Shown here piece after piece: positions 1 to 64,000 of a stretch of DNA of 64,000 bases. Under the pieces are notes generated by a model. That model was given only the letters and a program-made list of their open reading frames with translations, had not been told where the DNA came from and did no database searches. A program made the position numbers and the translations under genes. This DNA is from Liolophura sinensis (taxonomy: Eukaryota > Mollusca > Polyplacophora > Chitonida > Chitonidae): positions 68,670,984 through 68,734,983 of the forward strand of contig NC_088300.1 of assembly GCF_032854445.1 (NCBI RefSeq), read 5' to 3'. Position 1 is the first letter of the stretch, and each line of letters opens with the position of its first letter.

Positions 1-208
1 ATATGAACCCATATACATGTACATGTACTGATAAATGAATCGATCCATTTATTACCTCAGCAATGGACCAAATATGCCAAATATTGGATTAATCTGCTAA
101 GAGCCAACACCTTGGAGTGAAATGTTCCTAGTGACATGTGGTATGATGCCCTTGGCTACATAATACTGTTCCCAATCAAAGGTAGCCTGACATCGACATG
201 TATACTCT

Positions 209-590
209 CATAGTTGGAAATGCAATTTTCACATAGCTGTGGGAATGCAATTTTCACATAGGTGAGGGAATGCAATTTTCACATAGCTATGGAATGCAAT
301 TTCACAGAGCTGTGGGAATGCAATTTTCACATAGATGTGGGAATGCAATTTTCATGTAGCTGTGGGAAAGGAATTTTCACATAGGTGAGGGAATGCAATT
401 TTCGCATAGTTGAGGGAATGCAATTTCACATAGCTGTGGGAATGCAATTTTCACGTAGCTGTGGGAATGCAATTTTCAAGTAGCTGTGGGAAAGGAATTT
501 TCACATAGGTATGGGAATGCAATTTCACATAGCTGTGGGAATGCACTTTTCACATAGCTGTGGGAATGCAATTTTCATGTAGCTTGAACA
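209..590. repeat. 25-bp minisatellite, about 15 copies
   Basis: Tandem units of the form GGGAATGCAATTTTCACATA plus a short variable tail (GCTGT or GGTGA), some missing one or two bases. No open frame runs through it. It lies in the presumed RIM-like intron. Confidence 0.9.
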
Positions 591-1644
591 TCAAGTGTCT
601 GACTGTTTTGGCATGCTTTTATTACACTGTATGAGTAAAATACAACTTAAGGCCAGATATTTTAAAGGCAACATAACTTTTAATACATACATGTTATAAA
701 AGTCTGAATTTCAACACAAAAATGCTATGGCCTATAAAACTACAAGTACATAAAAAAAAAAAAATTGCCTGCAAAATATTATTTTTAGAGATAAATAAAG
801 GCCATGAATATTACTCCTGGTATTAAAGTTGACATCTTTCCAGTATGACATCACCGTGCCTTGCAAACAAACCTCAACACCTCCATTTCAGACAATCAAT
901 ACAACTCTCAGAATCAGGCAAAATGTGCTGCTTAGTCATGGGTGAAATTTTAGCTCATTTACCTTTGTTTCAGCTTACAATTTATTCTCAACTTCAATTG
1001 TCTTGCATCGTTCATCTTCTCAGCAAATTATTATGTAAGGTTTTAAGATATCAGCATGTTTGTGCCATGCCACTGTGGAAATACAGCTGTTAATTAAAGA
1101 CCAACAACTGTGATAAATCATTCATTCATTCATTCAAATCATTAAATTAAAATATTTGGGGCATTCATAATAAATGTCTGTTTGTCAGCTTGGGCTCAGC
1201 TATTCTGACAAAATTAACATGGGGAGACATGGGTGAAAATAGGAGAAAATTTGAAATGAGACAACCTGGTTTCAAATCTTGGCTAAATCTATGCGCACAC
1301 TGTACATGCATTATGCTTTCCACATGCTAACTGGGTAATGTTTACTTTCTAAACTGCAAGTTGGGAGCACTGCCTGAAACGTGTTGGATCAAATCCGATG
1401 ATTTATGGACTTCCAATACGCTTTGACCTGTGTAAGTTCTCATATACAGCATATGTACATGTATCAATCTTTCATATTTACTTGTATCTTTAATACCTTA
1501 CACAAATATAGAGCTATCAGTATATGCTATTTCACACTTTTCAAATATACATGCATTATACATACCTGCAGGTTTATACCATACTAACTTCTAAACAAGG
1601 AGTTACACCTAAGACGTTCACACCCAAGAAGTTAAGCATGACTG

Positions 1645-1850
1645 GTTGACCCGTATCAGTATAATGGCTCGGGCAGGATGGCTAACTTGCCTTCGGTAAG
1701 GCGTCTCAGTGAAGCAGCACTAGATAAAAGAGCGGTGGAAATCTTTCTTGCAACAAGGAGGCACATTACATGCACTCAAAGGATTCCATCGTTGTCATAT
1801 GACTAAAAAATTGTCAAGTACGACATTAAACCCCAAGCATTTACTCATCC
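1645..1850 (-). mobile_element. SINE-B family copy, reverse orientation
   Basis: It reads TTGTCATATGACTAAAAAAT and GTACGACATTAAACCCCAAG near its right end, the reverse complement of the GGGGTTTAACGTCGTACT... start seen in copies at 7417, 57285 and 63638. The body includes CGTCTCAGTGAAGCAGC and TCAGTATAATGGCTCGGGC. Confidence 0.7.
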
Positions 1851-1984
1851 ACTCTAAACAACCCTAAAAACACCTTTCTAAGATCACTACAACTCTTCAA
1901 GACTCATGCAAAATGACTAACTTCTGATAGTAACAGATGAAATCTTAGGTCAAATCCAGTATTTCACGCAATGTCCTTTTATTT

Positions 1985-2140
1985 TGATTGTCTTAATTTG
2001 ACATTTGTTTCATCATAACTAACTGTATTTCGCCTAAAATTTGGTACATGGGTACGTCAAAATGCACTTTCAGAAGCAAACGAAGGCCTTAAAATTGATA
2101 CTATTGTTGTTCAAAGCTACCACTTTCTAAGCAAACTTCT
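1985..2140 (+). repeat. Dispersed repeat D, copy 1
   Basis: Shares ATGCACTTTCAGAAGC, AAGGCCTTAAAAT and flanking sequence with copies at about 41240-41440, 43850-44060 and 45460-45690. All four lie on the plus strand. Family unknown. Confidence 0.6.
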
Positions 2141-3293
2141 TACATGTAAGAGCATGGTCCTATATGGCACGGATGTATCAATCAGAATCCAGTCAATTCA
2201 TTTGAAAACCGTTACACTTCAGTGAAATACAGTACATGTATTTACCACCATTCATTATTTCTGCACATCCACCTACATGTAGAAAGCCAGAGGGATATAC
2301 TAACTATACATGTACATGTACACAGAAATGTGATTTATATGTATAAACATTTTATGATCTCTTTCCACAACAAAGGGGGTTAATGTTCGACACACAAATA
2401 TAACATCCAGGCAGGAATCCGCATAACAACTACCACTACATGTGCTTGTCTGTACTCGATCTACTTATCATCACCATGACGATGGGTCACCATACAAAGC
2501 AGGATTATCTATCTGAATAACCTGATTAGTCCATGAATACATGTAAGTCTAGAAATTAGTCCATCAATTACATACATGCATGGATGTCCCGTATGACTGG
2601 TAGTGCTGGTAGTATAACCAGAAAAAAACCCACTCCACATGCTGTGAACATCACCCTTTCACATTAGTCATAATGATGCCAAACATATGAAAGTACATCT
2701 AAGTATGTATGACAAATGTGTGAAACAGACAGGACACAGCTATATGTAGAGTCGTATTTTTGCTTCTACAAAACGTGACTTTCCTTGTATAATACAGAGC
2801 ATACAGGGTTTAACATACATGTGCAGTAGGTTACAACAGCACTTGTTAGGGCTACACTGATAACATATTTATTTTTATTTAGGCGACACCAATTTTATTT
2901 TGTGTTTTATGAGCAAGCAGATGTTCAAAAATCAAAAAACCTTTTTATTGTTCCTGATTTTAATGTTTCACATTTTTTCCTACTTTTCAAGGCTTTTTGA
3001 TCACATACACGAAACTATGCCTAAAACAATAGGTACAACTACTGGGAAAGTCTACATTTCACACAAAAAAGACGACTTTTTCAGTCTTATTTTTATTGGA
3101 AAAAGATTCATTCATTCTGCCATAAAACAAAAATTTAAATTGGTGTGGCCTTACATGAAACTGATTGTTGGTGAACATCATATATATGTACTCAGCTTCA
3201 CTGATACATGTACAGCCGCAGTCAGTTTTATAGTTGGAGAAATTCTAAGTAACATGAGAAAACTGCTAAAATGGAATCCAAAATGTAAACATA

Positions 3294-3330
3294 AATGTAT
3301 GTATGTATGTATGTATGTATGTATGTATGC
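3294..3330. repeat. (ATGT)n microsatellite
   Basis: About nine uninterrupted TATG/ATGT units. Confidence 0.9.
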
Positions 3331-4387
3331 ATGTAATAAATATATACAATTATTATGCTTTCAATAACATGCAAATGCTTCAGGAGGAAAATGAACAAAT
3401 TAGACTTTAACATAGTTTGAAATGTTTAAATGTTAAATACAGTACATGTAAAACAAACGGGATTTAAGAAATTTGGTTCAGTCATCAACTGTGCTAACGA
3501 AAGATACATGTACCAATGGAAAAAAAAAAATGAACGAAATACATGCTTGTCAAAACTTAACCGAGCCAATGTACATGTACAACTAAAGGTGCAGACTTGT
3601 GGAATTCCTATGCTTGAAACACTGACTTAACTCCCAAGCAGAGCTACATGTAGCAAACATGCATGTTAAAATCAGCACAATATATATTTTATAAACAAGT
3701 ATGATCAAGCAGAGAGATCTAAGGCAAACTGGAAATGACAGGTCACCTGAAGTGTTGTGGAATAACCCTAGAGCGACTGCCATCAGTCTGAAGCCTGCGA
3801 CATTGGGTACATCTTCATCCAAAGATGAAATAGAAACAAGAGCAAAATTTCAACGTAAAAGAAACATGAACGTCTCTAAAGCAATTACACATGTAGGTAT
3901 ACATAAAGAGTAATTAATGATAAAAGTCTAATATACATGTATAGCCGAGAATTTAACAAGCAAACTTTTTTTAACTATGGGTATAAACAAGTCAAGTTAC
4001 ATGCAAAATTTTAGTTATAGGTTAAAAAGAAAAATGACAAATATCAACAATTATGTGCATGGATGACAAATAACGTCTAATACCCTATGCAAATATCTGC
4101 AAAGGGCTATATGTCAATAAATGTATTGTAACATGACAACATGAAAATAGGATGTTCATAGAATTAATGTTTGGACACATTATTAACATTGGCTTTGAAC
4201 TGCCCATAGGAGTAGACAACAAACAGGAATTACTGACAAAAAACATCATAAAAGACAACTGACGTTGAAGTTTACAGAATAAAGATCAAGGTATAAAATA
4301 TTAAAGAGATATTAAAGGGACTTTTGCTATGTATACAGTCAATGAGAGATTGTAATGACAAAATGATAATACATGCGCTAATATTTA

Positions 4388-4605
4388 CTTATTTATTTGA
4401 TTGGTGTGTCATGCCGGACTCCAAAATATGGTGGGAGTAAACCGGGCAGAGCCAGAAACTGGGCAGAACTTCTAGTGTACTGCCAGAGAGGAAGCCAGCA
4501 TGAGCTGGAATTGAACTCACAGCGAAAGCATTTATGAGAAGTTCCTGGGTTATGGTGTGCTACCCGCCTTGGGCACTGAGGACTCCCCCGTCTCCACCCC
4601 ACTCC
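4388..4605 (-). mobile_element. tRNA-derived SINE-A, near full length
   Basis: On the plus strand it runs from the tail (TTATTTATTTGATTGGTGTG) through AAACCGGGCAGAGCC and GAGGAAGCCAGCATGAGCTG to a B-box-like GAATTGAACTCACAGCG. Diverged from the 51112-51358 copy. Confidence 0.8.
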
Positions 4606-6366
4606 TAATCACCACACACACCAGGCCACAATTAGTTAGAATACGAATGATGAAATACACATTTATCACAAATAAAATGCATACAATAGATACATAAAAA
4701 TATTAATCTTTTATATCATTCAAAAATAAATATGCACTGAAATGTATGTCTACACTCATGTAGATGAAAGTCATGGTTAGTCAGATTAATGGTTATATGT
4801 ATACCAGGGCCCATCCCTACATGCATTCATACACATATATAGACAGTAGGACTTGACCACTGACACACCTAGGTCACCAGTTACATAGCATGATGCCACA
4901 GACCCTGATGAGACAGATGGTTAGACAAGGTTTACATAGCTAGGATGCACGGGATCAGCTTCCTCGACTTACTAACCTGATCGCTGCCAGTGAAGGCGGA
5001 ATTTAATCATAATAATATGTGTATAGTAACATGAAAGTAAAGGCATAAATGACCAATCCGAAAAAAACATTATACAAAATACTATGTACACTCTAGGTGT
5101 ACAAACATACACGAATACATAAACGGTCATAAAATGCAAGTCAGAATCATGGCAAAAGTCATAGGCCTACATGAACATGTACTTTTGAGGCAACTGCCCT
5201 GTCCGGCTCGATATAAAAATTATACTTTTTGTACAAACCTGAACTTAACACTGCCAATGAAAGCTGTTCCACTTTATGAAATGGCACAAAAATATGAACA
5301 CATATGGACAAAACATGCATCAATTTCCATACATGATATGTACACTACACTGTATAAAAATGCTAATCACTGTCAAAACATTATTTCTAGAAGATAAAGT
5401 TACCAAGAGAAGAGTGGCAGATCAACTCTTCAAAACTCACTGCACTGTACTTTAGTTCGAGATCATCTATAAAACTATACATGAAAAATGATATGGAGGG
5501 TGATGGTGAAGGTGCAAGTGGGTGATAAGTCAAAGGTTGATCTATACCTTCATGTAAAAGACATGATTTAATGTATTAGGCAATTGAACCTATCAGGCCA
5601 ACATACATGTACACGATGCAAGGAAATCCTACTCTTAATTTTAAAAATGAACATCACCTTCATAAATTAGAGAGAAAAGCAGTGGACTGATTTGCTGTCA
5701 TAATTACCTTTATCTAACTTTATGTTGCAATTTTAACATCAACACACATGTACATGAAACCAGGTAACAGGCCATGTTCCGTTTGAAACTAAAACACCTG
5801 TGTTCCACAGCTTTAAACATGTTGAGTTGCACTACATGTGCATGTATACAAATGTGCAAGTCAGGCAATACTTGGCGAAGAACTGGTAACTCTGTACTTT
5901 TAAAAATTGAGCCTCAACTGCTGACGCTCTAATCAGAAAGTGATTTCACTTACATGTACGTGGTTATCCAGGGAAAATCAACTGAACAGTCATCAAAGAT
6001 GAATAACCTTCCTAATGAAAGAAACTCCTCAGGGAGACTTAGACTACATGTACATGTATGCTGGAACACATACCCTAATATTTTTAAAATTTGGGACAGG
6101 TATCAGTAGTGTAGAAAGCAAAATATTACATTTCTTTACCAGCCTTTTGGAAAAGTAAACATATGAGTATTTCGTTCATTAGATGGTCTAATCATGTGAG
6201 AAAAAATCAACTTCTGCTAGAATTACATATATATTGGCTAAAATGAGATGACCAGGTGTCCCTTATTTCAGACGAAATAAGGTAGCTACTCTGAACTGCC
6301 AATGCGTTCCATCACAGATGATTTTGATAAAAGGAGGAATACATACAACACGCACAAAAAATGTGA

Positions 6367-6432
6367 GAAAGAGAGAGAGAGAGAGAGAAAAAGAGAGAAA
6401 GAGAAAGAGAGAGAGAGAGAGAGAAAGAAAGA

Positions 6433-6465
<33 letters not shown>

Positions 6466-6470
6466 AAAAG
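6367..6470. repeat. (GA)n/(GAAA)n purine tract
   Basis: Roughly 100 bp of GA and GAAA units. It produces an artificial Glu/Arg/Lys open frame, which is not a gene. Confidence 0.95.
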
Positions 6471-7416
6471 AGACTTTAACGCTAATTAATACAATTACTC
6501 AATCTTTTCTTTCCTTATATGTATTATTATAACCCCCATGACATTGAGCTCATTCCTATAAACTTGGGTATGTTAAGTTCATATGTATCCAGTACATGCA
6601 GACAGGAGTACCATAATCCCATTACATCTATAATTTCACCTGTGTCTCTGCATTACACATACACATGGACATGTTATTTATTTCACACAAGATATTAAGG
6701 TGTACACAACCAAATCCAGATCTGAACTCTGAAAGGACCTTCATAATACATGTTCAGAATACATGTACTAAGAATAAAGCTACATATATACGTGTACATG
6801 TATTCAAATAATTCAAAACATTTTCCCTGAGCAGTCATACGCTAGCACACCTCAGGGCCATATCTAGCAAAACATTAAAGGTTCTGATCCCTTTATGATG
6901 GCATTGTGACTTTGCATGAGGAAATTTAAAGAATGCAACTTCAAATGATGCTTTCTAAGAGACTTTTTGCTGTGAAAGAAAGGAATTTGTATGAAAACTG
7001 AACATTTTATTGGTAAACCATCATATTTTCATTTAATTTACTTGTTGGTTTTAATACAGCTTGTTTAGTTTGGGCAACCAACAGTTTGGGAGCCCAAACA
7101 TTTTCCAGAACCAAAGTGAATCTAGATATAGCCCTGCACCTACACCTACCCTGAACATGTTGAATAGCAATCTTTCTGAAATGTAGCTTTATGTTCATCG
7201 TCTTACATCTAGCATGTATATGTTTGCACATGACAAAGTTTATCTTTATATGAGTGGCTTTATTTGATTATATTCAAGTAACTGTAAATCTTCAACCACC
7301 ACAGCACTTCTTTCAGTGGAATTTAAACATAGTTAGGAGATTTATACAATGGCAACCAGCATTATGGGAGAAGGAAACCGGACAGAGCCCAGATGAGAGA
7401 CTACTGTGCTATTGTG

Positions 7417-7690
7417 CTGTATGCTTGGGGTTTAACGCCGCACATAACAATTTTTCAGTCATATGACAATGAGGAGTCCATGCCGCCAAAAAGTGCTGCT
7501 GTCACTGAAGCATCATTCCGAAGACACCAGACATGACATCCCACCCAGTCACATTATACTGACACCGGGCCAACCACTCCTATTTCCTTGCTCTAACCTC
7601 TCAGTGCTGAGCGCCAAGTGAGGTAGAAGCAAGTCTTTGGTATGACCGGGATCTCCCGACTTTGAGGCGGACACCGAAGAGGTTATACAT
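7417..7690 (+). mobile_element. SINE-B family copy
   Basis: Begins TGCTTGGGGTTTAACGCCGC, contains TTTTTCAGTCATATGAC, ATTCCGAAGACACCAGACAT and GTGCTGAGCGCCAAG, then a GACCGGGATCTCCCGAC end. The body matches the copies at 57285 and 63638. Confidence 0.8.
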
Positions 7691-9272
7691 CATTTTATAA
7701 TACATGTAGATTGTCTATATGAACACAATATATGTCTGTAAAGTAACACTTTATTACATGTCTTTCCATATTCATCTTACTTGTTATATATGCCACAAAC
7801 TATGGGTATACTAACTACCAGTTCCTCAAAAATTGTACGTGGTTCTAATTCCCAGAACATAAAATCTCTTTTGTGCATATCTTTGTACAATACACACAAA
7901 TTATTGGTTTAATAGAAATTCAATATAAAGCTTATCAGAATGCTTACACACAATTGCACAATACTTTTAATGGCGCGGATATAAACAACACAATAGAGAT
8001 TGTGATGAAACTGATCTGCGAAATTGGCTACATCCTTGTACGACTCAATGCTCCTACTAGTACAGTTAAGCAATGGTAGCCACCAGAAAATCAATTGACC
8101 AAACACCAACAGCAGCCACTGCCTGAGCGGCTAGCAAAAACATGGCAAATCATTTATTTATCTCTCTGATTGGTTTATGACACCATGCTATGATTGCTTC
8201 CTCCCAAACAGTTGCCATAATGACCGTGGAGGTGTAACGATCGAGGTGAAGGCAGAACAACTGATAACATTCACATGTACAGTGCATCGAGTATAAGGCA
8301 CATATATATACAAGGGAAGACACCAGTGTTCAAGCTCTTCAGGGCCATGGCCTTAGCAAAAATTTAAGCCAGCCAACATGATTATTTTAGATCCGAAATA
8401 TATCAGATTCGTTCTGCATCATTATCATCCAGAATGGCAGTGAGTGAAATACAGTACATAATCATGAAATTATGAATTATATAATCATTTAGATCTGCAC
8501 ACCATACTGGTGGAAGACAAGGTGTTTTCAATTAATATCAGGCCAAGATTGGACCTCACACCCTCAAGTGCATTTTAACCATTCGGCCATGATTTGCTCC
8601 TTACCTCTGCAAAACAGCAAGTTCATAGCACACGATATAACAGTATTATACTACTATATCATATCCCACACACGTCACCCAACATATACTGTGCAGGCAT
8701 TCTGCCAAGGCTTGCAGACAGGATGTTGATGTCTGTATGTGCAATTTTGTTTTGGTAATAAATACATGTAAATGCTAGGCTTCAATAACATTAGACATAT
8801 ACCACTATTAAAATTATTCACACATAAATGGAACACTTCCATTGTAAATTCAATACAGAGATGATGAGCATCACTAAGCCCATCAATAATAATACCAGCA
8901 TATCTCCTAGTTATTATTGAGATTTTGACAATTAAATTCTTATATATTTTTCTCACAATGTTAATTTCTTTAAAATCCCTCTCTTTTTCATTAACCAGAA
9001 TAAAGAAAAAAAAAAATAATCCCTGCCTGACCAACCCTATTTTTTTTTCATTACACCTACATGAAGGTAAGAAGTTTTAAAGGATGCCCTTATCACAAAT
9101 CTACATGAAGAACATCTTCAACTATGACACAAGTACACATGTATGTAGTTCATGTAGGAGGACAGTACACTGAATTAACAAAGCTGGAATTACAACAATG
9201 GTTTATTTGAACATGAACAACAAACAAGCCCATGTCTTACAAGCTAAATAACAAAGCAAAGAAGACACTTAC

Positions 9273-12200
9273 CTCATCGTTCTTTCTTCCTGAACTTCAA
9301 ATTCCTACGAATAACAAAAACAATACACATGTGAGGCGTCTTGTTAGTAAAATGTGATGAAAAGTTCATCAGTTGAACTACATGCAGATGTTCACATATC
9401 ACAACACATCTTCAAGGGAATGTCTGCCAGCAACATGCAGATAGTTTTGGGTTTCCCGGGCTCTACCTGGTTTCCTCCAACCATAACGCTTGCCGTCGTT
9501 GTATAAGTGAAATATTCTTGAGTACGGCGTAAAACACCATTCAAATAAATAAATAAAACAAAAAACCCTAATACATCTTCATTAAATATCCATCAAATTG
9601 TTTCTCAATTAGTAGATATCATAGTGAGACTCACAACCTCATAAACCTCACAAGTAAAAATAGCTCTGCTGGCCTGGCCAATATCTGTACCTTCGATATC
9701 TACATATACTCTGTACATGTATATGCCTGTTCTCCAGTTTGACCTGACAAGCACGATAGGAAATGTACAAGCAAGGTCACTGACCTACAGCATGAGATAT
9801 ACGAACCTTCATAATAAATGTATCAAATGCTGATATGCATTACATACCTGCGTAAGATTAAGTCGAATGCCACCAAATAATACATACATATAAACATATA
9901 CTACTGCCATGTGTAGAGCAGACAGTCAAGCACATGTATGTGGCACGAATGCTGCGGAAAATATACTACTCCAAGATGAAATATTGATTATCACAGCTGA
10001 TTAGTTCATGCTATCAAGGAGGGACAAGCTGTTGTGTTAATTAAGTAATTAATGTGATCACCACCCTGATCAACCCACACTTTTAATGTATTTGTACATG
10101 AAGAGATACAACTGTGGGCAAATATACATGTATACTTAGAAACCCTGATACTGGTGTTGGAATCTATTTTCAAACCATTCTGACAAAACGTTTCTAAATC
10201 TAATGGTATCCATGAAAATTCTGTTTTATACAGTATTTGTACTGTGTAAATCTTCAACCTTTTCAACCTTTAAAGTCCTATTTTCAGTGGAATGTTTGGA
10301 CATAATTTATTATGTAAATGATGCTAAATATGACTTGTTTGTGCCAACTTCATGCGAACTTCATGAAACTGTGCAAATTATTTCATCCCATAGTTCTCTC
10401 AGAATGTTTCAAAATATTGGTTGCAGAGGTGGTTGAAAAGGCTGAAGAATTAGGGTAAGTAGATGTACACGTAGACTTTACAAAATAAAGCTCAAGTAAA
10501 TTAAAGTAACAAGGTATGTTTATATTACAATAAGTTGGAAATTATATCCAAAAAAAAAAAAAAAATTCCATTTGGATTTACTGATATTACACAGCATCTT
10601 TTTGAAGTCGCAAAAAGACTGCTGCCAAATGATTCGGGATATAAGCAGAGATTGGATGTGACACCTGGGATTAATGGCTACACTGAAAGCTTGGACTATA
10701 TATAATAGTCTCAGACTGAAGCATTATCAGGCTACATGTGTACACACGTATGTGACTCGTAATACAAAAGTAGTGTAACTCGAAAAAACGAAGACTTCAT
10801 TTTGACTCAATATTTCAGCATTTTACTTATGGTATAAAATGCTGAAACATTGAGTCAAAATGAAGCTTTCGTTTTTGGACTCAATATTTCAGCATTTTAT
10901 TTATGCCATCATGGCATAAAATGCTGAAATACTGAGTCAAAATGAAGCTTTTGTTTCTCAGAGTTACACTACTTGTGTATTACATGAAACACATCAGTGG
11001 ATCTACTGGATTTTGTACGTGACTACAAAATAAACCTGAGCTCTGGTAAACGATTCTTGAAAATTCCATCCTATTGTTATTCCTGTTAATTACATGTGCA
11101 TGATGTACTTTTTAAATCAGCTCAAAACAGGAACAAATACAATGTAAATGTACCAAACTGTCAGCAATACAGTGCTTGAATACCTGTGGTTTAGACAAAC
11201 ACTGAAATTAGCACTGAGAGTTTTCCACAGCTGAACATGTAAGGTTCCCCTGGGGACAATGACCTAACTGTGTAGACATGTTACTGTGACAACGTCAAGC
11301 TATCTCTATAGAAACAATCCCTTAGACTTTTCAATACAGTTAATTTATCACATTTTGAAGCAATGATTTACAGCCATACTTTAAAAACTACGGTTTTTGA
11401 TGATGACATAACCTTCCCTACTAGTGCAGTGTCTTTTTGTAATGATCATCACTGTCTAATTTGCACACCCAATATGCATTTATTAAATGCATTAACTTGT
11501 ATTTGGCAATGCACATTTTGCTCACAATGAACATTACTTCAACACTTGAAACAGCATTTCCTTTGGTCCTATGTAATACACCACGAAAGTTTGAAGTTGA
11601 TCACTTGTGGAGAAAATACAGACATACATTGATGTAGGTGTACAAAGAGAATTCTTCCTTTACAGTTAGATATCACAGTTTTATCACAACATATTTTGCA
11701 GAATAGCCTGATTATATGATTTTTTTCTGTTTGGAAATTATCCAATGAGGCAGTTAAACATCAGAAACTATTGAAATAAGAGTCCAATCAAACTTTTAAT
11801 TTATTTGCACTATTGGTAACCTTACAGCCAAGGAGTAATAGGCCATAGAGTGAGTGAGTGAATGCGCGATATCAATGCATTAAAGAATCTGCTTTTTACA
11901 CAGAACTGAGAGTGAGAAGTAGATAAATGACAAACACATGTGCGGAGCATCTGATTCTTTCCAGTGGGGAGGCAGCATATTTTTTTAAACTTGTGAGATG
12001 GCACTAGTGTGCACATGGACCTTGAGCCAGTGTTACATCAAAAATGGATTGTAATGCATCATCTATAATGTAGCAATGTATCAGTTTCTAATCATCATGA
12101 CATCTTCATGAGCTGGGAGAGGAATATCTAATGTCAATAAAATGGTGTCAAGGTCCTGCTGCCCACTCAGTCAATGTACCCATTTCTGAGGTCTCTTCTT

Positions 12201-13103
12201 CAAAAGTGTAATAAATGTTAAGTCAGGTATACATGTAAATCTTAAAATCAGTCCTCCTTTAACATAAAACTAATGAGATTTCACTCCAAATTAACTTTAA
12301 AATACGGGACTCAATTCTAACACACTATTCAACAGCTGGGCCCTGAGCATTATCGAAGACATAGAGCAGAAGTTGTATTATGTCACCATTACACTGTTCT
12401 AACGACAGAAAGAGTATAGTGAGGGAAAAAATGTATCATACATGGAAATGGACCAGAATTAGGTAATGATGCATTATTTGGCAGAAAGCATTAGTATACT
12501 GATGACAGCACATGAAGCACAGCTCTAGGTAATCAAAGTAAGCTTATGGAACAGAACAGGCTATGATAGTATACATAATCACAGCCCTACAAAGTTAGTG
12601 TTAAGGCTATATAATATGAAGACAATCCACTGCAATGTCACTGTCAAGACAGAAACAGACCTACTGCACATCAAAAGTTTGTGTGCATAATGTACAAATA
12701 TGTGGGCACATGTGACGTTTGGGTGCAGTCTTTCCGGTTACTTGACTGACATTTAAAACGACTTGGGAGAAGTACAAATGGGTTACCATAAATGACAGAT
12801 ACTGCAATGATTCTATCATTGACAAGAATCAAAAGACAGCCCGATCGATGGTCGCCAAAAGTGAAATTCCAACTTGTTGAGGCAGTGCTGAACTATCCTC
12901 ACACTCCACACTGACGGACACAGACAACAACAACCACACGCCCCCTTCGTGACGGAACGATTCGTTAAAAACAACTCGTTGAACACGTCAGGTTGATGAC
13001 TTTGACCTTAATCTTACTGCTCACCTTTGCGCGCTGCATGACCGCGATGACCTGCTGTCTCTCCCCGTCAGTAAGACCTGATAAGTCGGGGAAGATCAAA
13101 GTT
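9273..13103 (-). CDS. RIM-like Rab-binding domain, two exons of a partial gene
   Basis: Exon 13025-13103 reads FPDLSGLTDGERQQVIAVMQ then RAK, ending AAG/GTGAGC. It matches the first helix of the Rab-binding domain of RIM-type Rab3 effectors (pattern PDLSxLTxxERxxIxAVMxRxK). The microexon 9273-9304 (32 nt, ATTCGTAG acceptor, GAG/GTAAGT donor) continues in frame as EFEVQEERTMR, the expected acidic helix. An in-frame TAA at 13124-13126 means the first exon must begin after it. The CAG at 13104-13106 is the best acceptor, so a start-bearing exon lies further upstream and was not found. No zinc-finger, PDZ or C2 exon could be seen below 9273. RIM organises vesicle priming at presynaptic active zones; Slp or Slac2-type effectors share the motif and remain alternatives. 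Confidence 0.5.
9424..9562 (+). mobile_element. SINE-A, 3' half
   Basis: Contains TGCCGTCGTTGTATAAGTG and CTTGAGTACGGCGTAAAACA followed by an (AAATA)n tail, the standard SINE-A 3' end. The tRNA-like head is missing. Confidence 0.8.
10759..10983. mobile_element. Palindromic foldback/MITE-like element, 225 bp
   Basis: The outer arms start GTAATACAAAAGTAGTGTAA and end with its near-complement TTACACTACTTGTGTATTAC. A TTTTGACTCAATATTTCAGC core occurs four times in alternating orientation, so the element can fold as one long hairpin or as two adjacent hairpins. No transposase is present. No clear target-site duplication was identified. Confidence 0.8.
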
Positions 13104-14578
13104 CTGACCGTTGACGGCCATGTTTATCTTTCCGGACAACTTCCGTCGTGTGACGCCCCTACACGGCTAAACATGCAGCTGGCAAGGGAGGGAACCATGC
13201 AAAGCACTACGGTCGTGGCTATCTTTGTTGTAGGCTACTGAAAAAACAGGCAACATCACACTGTTGACAGATTAAATTGTAGCCATGGAACACACAGTGA
13301 GAAGATACATCTAGATGGATATGTTTGATTTCCTGGCAATACCGTATTATTTTATCGCTGGACATTTAACACCACTGGCATCATTTTGGTCACATCAATG
13401 TATCACGTACATCAGTTCCATAGAACTAGTTTATTTATCAATCATGAGTGCTGCCTCACTGAATTACCATGACTGGAATGCATGGTCATGACGAAGATAT
13501 ACATGCATACTGGCATTCTGTCACAATGAACATATTGTCACATACAGGCCCTTCATTTCCTTTGTATATATAGTGTGCTAGCGTTGTCGATTGGCTATTG
13601 TGTAATGCCGAACTCAGAAACTTTTAACATATGCGACTGCAGTCAGTTTTACGGCTGGAGGAAACTGAAGTAAACCAAATTCACCCTTGTGATGTAGGCT
13701 TACATGTCATGAAGTGTACACCTATTGGTGGAAGGTAAGTGATATTCGAATGAACTTCATGCAAGACTACATGAATCATGACACAATTAAGTATCACCAT
13801 AGCCCCAAGTGCGAACACGCCTATCAATGATTGTCCTGTCAGTGGCTGAGACTGAACCGACACTTTGTGTAGTAGTGATGAAAAGATCGGCCTATACGAG
13901 AAAGATAGAAATGGAGCTTTTCTGACCTACTTCGTGATTTCACCTATCAGTAATATATTTTTTAAATAATTTTACAATTTTTCTGATAAACCATATTGCC
14001 TCTTGGCACTATTATTTAAGACTTTTTTTTATGCAAAAACTTACGAGAAATGCACCAAAGGCGATGCCAAATTTAATTAACATGGTTGTCATTTGCATTA
14101 AAATCAATTTAGCAATATTAAACAGTGAACAGTGGCTACACTAGACCGGAGACATCAGTGTTTCTAGTCCACAATCGTAAGTACCCTTAGCCTACAAACT
14201 CAACTCGTGTAAAGGAAGCCTGCATCTCTGTTGAATGTTCCACAAACAATACTGTGCAATGTGTGGAAACAGACTGCGCAATAGTGCCTCCGAGGAAACC
14301 AAGCTTAACTTATCTTACGGCAAGTTCTATGGCAGTCTACAGTGAACACCATAGGCCTGGGTTCTGAAGAAATCACATCACACTTCTGGTGACTTCCTCT
14401 ACCTGTTGCCAAGATAGATGTAATCGATCATACTTCAATTTCAATTTCAGTAAAAGAACAATCAATATTTGAGTTAATTTTATGAAATAAAATTTAATGG
14501 TACAGTTTTGGAAGACAATAAGCCTGTTTCATTGGAAATGAAACAATACATACAAAATGCACCAGAGTTCGATAAAAT
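13104..14578. other. Spacer between SF3A2 3' end and the RIM-like exon; nothing identified
   Basis: Should contain the start-bearing exon and promoter of the RIM-like gene if that reading is right, but no exon could be supported. A short, weakly SINE-like stretch lies at about 13590-13680. Confidence 0.4.
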
Positions 14579-14584
14579 TTTATT
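14579..14584 (-). terminator. SF3A2: Possible SF3A2 polyadenylation signal
   Basis: An AATAAA hexamer on the minus strand lies about 240 nt past the SF3A2 stop, a plausible 3' UTR length. Hexamers are common in such AT-rich DNA, so this is a weak call. Confidence 0.35.
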
Positions 14585-14822
14585 CATGTTTATGATGTTC
14601 CAAATAATGATTCATGTATAGACACATACATTTTCCATTGTAAATCAGTGTTTGAACTGTTACATTTACCAAAAACAGACTCCTATGCATGACAATAAAA
14701 TTTTAATTTCAGACAAAATAAAAACATATCTGAAAGTCAACATTCATGAATTCACTGAACACGATTATCGAAAGTCTTCTCATCTGTTATGACCCTAAGA
14801 AACAGGGTGGACAAAAACTTGA

Positions 14823-15227
14823 CTATGATGATGGGGGTGGTGGAGGGGGTGGAGCCATGGGCGGGCCCGTTGATGTTGGAGGTGGTACCGGTGGCGGTAC
14901 AGGTGGGGGAGGGGGTGCAGATGGTGGTGGAGGGCCAGGGGTTGGGATGTGGGAGGGAGGAGCTGGAGGGGGGCCACCAGGAGGAGGCATGGGTGGAGGC
15001 GGTCTCATCGGGGGTGGACCTCCTGCCAACATCGGGGGTACAGGTGGAGGGGGTGGCATGCGTGGAGGGGGTGGCATACCCTGTCTGGGTGGAGGAGGCA
15101 TGCCTGGGCGAGGAGGGGTTGGGCCAAAGTTAGGGGCTCCTGGAGTATGTATGGGAGGGGGTGGAGGCTGGGGAAGAGAACTCTGAAGAGCTTTTGGGTC
15201 ATACTTGAAGGCAAACTGCAGGAAGAA
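14823..15227 (-). CDS. SF3A2: SF3A2 last exon, proline-rich C-terminal tail
   Basis: The terminal exon starts FFLQFAFKYDPKALQ after a CAG acceptor and runs into runs of prolines broken by Gly, Met, Ala and Arg, ending PPPSS before TAG. The GC-rich strand composition opens Gly-rich frames on the plus strand, which are shadows. The tail length (about 115 residues) fits invertebrate SF3A2; low-complexity tails of this kind vary widely between species. Confidence 0.93.
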   Translation of the reverse strand, partial: FFLQFAFKYDPKALQSSLPQPPPPPIHTPGAPNFGPTPPRPGMPPPPRQGMPPPPRMPPPPPVPPMLAGGPPPMRPPPPMPPPGGPPPAPPSHIPTPGPPPPSAPPPPPVPPPVPPPTSTGPPMAPPPPPPPSS

Positions 15228-18200
15228 CTGAAAGAGAAAGCAAATATTCAAAATTATAACATGCTACATGTTAACATACATGTGCAGTAATGTTAATAGC
15301 AAATGACGTCCATTAAGTAACAGAAATTGATCAATTTTACAAAAATCAGCTTGTTCAAGAAACCTACATGTAGCAATATTCCAGTACAACAGTATATATT
15401 ATTTTCCAAGAGAATACAACACATTAAACTACATCAACTTCCACTAGGGTTTAATAGAGTATATTGCACAGTTGAACACCATAAATATTTTTTTCTCCTG
15501 AAAGGTGGATATGATAACAAACAAGACCTGAAGCACCAACATTCACCGTGCATTATTCTATTGATTACTTATACTATGACAATATCATGATTTTGTGCAT
15601 CTGAACACTGTTTTTAGGTGTCGACCTTCACATACTAGTGTACAGAGCGTGACATCGTACATGAGGTATTTCATGAGATTGTGTCTTATTGCGGGACATA
15701 GAAATGTTAAAAGAAATGTTTAAGTTGACTACAAAGCTTGTATGAAGATGTATAAGAAAAGTGATATCAAACTGAGTGGAATATTATTTTTATCAGTGAG
15801 GGAAATCCTCACATTTCACCTTACAATAAATTATAAAATTATCTTTTCCACAATCACTGCCTAACTTTTAAGAGATCTCTGAAATTCCCAGGCTATCAAC
15901 ACAAATATCGACAGCAGGTAATCCAATCCAGATGTTCAATGCACAAGAGCTTGCTATATTACAGAATAGCAAAGTCTGAATGTCAGTTTAAACCCCATTC
16001 TCAACATAATCATGGTGCTCACAATGAAAATTCATACAAGACCATCTCTGCATGACAGATCATATTCACAAAATGCTGATTTACCTGCTTTGTGTCCCTG
16101 TTCCAAACTGACCATAACTTTTTAGAGTCTTTGTCCACTTCTCGACTTGGCACCTGAAAACACAGCGGACAGTTTATTTATTGAATTGGTGTATTGAACT
16201 ACTTGGCTAAAATGAGGAGAAACAAGAGGAACCGCAGCTAACGCTCTAGTGGGGAATGTTGCATTGATGGTCATTTTGAAAACTTGGCCAAAAAGGAGAA
16301 TACCTGGCAGAGCAAGAAAAATTGCAGCAGGACTCTAGGAGGAAATGTTGCTTTAATGGTCAACTTGAAAACTTGGCTAACATGAGGAGAGCTGGCAGAG
16401 GAACAAGAGGACTCCCAGTAGGACTCCAGGAGGAAGTGTTGCATTGGTCATCTAGAAAACTTGGCTAACATGAGGAGAGGAACTGACAGAGGAAAAAGAG
16501 GAATCCCAGTAGGACTCCAGGAGGAAGTGTTGCATTGGTCATCTAGAAAACTTGGTTAACATGAGGAGAGGAACTGACAGAGGAACAAGAGGAATCCCAG
16601 TAGGGCTCCAGGAGGAAGTGTTGCATTGGTCATCTTGAAAACTTGGTTAACATGAGGAGAGGAACTGACAGAGAAACAAGAGGAATCCCAGTAGGACTTT
16701 ACGAGGAAGTGTTGCATTGGTCATCTTGAAAACTTGGTTAACATGAGGAGAGGAACTGACAGAGGAACAAGAGGAATCCCAGTAGGACTCCAGGAGGAAG
16801 TGTTGCATTGGTCATCTAGAAAACTTGGTTAACATGAGGAGAGGAACTGACAGAGGAACAAGAGGAATCCCAGTAGGACTTTACGAGGAAGTGTTGCATT
16901 GGTCATCTAGAAAACTTGGTTAACATGAGGAGAGGAACTGACAGAGGAACAAGAGGAATCCCAGTAGGGCTCCAGGAGGAAGTGTTGCATTGGTCATCTT
17001 GAAAACTTGGTTAACATGAGGAGAGGAACTGACAGAGAAACAAGAGGAATCCCAGTAGGGCTCCAGGAGGAAGTGTTGCATTGGTCATCTAGAAAACTTG
17101 GTTAACATGAGGAAAGGAACTGACAGAGGAACAAGAGGAATCCCAGTAGGGCTCCAGGAGGAAGTGTTGCATTGGTCATCTTGAAAACTTGGTTAACATG
17201 AGGAGAAGAACTGACAGAGGAACAAGAGGGATCCCAGCAGGACTCTAGGAGGAAGTGTTGCATTGGTCATCTTGAAAACTTGGTTAACATGAGGAGAGGA
17301 ACTGACAGAGGAACAAGAGGGATCCCAGTAGGACTCTAGGAGGAAGTGTTGCATTGGTCATCTTGAAAACTTGGCTAACATGAGGAGAAGAACTGACAGA
17401 GGAACAAGAGGAATCCCAGTAGGGCTCCAGGAGGAAGTGTTGCATTGGTCATCTTGAAAACTTGGCTAACATGAGGAGAGGAACTGACAGAGGAAAAAGA
17501 GGAATCCCAGTAGGACTCTAGGAGGAAATGTAGCATAAATTGAGGAGGAAATTTTGGTGAAACCGAGGGGGAAACAAAGAATTGATTGCAAAGGGTTTTA
17601 CATAGTTGATCTACTGCATACCTCTCTCCATAAAGGTGACCACAACACAAAGGTGGTGAAATGTCCAGTAGGACAACTCTACTGGGGTTCATAGAAGTCA
17701 TTTTTGCACATACCGATCACCACTGTCTGAGCGAAATTGAGTTTTTGTTTCAGCTGAAATTGATCTGTTTTTTGTTTTGACCGAATGTTCGAGATACTAA
17801 AATTGAATATTTTTGTACTATACTATATCAGAGTAATTATCACTCCCCGTACATGAACTTAAGCTTGTCTCCTAGTTGATACTGCCAACTGATAACCCGT
17901 GCACATTGCAGTTATTGTTACATGTATTTCAGGATACTAGTTCAGTGAAGTGTGAAGACCTGCCCAGAAAGCTTACAACCTAGAGTTGTCTAGATTGACT
18001 GAAACTCACAACATGAGCAATTGCAATTGGTTGTGATGTCACCTTTAAAAAATATTCAAGTCATGAATCAGACAGAGGGGCCATGCATTAATGGCTTATG
18101 GAATAGGTGGTTGTCACTCTCAGTTTTTGAAAGGAAATGTCAAAAATGATCTAAAGAAAAAAAAAAAAGATTTGAGAAAATCAAAATCATGCAACACCTT

Positions 18201-21200
18201 ACATGTATACTAGAAACTAATGTGAATAGTGGATCCAGATGAATGTTCTGTGCACTATCTAAATTCTCTTGAAACATTGTCATTACTTGTCAAAATGAAC
18301 GAAGATTTCAATCAACGAAATCAGTTCAAAAAGGAAGTTTGACTTGATAGGGTACTAGTCACACGAATTTACTGTGAAAATCAGCCACCGGTAATGAAAA
18401 TTAAGGGATCCACAAATAGTGATTACTTGATGAAGTATAGACTACTATGATTTTTAAATCCAAAGGCCACATATTTAGAGAGTTAAAATACAAGGCTACA
18501 TCATCATGTGCTTTATGTATCAATGAATTGTCACTTTTTCCATGACCAATAGTGGAATACGCCTGGATCTCAACAACCCAAAGTCCTGCCTGGCACACAT
18601 CTCCATGTTCAGTCTTTGAACAAAAAACTCTCTTTTATAGCGAATCGATGTCGCTGCTAAATGTTCATATCTGTTTTAATTTCGCTGCTATAATAAGCCA
18701 TTTATAAAACTTCAGAGTCCCGTAAACGAAACTTGGAAGAAAACTGCACTCGCATGCAGTTATCCGCGCTACGCTAATCTCAAAAACAGAGCAATCAGAA
18801 GCCAAAGTAGGTAAGCCGAGGAGCGAGTTGGCAGAGACCAAAGAAGCGTCAGTTAGATTTCATACACCCCTCTACTTCCAAAAATTGCCTTCTTAAATCT
18901 CATCAATGGAGAGGGTCATGAAAAATTCCCAAAAAATGAAATAACTCTTAACCCGAATTTATGTAAAATTTTGAATATTTCTTTCAAAAACAACCTCAAA
19001 TTGAATATATATAACCAGTTACTGAGTTTTTTAAGTCAATCCACGGACCAAGTACAGGCTCGTCCAGAAGACTTCTAAGAGCCCCTGTTCTAGTATCGAG
19101 ATGTATTCATCTGTGTGTGTCTGATTATTAATGTTTTAAACCATATTCAAGAATATTTCACTTATGATGGTGGTCAGGCTTACAGGTGAATCAAACCCCC
19201 AAGTTATGCCAGGCACCTGACAATACTCCTAACACAGGCATGACAGGGCCACAATTCTGCCAGTATTAAGTAGTGTCACACTCACCTTAAATGCAATGGT
19301 CTCATATGGTTCTGCTGCAAACAGCAAATACTGCCACTTTTTGTCTGGGGGTTCCACTTTCTGTTCATAGGCAGACATGAACCTGTGTCTGGGGGTGATC
19401 CCTTCCACTATCTCAGGGTAGTCAATCTGACACAGAAATTTAATACTGACATTTGACAAAACTGACTGTTAATTAATATGCATTGCAGAATGTCATGTAC
19501 ATACAGAGTTTTCATATCTTGACATTATTGGAGCTAAGGTAAAAAGTAATTCAGATCACATGTACGTACAAGGTACTGGGAATATTACAGAAAGTCTGTG
19601 GAGTACAGAAAAATGGGTGCATGCGTGGACCCTACTGGGGTATTGGTGGGCCACAGCAGGGTATGAGTGGTGAGCCCTAGTAAGGTATAGGTGAACCTTA
19701 GTTGAGTATGAGTGGACCCTAGTGGTGCATGGGTGGACTCTAGTGGGGTATGGCTGGATCACAGCAGGTTATAGGTGGATCACACCGGGTTATGAGTGGA
19801 CCCTTATGGGGTATGGGTGGACCCTTGTGGTGTAGTGGTGGATCACAGCGGGTTATAGGTGGATCACAGCGGGTTATAGGTGGATCACACCGGGTTATGA
19901 GTGGACCCTGGTGGGGTGTGAGTGGACCCTAGAGGGGTATGGGTGGGACGTAGTGGATCATAGGTGCCCCAGAGGGTTACAGATGGACCCTAACGGGGTA
20001 TGGATGGACCCCAGTCGATTAATAGCGGACCCTAGTCAGGTATGGGTGGAACCTAGAATGCTATGGGTGGGGCCGCAGTGAGTTATGACTGGCCATGGCG
20101 GGTTCCGGGAGGACCCTAGTGTGGTATGGGTAGAACCTAGTGGGCTATGAGTGGACACTAGTGGAGCATAGATGGAGCTTACCCGGTGTTGAGTGAACCC
20201 TAGTGAGGTATAAGTGGACACAAGTGAAGTATGGGTGGACTCCAGTCGAGAATTGGTGGACCCTAGTGACGTATGGGTGGACTCTAATGGGATATGGGCG
20301 GATCCTGTGGGGTATGGTAATAGCAGACTGAAACATGGGCGTCTTTTTATTTGCAGTAGGATGATGCTTCTGGGCACTTTGCCCACTTCTACTACCACAA
20401 TGCACTGTAGATTTAGGCCGTGATGTCATCATGATATAGGTTTATTACCTGGAAAAGAAGACTCTGCTGTGAGGATTCCTCATCTCTCTGCTTGGTTACT
20501 TTGTAACCAGGGCGACCGATTTTCACAAATTTCTTGATGTCAACTCTGGGCTTTTCTGGAGCAGGCTGAGCTGGGGCTTCCTTAGCCTCCTTGGCTGCAC
20601 GTCGAGCTCTGAACACAAGCAATCGTAAGGAAATTATTCTCAACAATAAAATTTGCTTTCTGTCCACTTCCTTTAAATGCATATAAGACCACTACCTGAT
20701 GTGAGCTTTAAAGACAGCTTATTTCACTTAACACATATTTTAAGCTAAATTGTGTGCAATATTGATTCTCTCTGCAAGATTCTGGCCTATTTTTATCAAA
20801 TGTCTCGTACGTTAAGTCCAAAATTCAAACACAGCTACCATAAACATGTTTTCCTCTAGGACATATAAAATTTGTACACTGATCCTTTACTGCAGAGCAA
20901 TGTACCACGCACAACTGGACTTCTTTCCTGTTCTAGGTTTGACTTTTATATCCAACTGTAATTTGCAGTAAGTTGTGAGTTGCTTAAAGGATACATGAAA
21001 AGGTATTATAGATGGTTTGCAATGGCAGACATCTTTGAGGTAAGTTTGTGTATAGTGCCCATTGTATGCCCTTACCAGCCAACGGCCTCTGTCCAGTTTA
21101 GGTCACCTCTAACAATAGACACCCAGTGGGTCATACACAAACTTACCTCAAAGATGACTGCCACTGCAAACCGTCTATAAAACCATGAGTGCATGTATGG

Positions 21201-23291
21201 TTTTAAGAAAAATGAAGAAAGATATGCTACCACAATTTTTTTTTTTCATTTTTGAGGCATATTTTTTATTTCTTAATGATTCCTCTATTTTTCACATATT
21301 TTCTCTCAATAGTTGAAAATATTCAGAAATAAAGTCATCGATGAACATACTGGAAATGGGGGACCAGCACAGCACCCCCCATTCTGGCTCTCCTTCTAAC
21401 GAACCTGTTTTCACAGCTATCATCACTGATGTGACCACAGCAGGCTTGTTAATTTCTGGACTGATCAATGGGGCCTTAAGAAAACTGTACTTTAAGGCCA
21501 TTTTTATGGCCCAAAAAGAAAGTTAAGAGGCTATTTTGTACTCTTAAATATTATATATATATTTATACATATATATATATATTGTATTCAGAAAGAAATT
21601 GAAGTGTTTCTCGTATCCCTGAATAAAAACAAATCATGGAATAGCCTAGAAACTCACAGACCTCATTCACAAACAAACTTCATCCCACTTTTAGCAGACT
21701 ATTTAATAGTATTTTCCTTTATATTTAGGCATTACATACTGTAATATTTAAGAAAATATAAGTATAACACTTACAAATTTGCCTGATGCTTTTTCCCTTG
21801 AGTGTGAGCTAAATAACTGCCCTGGAAAGAAAATTGTCACAACTGTTCAAGGTATCGCGTATTTTTAAATAGTTGCAATTTTGATTCCTCTGATCAAATG
21901 AAGATAAACTTTTCCACACGCTTATTTATTTATTTGATTTCTATTAGTCAAGAATATTTCACTTATACACAGTGGCCAGCACTGTTGAGGGAGGAAACCG
22001 TGGAAAACCCACGACCATCTGCAGGTTGTTGACAGGCCTTCCCATGTATGGCCGCAGAGGAAGCCAGCATGGGCTGGACTTGAACTCACATCGACTGCAT
22101 TGGTGAGAGGCTCCTAGGTCACCGCGCCGCGCTGCTTTTCCACATATATGAAAAAATCAGTAATGGGTTCTCAATTGTGAAGCATGAAGAGCAATCTCAA
22201 TGCCACAAATTAGGTGATTTAGCCAAACGATGCAAATCAGTAATAAGAGAAATTCTTATAAAGAAATTTTCATTTTCTTGCATTTTGGGCATTTATTAAC
22301 ACTTTTCAGTCAGGTGTATTGTAAAATGTTCAACCCCAATATTCATCATATTAAATAAGTTATATCAGCTATTTCCTGAAAACATTCAGGTAACTTTCTT
22401 TCAGTAATACAGTTGTATATTTAATAATTTGTAACTTTCCATTTTCAATGTTCTGTGATAAATGGCTCAATTCCCTTCACCAAAGATTTCACTTACCTCG
22501 TTGTTGTGTAGCGTAAGACAAAGTTTGCACTCATAAGATCCCAAGTGATTTTTCATAAAATATGGGTCCTACAATAAAAATCAATACATAAATGAACCAC
22601 TAAATAAAATTGGCTTTACAATATTTCAAAGTTCACAATAAGAACATGAAAAGCACAAAGACATTACAGTGATATCCATGAGTGACATCCCAGTGATAAA
22701 TGACATCTGTTTTACTTGCTTTTTTTCAGCAGGGCAGTATCCCTGTTTATCTGAATATCATTATTTTGAAATTTGATAACCAACTCTCAGAAAAACACAT
22801 TATTTAGAAGATTAATTTAATCTTGTTTAATCTTGCTTCTAGTGTGAGTGTCCCACAATGTTACGTCTTCAGGGTGAAATTTGTACATCAAGACATACAC
22901 ATTGACTTGAGTCCAAGGGTGGAAAAAGCAGGCTTTAGTAATTCTATTTCAAGCTATAACCTCTATGGATATGTTGTTTAATCCTTTGATAAGGTTCACA
23001 TTTGCAGTTTTATCGCTCATTACAAATAAAATGATGCCATGAAATTAAATGAACATATGTATATAAAATATCAAACGCCGTGTTGTTTTTATTTATAAAA
23101 GCATTCTCATTATTAACTGATATAACCCGACTTTCTCTAAACATGAAATACCAAACAGCAGAAACCTTATTTAAATCAATAGTCTCCAGAGCCAGCTGTC
23201 TCAGCCTCTCCCGGCGGTCACGATTGGACTCGGAGGCGGAGGCCACACCTCCTGACCCAGTTTTCCCTCCAGCTCGATGCTGGAAATCCAT
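14823..23291 (-). CDS. SF3A2: Splicing factor 3A subunit 2 (SF3a66/SAP62), complete, 7 coding exons
   Basis: SF3A2 is a subunit of the U2 snRNP SF3a complex and acts in the nucleus in branch-site recognition and prespliceosome assembly. Coding exons, in transcript order: 23166-23291, 22497-22568, 21775-21821, 20449-20608, 19286-19426, 16085-16153, 14823-15227. All junctions are GT-AG, and the phases close to 1020 nt (339 residues plus TAG). The N-terminus MDFQHRAGGKTGSGG is the family signature. A matrin-type C2H2 zinc finger is split over exons 2 and 3 (C56, C59, H72, H78). FVKIGRPGYKVTKQRD (exon 4), RHRFMSAYEQ (exon 5) and LWSVWNRDTKQFFLQF (exons 6-7) are highly conserved family segments. 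The last ~115 residues are proline-rich, as in the family, but lack the GVHPPAP heptads of vertebrate SF3A2. The start is fixed by that N-terminus. An acceptor at 23319/23320 implies a non-coding first exon upstream. Assignment is near certain. Confidence 0.97.
16195..17560. repeat. 91-bp tandem array in SF3A2 intron 6, about 15 copies
   Basis: The unit is about 91 bp, marked by AACATGAGGAGAGGAACTGA, GGAATCCCAGTAGGACTCC and GTGTTGCATTGGTCATCT. Spacing is exactly 91 bp between the copies checked (16467, 16558, 16649). Substitutions are few in the centre and more frequent at the edges. Open frames through it are by-products of the period. It begins about 40 bp upstream, in transcript sense, of the exon at 16085-16153. 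Confidence 0.95.
19600..20320. repeat. 21-bp minisatellite in the SF3A2 intron after exon 4, about 34 copies
   Basis: Diverged 21-bp units near GGTATGGGTGGACCCTAGTG. Read in the SF3A2 sense, one frame gives heptads such as TRVHPYP and TGVHPYF, but with stops and shifts. It lies within the intron 19427-20448, between conserved exons 4 and 5. Confidence 0.9.
21006..21180. mobile_element. MITE-like element, 175 bp, long terminal inverted repeats
   Basis: Starts TTATAGATGGTTTGCAATGG and ends CCACTGCAAACCGTCTATAA, with arms of about 48 bp at roughly 90 percent complementarity by eye. Each arm contains GAGGTAAGT, a perfect 5' splice-site string, in outward-to-inward orientation. Located in SF3A2 intron 3. 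No coding capacity. Confidence 0.8.
21921..22136 (-). mobile_element. SINE-A copy in SF3A2 intron 2
   Basis: The tail side is TTATTTATTTATTTGATTTC; the body has AAGAATATTTCACTTATAC and GAAGCCAGCATGGGCTGGAC; the head region is GAGAGGCTCCTAGGTCACCG. The order gives minus-strand orientation. Confidence 0.85.
22497..22568 (-). CDS. SF3A2: SF3A2 exon 2, first half of the matrin-type zinc finger
   Basis: This 72-nt phase-0 exon encodes 24 residues including YECKLC, the two metal-binding cysteines of the U1-like/matrin zinc finger. Its histidine half (HTQGKKH) is on the next exon, 21775-21821 (47 nt). The flanking sites are a TAG acceptor and GAG/GTAAGT donor for exon 2, and a CAG acceptor for exon 3. 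The finger is known in this family to contact the U2 snRNP core; nothing here looks altered. Confidence 0.95.
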
Positions 23292-23624
23292 GATGGAGTT
23301 ACTCTGTCTTTACAAAATTCTGAAAAATAGAATAAAATTAAGAGACGACCACATTTAGCAAATCATTCTTACATTTTGCACTATTATTACAATAAACAAC
23401 TTTACTCTGTTCTCCAGTCACGGAGAGGTGCTGCTGTTCCAAGCTGATAAAAACAAAAATGTCAAATATGTCAAGTTGGAACCACAAAAACAAAGATTCG
23501 TTCATATTTTAGACCATAAGAAAACAAATCTAAAATTCACTCTTTAAACAATAAACATCAACTTGATAATGGAAGACTTGTCTATGATTATATCTCACTG
23601 AAAATTTATGTCATTAATGTTTGG

Positions 23625-23810
23625 TGTTTAATGCCGTACTTAAGAATATTTCACTTATACAACAGCAGCCAGCATTACCGAGGGAGCAAACCAGGCACAA
23701 TCTGGGAGCTTGGGAACCCACAAAAACTTGCAGGCTGCTGGCGGATCTTCCCATAAAGGGCAGGAGAGGATGTCAGCATAAGCTGAACTTTAACTCATAA
23801 TGATCACTAA
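23625..23810 (-). mobile_element. SINE-A, partial and diverged
   Basis: Contains TTAATGCCGTACTTAAGAAT, ATTTCACTTATAC, GGAGCAAACCAGGCACAATC and ACTTGCAGGCTGCTGGCGG in SINE-A order. Confidence 0.7.
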
Positions 23811-24103
23811 AAATCAGGCTATGGAGGTCCTTGTCCATCTAGATGGACTCAGTGTGCTAATTAAAACTCATCGTAACACTGAGTCCATCGCCACCTCTCA
23901 AACAAACCGCTGCACATCTCGAAGACATCTGCGCTCACAGCACCCAAACTCACCTGCACTGAAAATAGTTCTTTTTCATGCATTTGTGCCCTGAATTCAG
24001 ATGGTTGAAGTTGTTCTTGCAGACAACTGAATTGCAAATGAAAATAAAATTGTTTTCTTGGGGATTTCAATACCAAAACTCAGTTGCATTTCAAACCCAG
24101 AAG

Positions 24104-24200
24104 TATTTATTTATTTATTTATTTATTTATTTGATTGGTGTTTTACGACGTACTCAAGAGCATTTCACTTATACGACAGCGGCCAGAATTATGGTGGTAA
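24104..24200 (-). mobile_element. SINE-A, 3' end fragment with (ATTT)n tail
   Basis: (ATTT)n then GATTGGTGTTTTACGACGTA and CTTATACGACAGCGGCCAG; the rest of the body is absent. Confidence 0.8.
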
Positions 24201-26787
24201 GAACAAATCCAGAAGTAGGTCAAGTGACACTTCAAAAGGGCATCCGACGAAGAGGCACTTGGTACCGCCAAAGTTCTTGGAGTCAATATGACCACCATGC
24301 AGCGAGTTAATAAGTTTCATAGGTGAGGATGGTAAACTAAGAGGGTGATATTTGAGATTCCACCATAAAATTACATACATATGAACAGAGGAGGTGAGTT
24401 AAATTGCCATAAATGAGAGGAGATGAGTTTGAAATCCGCACCATGCTTTTGGAGAAGCACTGATGGACAGTGTTACAATGAATGTCAGAATTTTAAAGTA
24501 GTACCCTGAGCCCATCTAGATGGACTTTGGAGGCCTCAATTTTGGACTCAACACAATGGACAATTTTTGTGCTAAGAAAAATAAGACCCTGACCACCCTG
24601 TAGTCTATTACTAGGTCTACACTCTGTCATGGACATGCAGAATATCTAACTTAATCTCCCACACTAACACTGGCTCCAGAGTCCAGTGACTATATACCCT
24701 AATGTTCTAATCCAACCAAGCATGTTGTTGTTGTTGTTAAAAACATTGTTGTTGTAAAAAAACCAAAGACAGAACACTGTGCCAGTGGTGGAGTCTACCT
24801 CAACAAATGAAACAAACATAAACGATACCAGGATTTCCCTTCCCTTTGATTACATAAAGAGTCTCGTTATTTCATACTTACAAACAATGGATAAAATACA
24901 GAGTATCTTTACAAAACGCACGTTGATCGTCAGCGAACCATTCCAATATGCACCTAATTATATTCCGGACGCGGACTTTGGCAAAATTTAAATAAAGAGT
25001 AAATATGTAATTACTGGTACCTGATTTCTTGACTGGAAATATAAAAATACAATCCTCTTTAAATAAATACACAATTAACTTGTTTACGCCACTGAGATGC
25101 TTTGTGTGTAATTTTTCGCGATGCCAGTCTGGTCAACAAGACAACAAGGCTGCCCAGTGCTACTCTTAATAAGTGTCTGTGGCAAGGTACGCGTCTTCAG
25201 CTTAATGTCACTAACTTCTGAAGAAACCAACCGTACTGGTCAGCCTACATCCACCAGGGGACCGGAAGTACATCGACCAGCTGGACGTTCAACTTTCTGG
25301 GCCACTGATATCCCATTTTGGCTCCATATGACAAACATCTTGGGGATATCTCTACACCTATGAGTTTTGACAAACATCCCGAATTTAGGAACAAGAGGTT
25401 GTCACATGAATCTCTGTATGTTAGAGTGTGACTAGATTTATCTGAAAATATACAATACTAAAGAAAATGTGAAAGCTTGTAATGGGAATGTACGTTTGTA
25501 GCAAACTCACAGTCCTTGTCCGTTTAGTGAGCTCCATATTTTAGTAGTACCCGGCGATCTACACGCACCGACCGGCCCACATACTGTACGGGTCGGTTCG
25601 CTTGAGGTTTTGCATAATGGAATAAATTCCTATTTGTTTATACGTAAATTTTATGCACTCTTATCCCTTAGATCACAGCTTACTTTTGTATGTCAAGAGT
25701 TGCAAGTGTCTTATAGTCATACAAAGAAACGTTAAATTCATAATTGAAGTTAGCGTTAATGCAGACGATAATCAAGTCAAATGCGATCGTGTGCTACCGA
25801 GCACTTTTCCTGTTATTGTTCATGTTTAGCTTTTTTTGAAGAAAAACTTGTCTGTTAAAAGTTAATTCGGTGGTTATATTAATGTTTTCCTGCTGTTAGC
25901 GGACGGAAATGTAGCCGTTTTAATTTGCTATAAGCCTTTTCATTCAAGCCCAGGCGTGCAGTTTAACTGTATGGTAACCCGTTTAGAGCATATGTCCAGG
26001 TTTTTGGAATATTGTTTCACGATTTTAAATATGTTCGCCTATTTATAAATTCACATGGAAAGTTTTCATTTGATAAGATAAACGTCAAAGATAAGGGTAT
26101 TCATGGAATTACTTTGTCTGCAAGGAAGACTAGCAGTAACATAAATACATCGATCAATATGTTTGCGTAGCCTAACAGTACAACGTTTATTAATGTGAGG
26201 GCGATTCGCCTAAAAAATAATTGCGCGATCATGTAGGCTATCTATGGAAGACCGATAGTGCCATACTGTTATTACATAAAGCTTAGTAGCATAACTATGG
26301 AACATTAATAGTGCGATTTTGTCGGTTAAATTGTAAATTATGGAAGCGTAATTGTAACATCAGACATATACTATTTATACTGATCTATACACACCGAGCG
26401 GCCGACTTACTGTATGGGTTCGACTGCATCACCCAAGGTTTTATGAAAATATCCCGAATTTAGGAATGATTGTACGCCTGCATATCATGTGCGTTTGTGA
26501 CGCATTTACGGTAATATACTGACAGAGTGTGACAAGCTTTTCTTAGTGCCGACTGATTAATAATTTCCATCAAATTTACGAATAATACCTACGATACATA
26601 AATACAATCATTCTGGACACACCTCGTCTATTTGTGGCGTATTTACGGTATTGCCGAAAGAGACTGCCTTCTTGCCATCCTGTACACAGATTTGTTGGCG
26701 ATAACTTCACGCCCATGATTTTGTGAAAATACCCCGATTTTACAAGTAAGAAGTTGTCACTTGTACCGCTATGCAACCATGTTCTGT

Positions 26788-26902
26788 ATATTTATTTATT
26801 TGATTGGTGTTTTACGCCGTACTCAAGAATATTTCACTTATACGACGGCGTCCAACGTTATGATGGGAGGAAACTGGACAGACTCTAAGGGAAACCCACA
26901 TA
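26788..26902 (-). mobile_element. SINE-A fragment inside the 26.4-28.8 kb array
   Basis: TTTATTTGATTGGTGTTTTA, CGCCGTACTCAAGAATATTT, CTTATACGACGGCG, then GGGAGGAAACTGGACAGAC. Ends before the tRNA-like head. Confidence 0.85.
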
Positions 26903-28242
26903 TAATATATATATATATTGTGTGTTTGTGCCGCGTTTACTCGTACAAACATACAATGTATGTAATGCTGAAAGAGTGTACCAAAGGTTTCTTTGGTGCT
27001 AGTCGATACAGAAAACTTCATATAAATAAATAATTTTGCCTGCACCACATGTTCCCAAAAATATCCCAGATTTACGAAACTAAAGGTCATTAGTTATACA
27101 CTACTATTTATCTATATGAGGTGTGTGTTTTGGCGTATTTCGCTAATACTAAAAAGGTATGTCAACGGTTCTTGGTTTTGCAGGATAAACAGTTTTGTTG
27201 AGGATTTGTCTTCACTACTGGCTTCATGAAAATATCCATAATTTACGAATCAGAGGTTATTAGTTGAACCCCACTGCAATATTTTTTACATGTTTTACAT
27301 TTTTGGCGTGTTGTGAGCAATACTGAAAGTGTGTGTCAGAGGTTTCTATATACTGATTAAAAAAAAAAACGTTATTGACGAATTGTCTACAAAAATGGAT
27401 ACGCCTCTACAGCCACTTTTTTCCTGTGACATGTGTTTGTGTATTTTATATACGGTCATACTGAATGAGTGTGAAAAGTTTCTTCGAGGTGATTGGTGAA
27501 TAGTTTTCTTCAGGATTTATCTACAGTGTTGTTTATATGAAAATATCCAGAATTTTTGAATGGGAGGTTATTTTACTTATACCCCAACGGAAGTATATTT
27601 ACAGCAATAATGTAAGAGTTTATACCAATGGTTTCTTGGTGGCAATCGATAAACAGTTTTCTTAACAATTGGTAAACTGAAAGAGTGTGCCAAAGGTTCC
27701 TTGGTTTTGATCGATGAACAGATTTCTTTAGGATTTATCTGCACTGGCGATTTTATGAAAATATTCCAAACTTACGAGTGACAGATTATTAATTATACCC
27801 AAAAGCAAACATACTGACCAGATGTTTCATGACTGAGGGTTTTTTAAAAGTAATAATGAAAATGGGTGCCAAAGGATTTTTGGTGCCGACCGATTTCTGG
27901 AGGATTTGTTCACAGTACCGGTTTGGTGAAAATTTTACGAATGAGAGATTAGTGCTTAAGCCGACATACAGCCATTAGATGGAGATCATGAGTGTTTGTG
28001 GTGTATTTACGGTAAAACGGAAAGTGTGTACAAAGGGCTACTTGGTGCCAGTCTAATACCTTTCTTGAGGATTTGTCTGCACTTGTGGTTTTATGAAACT
28101 TTGCTGAATTTACGAATTAAATGTTATTAATTTTCAGTTCTCTACATCCTCTTTTAAAGTATCAGATGTATTTGTGACGTATTTACTGTAGTACTGAGAT
28201 AGTGTGCCAAAGGTTTCGTGGTGCCGATCCGTAAACAGCTTT

Positions 28243-28372
28243 CTTAAGGCTGCTTCACTGAGATGACTTACCGAAGCAAGCCGCCCCACACGAGCCATTA
28301 TACTGATAGGCCTACGGGCCAACCAGCCGTTGCACTATCCTCTTAATGCGAACGCCAATGAGATGTTCAGAA
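28243..28372 (+). mobile_element. SINE-B fragment inside the 26.4-28.8 kb array
   Basis: GGCTGCTTCACTGAGATGAC, CGAGCCATTATACTGATAGG and CAGCCGTTGCACTATCC match the copy at 57285-57600 in the same order. Confidence 0.75.
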
Positions 28373-29026
28373 CTATACTTCTGTACAACCACTTTTTACA
28401 TTTTATGTGTGTTTGTGGCGTATTTACGGTAGTACTGGAAAAGCATACCAACGGTTTCTTGGTGTCGTTCGATAAACAGTTTTCTTGAGGATCTGTGTAC
28501 ACACAAGTCCAGTATTTTTACAGCAAAATTAAAAGAGTGTGCAAAAGGTTTCTACTTGGTTGTTGATAATAGGTGTTATAGAGGATTTGTCAGCAGTATT
28601 AGTTTTATGAAAATATCCGGAATTTACCAATGAAATAAAAATTACACCTCTGTACAACCACTACTTAAATTTTATGTGAGTTTTTGAAAGAGTGTCCTAA
28701 AGGTTTCTTGGTGGTAATTTATCGATGGATGGTTTTCTTAAGGATTTATCTAGACTGCTGGTTTTATGAAAATATCCCGAATTTACGAATGAAAGGTGAA
28801 TACTAATGTAACGGACAATTTTTGCTTCAGTAGATACTAGTTTTCTAAAGTCTTCATAAGGTGTTACGTGTCTAAGTGTATGCTGGTATTAGGTCCTTGT
28901 TCGTTTCTATTTTCAGTCCTAGTCTTGACTTCGCATCTGTAGTGGCGCGCAACGGGTTACGGGTCGCTGTGGTAAACGGTCGCTGTTAAAGTTAACTAAC
29001 TTCCCTCCAGTACTAAGGAAAACAAC

Positions 29027-29038
29027 ATGGTTTCGCGG
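29027..29038 (+). other. Possible first (5' UTR) exon end of the F-box/LRR gene
   Basis: A locally CpG-richer stretch (about 28940-29040) ends in ACAACATGGTTTCGCGG followed by GTAGGT, a good donor. Splicing it to the 31541 acceptor puts this ATG in a different frame from the main start, ending after MVSREWV. So it would be a short upstream ORF and not the protein start. Transcript evidence is lacking; other first exons are possible. Confidence 0.3.
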
Positions 29039-29772
29039 GTAGGTGTCTTAAATAATTTGACATGTAATTTGTAATCATCTATGAGCACAGGCGTAAGCTA
29101 GTAATTTTAATACCATTTATTACTTCAAGTAAACCACGGCATTATCCGTGTCTGATGGTATACTTCTACGCGTTATAAACGGTTTTATTCTCTTCCCTAG
29201 GTATTGAGCGTGTTGATGTTGACTGTTGTTGAAATAAATAGTTCTGGTTACCTTGGAAGTACCAAATGAAACGAGCGTTATTAAATGAGAATCTGGCGTG
29301 GAAAAAATATATAATCATTTTTTTTAACTTGGATGGCGAATATACAAAAAATTACATCACTGAGAAACTGGTTATTTTTGCTTGACACATCATTGGGCCT
29401 ACCAAACATAAGATTTTGCCCCGAAGAAAACAGCAACAACAACAACATAATAGTATATCATGACAATACTTCGTTGTTGAATTTCATTTCACCTTATGGC
29501 TGAAATATTGCCATTGTGTTGTTCAACGTGATTCATTCATTTATTTAATTTGTTAATTATCATGTGGTGGTTTTATAGGGTGTTGATATTGTTCATTCTC
29601 TGATCTGAAGAAATATTTATACACGTGCTTCACTTGCATAACTTGCATGAGGCAGCAGCAAGCAGATGATGGCGTGTAAGATAGCATGGGAAGGTATAGG
29701 GAAATGAACAACTTTGGATGATATTCTGAGAACTGTGGCTAACAACAAAAATTGTAATATGTTTAAGTTAAA

Positions 29773-29973
29773 GGGCCTCCATGGCTAAGTGATAGGCATC
29801 ATGATAGTTGCAGGCTTCCTCTTTGGTCATATGTGGGAAGGTCTGCCAGCAGCTTGCAGATGGTTGTAAGTTCCCTTGTAAGATGGTTGTTTCCTCCCAC
29901 CACAATGCAGGTCGTCATCGCGTGAGCAAAATATTCTAGAGTATGGCGTAAAACACCAATGAAATAAATACAT
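29773..29973 (+). mobile_element. SINE-A, near full length
   Basis: Head GGGCCTCCATGGCTAAGTG, body GGGAAGGTCTGCCAGCAGC, 3' end AGTATGGCGTAAAACACCAA and an ATAAATA tail. Part of the B-box region is deleted. Confidence 0.8.
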
Positions 29974-30597
29974 ATAATGTGTTGGAGTTTTGTATTATTA
30001 AACTCACATGTTACATTAGACAGTGCTTTCACCACCATGTCTGCATGAGTAAAGCATGTTATCACAAGTAAAACAGCAAATACCTGGATGCAAGCAATCT
30101 TGAATTTGTTGGAGCTGAAAGAAAATGTCTGCATTATTGCATATGGTTTAGTGTAGGCTCTATATTTGTACAATATTTATAAGTACTAAGATATTTGTCT
30201 TCTCACTGTAGTAATACTATATCACACATGCTTCCAAGAACAGTGGATATCAGTCAGGATAATGATAAACTAGTGAGAGGTATCTGCATCTTTCTTTCAC
30301 TTTCAGCGTTGTGTAACTAACTGTAAGTTCAGTCTTCAGATGATCTTTATCTTTACAATCACCACACTTCCTGTGTGTATGTGCTGATTATAGATTTTAA
30401 TACATGATGTAAGTAATAAAGCATTTGTGGATCCACCCTTAACATTCGATTGTCCATAACCGCTTGCATACCTAATGTCCAGTTACATTTTATATTGCTT
30501 TGGAGTATGTTTGGATTTCTTTCTGTAGCAAGTCAAAGACCATACCTGGCAGTGTGCCTTTCTGTTTTGTTGTGACCATGTTCCTTTATATTCATAT

Positions 30598-30600
30598 GTA

Positions 30601-30663
<63 letters not shown>
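30598..30663. repeat. (TG)n(TA)n microsatellite
   Basis: About 10 TG units followed by more than 20 TA units. Confidence 0.95.
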
Positions 30664-30666
<3 letters not shown>

Positions 30667-31565
30667 CTTTATTTAATGAAGGTAGCTCAAATCAATTTAC
30701 AGTATAACTGTTATTCCCCAAGGCCTTCACAGATAAAACAATATATAGGAAACATGAACTTCAGAGTCCAATCAAACAGACATCAATGTATATGTATAAC
30801 AAGATAAAGCATACATACTGTCCCCGCAACTGTCCGAACCAGCAGAAATAGGGTTGCAGGAGATGGCCCAATACCGACCCTTCCTAAGCCCGCTGCTGGC
30901 TGTAACCCCTACACACATGTACAGAGAACAAAACAAGTGAGTGGGAGATGGCCAGGTTTTTTTTTTTTTTTTTTTTAAAGATTATACAGAGTTTTTTTTT
31001 TTTAAAGATTAACATGTACAGATTTATTCAGGATAGGATGTCATTAAATTTTTGATTTCATTCTACTTCCAAAATCCATGACGGTTTTACCCTAAGCTTG
31101 TAACCTGCTAGTTTTATGTACAGACAAGAAGCTGTTGCATGCAATTCAACGGTAACCTCATGTCACAGAAAGATTTGAATATAAAACATTCATTCACATT
31201 TATAATTCAAACTTCACATCTGAGACAAAATATTAGAAAAACACAACTCCCTTTATCCATGTACTGTATGTTGTGGGATGAGAAGAATTGAAAGAGAATA
31301 AAGATGCAGTAATCATGTAAAATAACAATCTTCTGAGATAAATGTATTTTTTAAAAATAAGGTTGGAAGTTTAAAAAGTTGTGTAAATGAAAACAAATGT
31401 GATCAAATGTACAAGTGATTTTTGCTTTAAACATGACTTGTAAAACAGAACTGAAATTTTAAGGAAAGCCTTAATTTGTTAATAAATATGAGAAACTGAT
31501 GATGTCATAAGATATTCATGTAGTTATGAATTTTTTTCAGGAGTGGGTATGAAAGTACAGAGGAG

Positions 31566-33307
31566 ATGGAGTCAATGAAAGGTGTCGGTGAAGATGTGCG
31601 AGATTCCGATCTTGATGAGTTAAGGAAAAAAAGGTTGGCCTACTTCTCTCAGTCCAAGGAAGAAAGTGATATTCCAGTGACAATTGAGTCAAGTACTGAG
31701 AAGAATGGCAACAAAGGACCAGAGGCAGGACAGCGTGTGGATGTGCCGTTCAGGAAACAGTCTGCATGTAAAGACTCTGTTGTTAAAAGAGGCAATGTAA
31801 AGCCGAGACAATCTGAAAAGGATGACATTATTGACACCCTGTCAGAAAAAGAATCCCTGCCACATTCCACGACTAAGGCAAGCTCAGTCACAAAAACTGT
31901 TAATTTTTTCAGAGAACCTTCATCTTTATCACAAGGAACCCTGGTGAACTCTGAACAGGAGGGTGTAGGAGTGTGGAATTGTCTGACACACAATGGAATT
32001 CCTAACAGTTATTGTCACATGGTTGCAAGCACTGATATAGAACAGTTAGGCTTGTCCACCCACAGACCTGATTCTAATAGAGCGCTACAACTAGAGACAG
32101 GAAATAGAGCTTTAGAATCTTTCACTGCCCCCAGAGCTACAGGGCGTGTCGTGAATGAAGGGCTGGGTGCGTTGGAAGATACCCTGTGTGATAGCGAACT
32201 GCGACAGTTGCTAGGGGAAGAAAAGTATCAGGAATTCCTGGAAAAGTCCCGACGAGATATCGAGGCTTTAAAACTGGAAAGGAAAAACTCTCCAGGGAGA
32301 CTGAGTGATCGCAAGGGCAAAAATGCCAGTAACTTTATCAACAGTGGAGGGAGGGAAGAAAGTATGGATTTCAAAAAGGGAGATAATTCTAAACTGTCTG
32401 AGGATCTGTTCCCACAGAGATTGAACAGACCCAAACATGCCCCCGCCCTGGTGTCCAGTTTTGTGGTGAAGTCTAGGGGTGAGCTGGACAGGGAACTGCC
32501 ACTAGCTCATAAGGATTACGGAGTGAGGAACTATGATCAGACATCAATGTCCCCAAACGTGGTCTATTCCAGTAACCAGATCTACAAGCAGGCCTATGAT
32601 GAAATTCCGCACAACCCGTATTTGAATTACAATGGCATGTACCAGGGCACCCCACAAACTTTCTCCCCAAGGGACTTAGAGACTCTGATGTATCAAGGCT
32701 ACCCAGCTCCCAGTTACAGGTGCGTGAACATGGAGCGCCAGCCAAATCACATGTATGGACAGCCTATGATGTTTTACTCTAGTCCAAACCACCCGGCCTC
32801 TTCCATGATGCCACATTCTCCACACCCAACCATCTTCGCCAGTCCCCGTCACCCATTCTCTCCCCACCCACCACATTCTGGAAGAGGTTCTGTGACTATG
32901 TCGCAGAATGTACCCATGTCATATCCCTACAGTGGGTCATCACACCAAAGCCCACAGGTCTACCACCCAGTCCCCCAGCCACCCTGGGGTCCACCCCATG
33001 GACAGACCTCAGACGATTACATCCCGACAAGTCAGCCACTGACTCAGCCACAAGATGGATCACACCATCACAGAACCTGTGGTTACAGGCATGAATCGTA
33101 CCATCACCAGCCTTTGGTCAATGGTCAGCACTTCGAGCCTGCCCACAAGGACATCTGCGTCCCTGGAACTCAACTAGATGGACTGACCCCCAGTGCGAAT
33201 TACACGGTTGATTCTCCCATCCCCCACCCCCCAGCTGGTCACATGCCCGCTGTCAGACACACGCACAGGGAACATGTGGACGGGGTGCGTCACTTTCATG
33301 AAAATAG
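31566..33307 (+). CDS. F-box/LRR gene, first coding exon (low-complexity N-terminus)
   Basis: The exon encodes residues 1-580 and ends AAT AG/GTAAGG. The first third is charged (DELRKKRLAYFSQSKEE). A predicted helical segment (ELRQLLGEEKYQEFLEKS) lies near residues 210-230. From about residue 340 the sequence is rich in Pro, His, Ser, Tyr and Met, typical of a disordered scaffold. No catalytic motif was seen. A TTTTTTTCAG acceptor precedes it at 31531-31540, so at least one 5' UTR exon lies upstream. Confidence 0.85.
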
Positions 33308-36300
33308 GTAAGGCATTATGTTTGTTATTTTATTGAACTCATGTCAACTGTGACATTTAACAGTCTTTCATTTGTCTTTCACTGACTTTCATTTAAATAC
33401 AGGTTATATGTGGGTTTTACGCAAGCAATGCTGCCAAAGATGTCTTGTGCATTGTAGGCTGTTAGGCTAGGCATGGTTACAGTTAACCGATGTCTTAGTT
33501 TTGGGTGACCAATCCTCAAAGGACTGTTATGAAGAGAAATGTGATCTGATTGGTCAGCTCTGTCTAGACTGTCTACGTAGACAGGTGTGTCCTAAATAAG
33601 TGTGTGTAAAAAGTATGATGCGTGCATTTGAACTACATCTGTTGAGGCAAAGAAATGAAAACATGTTATAACGCATTCAAATAAAATAGGGAAAATATTT
33701 GTTCCATTATAAATATATAACATAACTTACATGTGTATGACTCAAACAATCAATCTTAGAGGCAGTATTATTACATGTTTTATTTTCTCTTACACTGTCA
33801 CTTGTATTCATGTACATTTGTGTACTTTCAGGCGCAGACAAGGAGCTACAGATGTTAAGGAACTGAATTCCTCAGAGCAGTATGCAGTTGACAGGCTAGA
33901 GAAATACTTTTCGTCTATAGAGAGCTACTACGTACCAAAAGCAGGTAGGAGTTTTACTAGTCTGGATGAAGAGCACTTAACTGCCCAGACAGAATCACCC
34001 ATGGACGAGGAACTGGAAACACTGGTAGCCAGTACAATCACCAACCTTAAGGCAGGAGGGGTCACAGAGAGGCTGAAAGAACTGGGTATCGACGTCCCAT
34101 TTCTGAACTGCCCATTACCTCGTACTGAAGCGAATGGTGATAGCAGCCAGAGGAACTGCATTTCCTCCAAAAAGAAGACGGTGACTGAACCAAATGAAGC
34201 CAAGATGTGTACAGAGTGCTCAGCCCTGAACAAGTCTTACATGTCCTGGTGTGGAAACTGTGGAGAGGTGCTTATTGGTGTGGAGGCGATGGTCGTCAGT
34301 TCAAAACCCAGACAGGTTCCTGTCCAGCTCGAGGGAGAAGACAGTGGATTTGATGACCGGGTATCTCCACCCAAGCCCAAGGTGCACTTTGCTGAAGGCC
34401 TTAATCATGTATTCAGAAAGATCCATGAGATAGATTCAGAAAGACTTGTTGAGAGTTCCAGCAGTGAGCGCTGTGAGAAAGGCCAAAAGCTTGATACTGT
34501 AGACAGTGGAAGAGGAGCATCCAGTGGTGAAGACAGGGAAAAGGCTCAACACAGTGGAAGGATGGACAAGGAAATCATCGACATTTGTCAGTCCATAGGA
34601 GACCCTGTCATTCGGAGTTTTCTGAAGTCCTACCTGAGAAAACGGAATTGGGGATGTGGGACATCAATTCAAAGAAAGAAGACTCCAACATCCGGAAGTC
34701 AGAACAAGGAAAGTAACAAGATGGCTGTTTCTCGAAGTACAGAGGAAATGGACAATTTTATTGATAATCAAGATGTTTGGCTTCATGAGGCTAGACCTAC
34801 CACCTCTGGGGCCAATGATCCAGTGTCAGGTGAAAAACCAGGCAAGGCCATTGACATCGAAGTGTTTGGTTTGGAAGATGGCCAGAGCAGTCGCACGGTC
34901 AGTCGTAACGGTCACGAGATTCCACTGCTAGACCTCGGCTTCAGCAGTGACGAGGAAGCTAAACAAGGGAAACAACTGGACCTGTCCTTAACAGACGAAG
35001 ATGAAGATGGTGATGAACTCCTGGGCAAAGAAATGGGTCAAGGCGATGCCCCCCTGTCGGCAGGTTTAGTCAACAAGCTCCAAGCTGATCCTAGGGTTGT
35101 CAGTGTACATTGTGTGAAGGGTCCCAACAGTGAAAGGAAGAAGAGCCTAAAGGGCAAAATCAAAAAACCAGGAAATGTGAAACCTAGCCCAGGAAGAGAT
35201 AAACGTTTCCCACAGAACCAGACCCCCAGCATTGTGCGAGCATCCATAGAGGCCAAGCCTCCCAAACGTCACTGGATGAGATCGAGCATTGCCTGGTCTT
35301 CCTACAACCATGGGGAGCTAAGCAAGGACAGATCTTTACCGCCTCAGGGAAGAAGACGAGGGCAGAAATCTTGCCAGGGTCTGATGTCACACAGTGCACA
35401 TGTTCAGAAGGATGGGTCTTCATCTGCTGACTCCAACGAGGATAGCCCTTTGCGCTCACAACCCCACCCCCAGAAACGACCTGCCAGTGCTGACATCCTC
35501 AGAAGGTGGGCATGATAACAGGCATGATGGCATGTAGAATCATCATGAGTACTCTTTGCTATCATATACATGTTGTGCAGTGGTATGTAGAAAATCAATA
35601 TTCGGGATAGCTTACCAGACCAGGGCAAAACAGATGTCATTGACTCTTATCTTATCTTATTTTATGTAGTTTAAAAACCATTTTGTAACCACAATAGACT
35701 GAGACTGGTATGTATTATAAGAGAATATTGGACCAATCTGTGGTTTGCAGATGGCGAGTTTCAGGTTTCTTACATTTGAGCACCATCCTCACTTTAACAG
35801 GAAAGCAAAAGTTGAGACACGGCCAGACAGTGCAGGCGGCAGAAGGAAGAGCTCTTGGGAGGGTCAGCGAGACATTAACCTGAAAAGCCGAACCCTGAAC
35901 ATGCGTAAGATTCTGGGTGTGTTACAGAGTGACGATGTCACAGAGGTCAGTGGGATCAGTGCCTCTGCTGAAGGGGAACAGGAACCTAAGGACTTTGTGC
36001 CTATCCCTGTGCCCGTTAAAACAGCTGTAACCACACCGGTTCCCCACCCAGCTGGCGTTCCAGGTAGGTTAGGTCATATCCGGGAAAGCAGGGTAGTGGG
36101 TATGTGCTGCGATACTGTGTGTATATTATGTATTATGTATTATGTATCAGATAAATAAGTTTATAAGCGAAAGTGTCACAATGCATTCCGGCAAAGTTGA
36201 CAGTACATTGCTGATTGAGACATGCAGATTGAACATTATTTCAAATAATTCCTCAGTATCGTCTTGTGTCTCACGAGTAACATTCCCCCGGGCACCTACC

Positions 36301-39300
36301 AGACCAGAGGGAGTACAGACATACAAACTAACATTATACATATATTAATTATATACCATATTCCATATTTTCATTATATTCATTCCAATCAATTTACTCA
36401 TAGATTTAAATTTTACTGTCCTTGACCTCCATGAAGTTCCCAAGATAGCAGTGTAGGAAGCATGTTTTCATACACCCAGATTCAATGTAAACCATATCTT
36501 GTAGCAGGGTTTTGTTTTTGTGGAACAAAGGGTGAAGTTTCATTTAAATTCATTTACAAAACATTGTTTACTTCTTAATATTCGTGTGATACATTGTACA
36601 CATGTAGTATGATCAGATGATAGCATTTCTGTATATCTGACGTTATCTTTGTGTTTCAGATCATATTACAGGGGCCTCCGTGGCTCATTTGGTTAGTGCG
36701 CTAGCGCAGCGTAGTGACCAAGTAGCCTCTCACCAATACGGTTGCTGTGAGTTCAAGTCCAGCTCATGCTGGCTTCCTCTCCAGCAGTACGTGGGAAGGT
36801 CTGACAGCAACCTGTGGATAATCGTGGGTTTCCCCTACGCTCTGCCCGGTTTCCACCCACCATTACAACTCAAAATACTTATGACATGTTATCTCTGGTG
36901 TATTTCAGATCATATTACAGCTCAAAATGCTTAGGACATGTTATCTCTGGTGTGTTTCAGATCATATTACAACTCAAAATGCTTACAACATGTTATCTCT
37001 GGTGTGTTTCAGATCATGTTACGGCTCAAAGTGCTTATGACATGTATCATTCTATGGTGAGTAAACAGGCCCATACTAAGTTACATTTTTAAGTTTAGGT
37101 CTTGGACACGGAGTGTGTACATACACCTGGTTTTCACTGTTCATTGGAGCAGCGGTGACATTTTGAGGTTTGAGGACGTTTATAGCCGACCATTTTGCTT
37201 TCCACCAATATGACTTGCACGTTTGTGGTTTATGTGGAAAAGTTTGTCAGTAAACGTGGTTTACCCAGGGATCCTCAGGTTTCCCTACCCACAAAACAGG
37301 CACTTACCACCATCATATGAAGAAAAAAAGCTCTTGAACATGGTGTTAATTCTTCACCTGTTTACAAGATGCTAATTCAAGCATATTCTGAAGGCATTAT
37401 TCTGTGTAGACTGCTAAAATTATACTTTTTTTGGAAGTTCTAAAATTGGCCAACCCAATCAAAGTAGTTTTGTCTCCAAAATCAAAATAAAAATATGTAT
37501 AAATTCCGCTGAAAGTTGCTCTTTTGTATGCAAAAAGGTTGAGGAATTAGGGCAATTAATTAATCAGCCTACAATTAGATCTTATATGGCATGTGGCTGT
37601 ATACATCTGGCTAATGCATTTGTCAGACAGTTATGCCTTTCATGGAGTTTTTGTAAAGTCTGTATTTTTATGTGGTACGTACATGCTGGAAGACCACATA
37701 CATTTGCACTGAGAATTATGAACCCACACCAGCAACTTATAAGGAAGAAATCTAGGAGTGGACACATCTTTGATAGTGGGTGGGATTTGTCCAGAAACTC
37801 AAGGGGCTAAATGATATTTACAATAATTCAATCTAAAGTTGCTAATGTGGTATTTTTCCCATTAATAAATCATTAATTCAATCATTCCAAACTACATGGT
37901 TTTGTTTTGTTTCAGACTCCACGTATCAGTGAGGGCACTTTTTCCATTTGGCTGTGCATACCTGATGAGATCCTCCTTTTCATCTTGTCACACCTGTCGT
38001 TAGCAGACCTGGCCAGGTGTGCCATGGTCTGTAAGCAGTTCTATAGAGTGGCCATGGACCAGTCTCTCTGTAAGTTTGTGTACACATTAAAAAAAAGATT
38101 TAGGAGTAGAGGTTGTACTGAAGAGCCATACTGTCAGTTAAAATTTAAATTTTCCTCCATTTGGCTGATTTCAGACTTTTTTGTTTGAAGTCTGAAAAAT
38201 GAAAAGCAAGTGATTTCACAAGAACAGGTGATTGCTAATGTAATTTGGAGATAGGGTATGGTATTTTCAGACTTTCTTGAGAAACTGCAGACTTATTTCT
38301 GATCATCAATTCCCTTAAAAATGAATAAATATTGTCTGCTGGCATCAAAAGAAAATGGATCGTGTTTTCCAAGATTTGTTTTTCTTTGTGTAAAAATATT
38401 ACAAAAATATTGTTTGATTGTTGGTTGAAGGGATTTTTGTGGAAAGATAACTCAGTTCCCATCTGTAATATCTCTGGTTTTCTCTTTTCCAGGGAAAAGT
38501 ATTTCTATGACAAAACGTCAGGATCTCTCAGATGATATGCTGGATGTGATTGGACGACGCCAACCAATCAGCTTGTCCCTTATTCAGTGTCATGGTAATA
38601 ACATCACTGCTAATGGTTTACAGAGGATGTTCCAGCATTGTGGTAGCTACTTGGAAGTGAGTGAAATGGCTTAGATGGGTGATACAGATCTGAAACAGTA
38701 GTTTGCAATAAGTTTTTGACCCTAGGATCACCAAGCTGCCTTTATAGACTAAAGTCAGACTTAGTTTTAACTTCAAAATAGATTGCTGGCTAATATTGTG
38801 ACTAACATAAGGGATTTTTACTTTAATACTGAGAGTCACTGTAAAACTTTTCAACAAAATTGAGAGTTAATTTGTAAGTTTAAATCTAACTTCACAGGTA
38901 ATACTACAGTATAATACAGTATACAGACAGCTTTGTGAGCTTTTTGAGCTTCGTGATGCCTGAGATAATTCCAATGAAGTCGTTAGTTTGACAAGAATGC
39001 ACATTTTTCAACATATTATTTGTGTGCAGAAAGTGAGATCTTTCAGTGTGGTTGTACACTGTATATTTTATGATGCAGTATTTTCAAGGTACAGTTTGAA
39101 GTCTTACTCAAATGAACTACGGAAGCGCACCTCATGTTAACTGTGTGCGAATCATCATGTTTAAATGAATAATACTGGAATATTCAGCTTGTTCTGCCTT
39201 GGTTGTTAAACACAAGATCCATTTGTGTTTACCAGGAACTGAACATCAGTCGGTGCAGTCGTGGGGCACTGGTGGGGGATGTGGTGCTGAGGCAGGCCTC

Positions 39301-42300
39301 TGTACAGTGTAAACACCTGACTCACCTAGACGTCAGCTGGACATATGTGACAGATAGCGGTCTCTCTACAATCTGCTCCACAGCTCACAGGTAAATAACT
39401 CACCCTTACAGGCAAACAGCTCACCCTCACAGGTAAACAGCTCACCCTCACAGGTAAACAGTTCACCCACACAGATAAACAGCTCACCCTCACAAGCAAA
39501 CAGCTCACCCTCACAAGCAAACAGCTCACTCGCACAGGCAAAAGCAGCTCACCCGCACATACAGACAGCTCACCCACACAGGTATACAGCTCACCCTCAC
39601 AAGCAAACAGCTCACCCTCACAAGCAAACAGCTCACTCTCACAGGCAAACAGCTCACCCTCATAGGCAAACAGCTCACCCTTACAGGTAAACAGCTCACC
39701 CACACAGGCTTGCTTGTTTGCTTGTGAGCTTACCATCACTCACAACTCACCCTAACAGGTGAACAGCTAACCCCTACAGGTGAACAGATCACCCTCATTG
39801 GTAAACAGGTAAACAGCTCATCCTCACAGGTAAAACAGCTCACCCTCACAAACCAACAGCTCGCCCTCACAGACAAACATCTCATTCGTACAGTTTAACT
39901 GCTCTCTCTCACTGGCAAACAGTTCACCCTTCCAGGTAAACAACTCATTTCTACTGGTACCAGCTCACTCTTACAGGTGAATAGCTCACACTTACAAGTG
40001 AATAGCTCACTTTGTCACATAAACAGCTCACTGTGTCAGGTAAATAGCTCACTGTGTCCAGTAAACAACTAACTGTTACAGGTAAACAGCCCACACAGAT
40101 GAACAACCCAGTCATATAATTGAACAACTATCTATCTTCAGAACACTGAGTCTCACCAAGTCTTCACTGCTGGTGCTAATTTTGCAGGAAATTCTAATTT
40201 TATGTTTATATAAACAGTTACACCCATCCAGGTAAACCACTCACTTTTACAGGTGAATAGCTCACTGTGTCAGGTAAACAGCTCACTCTTACAGGTAAAC
40301 AGCTCACTTTTACAGGTGATTAGCTCACTTTTACAGGTAAACGGTTCACCCTTTTACAGGTAAACAGCTCATGTTTACAGGTGTATAGCTCACTGTATCA
40401 TGTAAACAGCTAACTCTTACAGGTGAACAGCCCATACAGATGAACAAATCAGTCATACAAGTGAACAACTATCTATCTTCAGAACACTGAGTCTCACCAA
40501 GTCTTCACTGCTGGTGCTAATTTTGCAGGAAATTCTAATTTTATGTTTATATAAACAGTTACATGCAGTACACGAGCAGTCTAAAGATTGTAAGTTTTGT
40601 AGAGGGCTGCAGTAGATTTTATCAAACCAGCTACTCATATACGAATGAAATATTCTGGAATAGGACAGTAATACAGTAGTTAAATAGATTTTAGTAAATT
40701 AACTTATCTGGACATGTATGTGATGTCCTCATACTGCATTTGTCATTTTTAGCATGTTTCGTTAAATCCATGTTTGAATGATTGCTCGTTGCAGACTGGA
40801 GAGCGTGTGTATAAATGGATGCCCGTCAATTACCAACAATGGCCTGGAAACATTGCTCCGCAAGCATGGGAAGAGGTTTGTTACAACTACTTCGCAGATG
40901 TAGTTTCCTGTACATACAGAAATGAATGAGGATAACAAGTCTCAGTGCAGTGCTGACCAACAGATGAATATTAAAGCATTAGAAATGTTGAAATGTTTGA
41001 TCTAATAATTTTAAGGCTTTTTGGTCTGCAAACTATCAATATTTTAGAATCTTCTGTGAATCTTTCACAGTCGGCCAGTTTTGGTTTCGTTTTGTATTAC
41101 TTTTTTCTAAGTGGTTTTGACTTGTGATAATGGTATCATCATTATTTGCAGGTGAAATTTTAATTTGAAAATTTGAGAAAACCGTGACCACTCATGGTTT
41201 TGAATGAGAGAATGATCTTGAGTAGCTCTCAGCACTAATATACTGCATCGCCTCCAACGTTTGGTATGCAACAGCGCAATTTCAGAAGCACATGAAAACA
41301 TTTATATCATTTTTCTGATGCCAACACTTAAGTTTTTTAACTTCACAAAATAACTTTCAAGCAGCCATATAATTTGGATGAATCAAGCATAATCAAGGGA
41401 AATGTGTCACGTGAAAAATGTTAAGCTTTATTTTGTGAAATGCATTATCATGATAATGCTGTATGCACTATCGCCAATAATGATGAACCAATTTACTACA
41501 GTTGTATTTTTTTTTTTTTTTACAAAATATGATCTCTGCTTCCATTGTAGCCTAAGGGTGTTAGCGCTCTGTGGAAGTTTTAACATGGTCCCTGCCTCCA
41601 TTGTAGCCTGAGCGTTTTAGAGCTCTGCGGATGTTTTAACATGATCTCTGCCTCCGCTGTAGCCTGAGAGTGTTAGAGCTCTGCGGATGTTTTAACATGA
41701 TCTCTGCCTCCATTGTAGCCTGAGAGTGTTAGAGCTCTGCGGATGTTTTAACATGATCTCTGCCTCCATTGTAGCCTGAGAGTGTTAGAGCTCTGTGGAT
41801 GTTTTAACATGATCTCTGCCACCATTTTAGCCTGAGAGTGTTAGAGCTCTGTGGATGTTTTAACATGATATCTGCCTCCGTTGTAGCCTGAGAGTGTTAG
41901 AGCTCTGCGGATGTTTTAACATGATATCTGCCTCCATTTTAGCCTGAGAGTGTTAGAGCTCTGTAGATGTTTTAACATGATCTCTGCCTCCATTTTAGCC
42001 TGAGAGTGTTAGAGCTCTGTAGATGTTTTAACATGATATCTGCCTCCATTTTAGCCTGAGAGTGTTAGAGCTCTGTGGATGTTTTAACATGATATCTGCC
42101 TCCATTTTAGCCTGAGAGTGTTAGAGCTCTGTGGATGTTTTAACATGATCTCTGCCTCCATTGTAGCCTGAGAGTGTTAGAGCTCTGCGGATGTTTTAAC
42201 ATCAACCAGACGGGGATTAGGAGTATAGCTCACAACTGCCACAATCTGCTTACCCTCAACCTGGGACAGTGCTATAAGGTGAGTATCCCAGGCTCAGTGG

Positions 42301-45300
42301 AGCGTAAACCTCATTAATACAATCTTCATCTAAAACAGTTCTCATTCATTTCATCCTTATCTGGCATTTTATCTAAAACAGTGCAATTTCCAAAAGTAAG
42401 CAATGCATGAAAACTTATTTCCAAGTGGTCTTTCAGCAACCTGCGGATGGTTGTGGGTTTCCACCAAATGTTGCCCGGTTTTCCTCGACCATAATGTTGG
42501 CCATTGTAGTGCAAGTGAAATGTTCTTGAGTATGGCATAAAACTCAAATAAAATCAAATAAGTAAGTAAAAAAATATTTCCACTATTTGTGAAAATGGAC
42601 TTTTCCTGGGCTCTGTCCTGTTTCCTCCCACCATAATGCTGGCTGTCATCATAAAAGAGAACTGTTCTTGAACACAGTGTAAAACAAGACTCAAATAAAT
42701 AATCAAAAACATGATGGAATAAAGTAAGATATGTCTATTGCATACACTATCTTTTAATGCAACACATAGCTTACCAATAACCTGTGAATTTTACTGATAT
42801 CACTTGTTAACCAGAGCTTTGCTCCCATGTCTGTTGTGACATTTTCTACATATGTAGGCGAATTGCTACCATTCCTTCATACGCTGTTAGAGCTGCTGTG
42901 AGCATCCTAAAAGGTTCCCAGGTCAAAATGCACATTTGGCTTAATGTTAGAGAGGTGTGTTGAGGTTTTTTGGGAGGTGTGAGGATGTCCTACTGAAAAA
43001 ATATAAGTTTCACTATCAAAAATGACATTTAGTGACATTTCTGATTCTGATTCCTTCTTGATGTATATAGAATTTATCTATAAGCTTGATTCTGTCGAGT
43101 GTGCACTTTTATTTCTTGAAGAGATTATTGTACCTTCGTGTACCTGCCACTCTTCCAGTTGTAGAATCCTGCTGCTCCTCAGTTTATCACATTTAAATGC
43201 GAAACCAGTACATCAAAACTGCAGTAGTACATTATATGCTGACTAATATTTGCTTGGGTTGCTTGTTTGTTTCAGCTAACAGACTCCTCTGTGGCAGAAG
43301 TGACTGGTTCATTGCCCAGACTTGAAAGTCTTGACATCAGAGGGTGTAACAGGTCAGTTTCATGGAAGCTTCTCTTTTAAGTACAATTTCATGCAACCTG
43401 CTTGGCTGGTTACCTCCCCCTGACGTCAGATGGCGCTAATCGCTCCAGATGTAGTGGGCAGGCACAGTATACAAATTCACCTTTTTACCTAGCGTCATTG
43501 TTTCTGATACAGCAACTTATGTAACTGTTCCTGTTTTCTATGTGCATAGCTTAGTAACACCACATGTTTTGACATTAGGTCAAATCATAGAGACATCACA
43601 ACAACCCTTTCATAGTTGTACTTTGTTGAACGTGCTACTATATGTAAATGACGATTCGTATGGGAGATAGCTTTGTAATGTACCTGATGTCACTGTCAAG
43701 GTATGCAGGGAACCAGACTAGCAACCTGCTTCATTATGTCAGGTGTGTGTTGATGTAATTGACCTAAACTTTATTGTGTAAAAATCGCCATCGCATAAGT
43801 TAAATATTGTTTAGTTCTGCATAAGGACAAGTCATATTTATAAATATGATGTAAAAATGCACTTTTTGAGAAGCACATAAGGCCTTAAAATGCTATGTTT
43901 GATGCCAAGGACTTTTTCTAAAATTTTTCTAATAGGAAATTGATCAGACTTCCCATAACACTCTCAAGTCACTGTGTAAGGTAGATGAATCATTGAGACT
44001 CAAGCAAAATATCACTTGTAAAATGCTTTAAAACTTTAGGTGATATTTAGTAATGTCAGACTGAAGGTTAGAGCATTTGTCTTGCACACAGCAAACATGG
44101 GTTCAGTGATGAGATAGGTCTTGTCAGAGACTTCAGAATTTACATTTATTGTAATTCCTTGCTGTTCAGCCAGTGAACCCAGTAAAAAGGGATATGCCAT
44201 TCCCTACAGGTTGTCCAGGTGTCATTATAATGTGGCTGGAAGAGCTGTGTGTATGGTCTTGTACTGGAATAGAAATCAAACTGCTGTATGTCACATGTAA
44301 AGGGATTTTCACTTTCAAAGCAAACTGAAAAAAGTACTACTTGTCACTGAGGTAATGATGCATTATCTGTTTAATGTTATTAATAAATGTAGCTGTTTTG
44401 TAAATATGGATATTCATTCCCCTTATTCAGCTGGGGTTTTTTTTCTTTTTCTTTTTGGTGATGCTATTCAGGTTAGAGATACCAGTGTGCGGAAGATCGT
44501 GAAGAATTGTCCTCGGTTGAGCAGTATAGCCCTAGCCAACTGTCCTCACATCTCTGACGTGGCTCTCAGTGAAATTGCCACCTACCTGCCAGGCATGAAG
44601 TACGACGTTCCTTATGTCTGAATGATTACTGTGTGAACCGTAAAAACTTCTAGTTACAATAAACAGTAAAACCTGTTTAAAACTGATCTAGTTTCCAATT
44701 CGATGTTGTTTCATTGTGAGCTAGATCACACTGTACACAGAATTAGATTGGATCTATATTAATTTTATGGTCTGTCAGCAACCTGCAGATGGTCGTGGGT
44801 TTCCCCCGGGCTGTGCCCGGTTTCCACCCCCATAATGCTGGCCGTCGTCGTATAAGTGAAATATTCTTGAGTACGGCGTAAACTGCCAATCAAATAAATA
44901 AATAAATAAATATTCATTTTATTTTTATCCAACTTCATTATATTGCTGGAGAAGGCAGCAGAAATTATATTAATTTCATGATGTTATTCTCATGCTTTTC
45001 TTTAAAACTGTCTGTCATGATTATAATTCTATGCTTTATCTGTCAAAAATATTATCAATTTTCAAAAAAAAATTTTTTTAAAAAACCAGGCCACACTGTG
45101 GTTAAGTTTTTCATATTAATTGAATACCATGATTCTCATTGGTCATTGGTTCTGTAATGATAACTGCTTACAGAATTTTCTAATTGTCAAAATTTTGTGT
45201 GCAGATACATTTTGTGATCTTTCAGAATATGTTGACAAAAAATCATGCATAAGTTTTGCATAATAACATTTAGCGTGGAATATAACATCTCTGAATTTTC

Positions 45301-47364
45301 TTGTTAATGTTTAGGTGGATTGATCTTTGTGGCTGTAAGAACATCACTGACGAAAGCCTGCGGACTTTGGCTAAGAACTGCCCTAACCTGTACTACCTGG
45401 ATATCAGCTCTACCAGTTGTACAAAGAAAAGGTATACTAGCAAACATCATGCACTTGAAAGTGTAGCAAATGATATTGTATTTCAACTGAAATTTGGTAT
45501 GCAAAAGTGCACTTTCAGAAGCACATGAAGGCCTTAATATGACACTTTTTTTGCCAACACTTTAAGATTTTCTGATCAGAAATTAAATCAAACTCCACAA
45601 AAAAGTTGAAGTGACCCCATAAGGTGATTGAATCAACAAAGAAATGTGTCACTTGAAAAGTTCTAAACTTCAGGTGAATTACAGGATTTTGCATGGTATT
45701 TGAGCTTTTCTTCCTCATAAGAAAATAGGGAAAGGGCCAGTTTGTTTCTTTATCTAACTGGTGCTTTATGGTGTGCTAAAGAATGTTTCATTTGTACTGA
45801 GGCAAAAGAAATCTAGGGAAAAAATCACACATCATTAGAGAGGTACCTGACAACCCTGCTTACATTTTAATGTAAATAAATACTGCTGTCCAACAAGATA
45901 GAGACAGGAGAGAGGGCAATCAGTTTTCTTTGGAAAAAATGCGTGGCGGGAATCCCTCTACTTCAAGTTTCTTCCCAATATTTGATGGAGAGTTATTCAA
46001 CTTCGGTTCTGGTAGAGTTATTTTTTTTTTTTGTTTTTTTTTTTTGTTAGTTTCTTTCCAGTTTTTTTGTTTAATGTTTTTTTTGTTGTTTAATGCATCT
46101 ACTATGACATTCTTGTCCTGTAAGTTACGATTTCTTACAGGAATGGAAGTAAACAAAAACTATTTTGTCTTTTCCAGCATTTTGGCCCTTGCTGCTCACT
46201 GCAGTAAGAAACTTGAAGTAGCTAAGCTGAATTTTCTATCTGATATTGATGAGAACAGCATACTACGACTAGTAAAGGCTTGTACAAGGTGAGATTTTAG
46301 TTGGTTAAAATTGATGAACTTTCAGCGTGTCCAGAAATACATGTAGTTACAGGTGTTATTAAAATCATACCATTGACATGAATACGAAAGGGACAATTTG
46401 AAAGCACAGGTGAAAAATTTTTGTGTTTGAGGTTTTGTCATATTCACATACTTGTAGCTGCAGTAGTCTTTATTATTCAGCCGGTTGTCTTTATTATTCA
46501 GGCAGTTTGTCTTTATTATTCAGGCAGTTGTCTTTATTATTCAGGATTATGGGTATTTAGTTTCTGGATAAAGTCATGTTTGACACTGTAATACCACAAA
46601 ACCACCCTTTTTTTGTATCATCCGGATAAGACATTACCCTGCAGAGTAAAGGATATACAGGCGCCATTCCTTCGCTACACTAATCACTGCATACTGTAAC
46701 AAGGCAGCTTGTATCAGTGATTCAAAGGCAATCAAATGTGTGTTGTATATCTACATTTGTCTAACAGTAGCAGCTTTTAGAAAAGGGGTTGTCAGCATTT
46801 GACCAATCACATGCGCCTGTACCAAAGTAGATAGGATTTAACATTCTCACCTTAAAATTTGTCCATGTTCAGTTTTCAACGCTGGCTGGCTGTCTGTTTG
46901 CAGTAGTGGTTGAGTTTAGTGAAGGAAAATAGCATACATGTAGACTAAATCCGCTTCTGTCCACCAGGTAATTAGACATTCGGCACCAACAGTCGTTGCA
47001 GTGTTGCATGATGAAGTTGAATTACAAAATTGTCCTCATGAACATTATAAATGAAATTTGAACTTCAGCAACCTTTTTCTTTATGACGCTGGCAGATTGC
47101 GCCTGGTGTGACTTCCATGACTATATGTAGTGTAGAGATACCGTCACCATGGAAAATTTAGTCGACACAGTGTTGCCACACCTTTGTTAAACAGGCCCAC
47201 GTTTTTATAGGGATTTTGAAATTTCGTTGTGAATATTATGTAGTAATATGTTTCATTTTGATCTCAGTTTAAGCACCCTGCATCTGTATGGCTGTAAAGG
47301 TGTCCAGACCCTGGCGGACAAACTGAAGAAGGAGAGGCCAAACGTTTCCGTGGAGATGGGCTGA
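31566..47364 (+). CDS. F-box/leucine-rich-repeat protein with N-terminal zinc ribbon, about 1640 residues
   Basis: Coding exons: 31566-33307 (the exon itself starts 31541), 33832-35505, 35801-36063, 37013-37056, 37916-38069, 38493-38656, 39236-39390, 40795-40875, 42167-42278, 43276-43356, 44472-44599, 45315-45431, 46178-46288, 47268-47364 (TGA). Here the non-coding first exon is counted as exon 1, so the F-box is exon 6. All junctions keep frame with GT-AG sites; the only problem is the donor of exon 11 (see finding). Domains: residues 1-580 Ser/Pro/His/Tyr-rich and probably disordered; C4 zinc ribbon near 707-724; acidic and basic low-complexity stretches to ~1230; F-box ~1255-1293; amino-acid/cysteine-type LRRs ~1340-1640 (LxxLxLxxCxxITDxxL). 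FBXL proteins bring substrates to SCF (Skp1-Cul1) ubiquitin ligases. I do not recognise the orthologue, so the substrate is unknown. The start MESMKG has a good context, and the frame is open upstream to the acceptor. Confidence 0.87.
33832..35505 (+). CDS. F-box/LRR gene, zinc-ribbon exon
   Basis: The exon joins the previous one in phase 2 (N-R-RRQGATDVKEL) and ends CTC AGA AG/GTGGGC. It carries CTECSALNKSYMSWCGNCG (residues ~707-725), a CxxC-x10-CxxC zinc ribbon resembling RanBP2/DZR-type fingers that often bind ubiquitin or RNA; the ligand here is unknown. It also has an acidic run (DEDEDGDE) and a Lys-rich stretch (SERKKSLKGKIKK). The plus-strand ATG at 33731 lies in the intron and is not the start. 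Confidence 0.85.
36660..37048 (+). repeat. 52-bp tandem duplication of the exon 5 acceptor, 4 copies, SINE in copy 1
   Basis: The unit is 20 nt of intron end (TTATCTCTGGTGTGTTTCAG) plus 32 nt of exon start (ATCATATTACAACTC...). Exon-like starts lie at 36660, 36909, 36961 and 37013. The last is the real exon 5 (44 nt, donor ATG/GTGAGT). Spacing is 52 bp between copies 2-3 and 3-4. Between copies 1 and 2 it is 52 plus 197 bp, exactly the SINE with its 6-bp target duplication. Confidence 0.95.
36671..36861 (+). mobile_element. SINE-A insertion with ATTACA target-site duplication
   Basis: Begins GGGGCCTCCGTGGCTCATTT (A-box-like) with GCTGTGAGTTCAAGTCC (B-box-like), as in a tRNA-derived head, and ends GGTTTCCACCCACC without the usual 3' third and tail. 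ATTACA occurs at 36665-36670 and 36862-36867. Removing 197 bp restores a clean 52-bp repeat. Confidence 0.93.
37916..38069 (+). CDS. F-box exon of the F-box/LRR gene
   Basis: After a TTTGTTTCAG acceptor this exon reads CIPDEILLFILSHLSLADLA then RCAMVCKQFYRVAMDQSL, ending CTC T/GTAAGT; the final Trp is completed by the next exon (T/GG). This is a textbook F-box: LP-like start, LxxIL, LSxxDL, VCKxFYRxAxDxSLW. It should bind Skp1. The LRR exons follow directly (38493 onward), the canonical FBXL arrangement. Confidence 0.93.
38493..47364 (+). CDS. LRR-coding exons of the F-box/LRR gene
   Basis: Nine exons encode about 350 residues of tandem cysteine-type LRRs, each exon roughly one to two repeats. 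Recognisable repeats include LTHLDVSW..VTDSGLSTI, LESVCINGCPSITNNGLETL, LRVLELCGCFNINQTGI, LLTLNLGQCYKLTDSSV, LESLDIRGC, ALANCPHISDVALSEI, WIDLCGCKNITDESLRTL, LDISSTS and LHLYGCKGVQTL, ending SVEMG. The repeats probably form the curved substrate-binding surface. Three of the introns between or just before these exons hold the junction-derived tandem arrays described below. Confidence 0.9.
39386..40450 (+). repeat. 21-bp donor-derived array in intron 8, about 45 copies
   Basis: Starts at the exon 8 donor itself (CAGCTCACAG/GTAAATAAC) and continues as units GTAAACAGCTCACCCTCACAG with variants. Many units keep CAGGTAAA, a strong 5' splice-site string. A stretch that includes the edge of the array is duplicated at an offset of 341 bp (40122 and 40463, ACAACTATCTATCTTCAGAA). 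Confidence 0.95.
41240..41440 (+). repeat. Dispersed repeat D, copy 2
   Basis: Shares TTGGTATGCAA, TTTCAGAAGCACATGAA, GATGCCAACACTTAAG and AATGTGTCAC with copies 1, 3 and 4. Lies in intron 9. Confidence 0.65.
41531..42202 (+). repeat. 56-bp tandem array of the exon 10 acceptor, 12 copies in perfect register
   Basis: The unit is 20 nt of intron end (GATCTCTGCCTCCATTGTAG) plus 36 nt of exon start (CCTGAGAGTGTTAGAGCTCT...). Exon-like starts are at 41551, 41607, 41663, 41719, 41775, 41831, 41887, 41943, 41999, 42055, 42111 and 42167. All are exactly 56 bp apart, with only substitutions between copies. The twelfth copy is the real exon 10. Confidence 0.97.
42420..42567 (+). mobile_element. SINE-A, 3' half
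   Basis: CAGCAACCTGCGGATGGTTG, TTGCCCGGTTTTCCTCGACC, TGTTCTTGAGTATGGCATAA, then an A-rich tail. Confidence 0.8.
42600..42712 (+). mobile_element. SINE-A, short 3' fragment
   Basis: GGGCTCTGTCCTGTTTCCTC, CCATAATGCTGGCTGTCATC and a degenerate AACAAGACTCAAATAAATAA tail. Confidence 0.75.
43850..44060 (+). repeat. Dispersed repeat D, copy 3
   Basis: AAAAATGCACTTTTTGAGAA, GCACATAAGGCCTTAAAATG, TTTGATGCCAAGGACTTTTT and ATCACTTGTAAAATGC align with copies 2 and 4. Confidence 0.65.
44769..44913 (+). mobile_element. SINE-A, 3' half, well preserved
   Basis: TCTGTCAGCAACCTGCAGAT, GGGCTGTGCCCGGTTTCCAC, GGCCGTCGTCGTATAAGTGA, GAGTACGGCGTAAACTGCCA and (AAAT)n tail. Confidence 0.88.
45460..45690 (+). repeat. 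Dispersed repeat D, copy 4
   Basis: AATTTGGTATGCAAAAGTGC, ACTTTCAGAAGCACATGAAG, TTGCCAACACTTTAAGATTT and AATGTGTCACTTGAAAAG; starts just inside intron 13. Confidence 0.65.
46466..46546. repeat. Short tandem repeat, about 25 bp x 3-4
   Basis: Repeats of GTCTTTATTATTCAGGCAGT. Lies in intron 14. Confidence 0.85.
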
Positions 47365-49434
47365 AGCCTTTCCATTCTTCAACCTCCAAACATATTTCTG
47401 CACATTCGCTGTTGAGTTTTTACATTTTATAGAAAAGTTTCTAAATAGTCTTGTCTTGGTAGACGTAGTACTGGTGATCTGGAGACACCAGGGCCCTCTT
47501 GTAAGAAGCCTTCTTATGAGCACATGACGACAATGGCGACGAAATGCTTACACCACTGGTAGCAAAGGTAGTTATGTGCGCGTAATGTTAGGGCTTCGTA
47601 CGAGCGGGCTCAGAACCAAGATAAAGTTTCTGTCATATGATGACGACATCGAATTCACGTCATACATTTACTCACCTGTTGCTTTGTGATATTTTCAATT
47701 TTTTTTTAAACAAAACTATTTTAAAAATTTTATATTTTAAAAATTGTGATAAGTGCAGCTCAAGTACAATCAGAGGGTATGGATGTTGTGTGTATGTATT
47801 TTAAAACAAATGGTATCCTGTTTGATAGTATTCAGTGTACCTTATTCACGTAGAAACTACAATAACTAAAAAACAAACATATTGCTTCGTTTCCTATGTG
47901 TTCCAGACTAAATAGAAAATCATTTTTTGGTCACAGTTGTGTCCGGAAAACCAACGTGATTAAAATATTTATTACTTGGCTGGATCAAAAATATGAATAA
48001 TTCTGGTAGTGAAAAAAGAGAATAGGAAAATTTTTCACATGGTGGCGTTCTCTCGGTATTTAAGATTTTTGCCCTTATTGTTGTGATTTCCGATATTATG
48101 CAGCTGACTGTCAAGTTTCAAAAAACATTATGTTTCCTTGTGAAAAACATGTAAAACCAATAAAGAACTGATGTGTCCTCCAGAAGGGGAACAGAATTGC
48201 ATGTATCATTGTGAAAAAGGTTTTTAAATTATATTTTAAATATGTTTTTTATAAAAGCTTGGTAAAATTTTAATGGCTCTTTGATCCAGATAATAAGTGC
48301 TTGGGTTTCATTTTATTTCTGTTGTATTTCACCTGATATTTGTGTAGACAAAAAGAATTTGTTTGCTACCATAAAAAGTTTCTGAATTTGATTTCATAAT
48401 TATGGCACTGGCATCTAGATTCCATATTGATACTTGACATGGTATACAAGTGTAAAGTTCACGTTGTTGTTGCATCAATCACAGTTCTGATCTGTGGTAA
48501 TACAGTATTATCTCAAAAACTGCTGAAATCCGAGTATATTGTTAGACAAATACACAAGCTTGTTTTTACCGAGGCATATTTTTAAATTATCTTGCATATG
48601 TACCTTTCCTTTATGTGGTCTTTTTTCTGTACCTCTATTGATTACGCTCACAGAAATTTTATATAAATGCTGTAATAATTTTTATGGAAAATTCATCCTC
48701 AATTTTTTTCACGCAGATGTTACAGCATTTTAGACATAGATGTTTTCGTAATTTATGTTTTAAGAATTTTATTACAAAGTGAATTGTTAATTGCACAAAT
48801 TGTAAACGGCAACCCAGATGTATTAGGGACAAGTAGGATAGACACGTGTGGTTGCACTTTCTCTCCAAGGAGCTGTAATAAAGTCTACTAAAAGTTACTG
48901 GCTCTTTGCAAAATTATCTCATCATTTTTGAAAAACACCAAAATGTAACTTACAATACAGCTTTAAATGTAACTTAAAATGCAGCTATCGAAAACATTTT
49001 ACGGACTATGTATTGTAAAGGAATAAGTGACTTCCTGAGATTTTAGAAATAATGTGTGAATAAAAAAATAAAAGCTGAAATTAGTGAATACATGTAAATG
49101 TTGCAAATTAAAAAAAGACAACCATATTGCTTTGCTAGCTAACTTCAGGTAGATCGTTACTAAAATTAAATTTTGATCGTTGATTTATTCTGTACACGTG
49201 TACTTGGTTAGGTAGATACACGTGTCCTTGCAGGTATGCGTATGTGTATTGGTTCTGAAAAAATGTCGAGTCGAAAATGTACGAGACTTAAGAGAGACAT
49301 TCACGTGCCTTGAGTCTGTTAAATTTTAATCTTGTAACTTCCACGTGAAGCCATGTTTTATGCAAGACTGTTTAGTGTTGAATGAACCTAACCTGCCAGC
49401 TTTGTCAGTTCAGTATTGCTTGTAATTTAATAAA
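47365..49434 (+). other. 3' UTR of the F-box/LRR gene with several AATAAA signals
   Basis: AT-rich, no coding potential. AATAAA hexamers lie at 48159-48164, 48877-48882 and 49429-49434, so alternative 3' ends are possible. Which one is used cannot be told from sequence. Confidence 0.5.
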
Positions 49435-50496
49435 GTTGCTGTTAGTTTTATTAATATTTGTTTGTGTTCATTTTATTGTCATTTACACAGTGCCACCATT
49501 ATGCATAAAATAGTTTGGTTTTGGTTCTATTTTACAGATTTTGGACGTTAACAAATTTATTACGGTTTTTTACATGTAATTGATATGGGTTGCACTAATC
49601 AAGCCCTCCGAAAGCTCTCGACTACAAATTGACAGATTTAACTGGCGTATAACAATGCAGCTATCGCATTTTCAGTATGTAGACGTACAGTGCCTTGATT
49701 TTACAGATTTTCTTTTGGCAATACTCGCATTGGGTATTTTACTGTGTTGTCAACTTCTCCTATAGCAGTGTCCTACCATTTTATCGTGTGCACCAACTAC
49801 CTCATCCAAACCTCAAAACACGCTGACACAAATCTCAAGGTTAAATCAATGAAAGGTCAGGGAACGTGGATTCGCTGTGTCCAGTTAATACTTGCTTAAA
49901 TATTTTGTCAGAGTTGAATATCTTGGAATGTGTTGTTCAAGTGCGAAACTTCTTGTTTTATTGGCGTAAAAGGGAAGGAGACCGGCAAGAGGGGGTTGTT
50001 TTTTAGGGGTATGGCCACCCATCAAGGCCTCCCATCGTACTTAAGGTCATCCATTATTCATAACGGGTTGATTTGGACACTATCTATCTACACTTTGTCT
50101 CCAGACTCTCCAAGGGCATATATTGCACTACAAAGGATGCAAATTGTACAGCAGTTGCGTTTTGTGAACCGCATTGATGGAAATGGTATTGCTATAATGT
50201 TTTAGCACTGCAAGATTGTTCTTTGTACCGCAGTGTTGCCCCCCAGTGTTTCAAGGGTATCTTGTAACCAACAAAGACGCCCATTGTAATGAAAATAATA
50301 CTCAGAGGATGTCTACTGCAGGTGTGCCGATGTGCTGCAAAGCTCCCTTCTATATGGCCATTGTGCGGTATTACAACAGTGGTGTCTCCTGTGACTATCA
50401 AATGGGCCCATTGTACTGCGGATCGTATTCAGAGAATGCCTTTGCCCACAAACGTGTCATTGGTGAGCACAGTATGACAACGTTATATTCTAAATA

Positions 50497-51860
50497 GGGG
50501 ACGGATCAAAGCCCGGGCGGACAAAAATCCCGCGAACAAAACCCCCGGCGGACGAAGGTCCCGGCGGACATAAGCCGTTCGATCAGTATTAAGTATATAT
50601 GAAAAATGACATGAAAAAAAAGAAAAATGAAGTTGTTTCCTTGTATGAAAAAACTTGAAACATTCTCCCTGAAGTGACGTTTCAGATTTCAATGCATGTT
50701 GGCAATCAATAGAACCTCTTCTTACTCGTTCAATCGCCATGAATTCTAACCTTTTTTGACGACATCGGAAAGAGATGTCTCTCAGCGGCATGAATGCTCG
50801 ACCTCCATTCTAGGCTTATCTGAAAACTACGAAAGTCTACAAGTATGGTAAACGTATGTGTACAACACTTATGAGAGGAAAGATGTTGAACCAGAGTGAC
50901 AGACTGGTTCATACGCTTTGGTGACAAATTTTGATGGAAAACAAAGTGACACTATATGAATTCCCGCCAACAAATATTTAACATTAGGTTTGTGCGTGTT
51001 TCGATCTTTTCGAGTGTAGATGTTTTTTATTCTTTTTAAGAGAATACAAAAATACTATTTTTCTTGTGAACTATAATATGATTTGGTTTTAATTTCTAAT
51101 CTATTATCTATTATTTATTTTATTGGTGTTTTACGCCGTACTCAAGAATATTTCACTTTTAACACAGCTGCCAGCATTATGGTGGGAGGAAACCGGGCAG
51201 AGCCCAGGGGAGCCCACGGCCATCGGCATGTTGCTGGAAGACCATCCCACTTACGGCCGAAGAGGAAGCCACCATGAGCTGGACCTGAACTCACAGCGAC
51301 AGCATTGGTGAGAGGCTTCTGGTGGGCTAGCGCGCTAACCAACTGAGCCACGAAGGCCTCAATACATCTATTATAGGGAACACATACAATTGCATAAGAC
51401 GCCTGTAAACCGACTCAAAGTGCATGCATACCTTACGGTATCCGCTAGGTAATACTGTGAATCGTAGCAAGCTATAACATGTATACCATGCTGAAATATT
51501 TCAGCCAAACAAATTAAGTATAGTGGTACTACCTAGAATAAACTTATATTTGCTCGACGGAAAGCATTCGATAATAATAGTAGAGAGATCGGAGACAGTC
51601 ATTTTTGCCATTTTTTCAAAAAAGCACGTGTACAACGCTTATGAGAGGAAAACTGTTGAACCCGAATAACAGCCTGGGATACGATTTGATAACAACTTTT
51701 TAGATGGAAAACAAAGCCACACTATACGAATTCCCATCAACAAATATTTAACATCATGTTTGTTAGACTGTCGGATATGTTTTGCCGGTTAATGAAAACG
51801 ACGAGGCTTTTGTCCACCGGGGCTTTTGGCCGCCGGTCTTTTGTCTTGAATTCGCTCTAA
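50497..51860. mobile_element. Unclassified composite element with GC-rich inverted termini
   Basis: The left end has repeated modules such as GGGCGGACAAAAATCCC and CCCGGCGGACGAAGGTCCC. The right end has the inverted counterparts (CTTTTGTCCACCGGGGC, CTTTTGGCCGCCGGTC). Inside are two direct repeats of about 140 bp (near 50850-51000 and 51625-51770; both contain CTTATGAGAGGAAA and CAACAAATATTTAACAT). The SINE at 51112-51358 sits between them. No transposase frame was seen. Confidence 0.55.
51112..51358 (-). mobile_element. SINE-A, full length with target-site duplication
   Basis: In element sense: GAGGCCTTCGTGGCTCAGTT (A box), GCTGTGAGTTCAGGTCC (B box), body with GGGCTCTGCCCGGTTTCCTC and CCACCATAATGCTGG, 3' end GAGTACGGCGTAAAACACCA, then an AATAAATAA tail. 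ATCTATTAT flanks both sides (51106-51114 and 51366-51374). This is the best reference copy in the window; about 245 bp. Confidence 0.93.
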
Positions 51861-52311
51861 ATAGTCTTGTATACGTAATGGAACACAACATCTTGGGAGG
51901 ATTTCGATTGACTTGACACAACATCTAGCATGCTGAATAAGCTGTAGAAACCATTTGATGTAACTTGCTGTCATAGGTGCTTCACGTTGTACTCATTAAC
52001 ATTTCATGAATATGACCGCGGCCAGGTTAACAGGTGGACATAACCCTGACACCAAAAACCATGAGACCACGGTATGCTAACTGAGGCTACACCAGAGATA
52101 GTTTTACCAAAATAAACGAATATGGTGTATGGTCTGTGACGGCAATAGCTTTCTTGCGGAACTTATCTTCAGGGATTTCACACTATGCAACCAAAATCCA
52201 GTAAACCATTCCGGCTAATAGCAATGCGTCAATAGATCTATTAATTGATGTACCGTTGTGATATAACATTCCACGGATTAAAAGTGGAGCCATTTTATTC
52301 GTAATTATGAC

Positions 52312-52715
52312 AAGAACAGTGGCTGCGTAGCTTATATCCGACTTTGCGAACGTAACCTTTTCAAAAAGATATTTTTTAAATCTATGTTTTCGGACTAATA
52401 TTGCTTGGTTATTATGCGTATGAAAATAAAAACAAAAGACACATACAAAAGAACAGTGGCTGCGTAGCTTATATCCGACTTTGCGAACGTAACCTTTTCA
52501 AAAAGATATTTTTTAAATCTATGTTTTCGGACTAATATTGCTTGGTTATTATGCGTATGAAAATAAAAACAAAAGACACATACAAAAGAACAGTGGCTGC
52601 GTAGCTTATATCCGACTTTGCGAACGTAACCTTTTCAAAAAGATATTTTTTAAATCTATGTTTTCGGACTAATATTGCTTGGTTATTATGCGTATGAAAA
52701 TAAAAACAAAAGACA
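52312..52715. repeat. 137-bp tandem triplication, nearly identical copies
   Basis: Copies start AAGAACAGTGGCTGCGTAGC at 52312, 52449 and 52586, spacing 137 bp, with essentially no differences seen. The third copy ends early, before TCCTTTG. Very recent duplication or an assembly effect. Confidence 0.95.
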
Positions 52716-52973
52716 TCCTTTGTATGCACACCACCAAATTTGTTTTCCCTGTCATTCCTTTATTATGAACATCGTTTGATTCGCCCCACCCCTCATACCA
52801 AACATTATCCATGCCCACCCAGTTTAACACAACAATGAAAGACATTTGGACAGATCTTGGGACAAACCCGTTATCAGTAAGTATTATAATAAACACATCT
52901 TATGATACCTGTGCACATGAGCTACGAGAACCAATGGATAAGAGCAACAGGGCCTCACAAAAGCACAACGGCT

Positions 52974-53310
52974 ACGAGAACCCATCAAGGTACAAGACAA
53001 ATGAGAACTTATCAACGTACCGTAGAATACTAACGAGAACCCATCAAGGTACAAGACAAATGAGAACTTATCAACGTACAGTACAATACTAACGAGAACC
53101 CATCAAGGTACAAGACAAATGAGAACTTATCAACGTACCGTACAATACTAACGAGAACCCATCAAGGTACAAGACAAATGAGAACTTATCAACGTACAGT
53201 ACAATACTAACGAGAACCCATCAACGTACAAGACCATTAAGGTACAAGACCAACGAGAACCCACTGAGGTACAAGAGCAACGAGAACCCATCAAGGGGCA
53301 AGATCAGTGA
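52974..53310. repeat. 59-bp tandem array, 4 full units plus shortened ones
   Basis: ACGAGAACCCATCAAGGTAC recurs at 52974, 53033, 53092, 53151 and 53210 (spacing 59), followed by three shorter derivatives. Confidence 0.95.
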
Positions 53311-53884
53311 GACTCAACAGGTCATTGCCAAATGTACGTTTCAGCTTTCAGCACATCTGCTGGTCATGTGCGCATGCAAGACCACTTTGCAGGGCTGTAT
53401 GCAAACCATTGTCAAATCCTTAACTGGCACTTGCATAGCGATGAGACGGAATACTATATACAAGTTCTCACTAACAGAGGGAAATCAGATATGGGCTATA
53501 TTGGCCTAATATTTCTGTGGCAATTAAGTATCATAAATGAACTTTCTTACCTAGTCTAGATTTTGGAATTCTAGAAACATAAATAGAGACAAATATCGTT
53601 TTAAGTAGAAAGAAGAATTGAAACAAATCTACTTGGCATTGTAAATCGACCTCCTAAGCTGTATCACATTGCCGAAAAAATTTTGCAGCCTAAACTAAGA
53701 ATATGGCTAGTCAATTAAAATGGGACTCTGTGCAAGCTGACGCAAGATTTTGTCTCCAAAACCTTTTTTTTTCGCCTTGAAAAATGTGTTTCACTAAATT
53801 AACCGCTCCTGAGTTTAGGTTTATATACATAAATATATATATGCCATGTATATTGCACTTTATGTAATAACGTCCTTTGAAGAT

Positions 53885-56800
53885 TTATGTAGCTGTGAGT
53901 CCTTTCTTCTCACTTGTTTCCAGTCCATAGCCCTTCGCATTTTCTGTGGCTGCAGTCGCGCCATACGACTTCCGGTCCGCATCTACCCCGCCACTGTCTT
54001 TGTCCGGGTTTAGTGTGGTAAGAGGGACTGTCTGTAAATAAGGCACGTACGGTTTTCGGGCCATTGGGTCGTTCTTCTGGACCAGTTTCAGTCCAGGAGG
54101 GGGTTCCGACCACGGCTGTGGCTCACCTGGAACAAGTACCGTTATTTATAGATATATTTATAAATGGTAAATTATATAGGTTCTATACCAAATATTATGG
54201 CCGTCGGTTTCTACAGGGCTGTGCAGAGTTCACTCACCATAATGCTAGTCATCATCGCCATACAGGTGTCATACAAGTGCAGTGCATATATAATTTAGAT
54301 GAGTATAGACAAATGGGTAATTTGCCTTGGCATAACACTTACTATAGGTCTTCATCATTAAATGCAGCGATAAAAATCATAATAAGCGATAAAAATGATA
54401 ATAAGCAATTAAAAAGTCAAAATTTTGACGTAAAACAAAACTAATAGTATTTATCAGCGTTGAAGTCTGCAAAATTGTTTGATGTTGAATCATACCTGAG
54501 CCAAATATAGCATAAAAGATGACAGCAAAGGCGAGTACACCCGAGGTGATGAAGAAGACAATGTGCCAGCAAAAGATAAGATCCTGCAAACAGAAACCCG
54601 GGATGCAACGTAGTATAGCCAGAGAGTCTGAATTGTTGTGGGCGTATACGGCCCACGCACTGTCTTATACTCCCCCAACTGACCATCGTACACCACATAA
54701 CCAAAGACTTCATTTATTCCGAATCAAACAGATTTATGGTGTTCCATGAAGTATATACTATATATCATATGAAGTATATATTATATGAAGTATATATTAC
54801 ATGAAGTTTATATATATATTGATTGTTTAAGCTACATATTTCCCACAATCGACACTGGAGGAGATGAATTTCAGATAAACCAGCTGAATCTTTATGGACT
54901 AGTACGTGACATCTAGTAAAGAATCATGTATTAGCCAATCGGCAAGAGAGGGACAACTGTCCGCTTTTTGTTGACATTTTCCATCAAGAACACTTTCCAT
55001 TGAGAACATTTTCCTCCACGAACCACTTCCATCAAGAATTCTGTTTATCTCGAACCCTTTCCATCAAGACACCTAAGAATAGATTTAATGGAATTACAGC
55101 ACGTAATTTGTTCCTTCGTACATTATTATTTATCATAATCTATTATGCACAGTGGAAAAAAAGTAATTACGTGTACTGTGGACGTTGACCCCATACCTTA
55201 TCGCCAGCGTTAGTGATGTGTCCCGCCACTAGAGGAGAGGCGATCGCCCCCAGGGTACCCAAGGCCGAAGAGAGACTGACAAGAATACTGGCATAGCGAG
55301 CAGCCAGATCATAGTGGTTGATCTGCCATCCTGGAATAAACAGTTGTGTGTAAACATATGAGTACATTTGTCAAAATGATTTACACAAAAAAATTATGCA
55401 TAAAAGCTGCTACTGGCACTATAGATAACCAGTAGTACGTCCTACAGTGTTCTTTATTATAAATAGGAGAAAAATCGATTTATTTTATTTAAAACACAAT
55501 ATAAAATTATCATATGTTGCCTCGCGTCTATTCTGGGAGTCCTATATAAGAATACCACAAAATGGGGTATCGTTTCCCACACAACAGCCAATTGAGTCCA
55601 GTACGAATTGCAACATACCTGATAATATAATTGCAGTATAGAGAGTAAACCAGAGCAGCAACGACAGGGTGATAGCTGGCAAATGGTCTTAAGTAAGCGG
55701 TGAAATACGGCCTTTTGCCAATTTATCGCATTCAGGCTTTTATTATAACTTTCATGTTAATATATAAATAGCAGCAATTTACACGCCCCTTAGCAACATA
55801 AGTAGAATTAGGTACCGGTAAAAAAAAACCAGTGATGTTAATTGCAATTTATTAGACGTCACTGGTCTTGTACTAAAAAATTACTAGGTGTACTTTTCGT
55901 CAACAAATGATCATCCCAAACACAGGACTATGTACATATATGGAAGTCCGCGAATTACTAAAATGGGGAAACGTTATATCCTTGAGTCTAATTTCTTTCA
56001 TCCTGGTACAGAATTAATGCTTTTCTGATTTAACCTCGTCCACAAGCGGCACAGTTAACACTTAATAAAATTCGTGATCGAAACCATAGCCTAAAATATT
56101 TTTTTATATTGTCTAAGTGTATTTTGTGATCTACTGAAAATGGTGAGAAAGATGGAGTGAAAGATAATCGTTATGGATGAAACTAACAGTTATTCAAACG
56201 CTCCTAAACTGGTGCATACTAGAATTTTGATATTGTATGGTAATTTTTGGGTGTGTTAAGGTGTGTGTCATTTAGAGTCACAGTTCTCGTATGGACTATA
56301 AGAAACCTGTAAGGTTGTGTAACAATATTCAAATTCATGGAAGTCGGATGCGGCCATCTTTTCTCCTATTTTTTTTACCCAAGCCAGGAAAAGCGATATT
56401 CGAATGAGGCTGTGAGATTAATTCGGGATTAAGGACACGACGTTCTGGCGGTATTCCAGCGAGTTCCCAACGACATTCAACGAGAATCTCGTGAAAATCT
56501 CGTGAATTCATCTGAAGCTCGCGCCTTTGTCTGAATCTTGAGTACTTGTTGGAATATTCTTATTCTAGATTTGCATGAAATTCTCGAATGAATGCCGTTA
56601 AAGATTCTTTGGAATCTCGATAAAGTTTGGTCATAATATGACGATGTTCTTCTAATCTCGATTAAATCTCGAGCGGTGTCGTTTGAATATCGCTGTTAAT
56701 TCCTGGTTTTGAGGAGGTATGCGAAAAACAGTATGGCACCATCTGGCTTCCGTACATAATGAATATAGAGGAAAAGCGTGTTTCCTTGCGATTTCGTACC

Positions 56801-59800
56801 TGAGACTGTGAGACCACTGAAGCCAATCCCGAGGGACAGGAAAATCATCACTACCTTGCCCACCCGTTGAAAGCCTAGTACAAAGAAGCATATAGCCTCC
56901 ACTCCAAATCCTGTAGGGGGAGAAACGAAAATTATTCTTAGCATAACATAATAGAAAATAAAGAAATACCTACAACACTCGAGTTGAAGAAATACCTATA
57001 TTAACACACATGTTAAATAAAGGTACGGCCTAAGATACAACTTGTGTTATATACTCTCCAGAATACATCTTCCAACCTTCATTCCGATGATCCGCCATAA
57101 ACAGCCTGAAGGATTTGATGACACCATTTTGAAAATCTTTCAAAGAGACAGACGACATTGACCATTGTTGCGCCATTGTTGCACGCGCCATAAGAGTAGA
57201 GGCCGAGTGATCTACATCGCAAATAATAGCATTCCCACGAAAAACACCTTGCTGCACCATAACTACATAATGGAGTGAGTGAGTGAGCGCTTGGGGTTTA
57301 ACGTCGTACTCAACAATTTTTCAGTCATATGACGACGATCATTAGGGTGCATGTACGTGTCTCCTTGCTGCAGGACGGATTTCCACCGCTCTTTTATTTA
57401 GTGCTGCTTCACTGAGACGACTTGCCGAAGGCAAGTAAGCCGCCCCGCCCGAGCCATTATACTGATATGGGTCAACCAGTCGTTGCACTATCCCCTTCAT
57501 GCTGAGCGCCAAGAGAGGAAGTTACAACTTCCTTTTTTTAAAAGTCGTAGGTGTGACTCGATCAAGGATTGATCCTGGATCTACCGGTCTACCAGTTATT
57601 GCACTTACAGGGAATATAGTAATATGGATAACTGCACATGTGTGTTTAGGTGATGAAAACTGCGAAGCAAAGAAAAATAAGAACAAAACTTGATTCTCTC
57701 TAATTAAGGTTCATATTATAAGTTAACACCCTATCGATTTAGCAGAAGTCGTGAAATATACCTTTTCCAAAAATGAGCATATGCAGCGTACGTAAAACGT
57801 ACGTACTTGTGACTTATGCCGCTGAGTGAGCTTCTCTTCCTTATCTTATGATTACTGGCATTCTGTTGTGAAGCTGACGCCGTATTAAATTAATTACCCT
57901 AGACCTATATAAAACTGAAGCAAATTTATCGTGTGAAAAACTTCACCTTTACATTTCTTTTGACACACAAACTGTAATCATAGCGCTATAAGGCCTATCT
58001 GTAAGATGCGAGAACAGCCATAGAGGCCGCAGAAAGTTAAGTAACACTTACCGCCACAAGTTAGCAGTTTTCTAACCACTGTAGCATTCAGCATGTTATC
58101 CTTCATGAGGCAGTCAGCGATGTAACCGCTACTAAAAGCCACAACTGTCATGAGAATGTGCGGGATCGAGGACAACATGCCGTTCTGTAGGAGAGATCAA
58201 GTTCGTCAAGATTAGACAGAGACGTTAGCAATAAACCGAACAATGTCGTTTACTGAGGTTACCCTGACATATAAACAATAAGCCGAACAATGTCGTTTAC
58301 TGAGGTTACCCTGACACATAAGCAATAAGCCGAACAATGTCGTTTACTGAGGTTACCCTGACACATAAACAATAAGCCGCACAATGTCGTTTACTGAGGT
58401 TACCCTGACACATAAACGATAAGCCGAACAATGTCGTTTACTGAGGTTACCCTGGCACATAAACGATAAGCCGAACAATGTCGTTTACTGAGGTTACCCT
58501 TACATATAAACAATAAGCCGCACAATGTCGTTCATAGAGGTTACTCTGATAAATAAGCAATACGACGAACAATGTACTTCGTGGAGGTTTCAATAAGACA
58601 TAAGGAATAACGACTAACAATTACACTGAGACATAAGCAATCAGACGAACAATGTCGTTCATGGAGGTTACACTGAGACATAAGCAATCAGACGAACAAT
58701 GTACTTCGTGGAGGTTACACTGAGACATAAGCAATCAGACGAACAATGTACTTCGTGGAGGTTTCAATAAGACATAGGGAATAACGACTAACAATATCGT
58801 TCATGAAGGTTACACTGAGACATAAGCAATCAGACGAACAATATCGTTCATGGAGGTTACAATTAGACATAAGCAATAAAACGAACAAAATTGTTCATGG
58901 AGGTTACACTGAGACATAAGAAATCAGACGAACAATATCGTTCATGGAGGTTACAGTGAGACATAAGCCATCAGACGAACAATCTAGTTCGTGGAGGTTA
59001 CACTGAGGCATAAGCCATCAGACGAACAATGTAGTTCGTGGAGGTTACACTGAGGCATAAGCCATCAGACGAACAATGTGGTTCGTGGAGGTTACACTGA
59101 GGCATAAGCAATAAAACGAACAATATCGTTCATGGAGGCAACACTGAGATAAAAGCTGAGATACAATGTCCTAAAATATGCATATCGTTAAAATATGCAT
59201 TTGTTTACTGGTACAGATTGCTATAACATGCCCATATATATGTCTGTTCACAAAGGGATGTATAACTGTCTAAGAAGTTTTTTTGAAGTGTTCACTGGTT
59301 TAGGCGAGAATAGGCGAAAGAAAAACATGGCAACATCCTACTTCCATACATTGCCGCTGGTTGAGTTACATCATGAAGCTATGGATTGCATGGTTATGAA
59401 TACTATTTTTTTTATTTATTTGATTGGTGTTTTACGCCGTACTCAAGAGTATTTCACTTATACGACGGCGGCCAGCATTATGGTAGGAGGAAACCGGGAA
59501 CCCGGGGAAAACCCACCACCACCCGCAGGTTGCTTACAGTTCTTTACACGCACGACAGGAGAGAATACTATATAATATAGCCAATACGCATATCGGTAGA
59601 TTCATGTATGTACATAATTTCAGCTAAATGTAAGATTTTCCACTGAAAAAGGACTATGTACTTACCTCGGCAATGCTGTAGTTAAAAGCGTTTAGGTAGT
59701 AAGGTTCGTTGGTCAGCATCAATATGAAAACGAAATTACGGGCGATATTGCACACGCATAGAGATATCACAGGTAGTGACGTAAAGATAGAGGCCCATGG

Positions 59801-62352
59801 GATCTTTTCATTCTGCGAACACAAATTTAAGGTTCAGCGTAATAAGTATGTGTAAACATACAGCTGCCCTCACCCCACACCCCCATCCCACCTTCACCAC
59901 ACCTGCTGGAATGGAAAACACTATTACTGTGGCAATCATCATTGACAGCTGACCACAGTGACTAACCACTATTAAACATCAGGAGTTTAATGTCATGGAT
60001 ACAGCCAAAGGTGTACCAATCGAAGGTCTACCAGTTTTCATCAAAAATTTAACTTTTATAGATTTACGTTTTACGTTGTTCTCAGGATTATTTCACTTAT
60101 ACGACGACGGGGAGGAATCTGGGCAGAGTTGAGGAACAACAGATTATTTCACACGCCTCTTGTTGCAATGAATTTCACATGCCTCTGCAGACACTGTTCA
60201 GTATAGATTATTTGTTTTTTAACGCCACATTCCAGGGTTGTTTTATTACCCGACCATGGTCAAGTTGAGGAAACTGGAGTTTACGGTGTGAACCATCTAC
60301 CATGGCAATGTACCTAATACCCCCCCTGACAAAGGCGCAGTCAAAACAGCGAGAGCTGGATTCGAACATGTGTATGCGAACCAGTGTAGGAAGCGAATTC
60401 ATAAACAACATGGCACCCAATGGTAACTAGTGTCATAGAGAGATTGGCCATTTTCCTCTTGTAATACATGAGTACTAAGTTGCAAGTTGGCACAAAAAAC
60501 GTCGTCGCAAGGAAAGAATGAACAAGTTACAAAAATTAGGTCCGATTTAGTCATTCTTAGTTCAGACTGACCTAGATTGACCTTGACCTATGAAGTTGAG
60601 GACGATTGTCATATACCTGCATGTCATTGTCTACGACCCCTTCAGCGCATGTGCCGATCTCCACGCTCGCTTCACATCATGTTATTCACACCATTTCGGT
60701 AGTTTGAATGAATGAATGAATATTTGGAATTTAACGACTAGTTTGACCTATGGAGCCTATAAATACGACACACTTAGGCTTAGCCTCATTACTGCGGGAC
60801 AATGTAATCCGTATTCATTAATAAAATCGTTTCACGTGTCCGTTGGAATAATGTTTTGTATACTTTAGAAGAAAATAAGGCATGTATTAATAGAGACAAA
60901 GGTTGCAACAGAGCTTTGTTATTTCTGACATCGTTTTCTTGCCTCATCACCGTTACCCCATTGACCTTGGCGCTGATTTGTTTGTAATGTTCTAATGTTT
61001 TTAGTGGTGGCAGTGAACGTAAAGAGCGGAAGCCGGTAATTAAGGCCATCACCCTAGCATTGTATTATCGTTCCGTCTTAAGATGATAGAACAACACTGT
61101 GAAGCGATGACACGATACTGTGAATTGATGACACGATAATGTGAAACGATGCCAGCATTGTCCCATCGCTTCTCACTATCCTTGCATCGCTTTGTTCCAT
61201 CGGCGGGTACTCTCTCTGTTGCTCACTCACAAACCAGACCTCCATCACACAAGCAAAATATTTTTCCGTATGGAGAGAAATCACCAAGGAATAAGTCAAT
61301 AATTACTGTGGGTAACAAACGCCCATTTCTCAGACATAACTTCTGTTACCTACCTCATATTCAATCACGGTGGCGCCCTGGCGTTTCTCTATCATTGTCA
61401 GCTCCTCGTTAGATATGCTGGGGTGATGAGAGGGTCTCTCATGGGCACCAAAAAGCCAGATGATATACCATAAAATGGCCACCCCAGCTGTTTCCAATGA
61501 AAGGCGAATAGTATAATTATATGAAATATACCCCTTAATGTCCATGCACTCAGCCATATTAAACACAGCCAAATGGAAATTCTGGTAAGTACACAATGAA
61601 GAAACAACAGATACAATTAATATAATATATAGTAATACACTATACAATTGGTCAACGCCCAAGGACTGATTGAATTCCACAAACGGGAGTTTATAAATGT
61701 ACACATAAGCTTAGGTATTAAATATTTTAGAAATTTTAAATTTTAGACACTTTAGGTATTAAAGTGTCTAAAACATGCACTGGGTGCTAATAATGGCCTA
61801 TTCTTTAATTCATCTGTCTATATAGAGTCTTGCAGTATTAAGGGACTACGTGTACAGGGATTTGACCAATTTTGTTCGGATATTAAAACAATGCATTCTG
61901 ATAATAAGCCAGTAAGTATATACGTTTCGAATTATATTACAATTACATGTAAATGAAAATTATATATTCCATATTGACAGTCTTTTGGGCAGCAGTTAAG
62001 ATCTTTTATTTTATATCAGAATTGGGTTTGATATGGGTGTGTTGAATTTAGTTTTAAACATCCGTAACCGTGGTAGCGCACTTACGTATTAATTGGTGTA
62101 GATTAAGAGGATTACCACTGAAAGCTGCACATTGGATGCAACACGCTATGACGTTTAAATCAATTGCCTAACAAGTCCTCTAAACAATTTAACAGCAAAA
62201 CCACACTTCACACAAAAAAATCACACAAAAAAGCACTTCAATCACACAAAAAAGCACTACCAGTCTGAATGAACCACTGAGGTTTAACGCCACACTATAT
62301 TTCAGGCAATATTTGAGTCAGATCGTGGAAAAATAGATATTTGTATATTGTC

Positions 62353-62434
<82 letters not shown>

Positions 62435-62893
62435 CACCATAACTTTCCAAATTTATTGAAGTATATTTACTGTACTGTGTACAGCCAGTCTGCAATTACA
62501 TAGTTAGAGAACATTTCCGCAATTACTTTTATTACAGCAATAAACGGTAAGTAGTTTAGCTTGGGTTAATCACTTTGTAGATGCTTTCATATAATTATCT
62601 ACTTAGGCTATATCAATGTAAGAAATGACCCTTGTGAACATAGAATATTTACATAATACATTTAAGCCTATTATTAGCTAATATCTTCCATTTGTAACAG
62701 TTGACATTTCCAACATACGATTGCTGTGTTTCGGTTTTTTTAGGTAACCTTTATGTCATATAACTGAATAGTATAGGTTTATACATGGATATCCTTAAGT
62801 ACGTACATGTCACGTGGTAAACATATTGCCATCCTATATAATGGGTGATAAAGCCGGCCACAGGGAACCCGATCACAGCGCCTGCGTATGCAC
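53885..62893 (-). CDS. VGLUT: Vesicular glutamate transporter-like SLC17 carrier, 5' part off the window
   Basis: Exons in transcript order: 62807-62893, 61354-61487, 59666-59812, 58052-58184, 56800-56910, 55197-55330, 54496-54583, 53885-54126 (TAA). Phases close throughout, giving ~357 residues. VGLUTs are major-facilitator proteins that load glutamate into synaptic vesicles. VGLUT-like blocks: [77 protein letters not shown] and, after the last membrane helix, [12 protein letters not shown], with a cytosolic tail containing SYGAT. About seven hydrophobic segments are visible, the C-terminal part of a 12-helix fold. The first exon shown starts inside a codon (phase 2), so the N-terminal helices lie beyond 64000. 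The VGLUT tail features argue for VGLUT over sialin; invertebrate paralogues make the exact orthology uncertain. Confidence 0.9.
56400..56700. other. Cluster of AATCTCG-like words in the VGLUT-like gene intron
   Basis: GAATCTCGTG, AAATCTCGTG, GAATCTCGAT, TAATCTCGAT and AAATCTCGAG occur within about 300 bp of otherwise AT-rich intron. Origin unknown; could be a degenerate mobile-element end. Confidence 0.4.
57285..57600 (+). mobile_element. SINE-B family copy, longest in the window
   Basis: GCGCTTGGGGTTTAACGTCG, TACTCAACAATTTTTCAGTC, CTGCTTCACTGAGACGACTT, CGAGCCATTATACTGATATG, CCAGTCGTTGCACTATCC and AAGGATTGATCCTGGATC. The last contains, on the minus strand, a B-box-like GGATCAATCC, hinting at a tRNA-derived head. 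Confidence 0.8.
58226..59160. repeat. 47-bp tandem array upstream of a VGLUT exon, about 20 copies
   Basis: CCGAACAATGTCGTTTACTG recurs at 47-bp steps (58238, 58285, 58332, 58379...). A second variant, GACGAACAATGTCGTTCATG, fills the right two thirds. It starts about 40 bp upstream, in transcript sense, of the exon 58052-58184. Confidence 0.95.
59403..59560 (-). mobile_element. SINE-A, 3' two thirds
   Basis: TTATTTGATTGGTGTTTTAC, CGTACTCAAGAGTATTTCAC, GGAGGAAACCGGGAACCCGG and CCACCCGCAGGTTGCTTACA. Confidence 0.85.
62344..62432. repeat. (TA)n microsatellite
   Basis: More than 40 uninterrupted TA dinucleotides in a VGLUT-like gene intron. Confidence 0.97.
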
Positions 62894-62960
62894 CTGTCAA
62901 GAAATAATAAAACACAACATTAACACGAACAGCAGATCTGTATGCACCTGTGGACAAATA
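62893..62960 (-). repeat. VGLUT: Duplicated splice acceptor at the VGLUT exon 62807-62893
   Basis: Minus-strand TCTTGACAG/GTGCATACGC (the exon used here) is preceded 54 nt upstream by TGTCCACAG/GTGCATACAG. The preceding TTATTT tracts also match. 54 is a multiple of three and the extra stretch is open, so both sites keep frame. Confidence 0.8.
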
Positions 62961-63132
62961 ACAGAATGCAATATTTTCATGACAATAACACACACACAAG
63001 TATCAGGCTCAGGTGACGGAACGCCTGGGAAGATTAAAATTCTCTGCAGCTATAGGTTTTGTGTAGGCGTACATCAATTACCAATGGACAAATATATGGA
63101 GAAACCGGTTTAAATTAAGAAATTGATACTTT

Positions 63133-63275
63133 TGATTTGATTTGTGTTTTACGCCGTACTCAAGAATATTTCACTTATACGACGGCGGCCAGCATTATGG
63201 TGGGAGGAAACCGGGCAGAGCCCGGGGGAAACCCACGACCATCCGCAGGTTGGTGGCAGACCTTTCCACGTTATA
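63133..63275 (-). mobile_element. SINE-A, 3' half, well preserved
   Basis: TTTACGCCGTACTCAAGAAT, TTATACGACGGCGGCCAGC, GGGAGGAAACCGGGCAGAGC and ACCATCCGCAGGTTGG. Confidence 0.9.
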
Positions 63276-63637
63276 CTTTTGAAGAATATTAGATATATTT
63301 TTAAATTATTTGATTTGTGTTTTACATCGTACTCAAGCATATTTCACTTACACGACGGCAGGCAGCATAACGGTGGGTTTTGGAGAATATACGCCTACAT
63401 ATAACACGAGCCTCAGAATCAACCCCTTCGGCAAACGACGTCATATTGTTTAATAAAAACTTGTTTTCGTCGTTTAGGTTTACATTATAACTGGTTTAGT
63501 TAACATGCTAAAATAATGGCAGTAATTTCTCATTTCAGATGATATATGACCTTTATGTATAGAGTATAAAGACGGCACATAACATTTATACAGATAATTA
63601 TGCATACAGTATCAAAATGTATGCCTGTATATATATT

Positions 63638-63830
63638 TGGGGTTTAACGTTGTACTTAACAAGTTTTCAGTCATATGACGACGAGGAGTCATTAGGTGTG
63701 TGTACATATATTGTGTCTTCCTGTGGCAGGGCGAGTCCATGTCGCCAAAGTGCAGCCGCTACTGAAGTATCATACCGAAGACACCAGACATGACATGCCC
63801 ATGTTTCCTTGCGATAACCTCTCAGTGGTA
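63638..63830 (+). mobile_element. SINE-B family copy
   Basis: GGGGTTTAACGTTGTACTTA, TTTTCAGTCATATGACGACG, CATACCGAAGACACCAGACA and CGATAACCTCTCAGTGG, colinear with the copy at 7417-7690. Confidence 0.8.
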
Positions 63831-63949
63831 TCAAAATGTTAGAATCACTCTAATTTTTCATTTCAGATAACCTATAGCCATTATGTATAAAGTATAAAGA
63901 TAGCAAATGGCCTGTAAACAGAGAATTACGCAACCAGGATCAAAATGTA

Positions 63950-64000
63950 CATTAAGGAACCTGCGTATGGTCGTGGGTTTCCCACGGCCTCTGCCCGGTT
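63950..64000 (+). mobile_element. SINE-A, cut by the window edge
   Basis: AACCTGCGTATGGTCGTGGG and GGCCTCTGCCCGGTT, continuing past the last base. Confidence 0.75.

Follow-up and report, generated by a model that had tools for sequence, protein, structure and literature searches.

Tandem copies of a splice junction in a chiton F-box/LRR gene: a probable mirage-type minisatellite

In the chiton Liolophura sinensis, one exon is preceded by a row of tandem copies of its own 3′ splice site. The copies lie in a 64,000-nucleotide stretch of contig NC_088300.1 (positions 68,670,984 to 68,734,983; hereafter the window), and a first, sequence-only reading of it saw either a splicing brake or a neutral expansion. 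The locus raises the question of how the right copy is chosen in splicing. The exon that it borders is real, as had been supposed. Exons D–N (Table 1) splice into a single open frame that reaches a stop in the joined translation. A Pfam search of this frame returned F-box-like (9.4e-16) and leucine-rich repeats (LRR), and the best PDB match of the product by sequence is FBXL2 (2.3e-48). Judged by these matches, the host is an F-box/LRR gene with an intact readable part, which suggests that the array is tolerated. Exon I, at the end of the array and labeled exon 10 at the outset, is the ninth exon located in the gene. Upstream, three long open frames (A, B and C) are probably part of this gene as well; a Pfam scan of A and B gave no match.

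Table 1. Exons of the F-box/LRR gene and elements of its junction arrays (window positions)
Feature	Position	Strand	Basis
Insertion, presumably SINE-like, in first exon-D decoy; ATTACA either side	36671..36861	+	by eye; ends approximate
Second array, 52 bp, 3′ junction of exon D	36862..37045	+	TRF and alignment
Exon D, real, 44 nt	37013..37056	+	gene model, acceptor scoring
Exon E	37916..38069	+	gene model
Exon F	38493..38656	+	gene model
Exon G, real, closes TCACAG/GTAAAT	39236..39390	+	gene model
Third array, 21 bp, 5′ junction of exon G (CTCACAG/GTAAAC), degenerate, interrupted	39384..40431	+	TRF and site count
Exon H, upstream of the 56-bp array, ends in phase 2 (AAG AG/GTTTGT)	40795..40875	+	gene model
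Run of 15 T just ahead of copy 1	41507..41521	+	sequence
Eleven decoy junction copies, 56 bp each	41531..42146	+	TRF and copy alignment
Copy 12, frame-keeping junction (20 nt intron, 36 nt exon)	42147..42202	+	copy alignment, translation
Exon I, real, 112 nt, LRR part, ends TATAAG/GTGAGT	42167..42278	+	gene model, open frame
Exon J	43276..43352	+	gene model
Exon K	44477..44599	+	gene model
Exon L	45315..45431	+	gene model
Exon M	46178..46288	+	gene model
Exon N	47268..47364	+	gene model

Copy-by-copy alignment of 41531-42202 gave exactly 12 copies of 56 bp without indels, in the strict register described earlier, and TRF agrees (41529-42202, period 56, 12.0 copies, 0% indels, score 1145). Each unit consists of 20 nt of intron end, closing on AG, and 36 nt of exon start. 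The AG is kept in 12 of 12 copies and hence in all 11 decoys; the acceptors had been given as TTGTAG or TTTTAG, which is correct for 10 decoys, copy 3 having CTGTAG. Mean pairwise identity is 0.929, and neighboring copies share 47 to 56 of their 56 bases. The most diverged copies are 1 and 2, with five differences from the consensus; copies 3–11 have 0–3 and copy 12 has one. Over the 12 copies, exon halves carry fewer differences than intron halves (13/432 versus 16/240, p 0.03), a pattern that might stem from constraint or from exchange with the coding copy. When the genome (609,464,459 bases, 632 contigs) was scanned with a 22-base core of the unit, allowing at most two mismatches, all 12 matches fell within the array. 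The T run ahead of copy 1, presumably the original pyrimidine tract, is now separated from the last AG by over 600 nt.

Tandem arrays are prone to misassembly, and an array at another locus (L040, below) is interrupted by a run of N, so an assembly artefact has to be weighed. The 56-bp array, however, is free of N and its copies bear distinct substitutions. HiFi reads are reported for the assembly in a passage of the Liolophura genome paper (PMC11068029), which named the species L. japonica before its authors corrected it to L. sinensis. We regard an artefact as extremely unlikely.

When translated in the phase of exon H, each of the 11 decoys gives 19 codons and then a stop inside the next copy, just as the TGA noted at the outset had implied. 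A premature stop ahead of later introns leads, by an established rule, to mRNA decay. Five introns follow exon I in the gene model, so decay of decoy-spliced mRNA would be expected. Acceptors were scored with a small matrix built from 18 further acceptors in the window. The true site scored 4.59 and the decoys 0.85 to 5.95; copies 1 (5.95) and 9 (5.76) exceed the true site, which makes some use of decoys plausible, and copies 4 and 5 equal it. Local splice-site strength was therefore rejected as the discriminator. Since decoy 4 is the true site letter for letter from -34 to +36, wider context must decide the choice. The true acceptor yields the shortest exon (112 nt, as opposed to 168 to 728 nt from the decoys), which would agree with exon definition.

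A brake or rheostat might be built from such parts: decoys would compete with the true site, part of the transcripts would gain a stop and be degraded, and copy number would set the output of the gene. The AG and the stop common to 11 of 11 decoys fit this scheme, as do the decoy identical to the true site and the two that outscore it. Its probability depends on how similar arrays are distributed and how their decoys have fared, and is given with those results.

Two other properties of the array were considered. A candidate branch point, TTAAC, lies 24 nt ahead of the AG, in the exon half of the preceding copy. Because a branch-point motif is found within the same span at 47% of random positions, an exon-supplied branch point was downgraded as strong evidence. 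RNA of the whole array (41531-42202) folds more stably than any of 20 shuffled versions (z -5.2), and two-unit pieces, in which adjacent exon halves pair together, give z -2.3 and -2.9. Among nine pieces from nine other arrays, L040 also folds strongly (-4.3); the remaining eight range from -1.6 to +1.5, and RNA structure was thus rejected as a general feature of junction arrays. Within the 56-bp array there are no pairs of inverted repeats of at least 12. An Rfam scan gave no matches at the gathering score, and a scan for bacterial promoters and terminators, not relevant to animal DNA, stayed at about chance level.

The same gene carries two further junction arrays. The acceptors of exon D end at 36659, 36908 and 36960 (decoys) and at 37012 (real), and the first of these decoys carries the insertion that we take to resemble a SINE. 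At the 5′ junction of exon G, 20 AG/GTRA sites, the real one included, occur in the 1,065 bases of 39376-40440, compared with 3 in 3,027 bases of intron sequence elsewhere. Translation reaches a stop from all 3 exon-D decoys and from all 19 exon-G AG/GTRA decoys.

The window holds other repeats. Between exons M and N, at 46460-46545, the intron has four units of 21 bp; each contains TTTATTATTCAG, which resembles an acceptor, and no exon is copied. A gene on the minus strand at 14820-23290, presumably related to the splicing factor SF3A2, which it resembles, has large arrays in its introns at 16325-17536 (91 bp) and 19621-20317 (21 bp); by eye, both stop short of the junctions of that gene. Away from the F-box/LRR gene, the stretches 52312-52715 and 58229-59156 hold an array of 137-bp units that match at 100% and, nearby, two arrays of 47-bp units.

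Junctions were then sampled across the Liolophura genome at 60 exon loci, 30 with a myosin head and 30 with a kinesin domain, the kinesin family having been picked before any myosin locus was examined. A junction was scored as positive when at least two further junction-spanning copies lay in its flank, a rule formulated once the loci of both families had been retrieved; at L032 and L041, arrays adjoining the exon were left out of this scoring. One of 120 junctions dropped out. Junction-spanning arrays were found at 5 of the 119 testable junctions (95% interval 1.4–9.5%), a rough rate because the position of each junction was set close to an HMM edge by means of a donor consensus and a simple score for acceptors. 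The positives were the myosin loci L026 and L034 and the kinesin loci L048, L061 and L072. Four were among 59 5′ junctions and one among 60 3′ junctions (p 0.21). Outside this count, four additional 10-kb myosin regions (two of them, L041 and L042, chosen after arrays had been seen in L032 and L034) yielded a 31-bp 5′ array at L039 and a 32-bp 3′ array at L040. In L040 the 32-bp units (1683-3506) precede the myosin P-loop exon, and the locus contains 46 exact TTTGTAG/GTTTGAG acceptors including the working one. No yTnAy motif lies ahead of the L040 acceptor; every adenine in the 100 nt upstream belongs to TTTGAG or TAG. Periods of the junction arrays in myosin and kinesin genes run from 31 to 73 bp (L026, L034, L039, L061 and L072 at 5′ junctions, L048 at a 3′ junction). 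In the same genome the haemocyanin beta-sandwich family, which is molluscan, has eight matches inside 12 kb, as suits a mollusc.

The same rule applied elsewhere was positive at 360 of 2328 points placed at random in introns and at 0 of 359 exon-interior points (a single copy was seen at 1/359). Junctions are struck less often than intronic points (p 0.0003, with points within a locus not independent). Tandem-array coverage, pooled over both sides, is 1.3% at 20–60 nt and 3.1% at 0–20 nt inside the exon match, and outside it rises from 3.8% (0–20 nt) to 8.6% (40–80 nt), 12.8% (160–320 nt) and 19.1% (640–1280 nt). Taken separately, the two sides have 5.9% (5′ splice site) and 1.7% (3′) at 0–20 nt outside. 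No peak of array coverage was seen at junctions, only a steady rise away from the exon, although the edges are ends of HMM matches and a narrow peak would blur. The plain reading is that introns are rich in minisatellites, the tail of which spills over splice junctions.

This distribution also bears on whether duplication is targeted to splice junctions by a mechanism tied, for example, to transcription or splicing. Such targeting would account for three junction arrays in one gene and for array ends near exon edges at several loci. Three among about 26 junctions, however, have a probability of 0.09 at the sampled rate, and are not remarkable. The steady climb of coverage from the exon edge outward and the lower rate at junctions than at intronic points, with the same dependence among points, likewise count against it. 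As there is no spike in coverage (a very narrow one would be blurred by the HMM-match edges), targeting was rejected as the main reading; we think it unlikely.

We also asked how decoys have changed. Ten arrays were pooled, each compared with its own consensus: 28 of 306 positions in decoy splice dinucleotides depart from it, and so do 334 of 4660 positions in the rest of the unit (p 0.21); the test is rough, since copies within an array are not independent and two of the three exon-D decoys were scored. In seven arrays the dinucleotide is less variable than the remaining positions, and in three it is more so; these three include the array at exon G, with an intact GT in 19 of 31 decoys, and that at L034, with one in 7 of 15. 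Neither upkeep nor removal of decoys is clear in this pooled test. With no clear retention of decoy dinucleotides, an insertion sitting in an exon-D decoy, and similar arrays in myosin and kinesin genes at 5′ as well as 3′ junctions, we give the brake little credence. Of the two options offered at the outset, then, the frame logic of the premature stop holds, and the sampled rate, the lack of a peak and the dinucleotide counts favor the neutral side.

Arrays made of splice junctions had been noted as no standard repeat class. Such arrays are on record, however: tandem repeats of intron–exon boundaries are described in amphioxus, where they were named mirages (passages in PMC3087553 and PMC3902484). 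These passages report them in Adh3, BflGb6 and BflGb9, along with PGBD5 repeats. Amphioxus mirages are tandem units of 10–160 bp that span a 3′ or 5′ boundary, keep AG or GT intact in many units and are homogenized within clusters (PMC3087553, PMC3902484). The chiton 56-bp unit likewise spans an exon–intron boundary and falls in that size range, and AG or GT is intact in 127 of 153 decoys over the ten arrays. Both kinds of boundary are affected in the genome, as the sampled 5′ and 3′ positives and the three arrays of the F-box/LRR gene attest. According to the same source, the center of an amphioxus cluster is homogenized and its boundaries are excluded from homogenization, lengths differ between haplotypes, and RT-PCR suggests that regular splicing is undisturbed (PMC3087553). 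The differences are that the host is a mollusc rather than a cephalochordate and that an array here has up to 46 exact acceptor copies (L040). The chiton arrays were read in a single genome assembly. No mollusc example of mirage-type arrays turned up in searches of an open-licence library, and under repeat terms the chiton genome papers PMC11068029 and PMC12005716 yielded no passage on junction arrays. By boundary position, unit size and intact dinucleotides, the chiton arrays are of this described kind and place it in a second animal phylum.

For the amphioxus globins it was proposed that copies turn into real exons or introns (PMC3087553), and the complete junctions within the chiton copies would suit such a nursery. 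In the 56-bp array, however, the unit length is not divisible by three and each decoy leads to a stop. A recruited copy would therefore disrupt the frame, and we consider this outcome very improbable here. Two other precedents are partial. Human CBS 844ins68 duplicates the intron 7/exon 8 junction, and the distal site is strongly favored so that the insert is removed (in a passage of PMC2630376, which terms the sites donors). It shares with the 56-bp array a duplicated 3′ junction, of which in the chiton the distal copy alone gives an open frame; it differs in being a single 68-bp duplication rather than an array. In intron gain by tandem genomic duplication, a duplicated exonic AGGT makes a new intron (as set out in part of PMC3443670). 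There too, local tandem duplication produces extra splice sites, but the 56-bp units contain the end of an existing intron, which has been lengthened.

We conclude, with a probability of roughly 80%, that the 56-bp array is a mirage-type minisatellite that has overrun a splice junction and is spliced out as intron, tolerated rather than selected as a brake. The recurrence of such arrays in unrelated genes, the missing coverage peak, decoy dinucleotides that vary like other positions and the insertion in the first exon-D decoy all point this way, as does the amphioxus precedent of mirages with regular splicing by RT-PCR (PMC3087553). A short stretch across the intron–exon boundary would have been duplicated in tandem, and the copies would then have expanded as in other minisatellites. 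The last copy, adjacent to the complete exon with its 5′ splice site, is probably the one used, and the array would leave with the intron. Exon definition may make the choice of acceptor, favoring the short exon, and the exon half of every copy may supply the TTAAC branch point to the next, for which the motif is weak evidence.

It is conceivable, if doubtful, that junction minisatellites are common enough in chitons to give many genes unstable tandem decoy sites, and that individuals with different numbers of copies differ in how accurately they splice and how much transcript they make; if true, they would be a genome-wide source of heritable expression variation. On the reading preferred here, of a tolerated minisatellite, the arrays extend junction minisatellites to a second animal phylum, and the rate among sampled junctions suggests that they are common there. 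They are also natural experiments on splice-site choice, in which nearly identical acceptors or donors follow one another, as many as dozens in a row; in the arrays translated, one of them keeps the frame. With one frame-keeping site per translated array, exon definition and a rule by which the first site wins can be set directly against each other with RNA reads.
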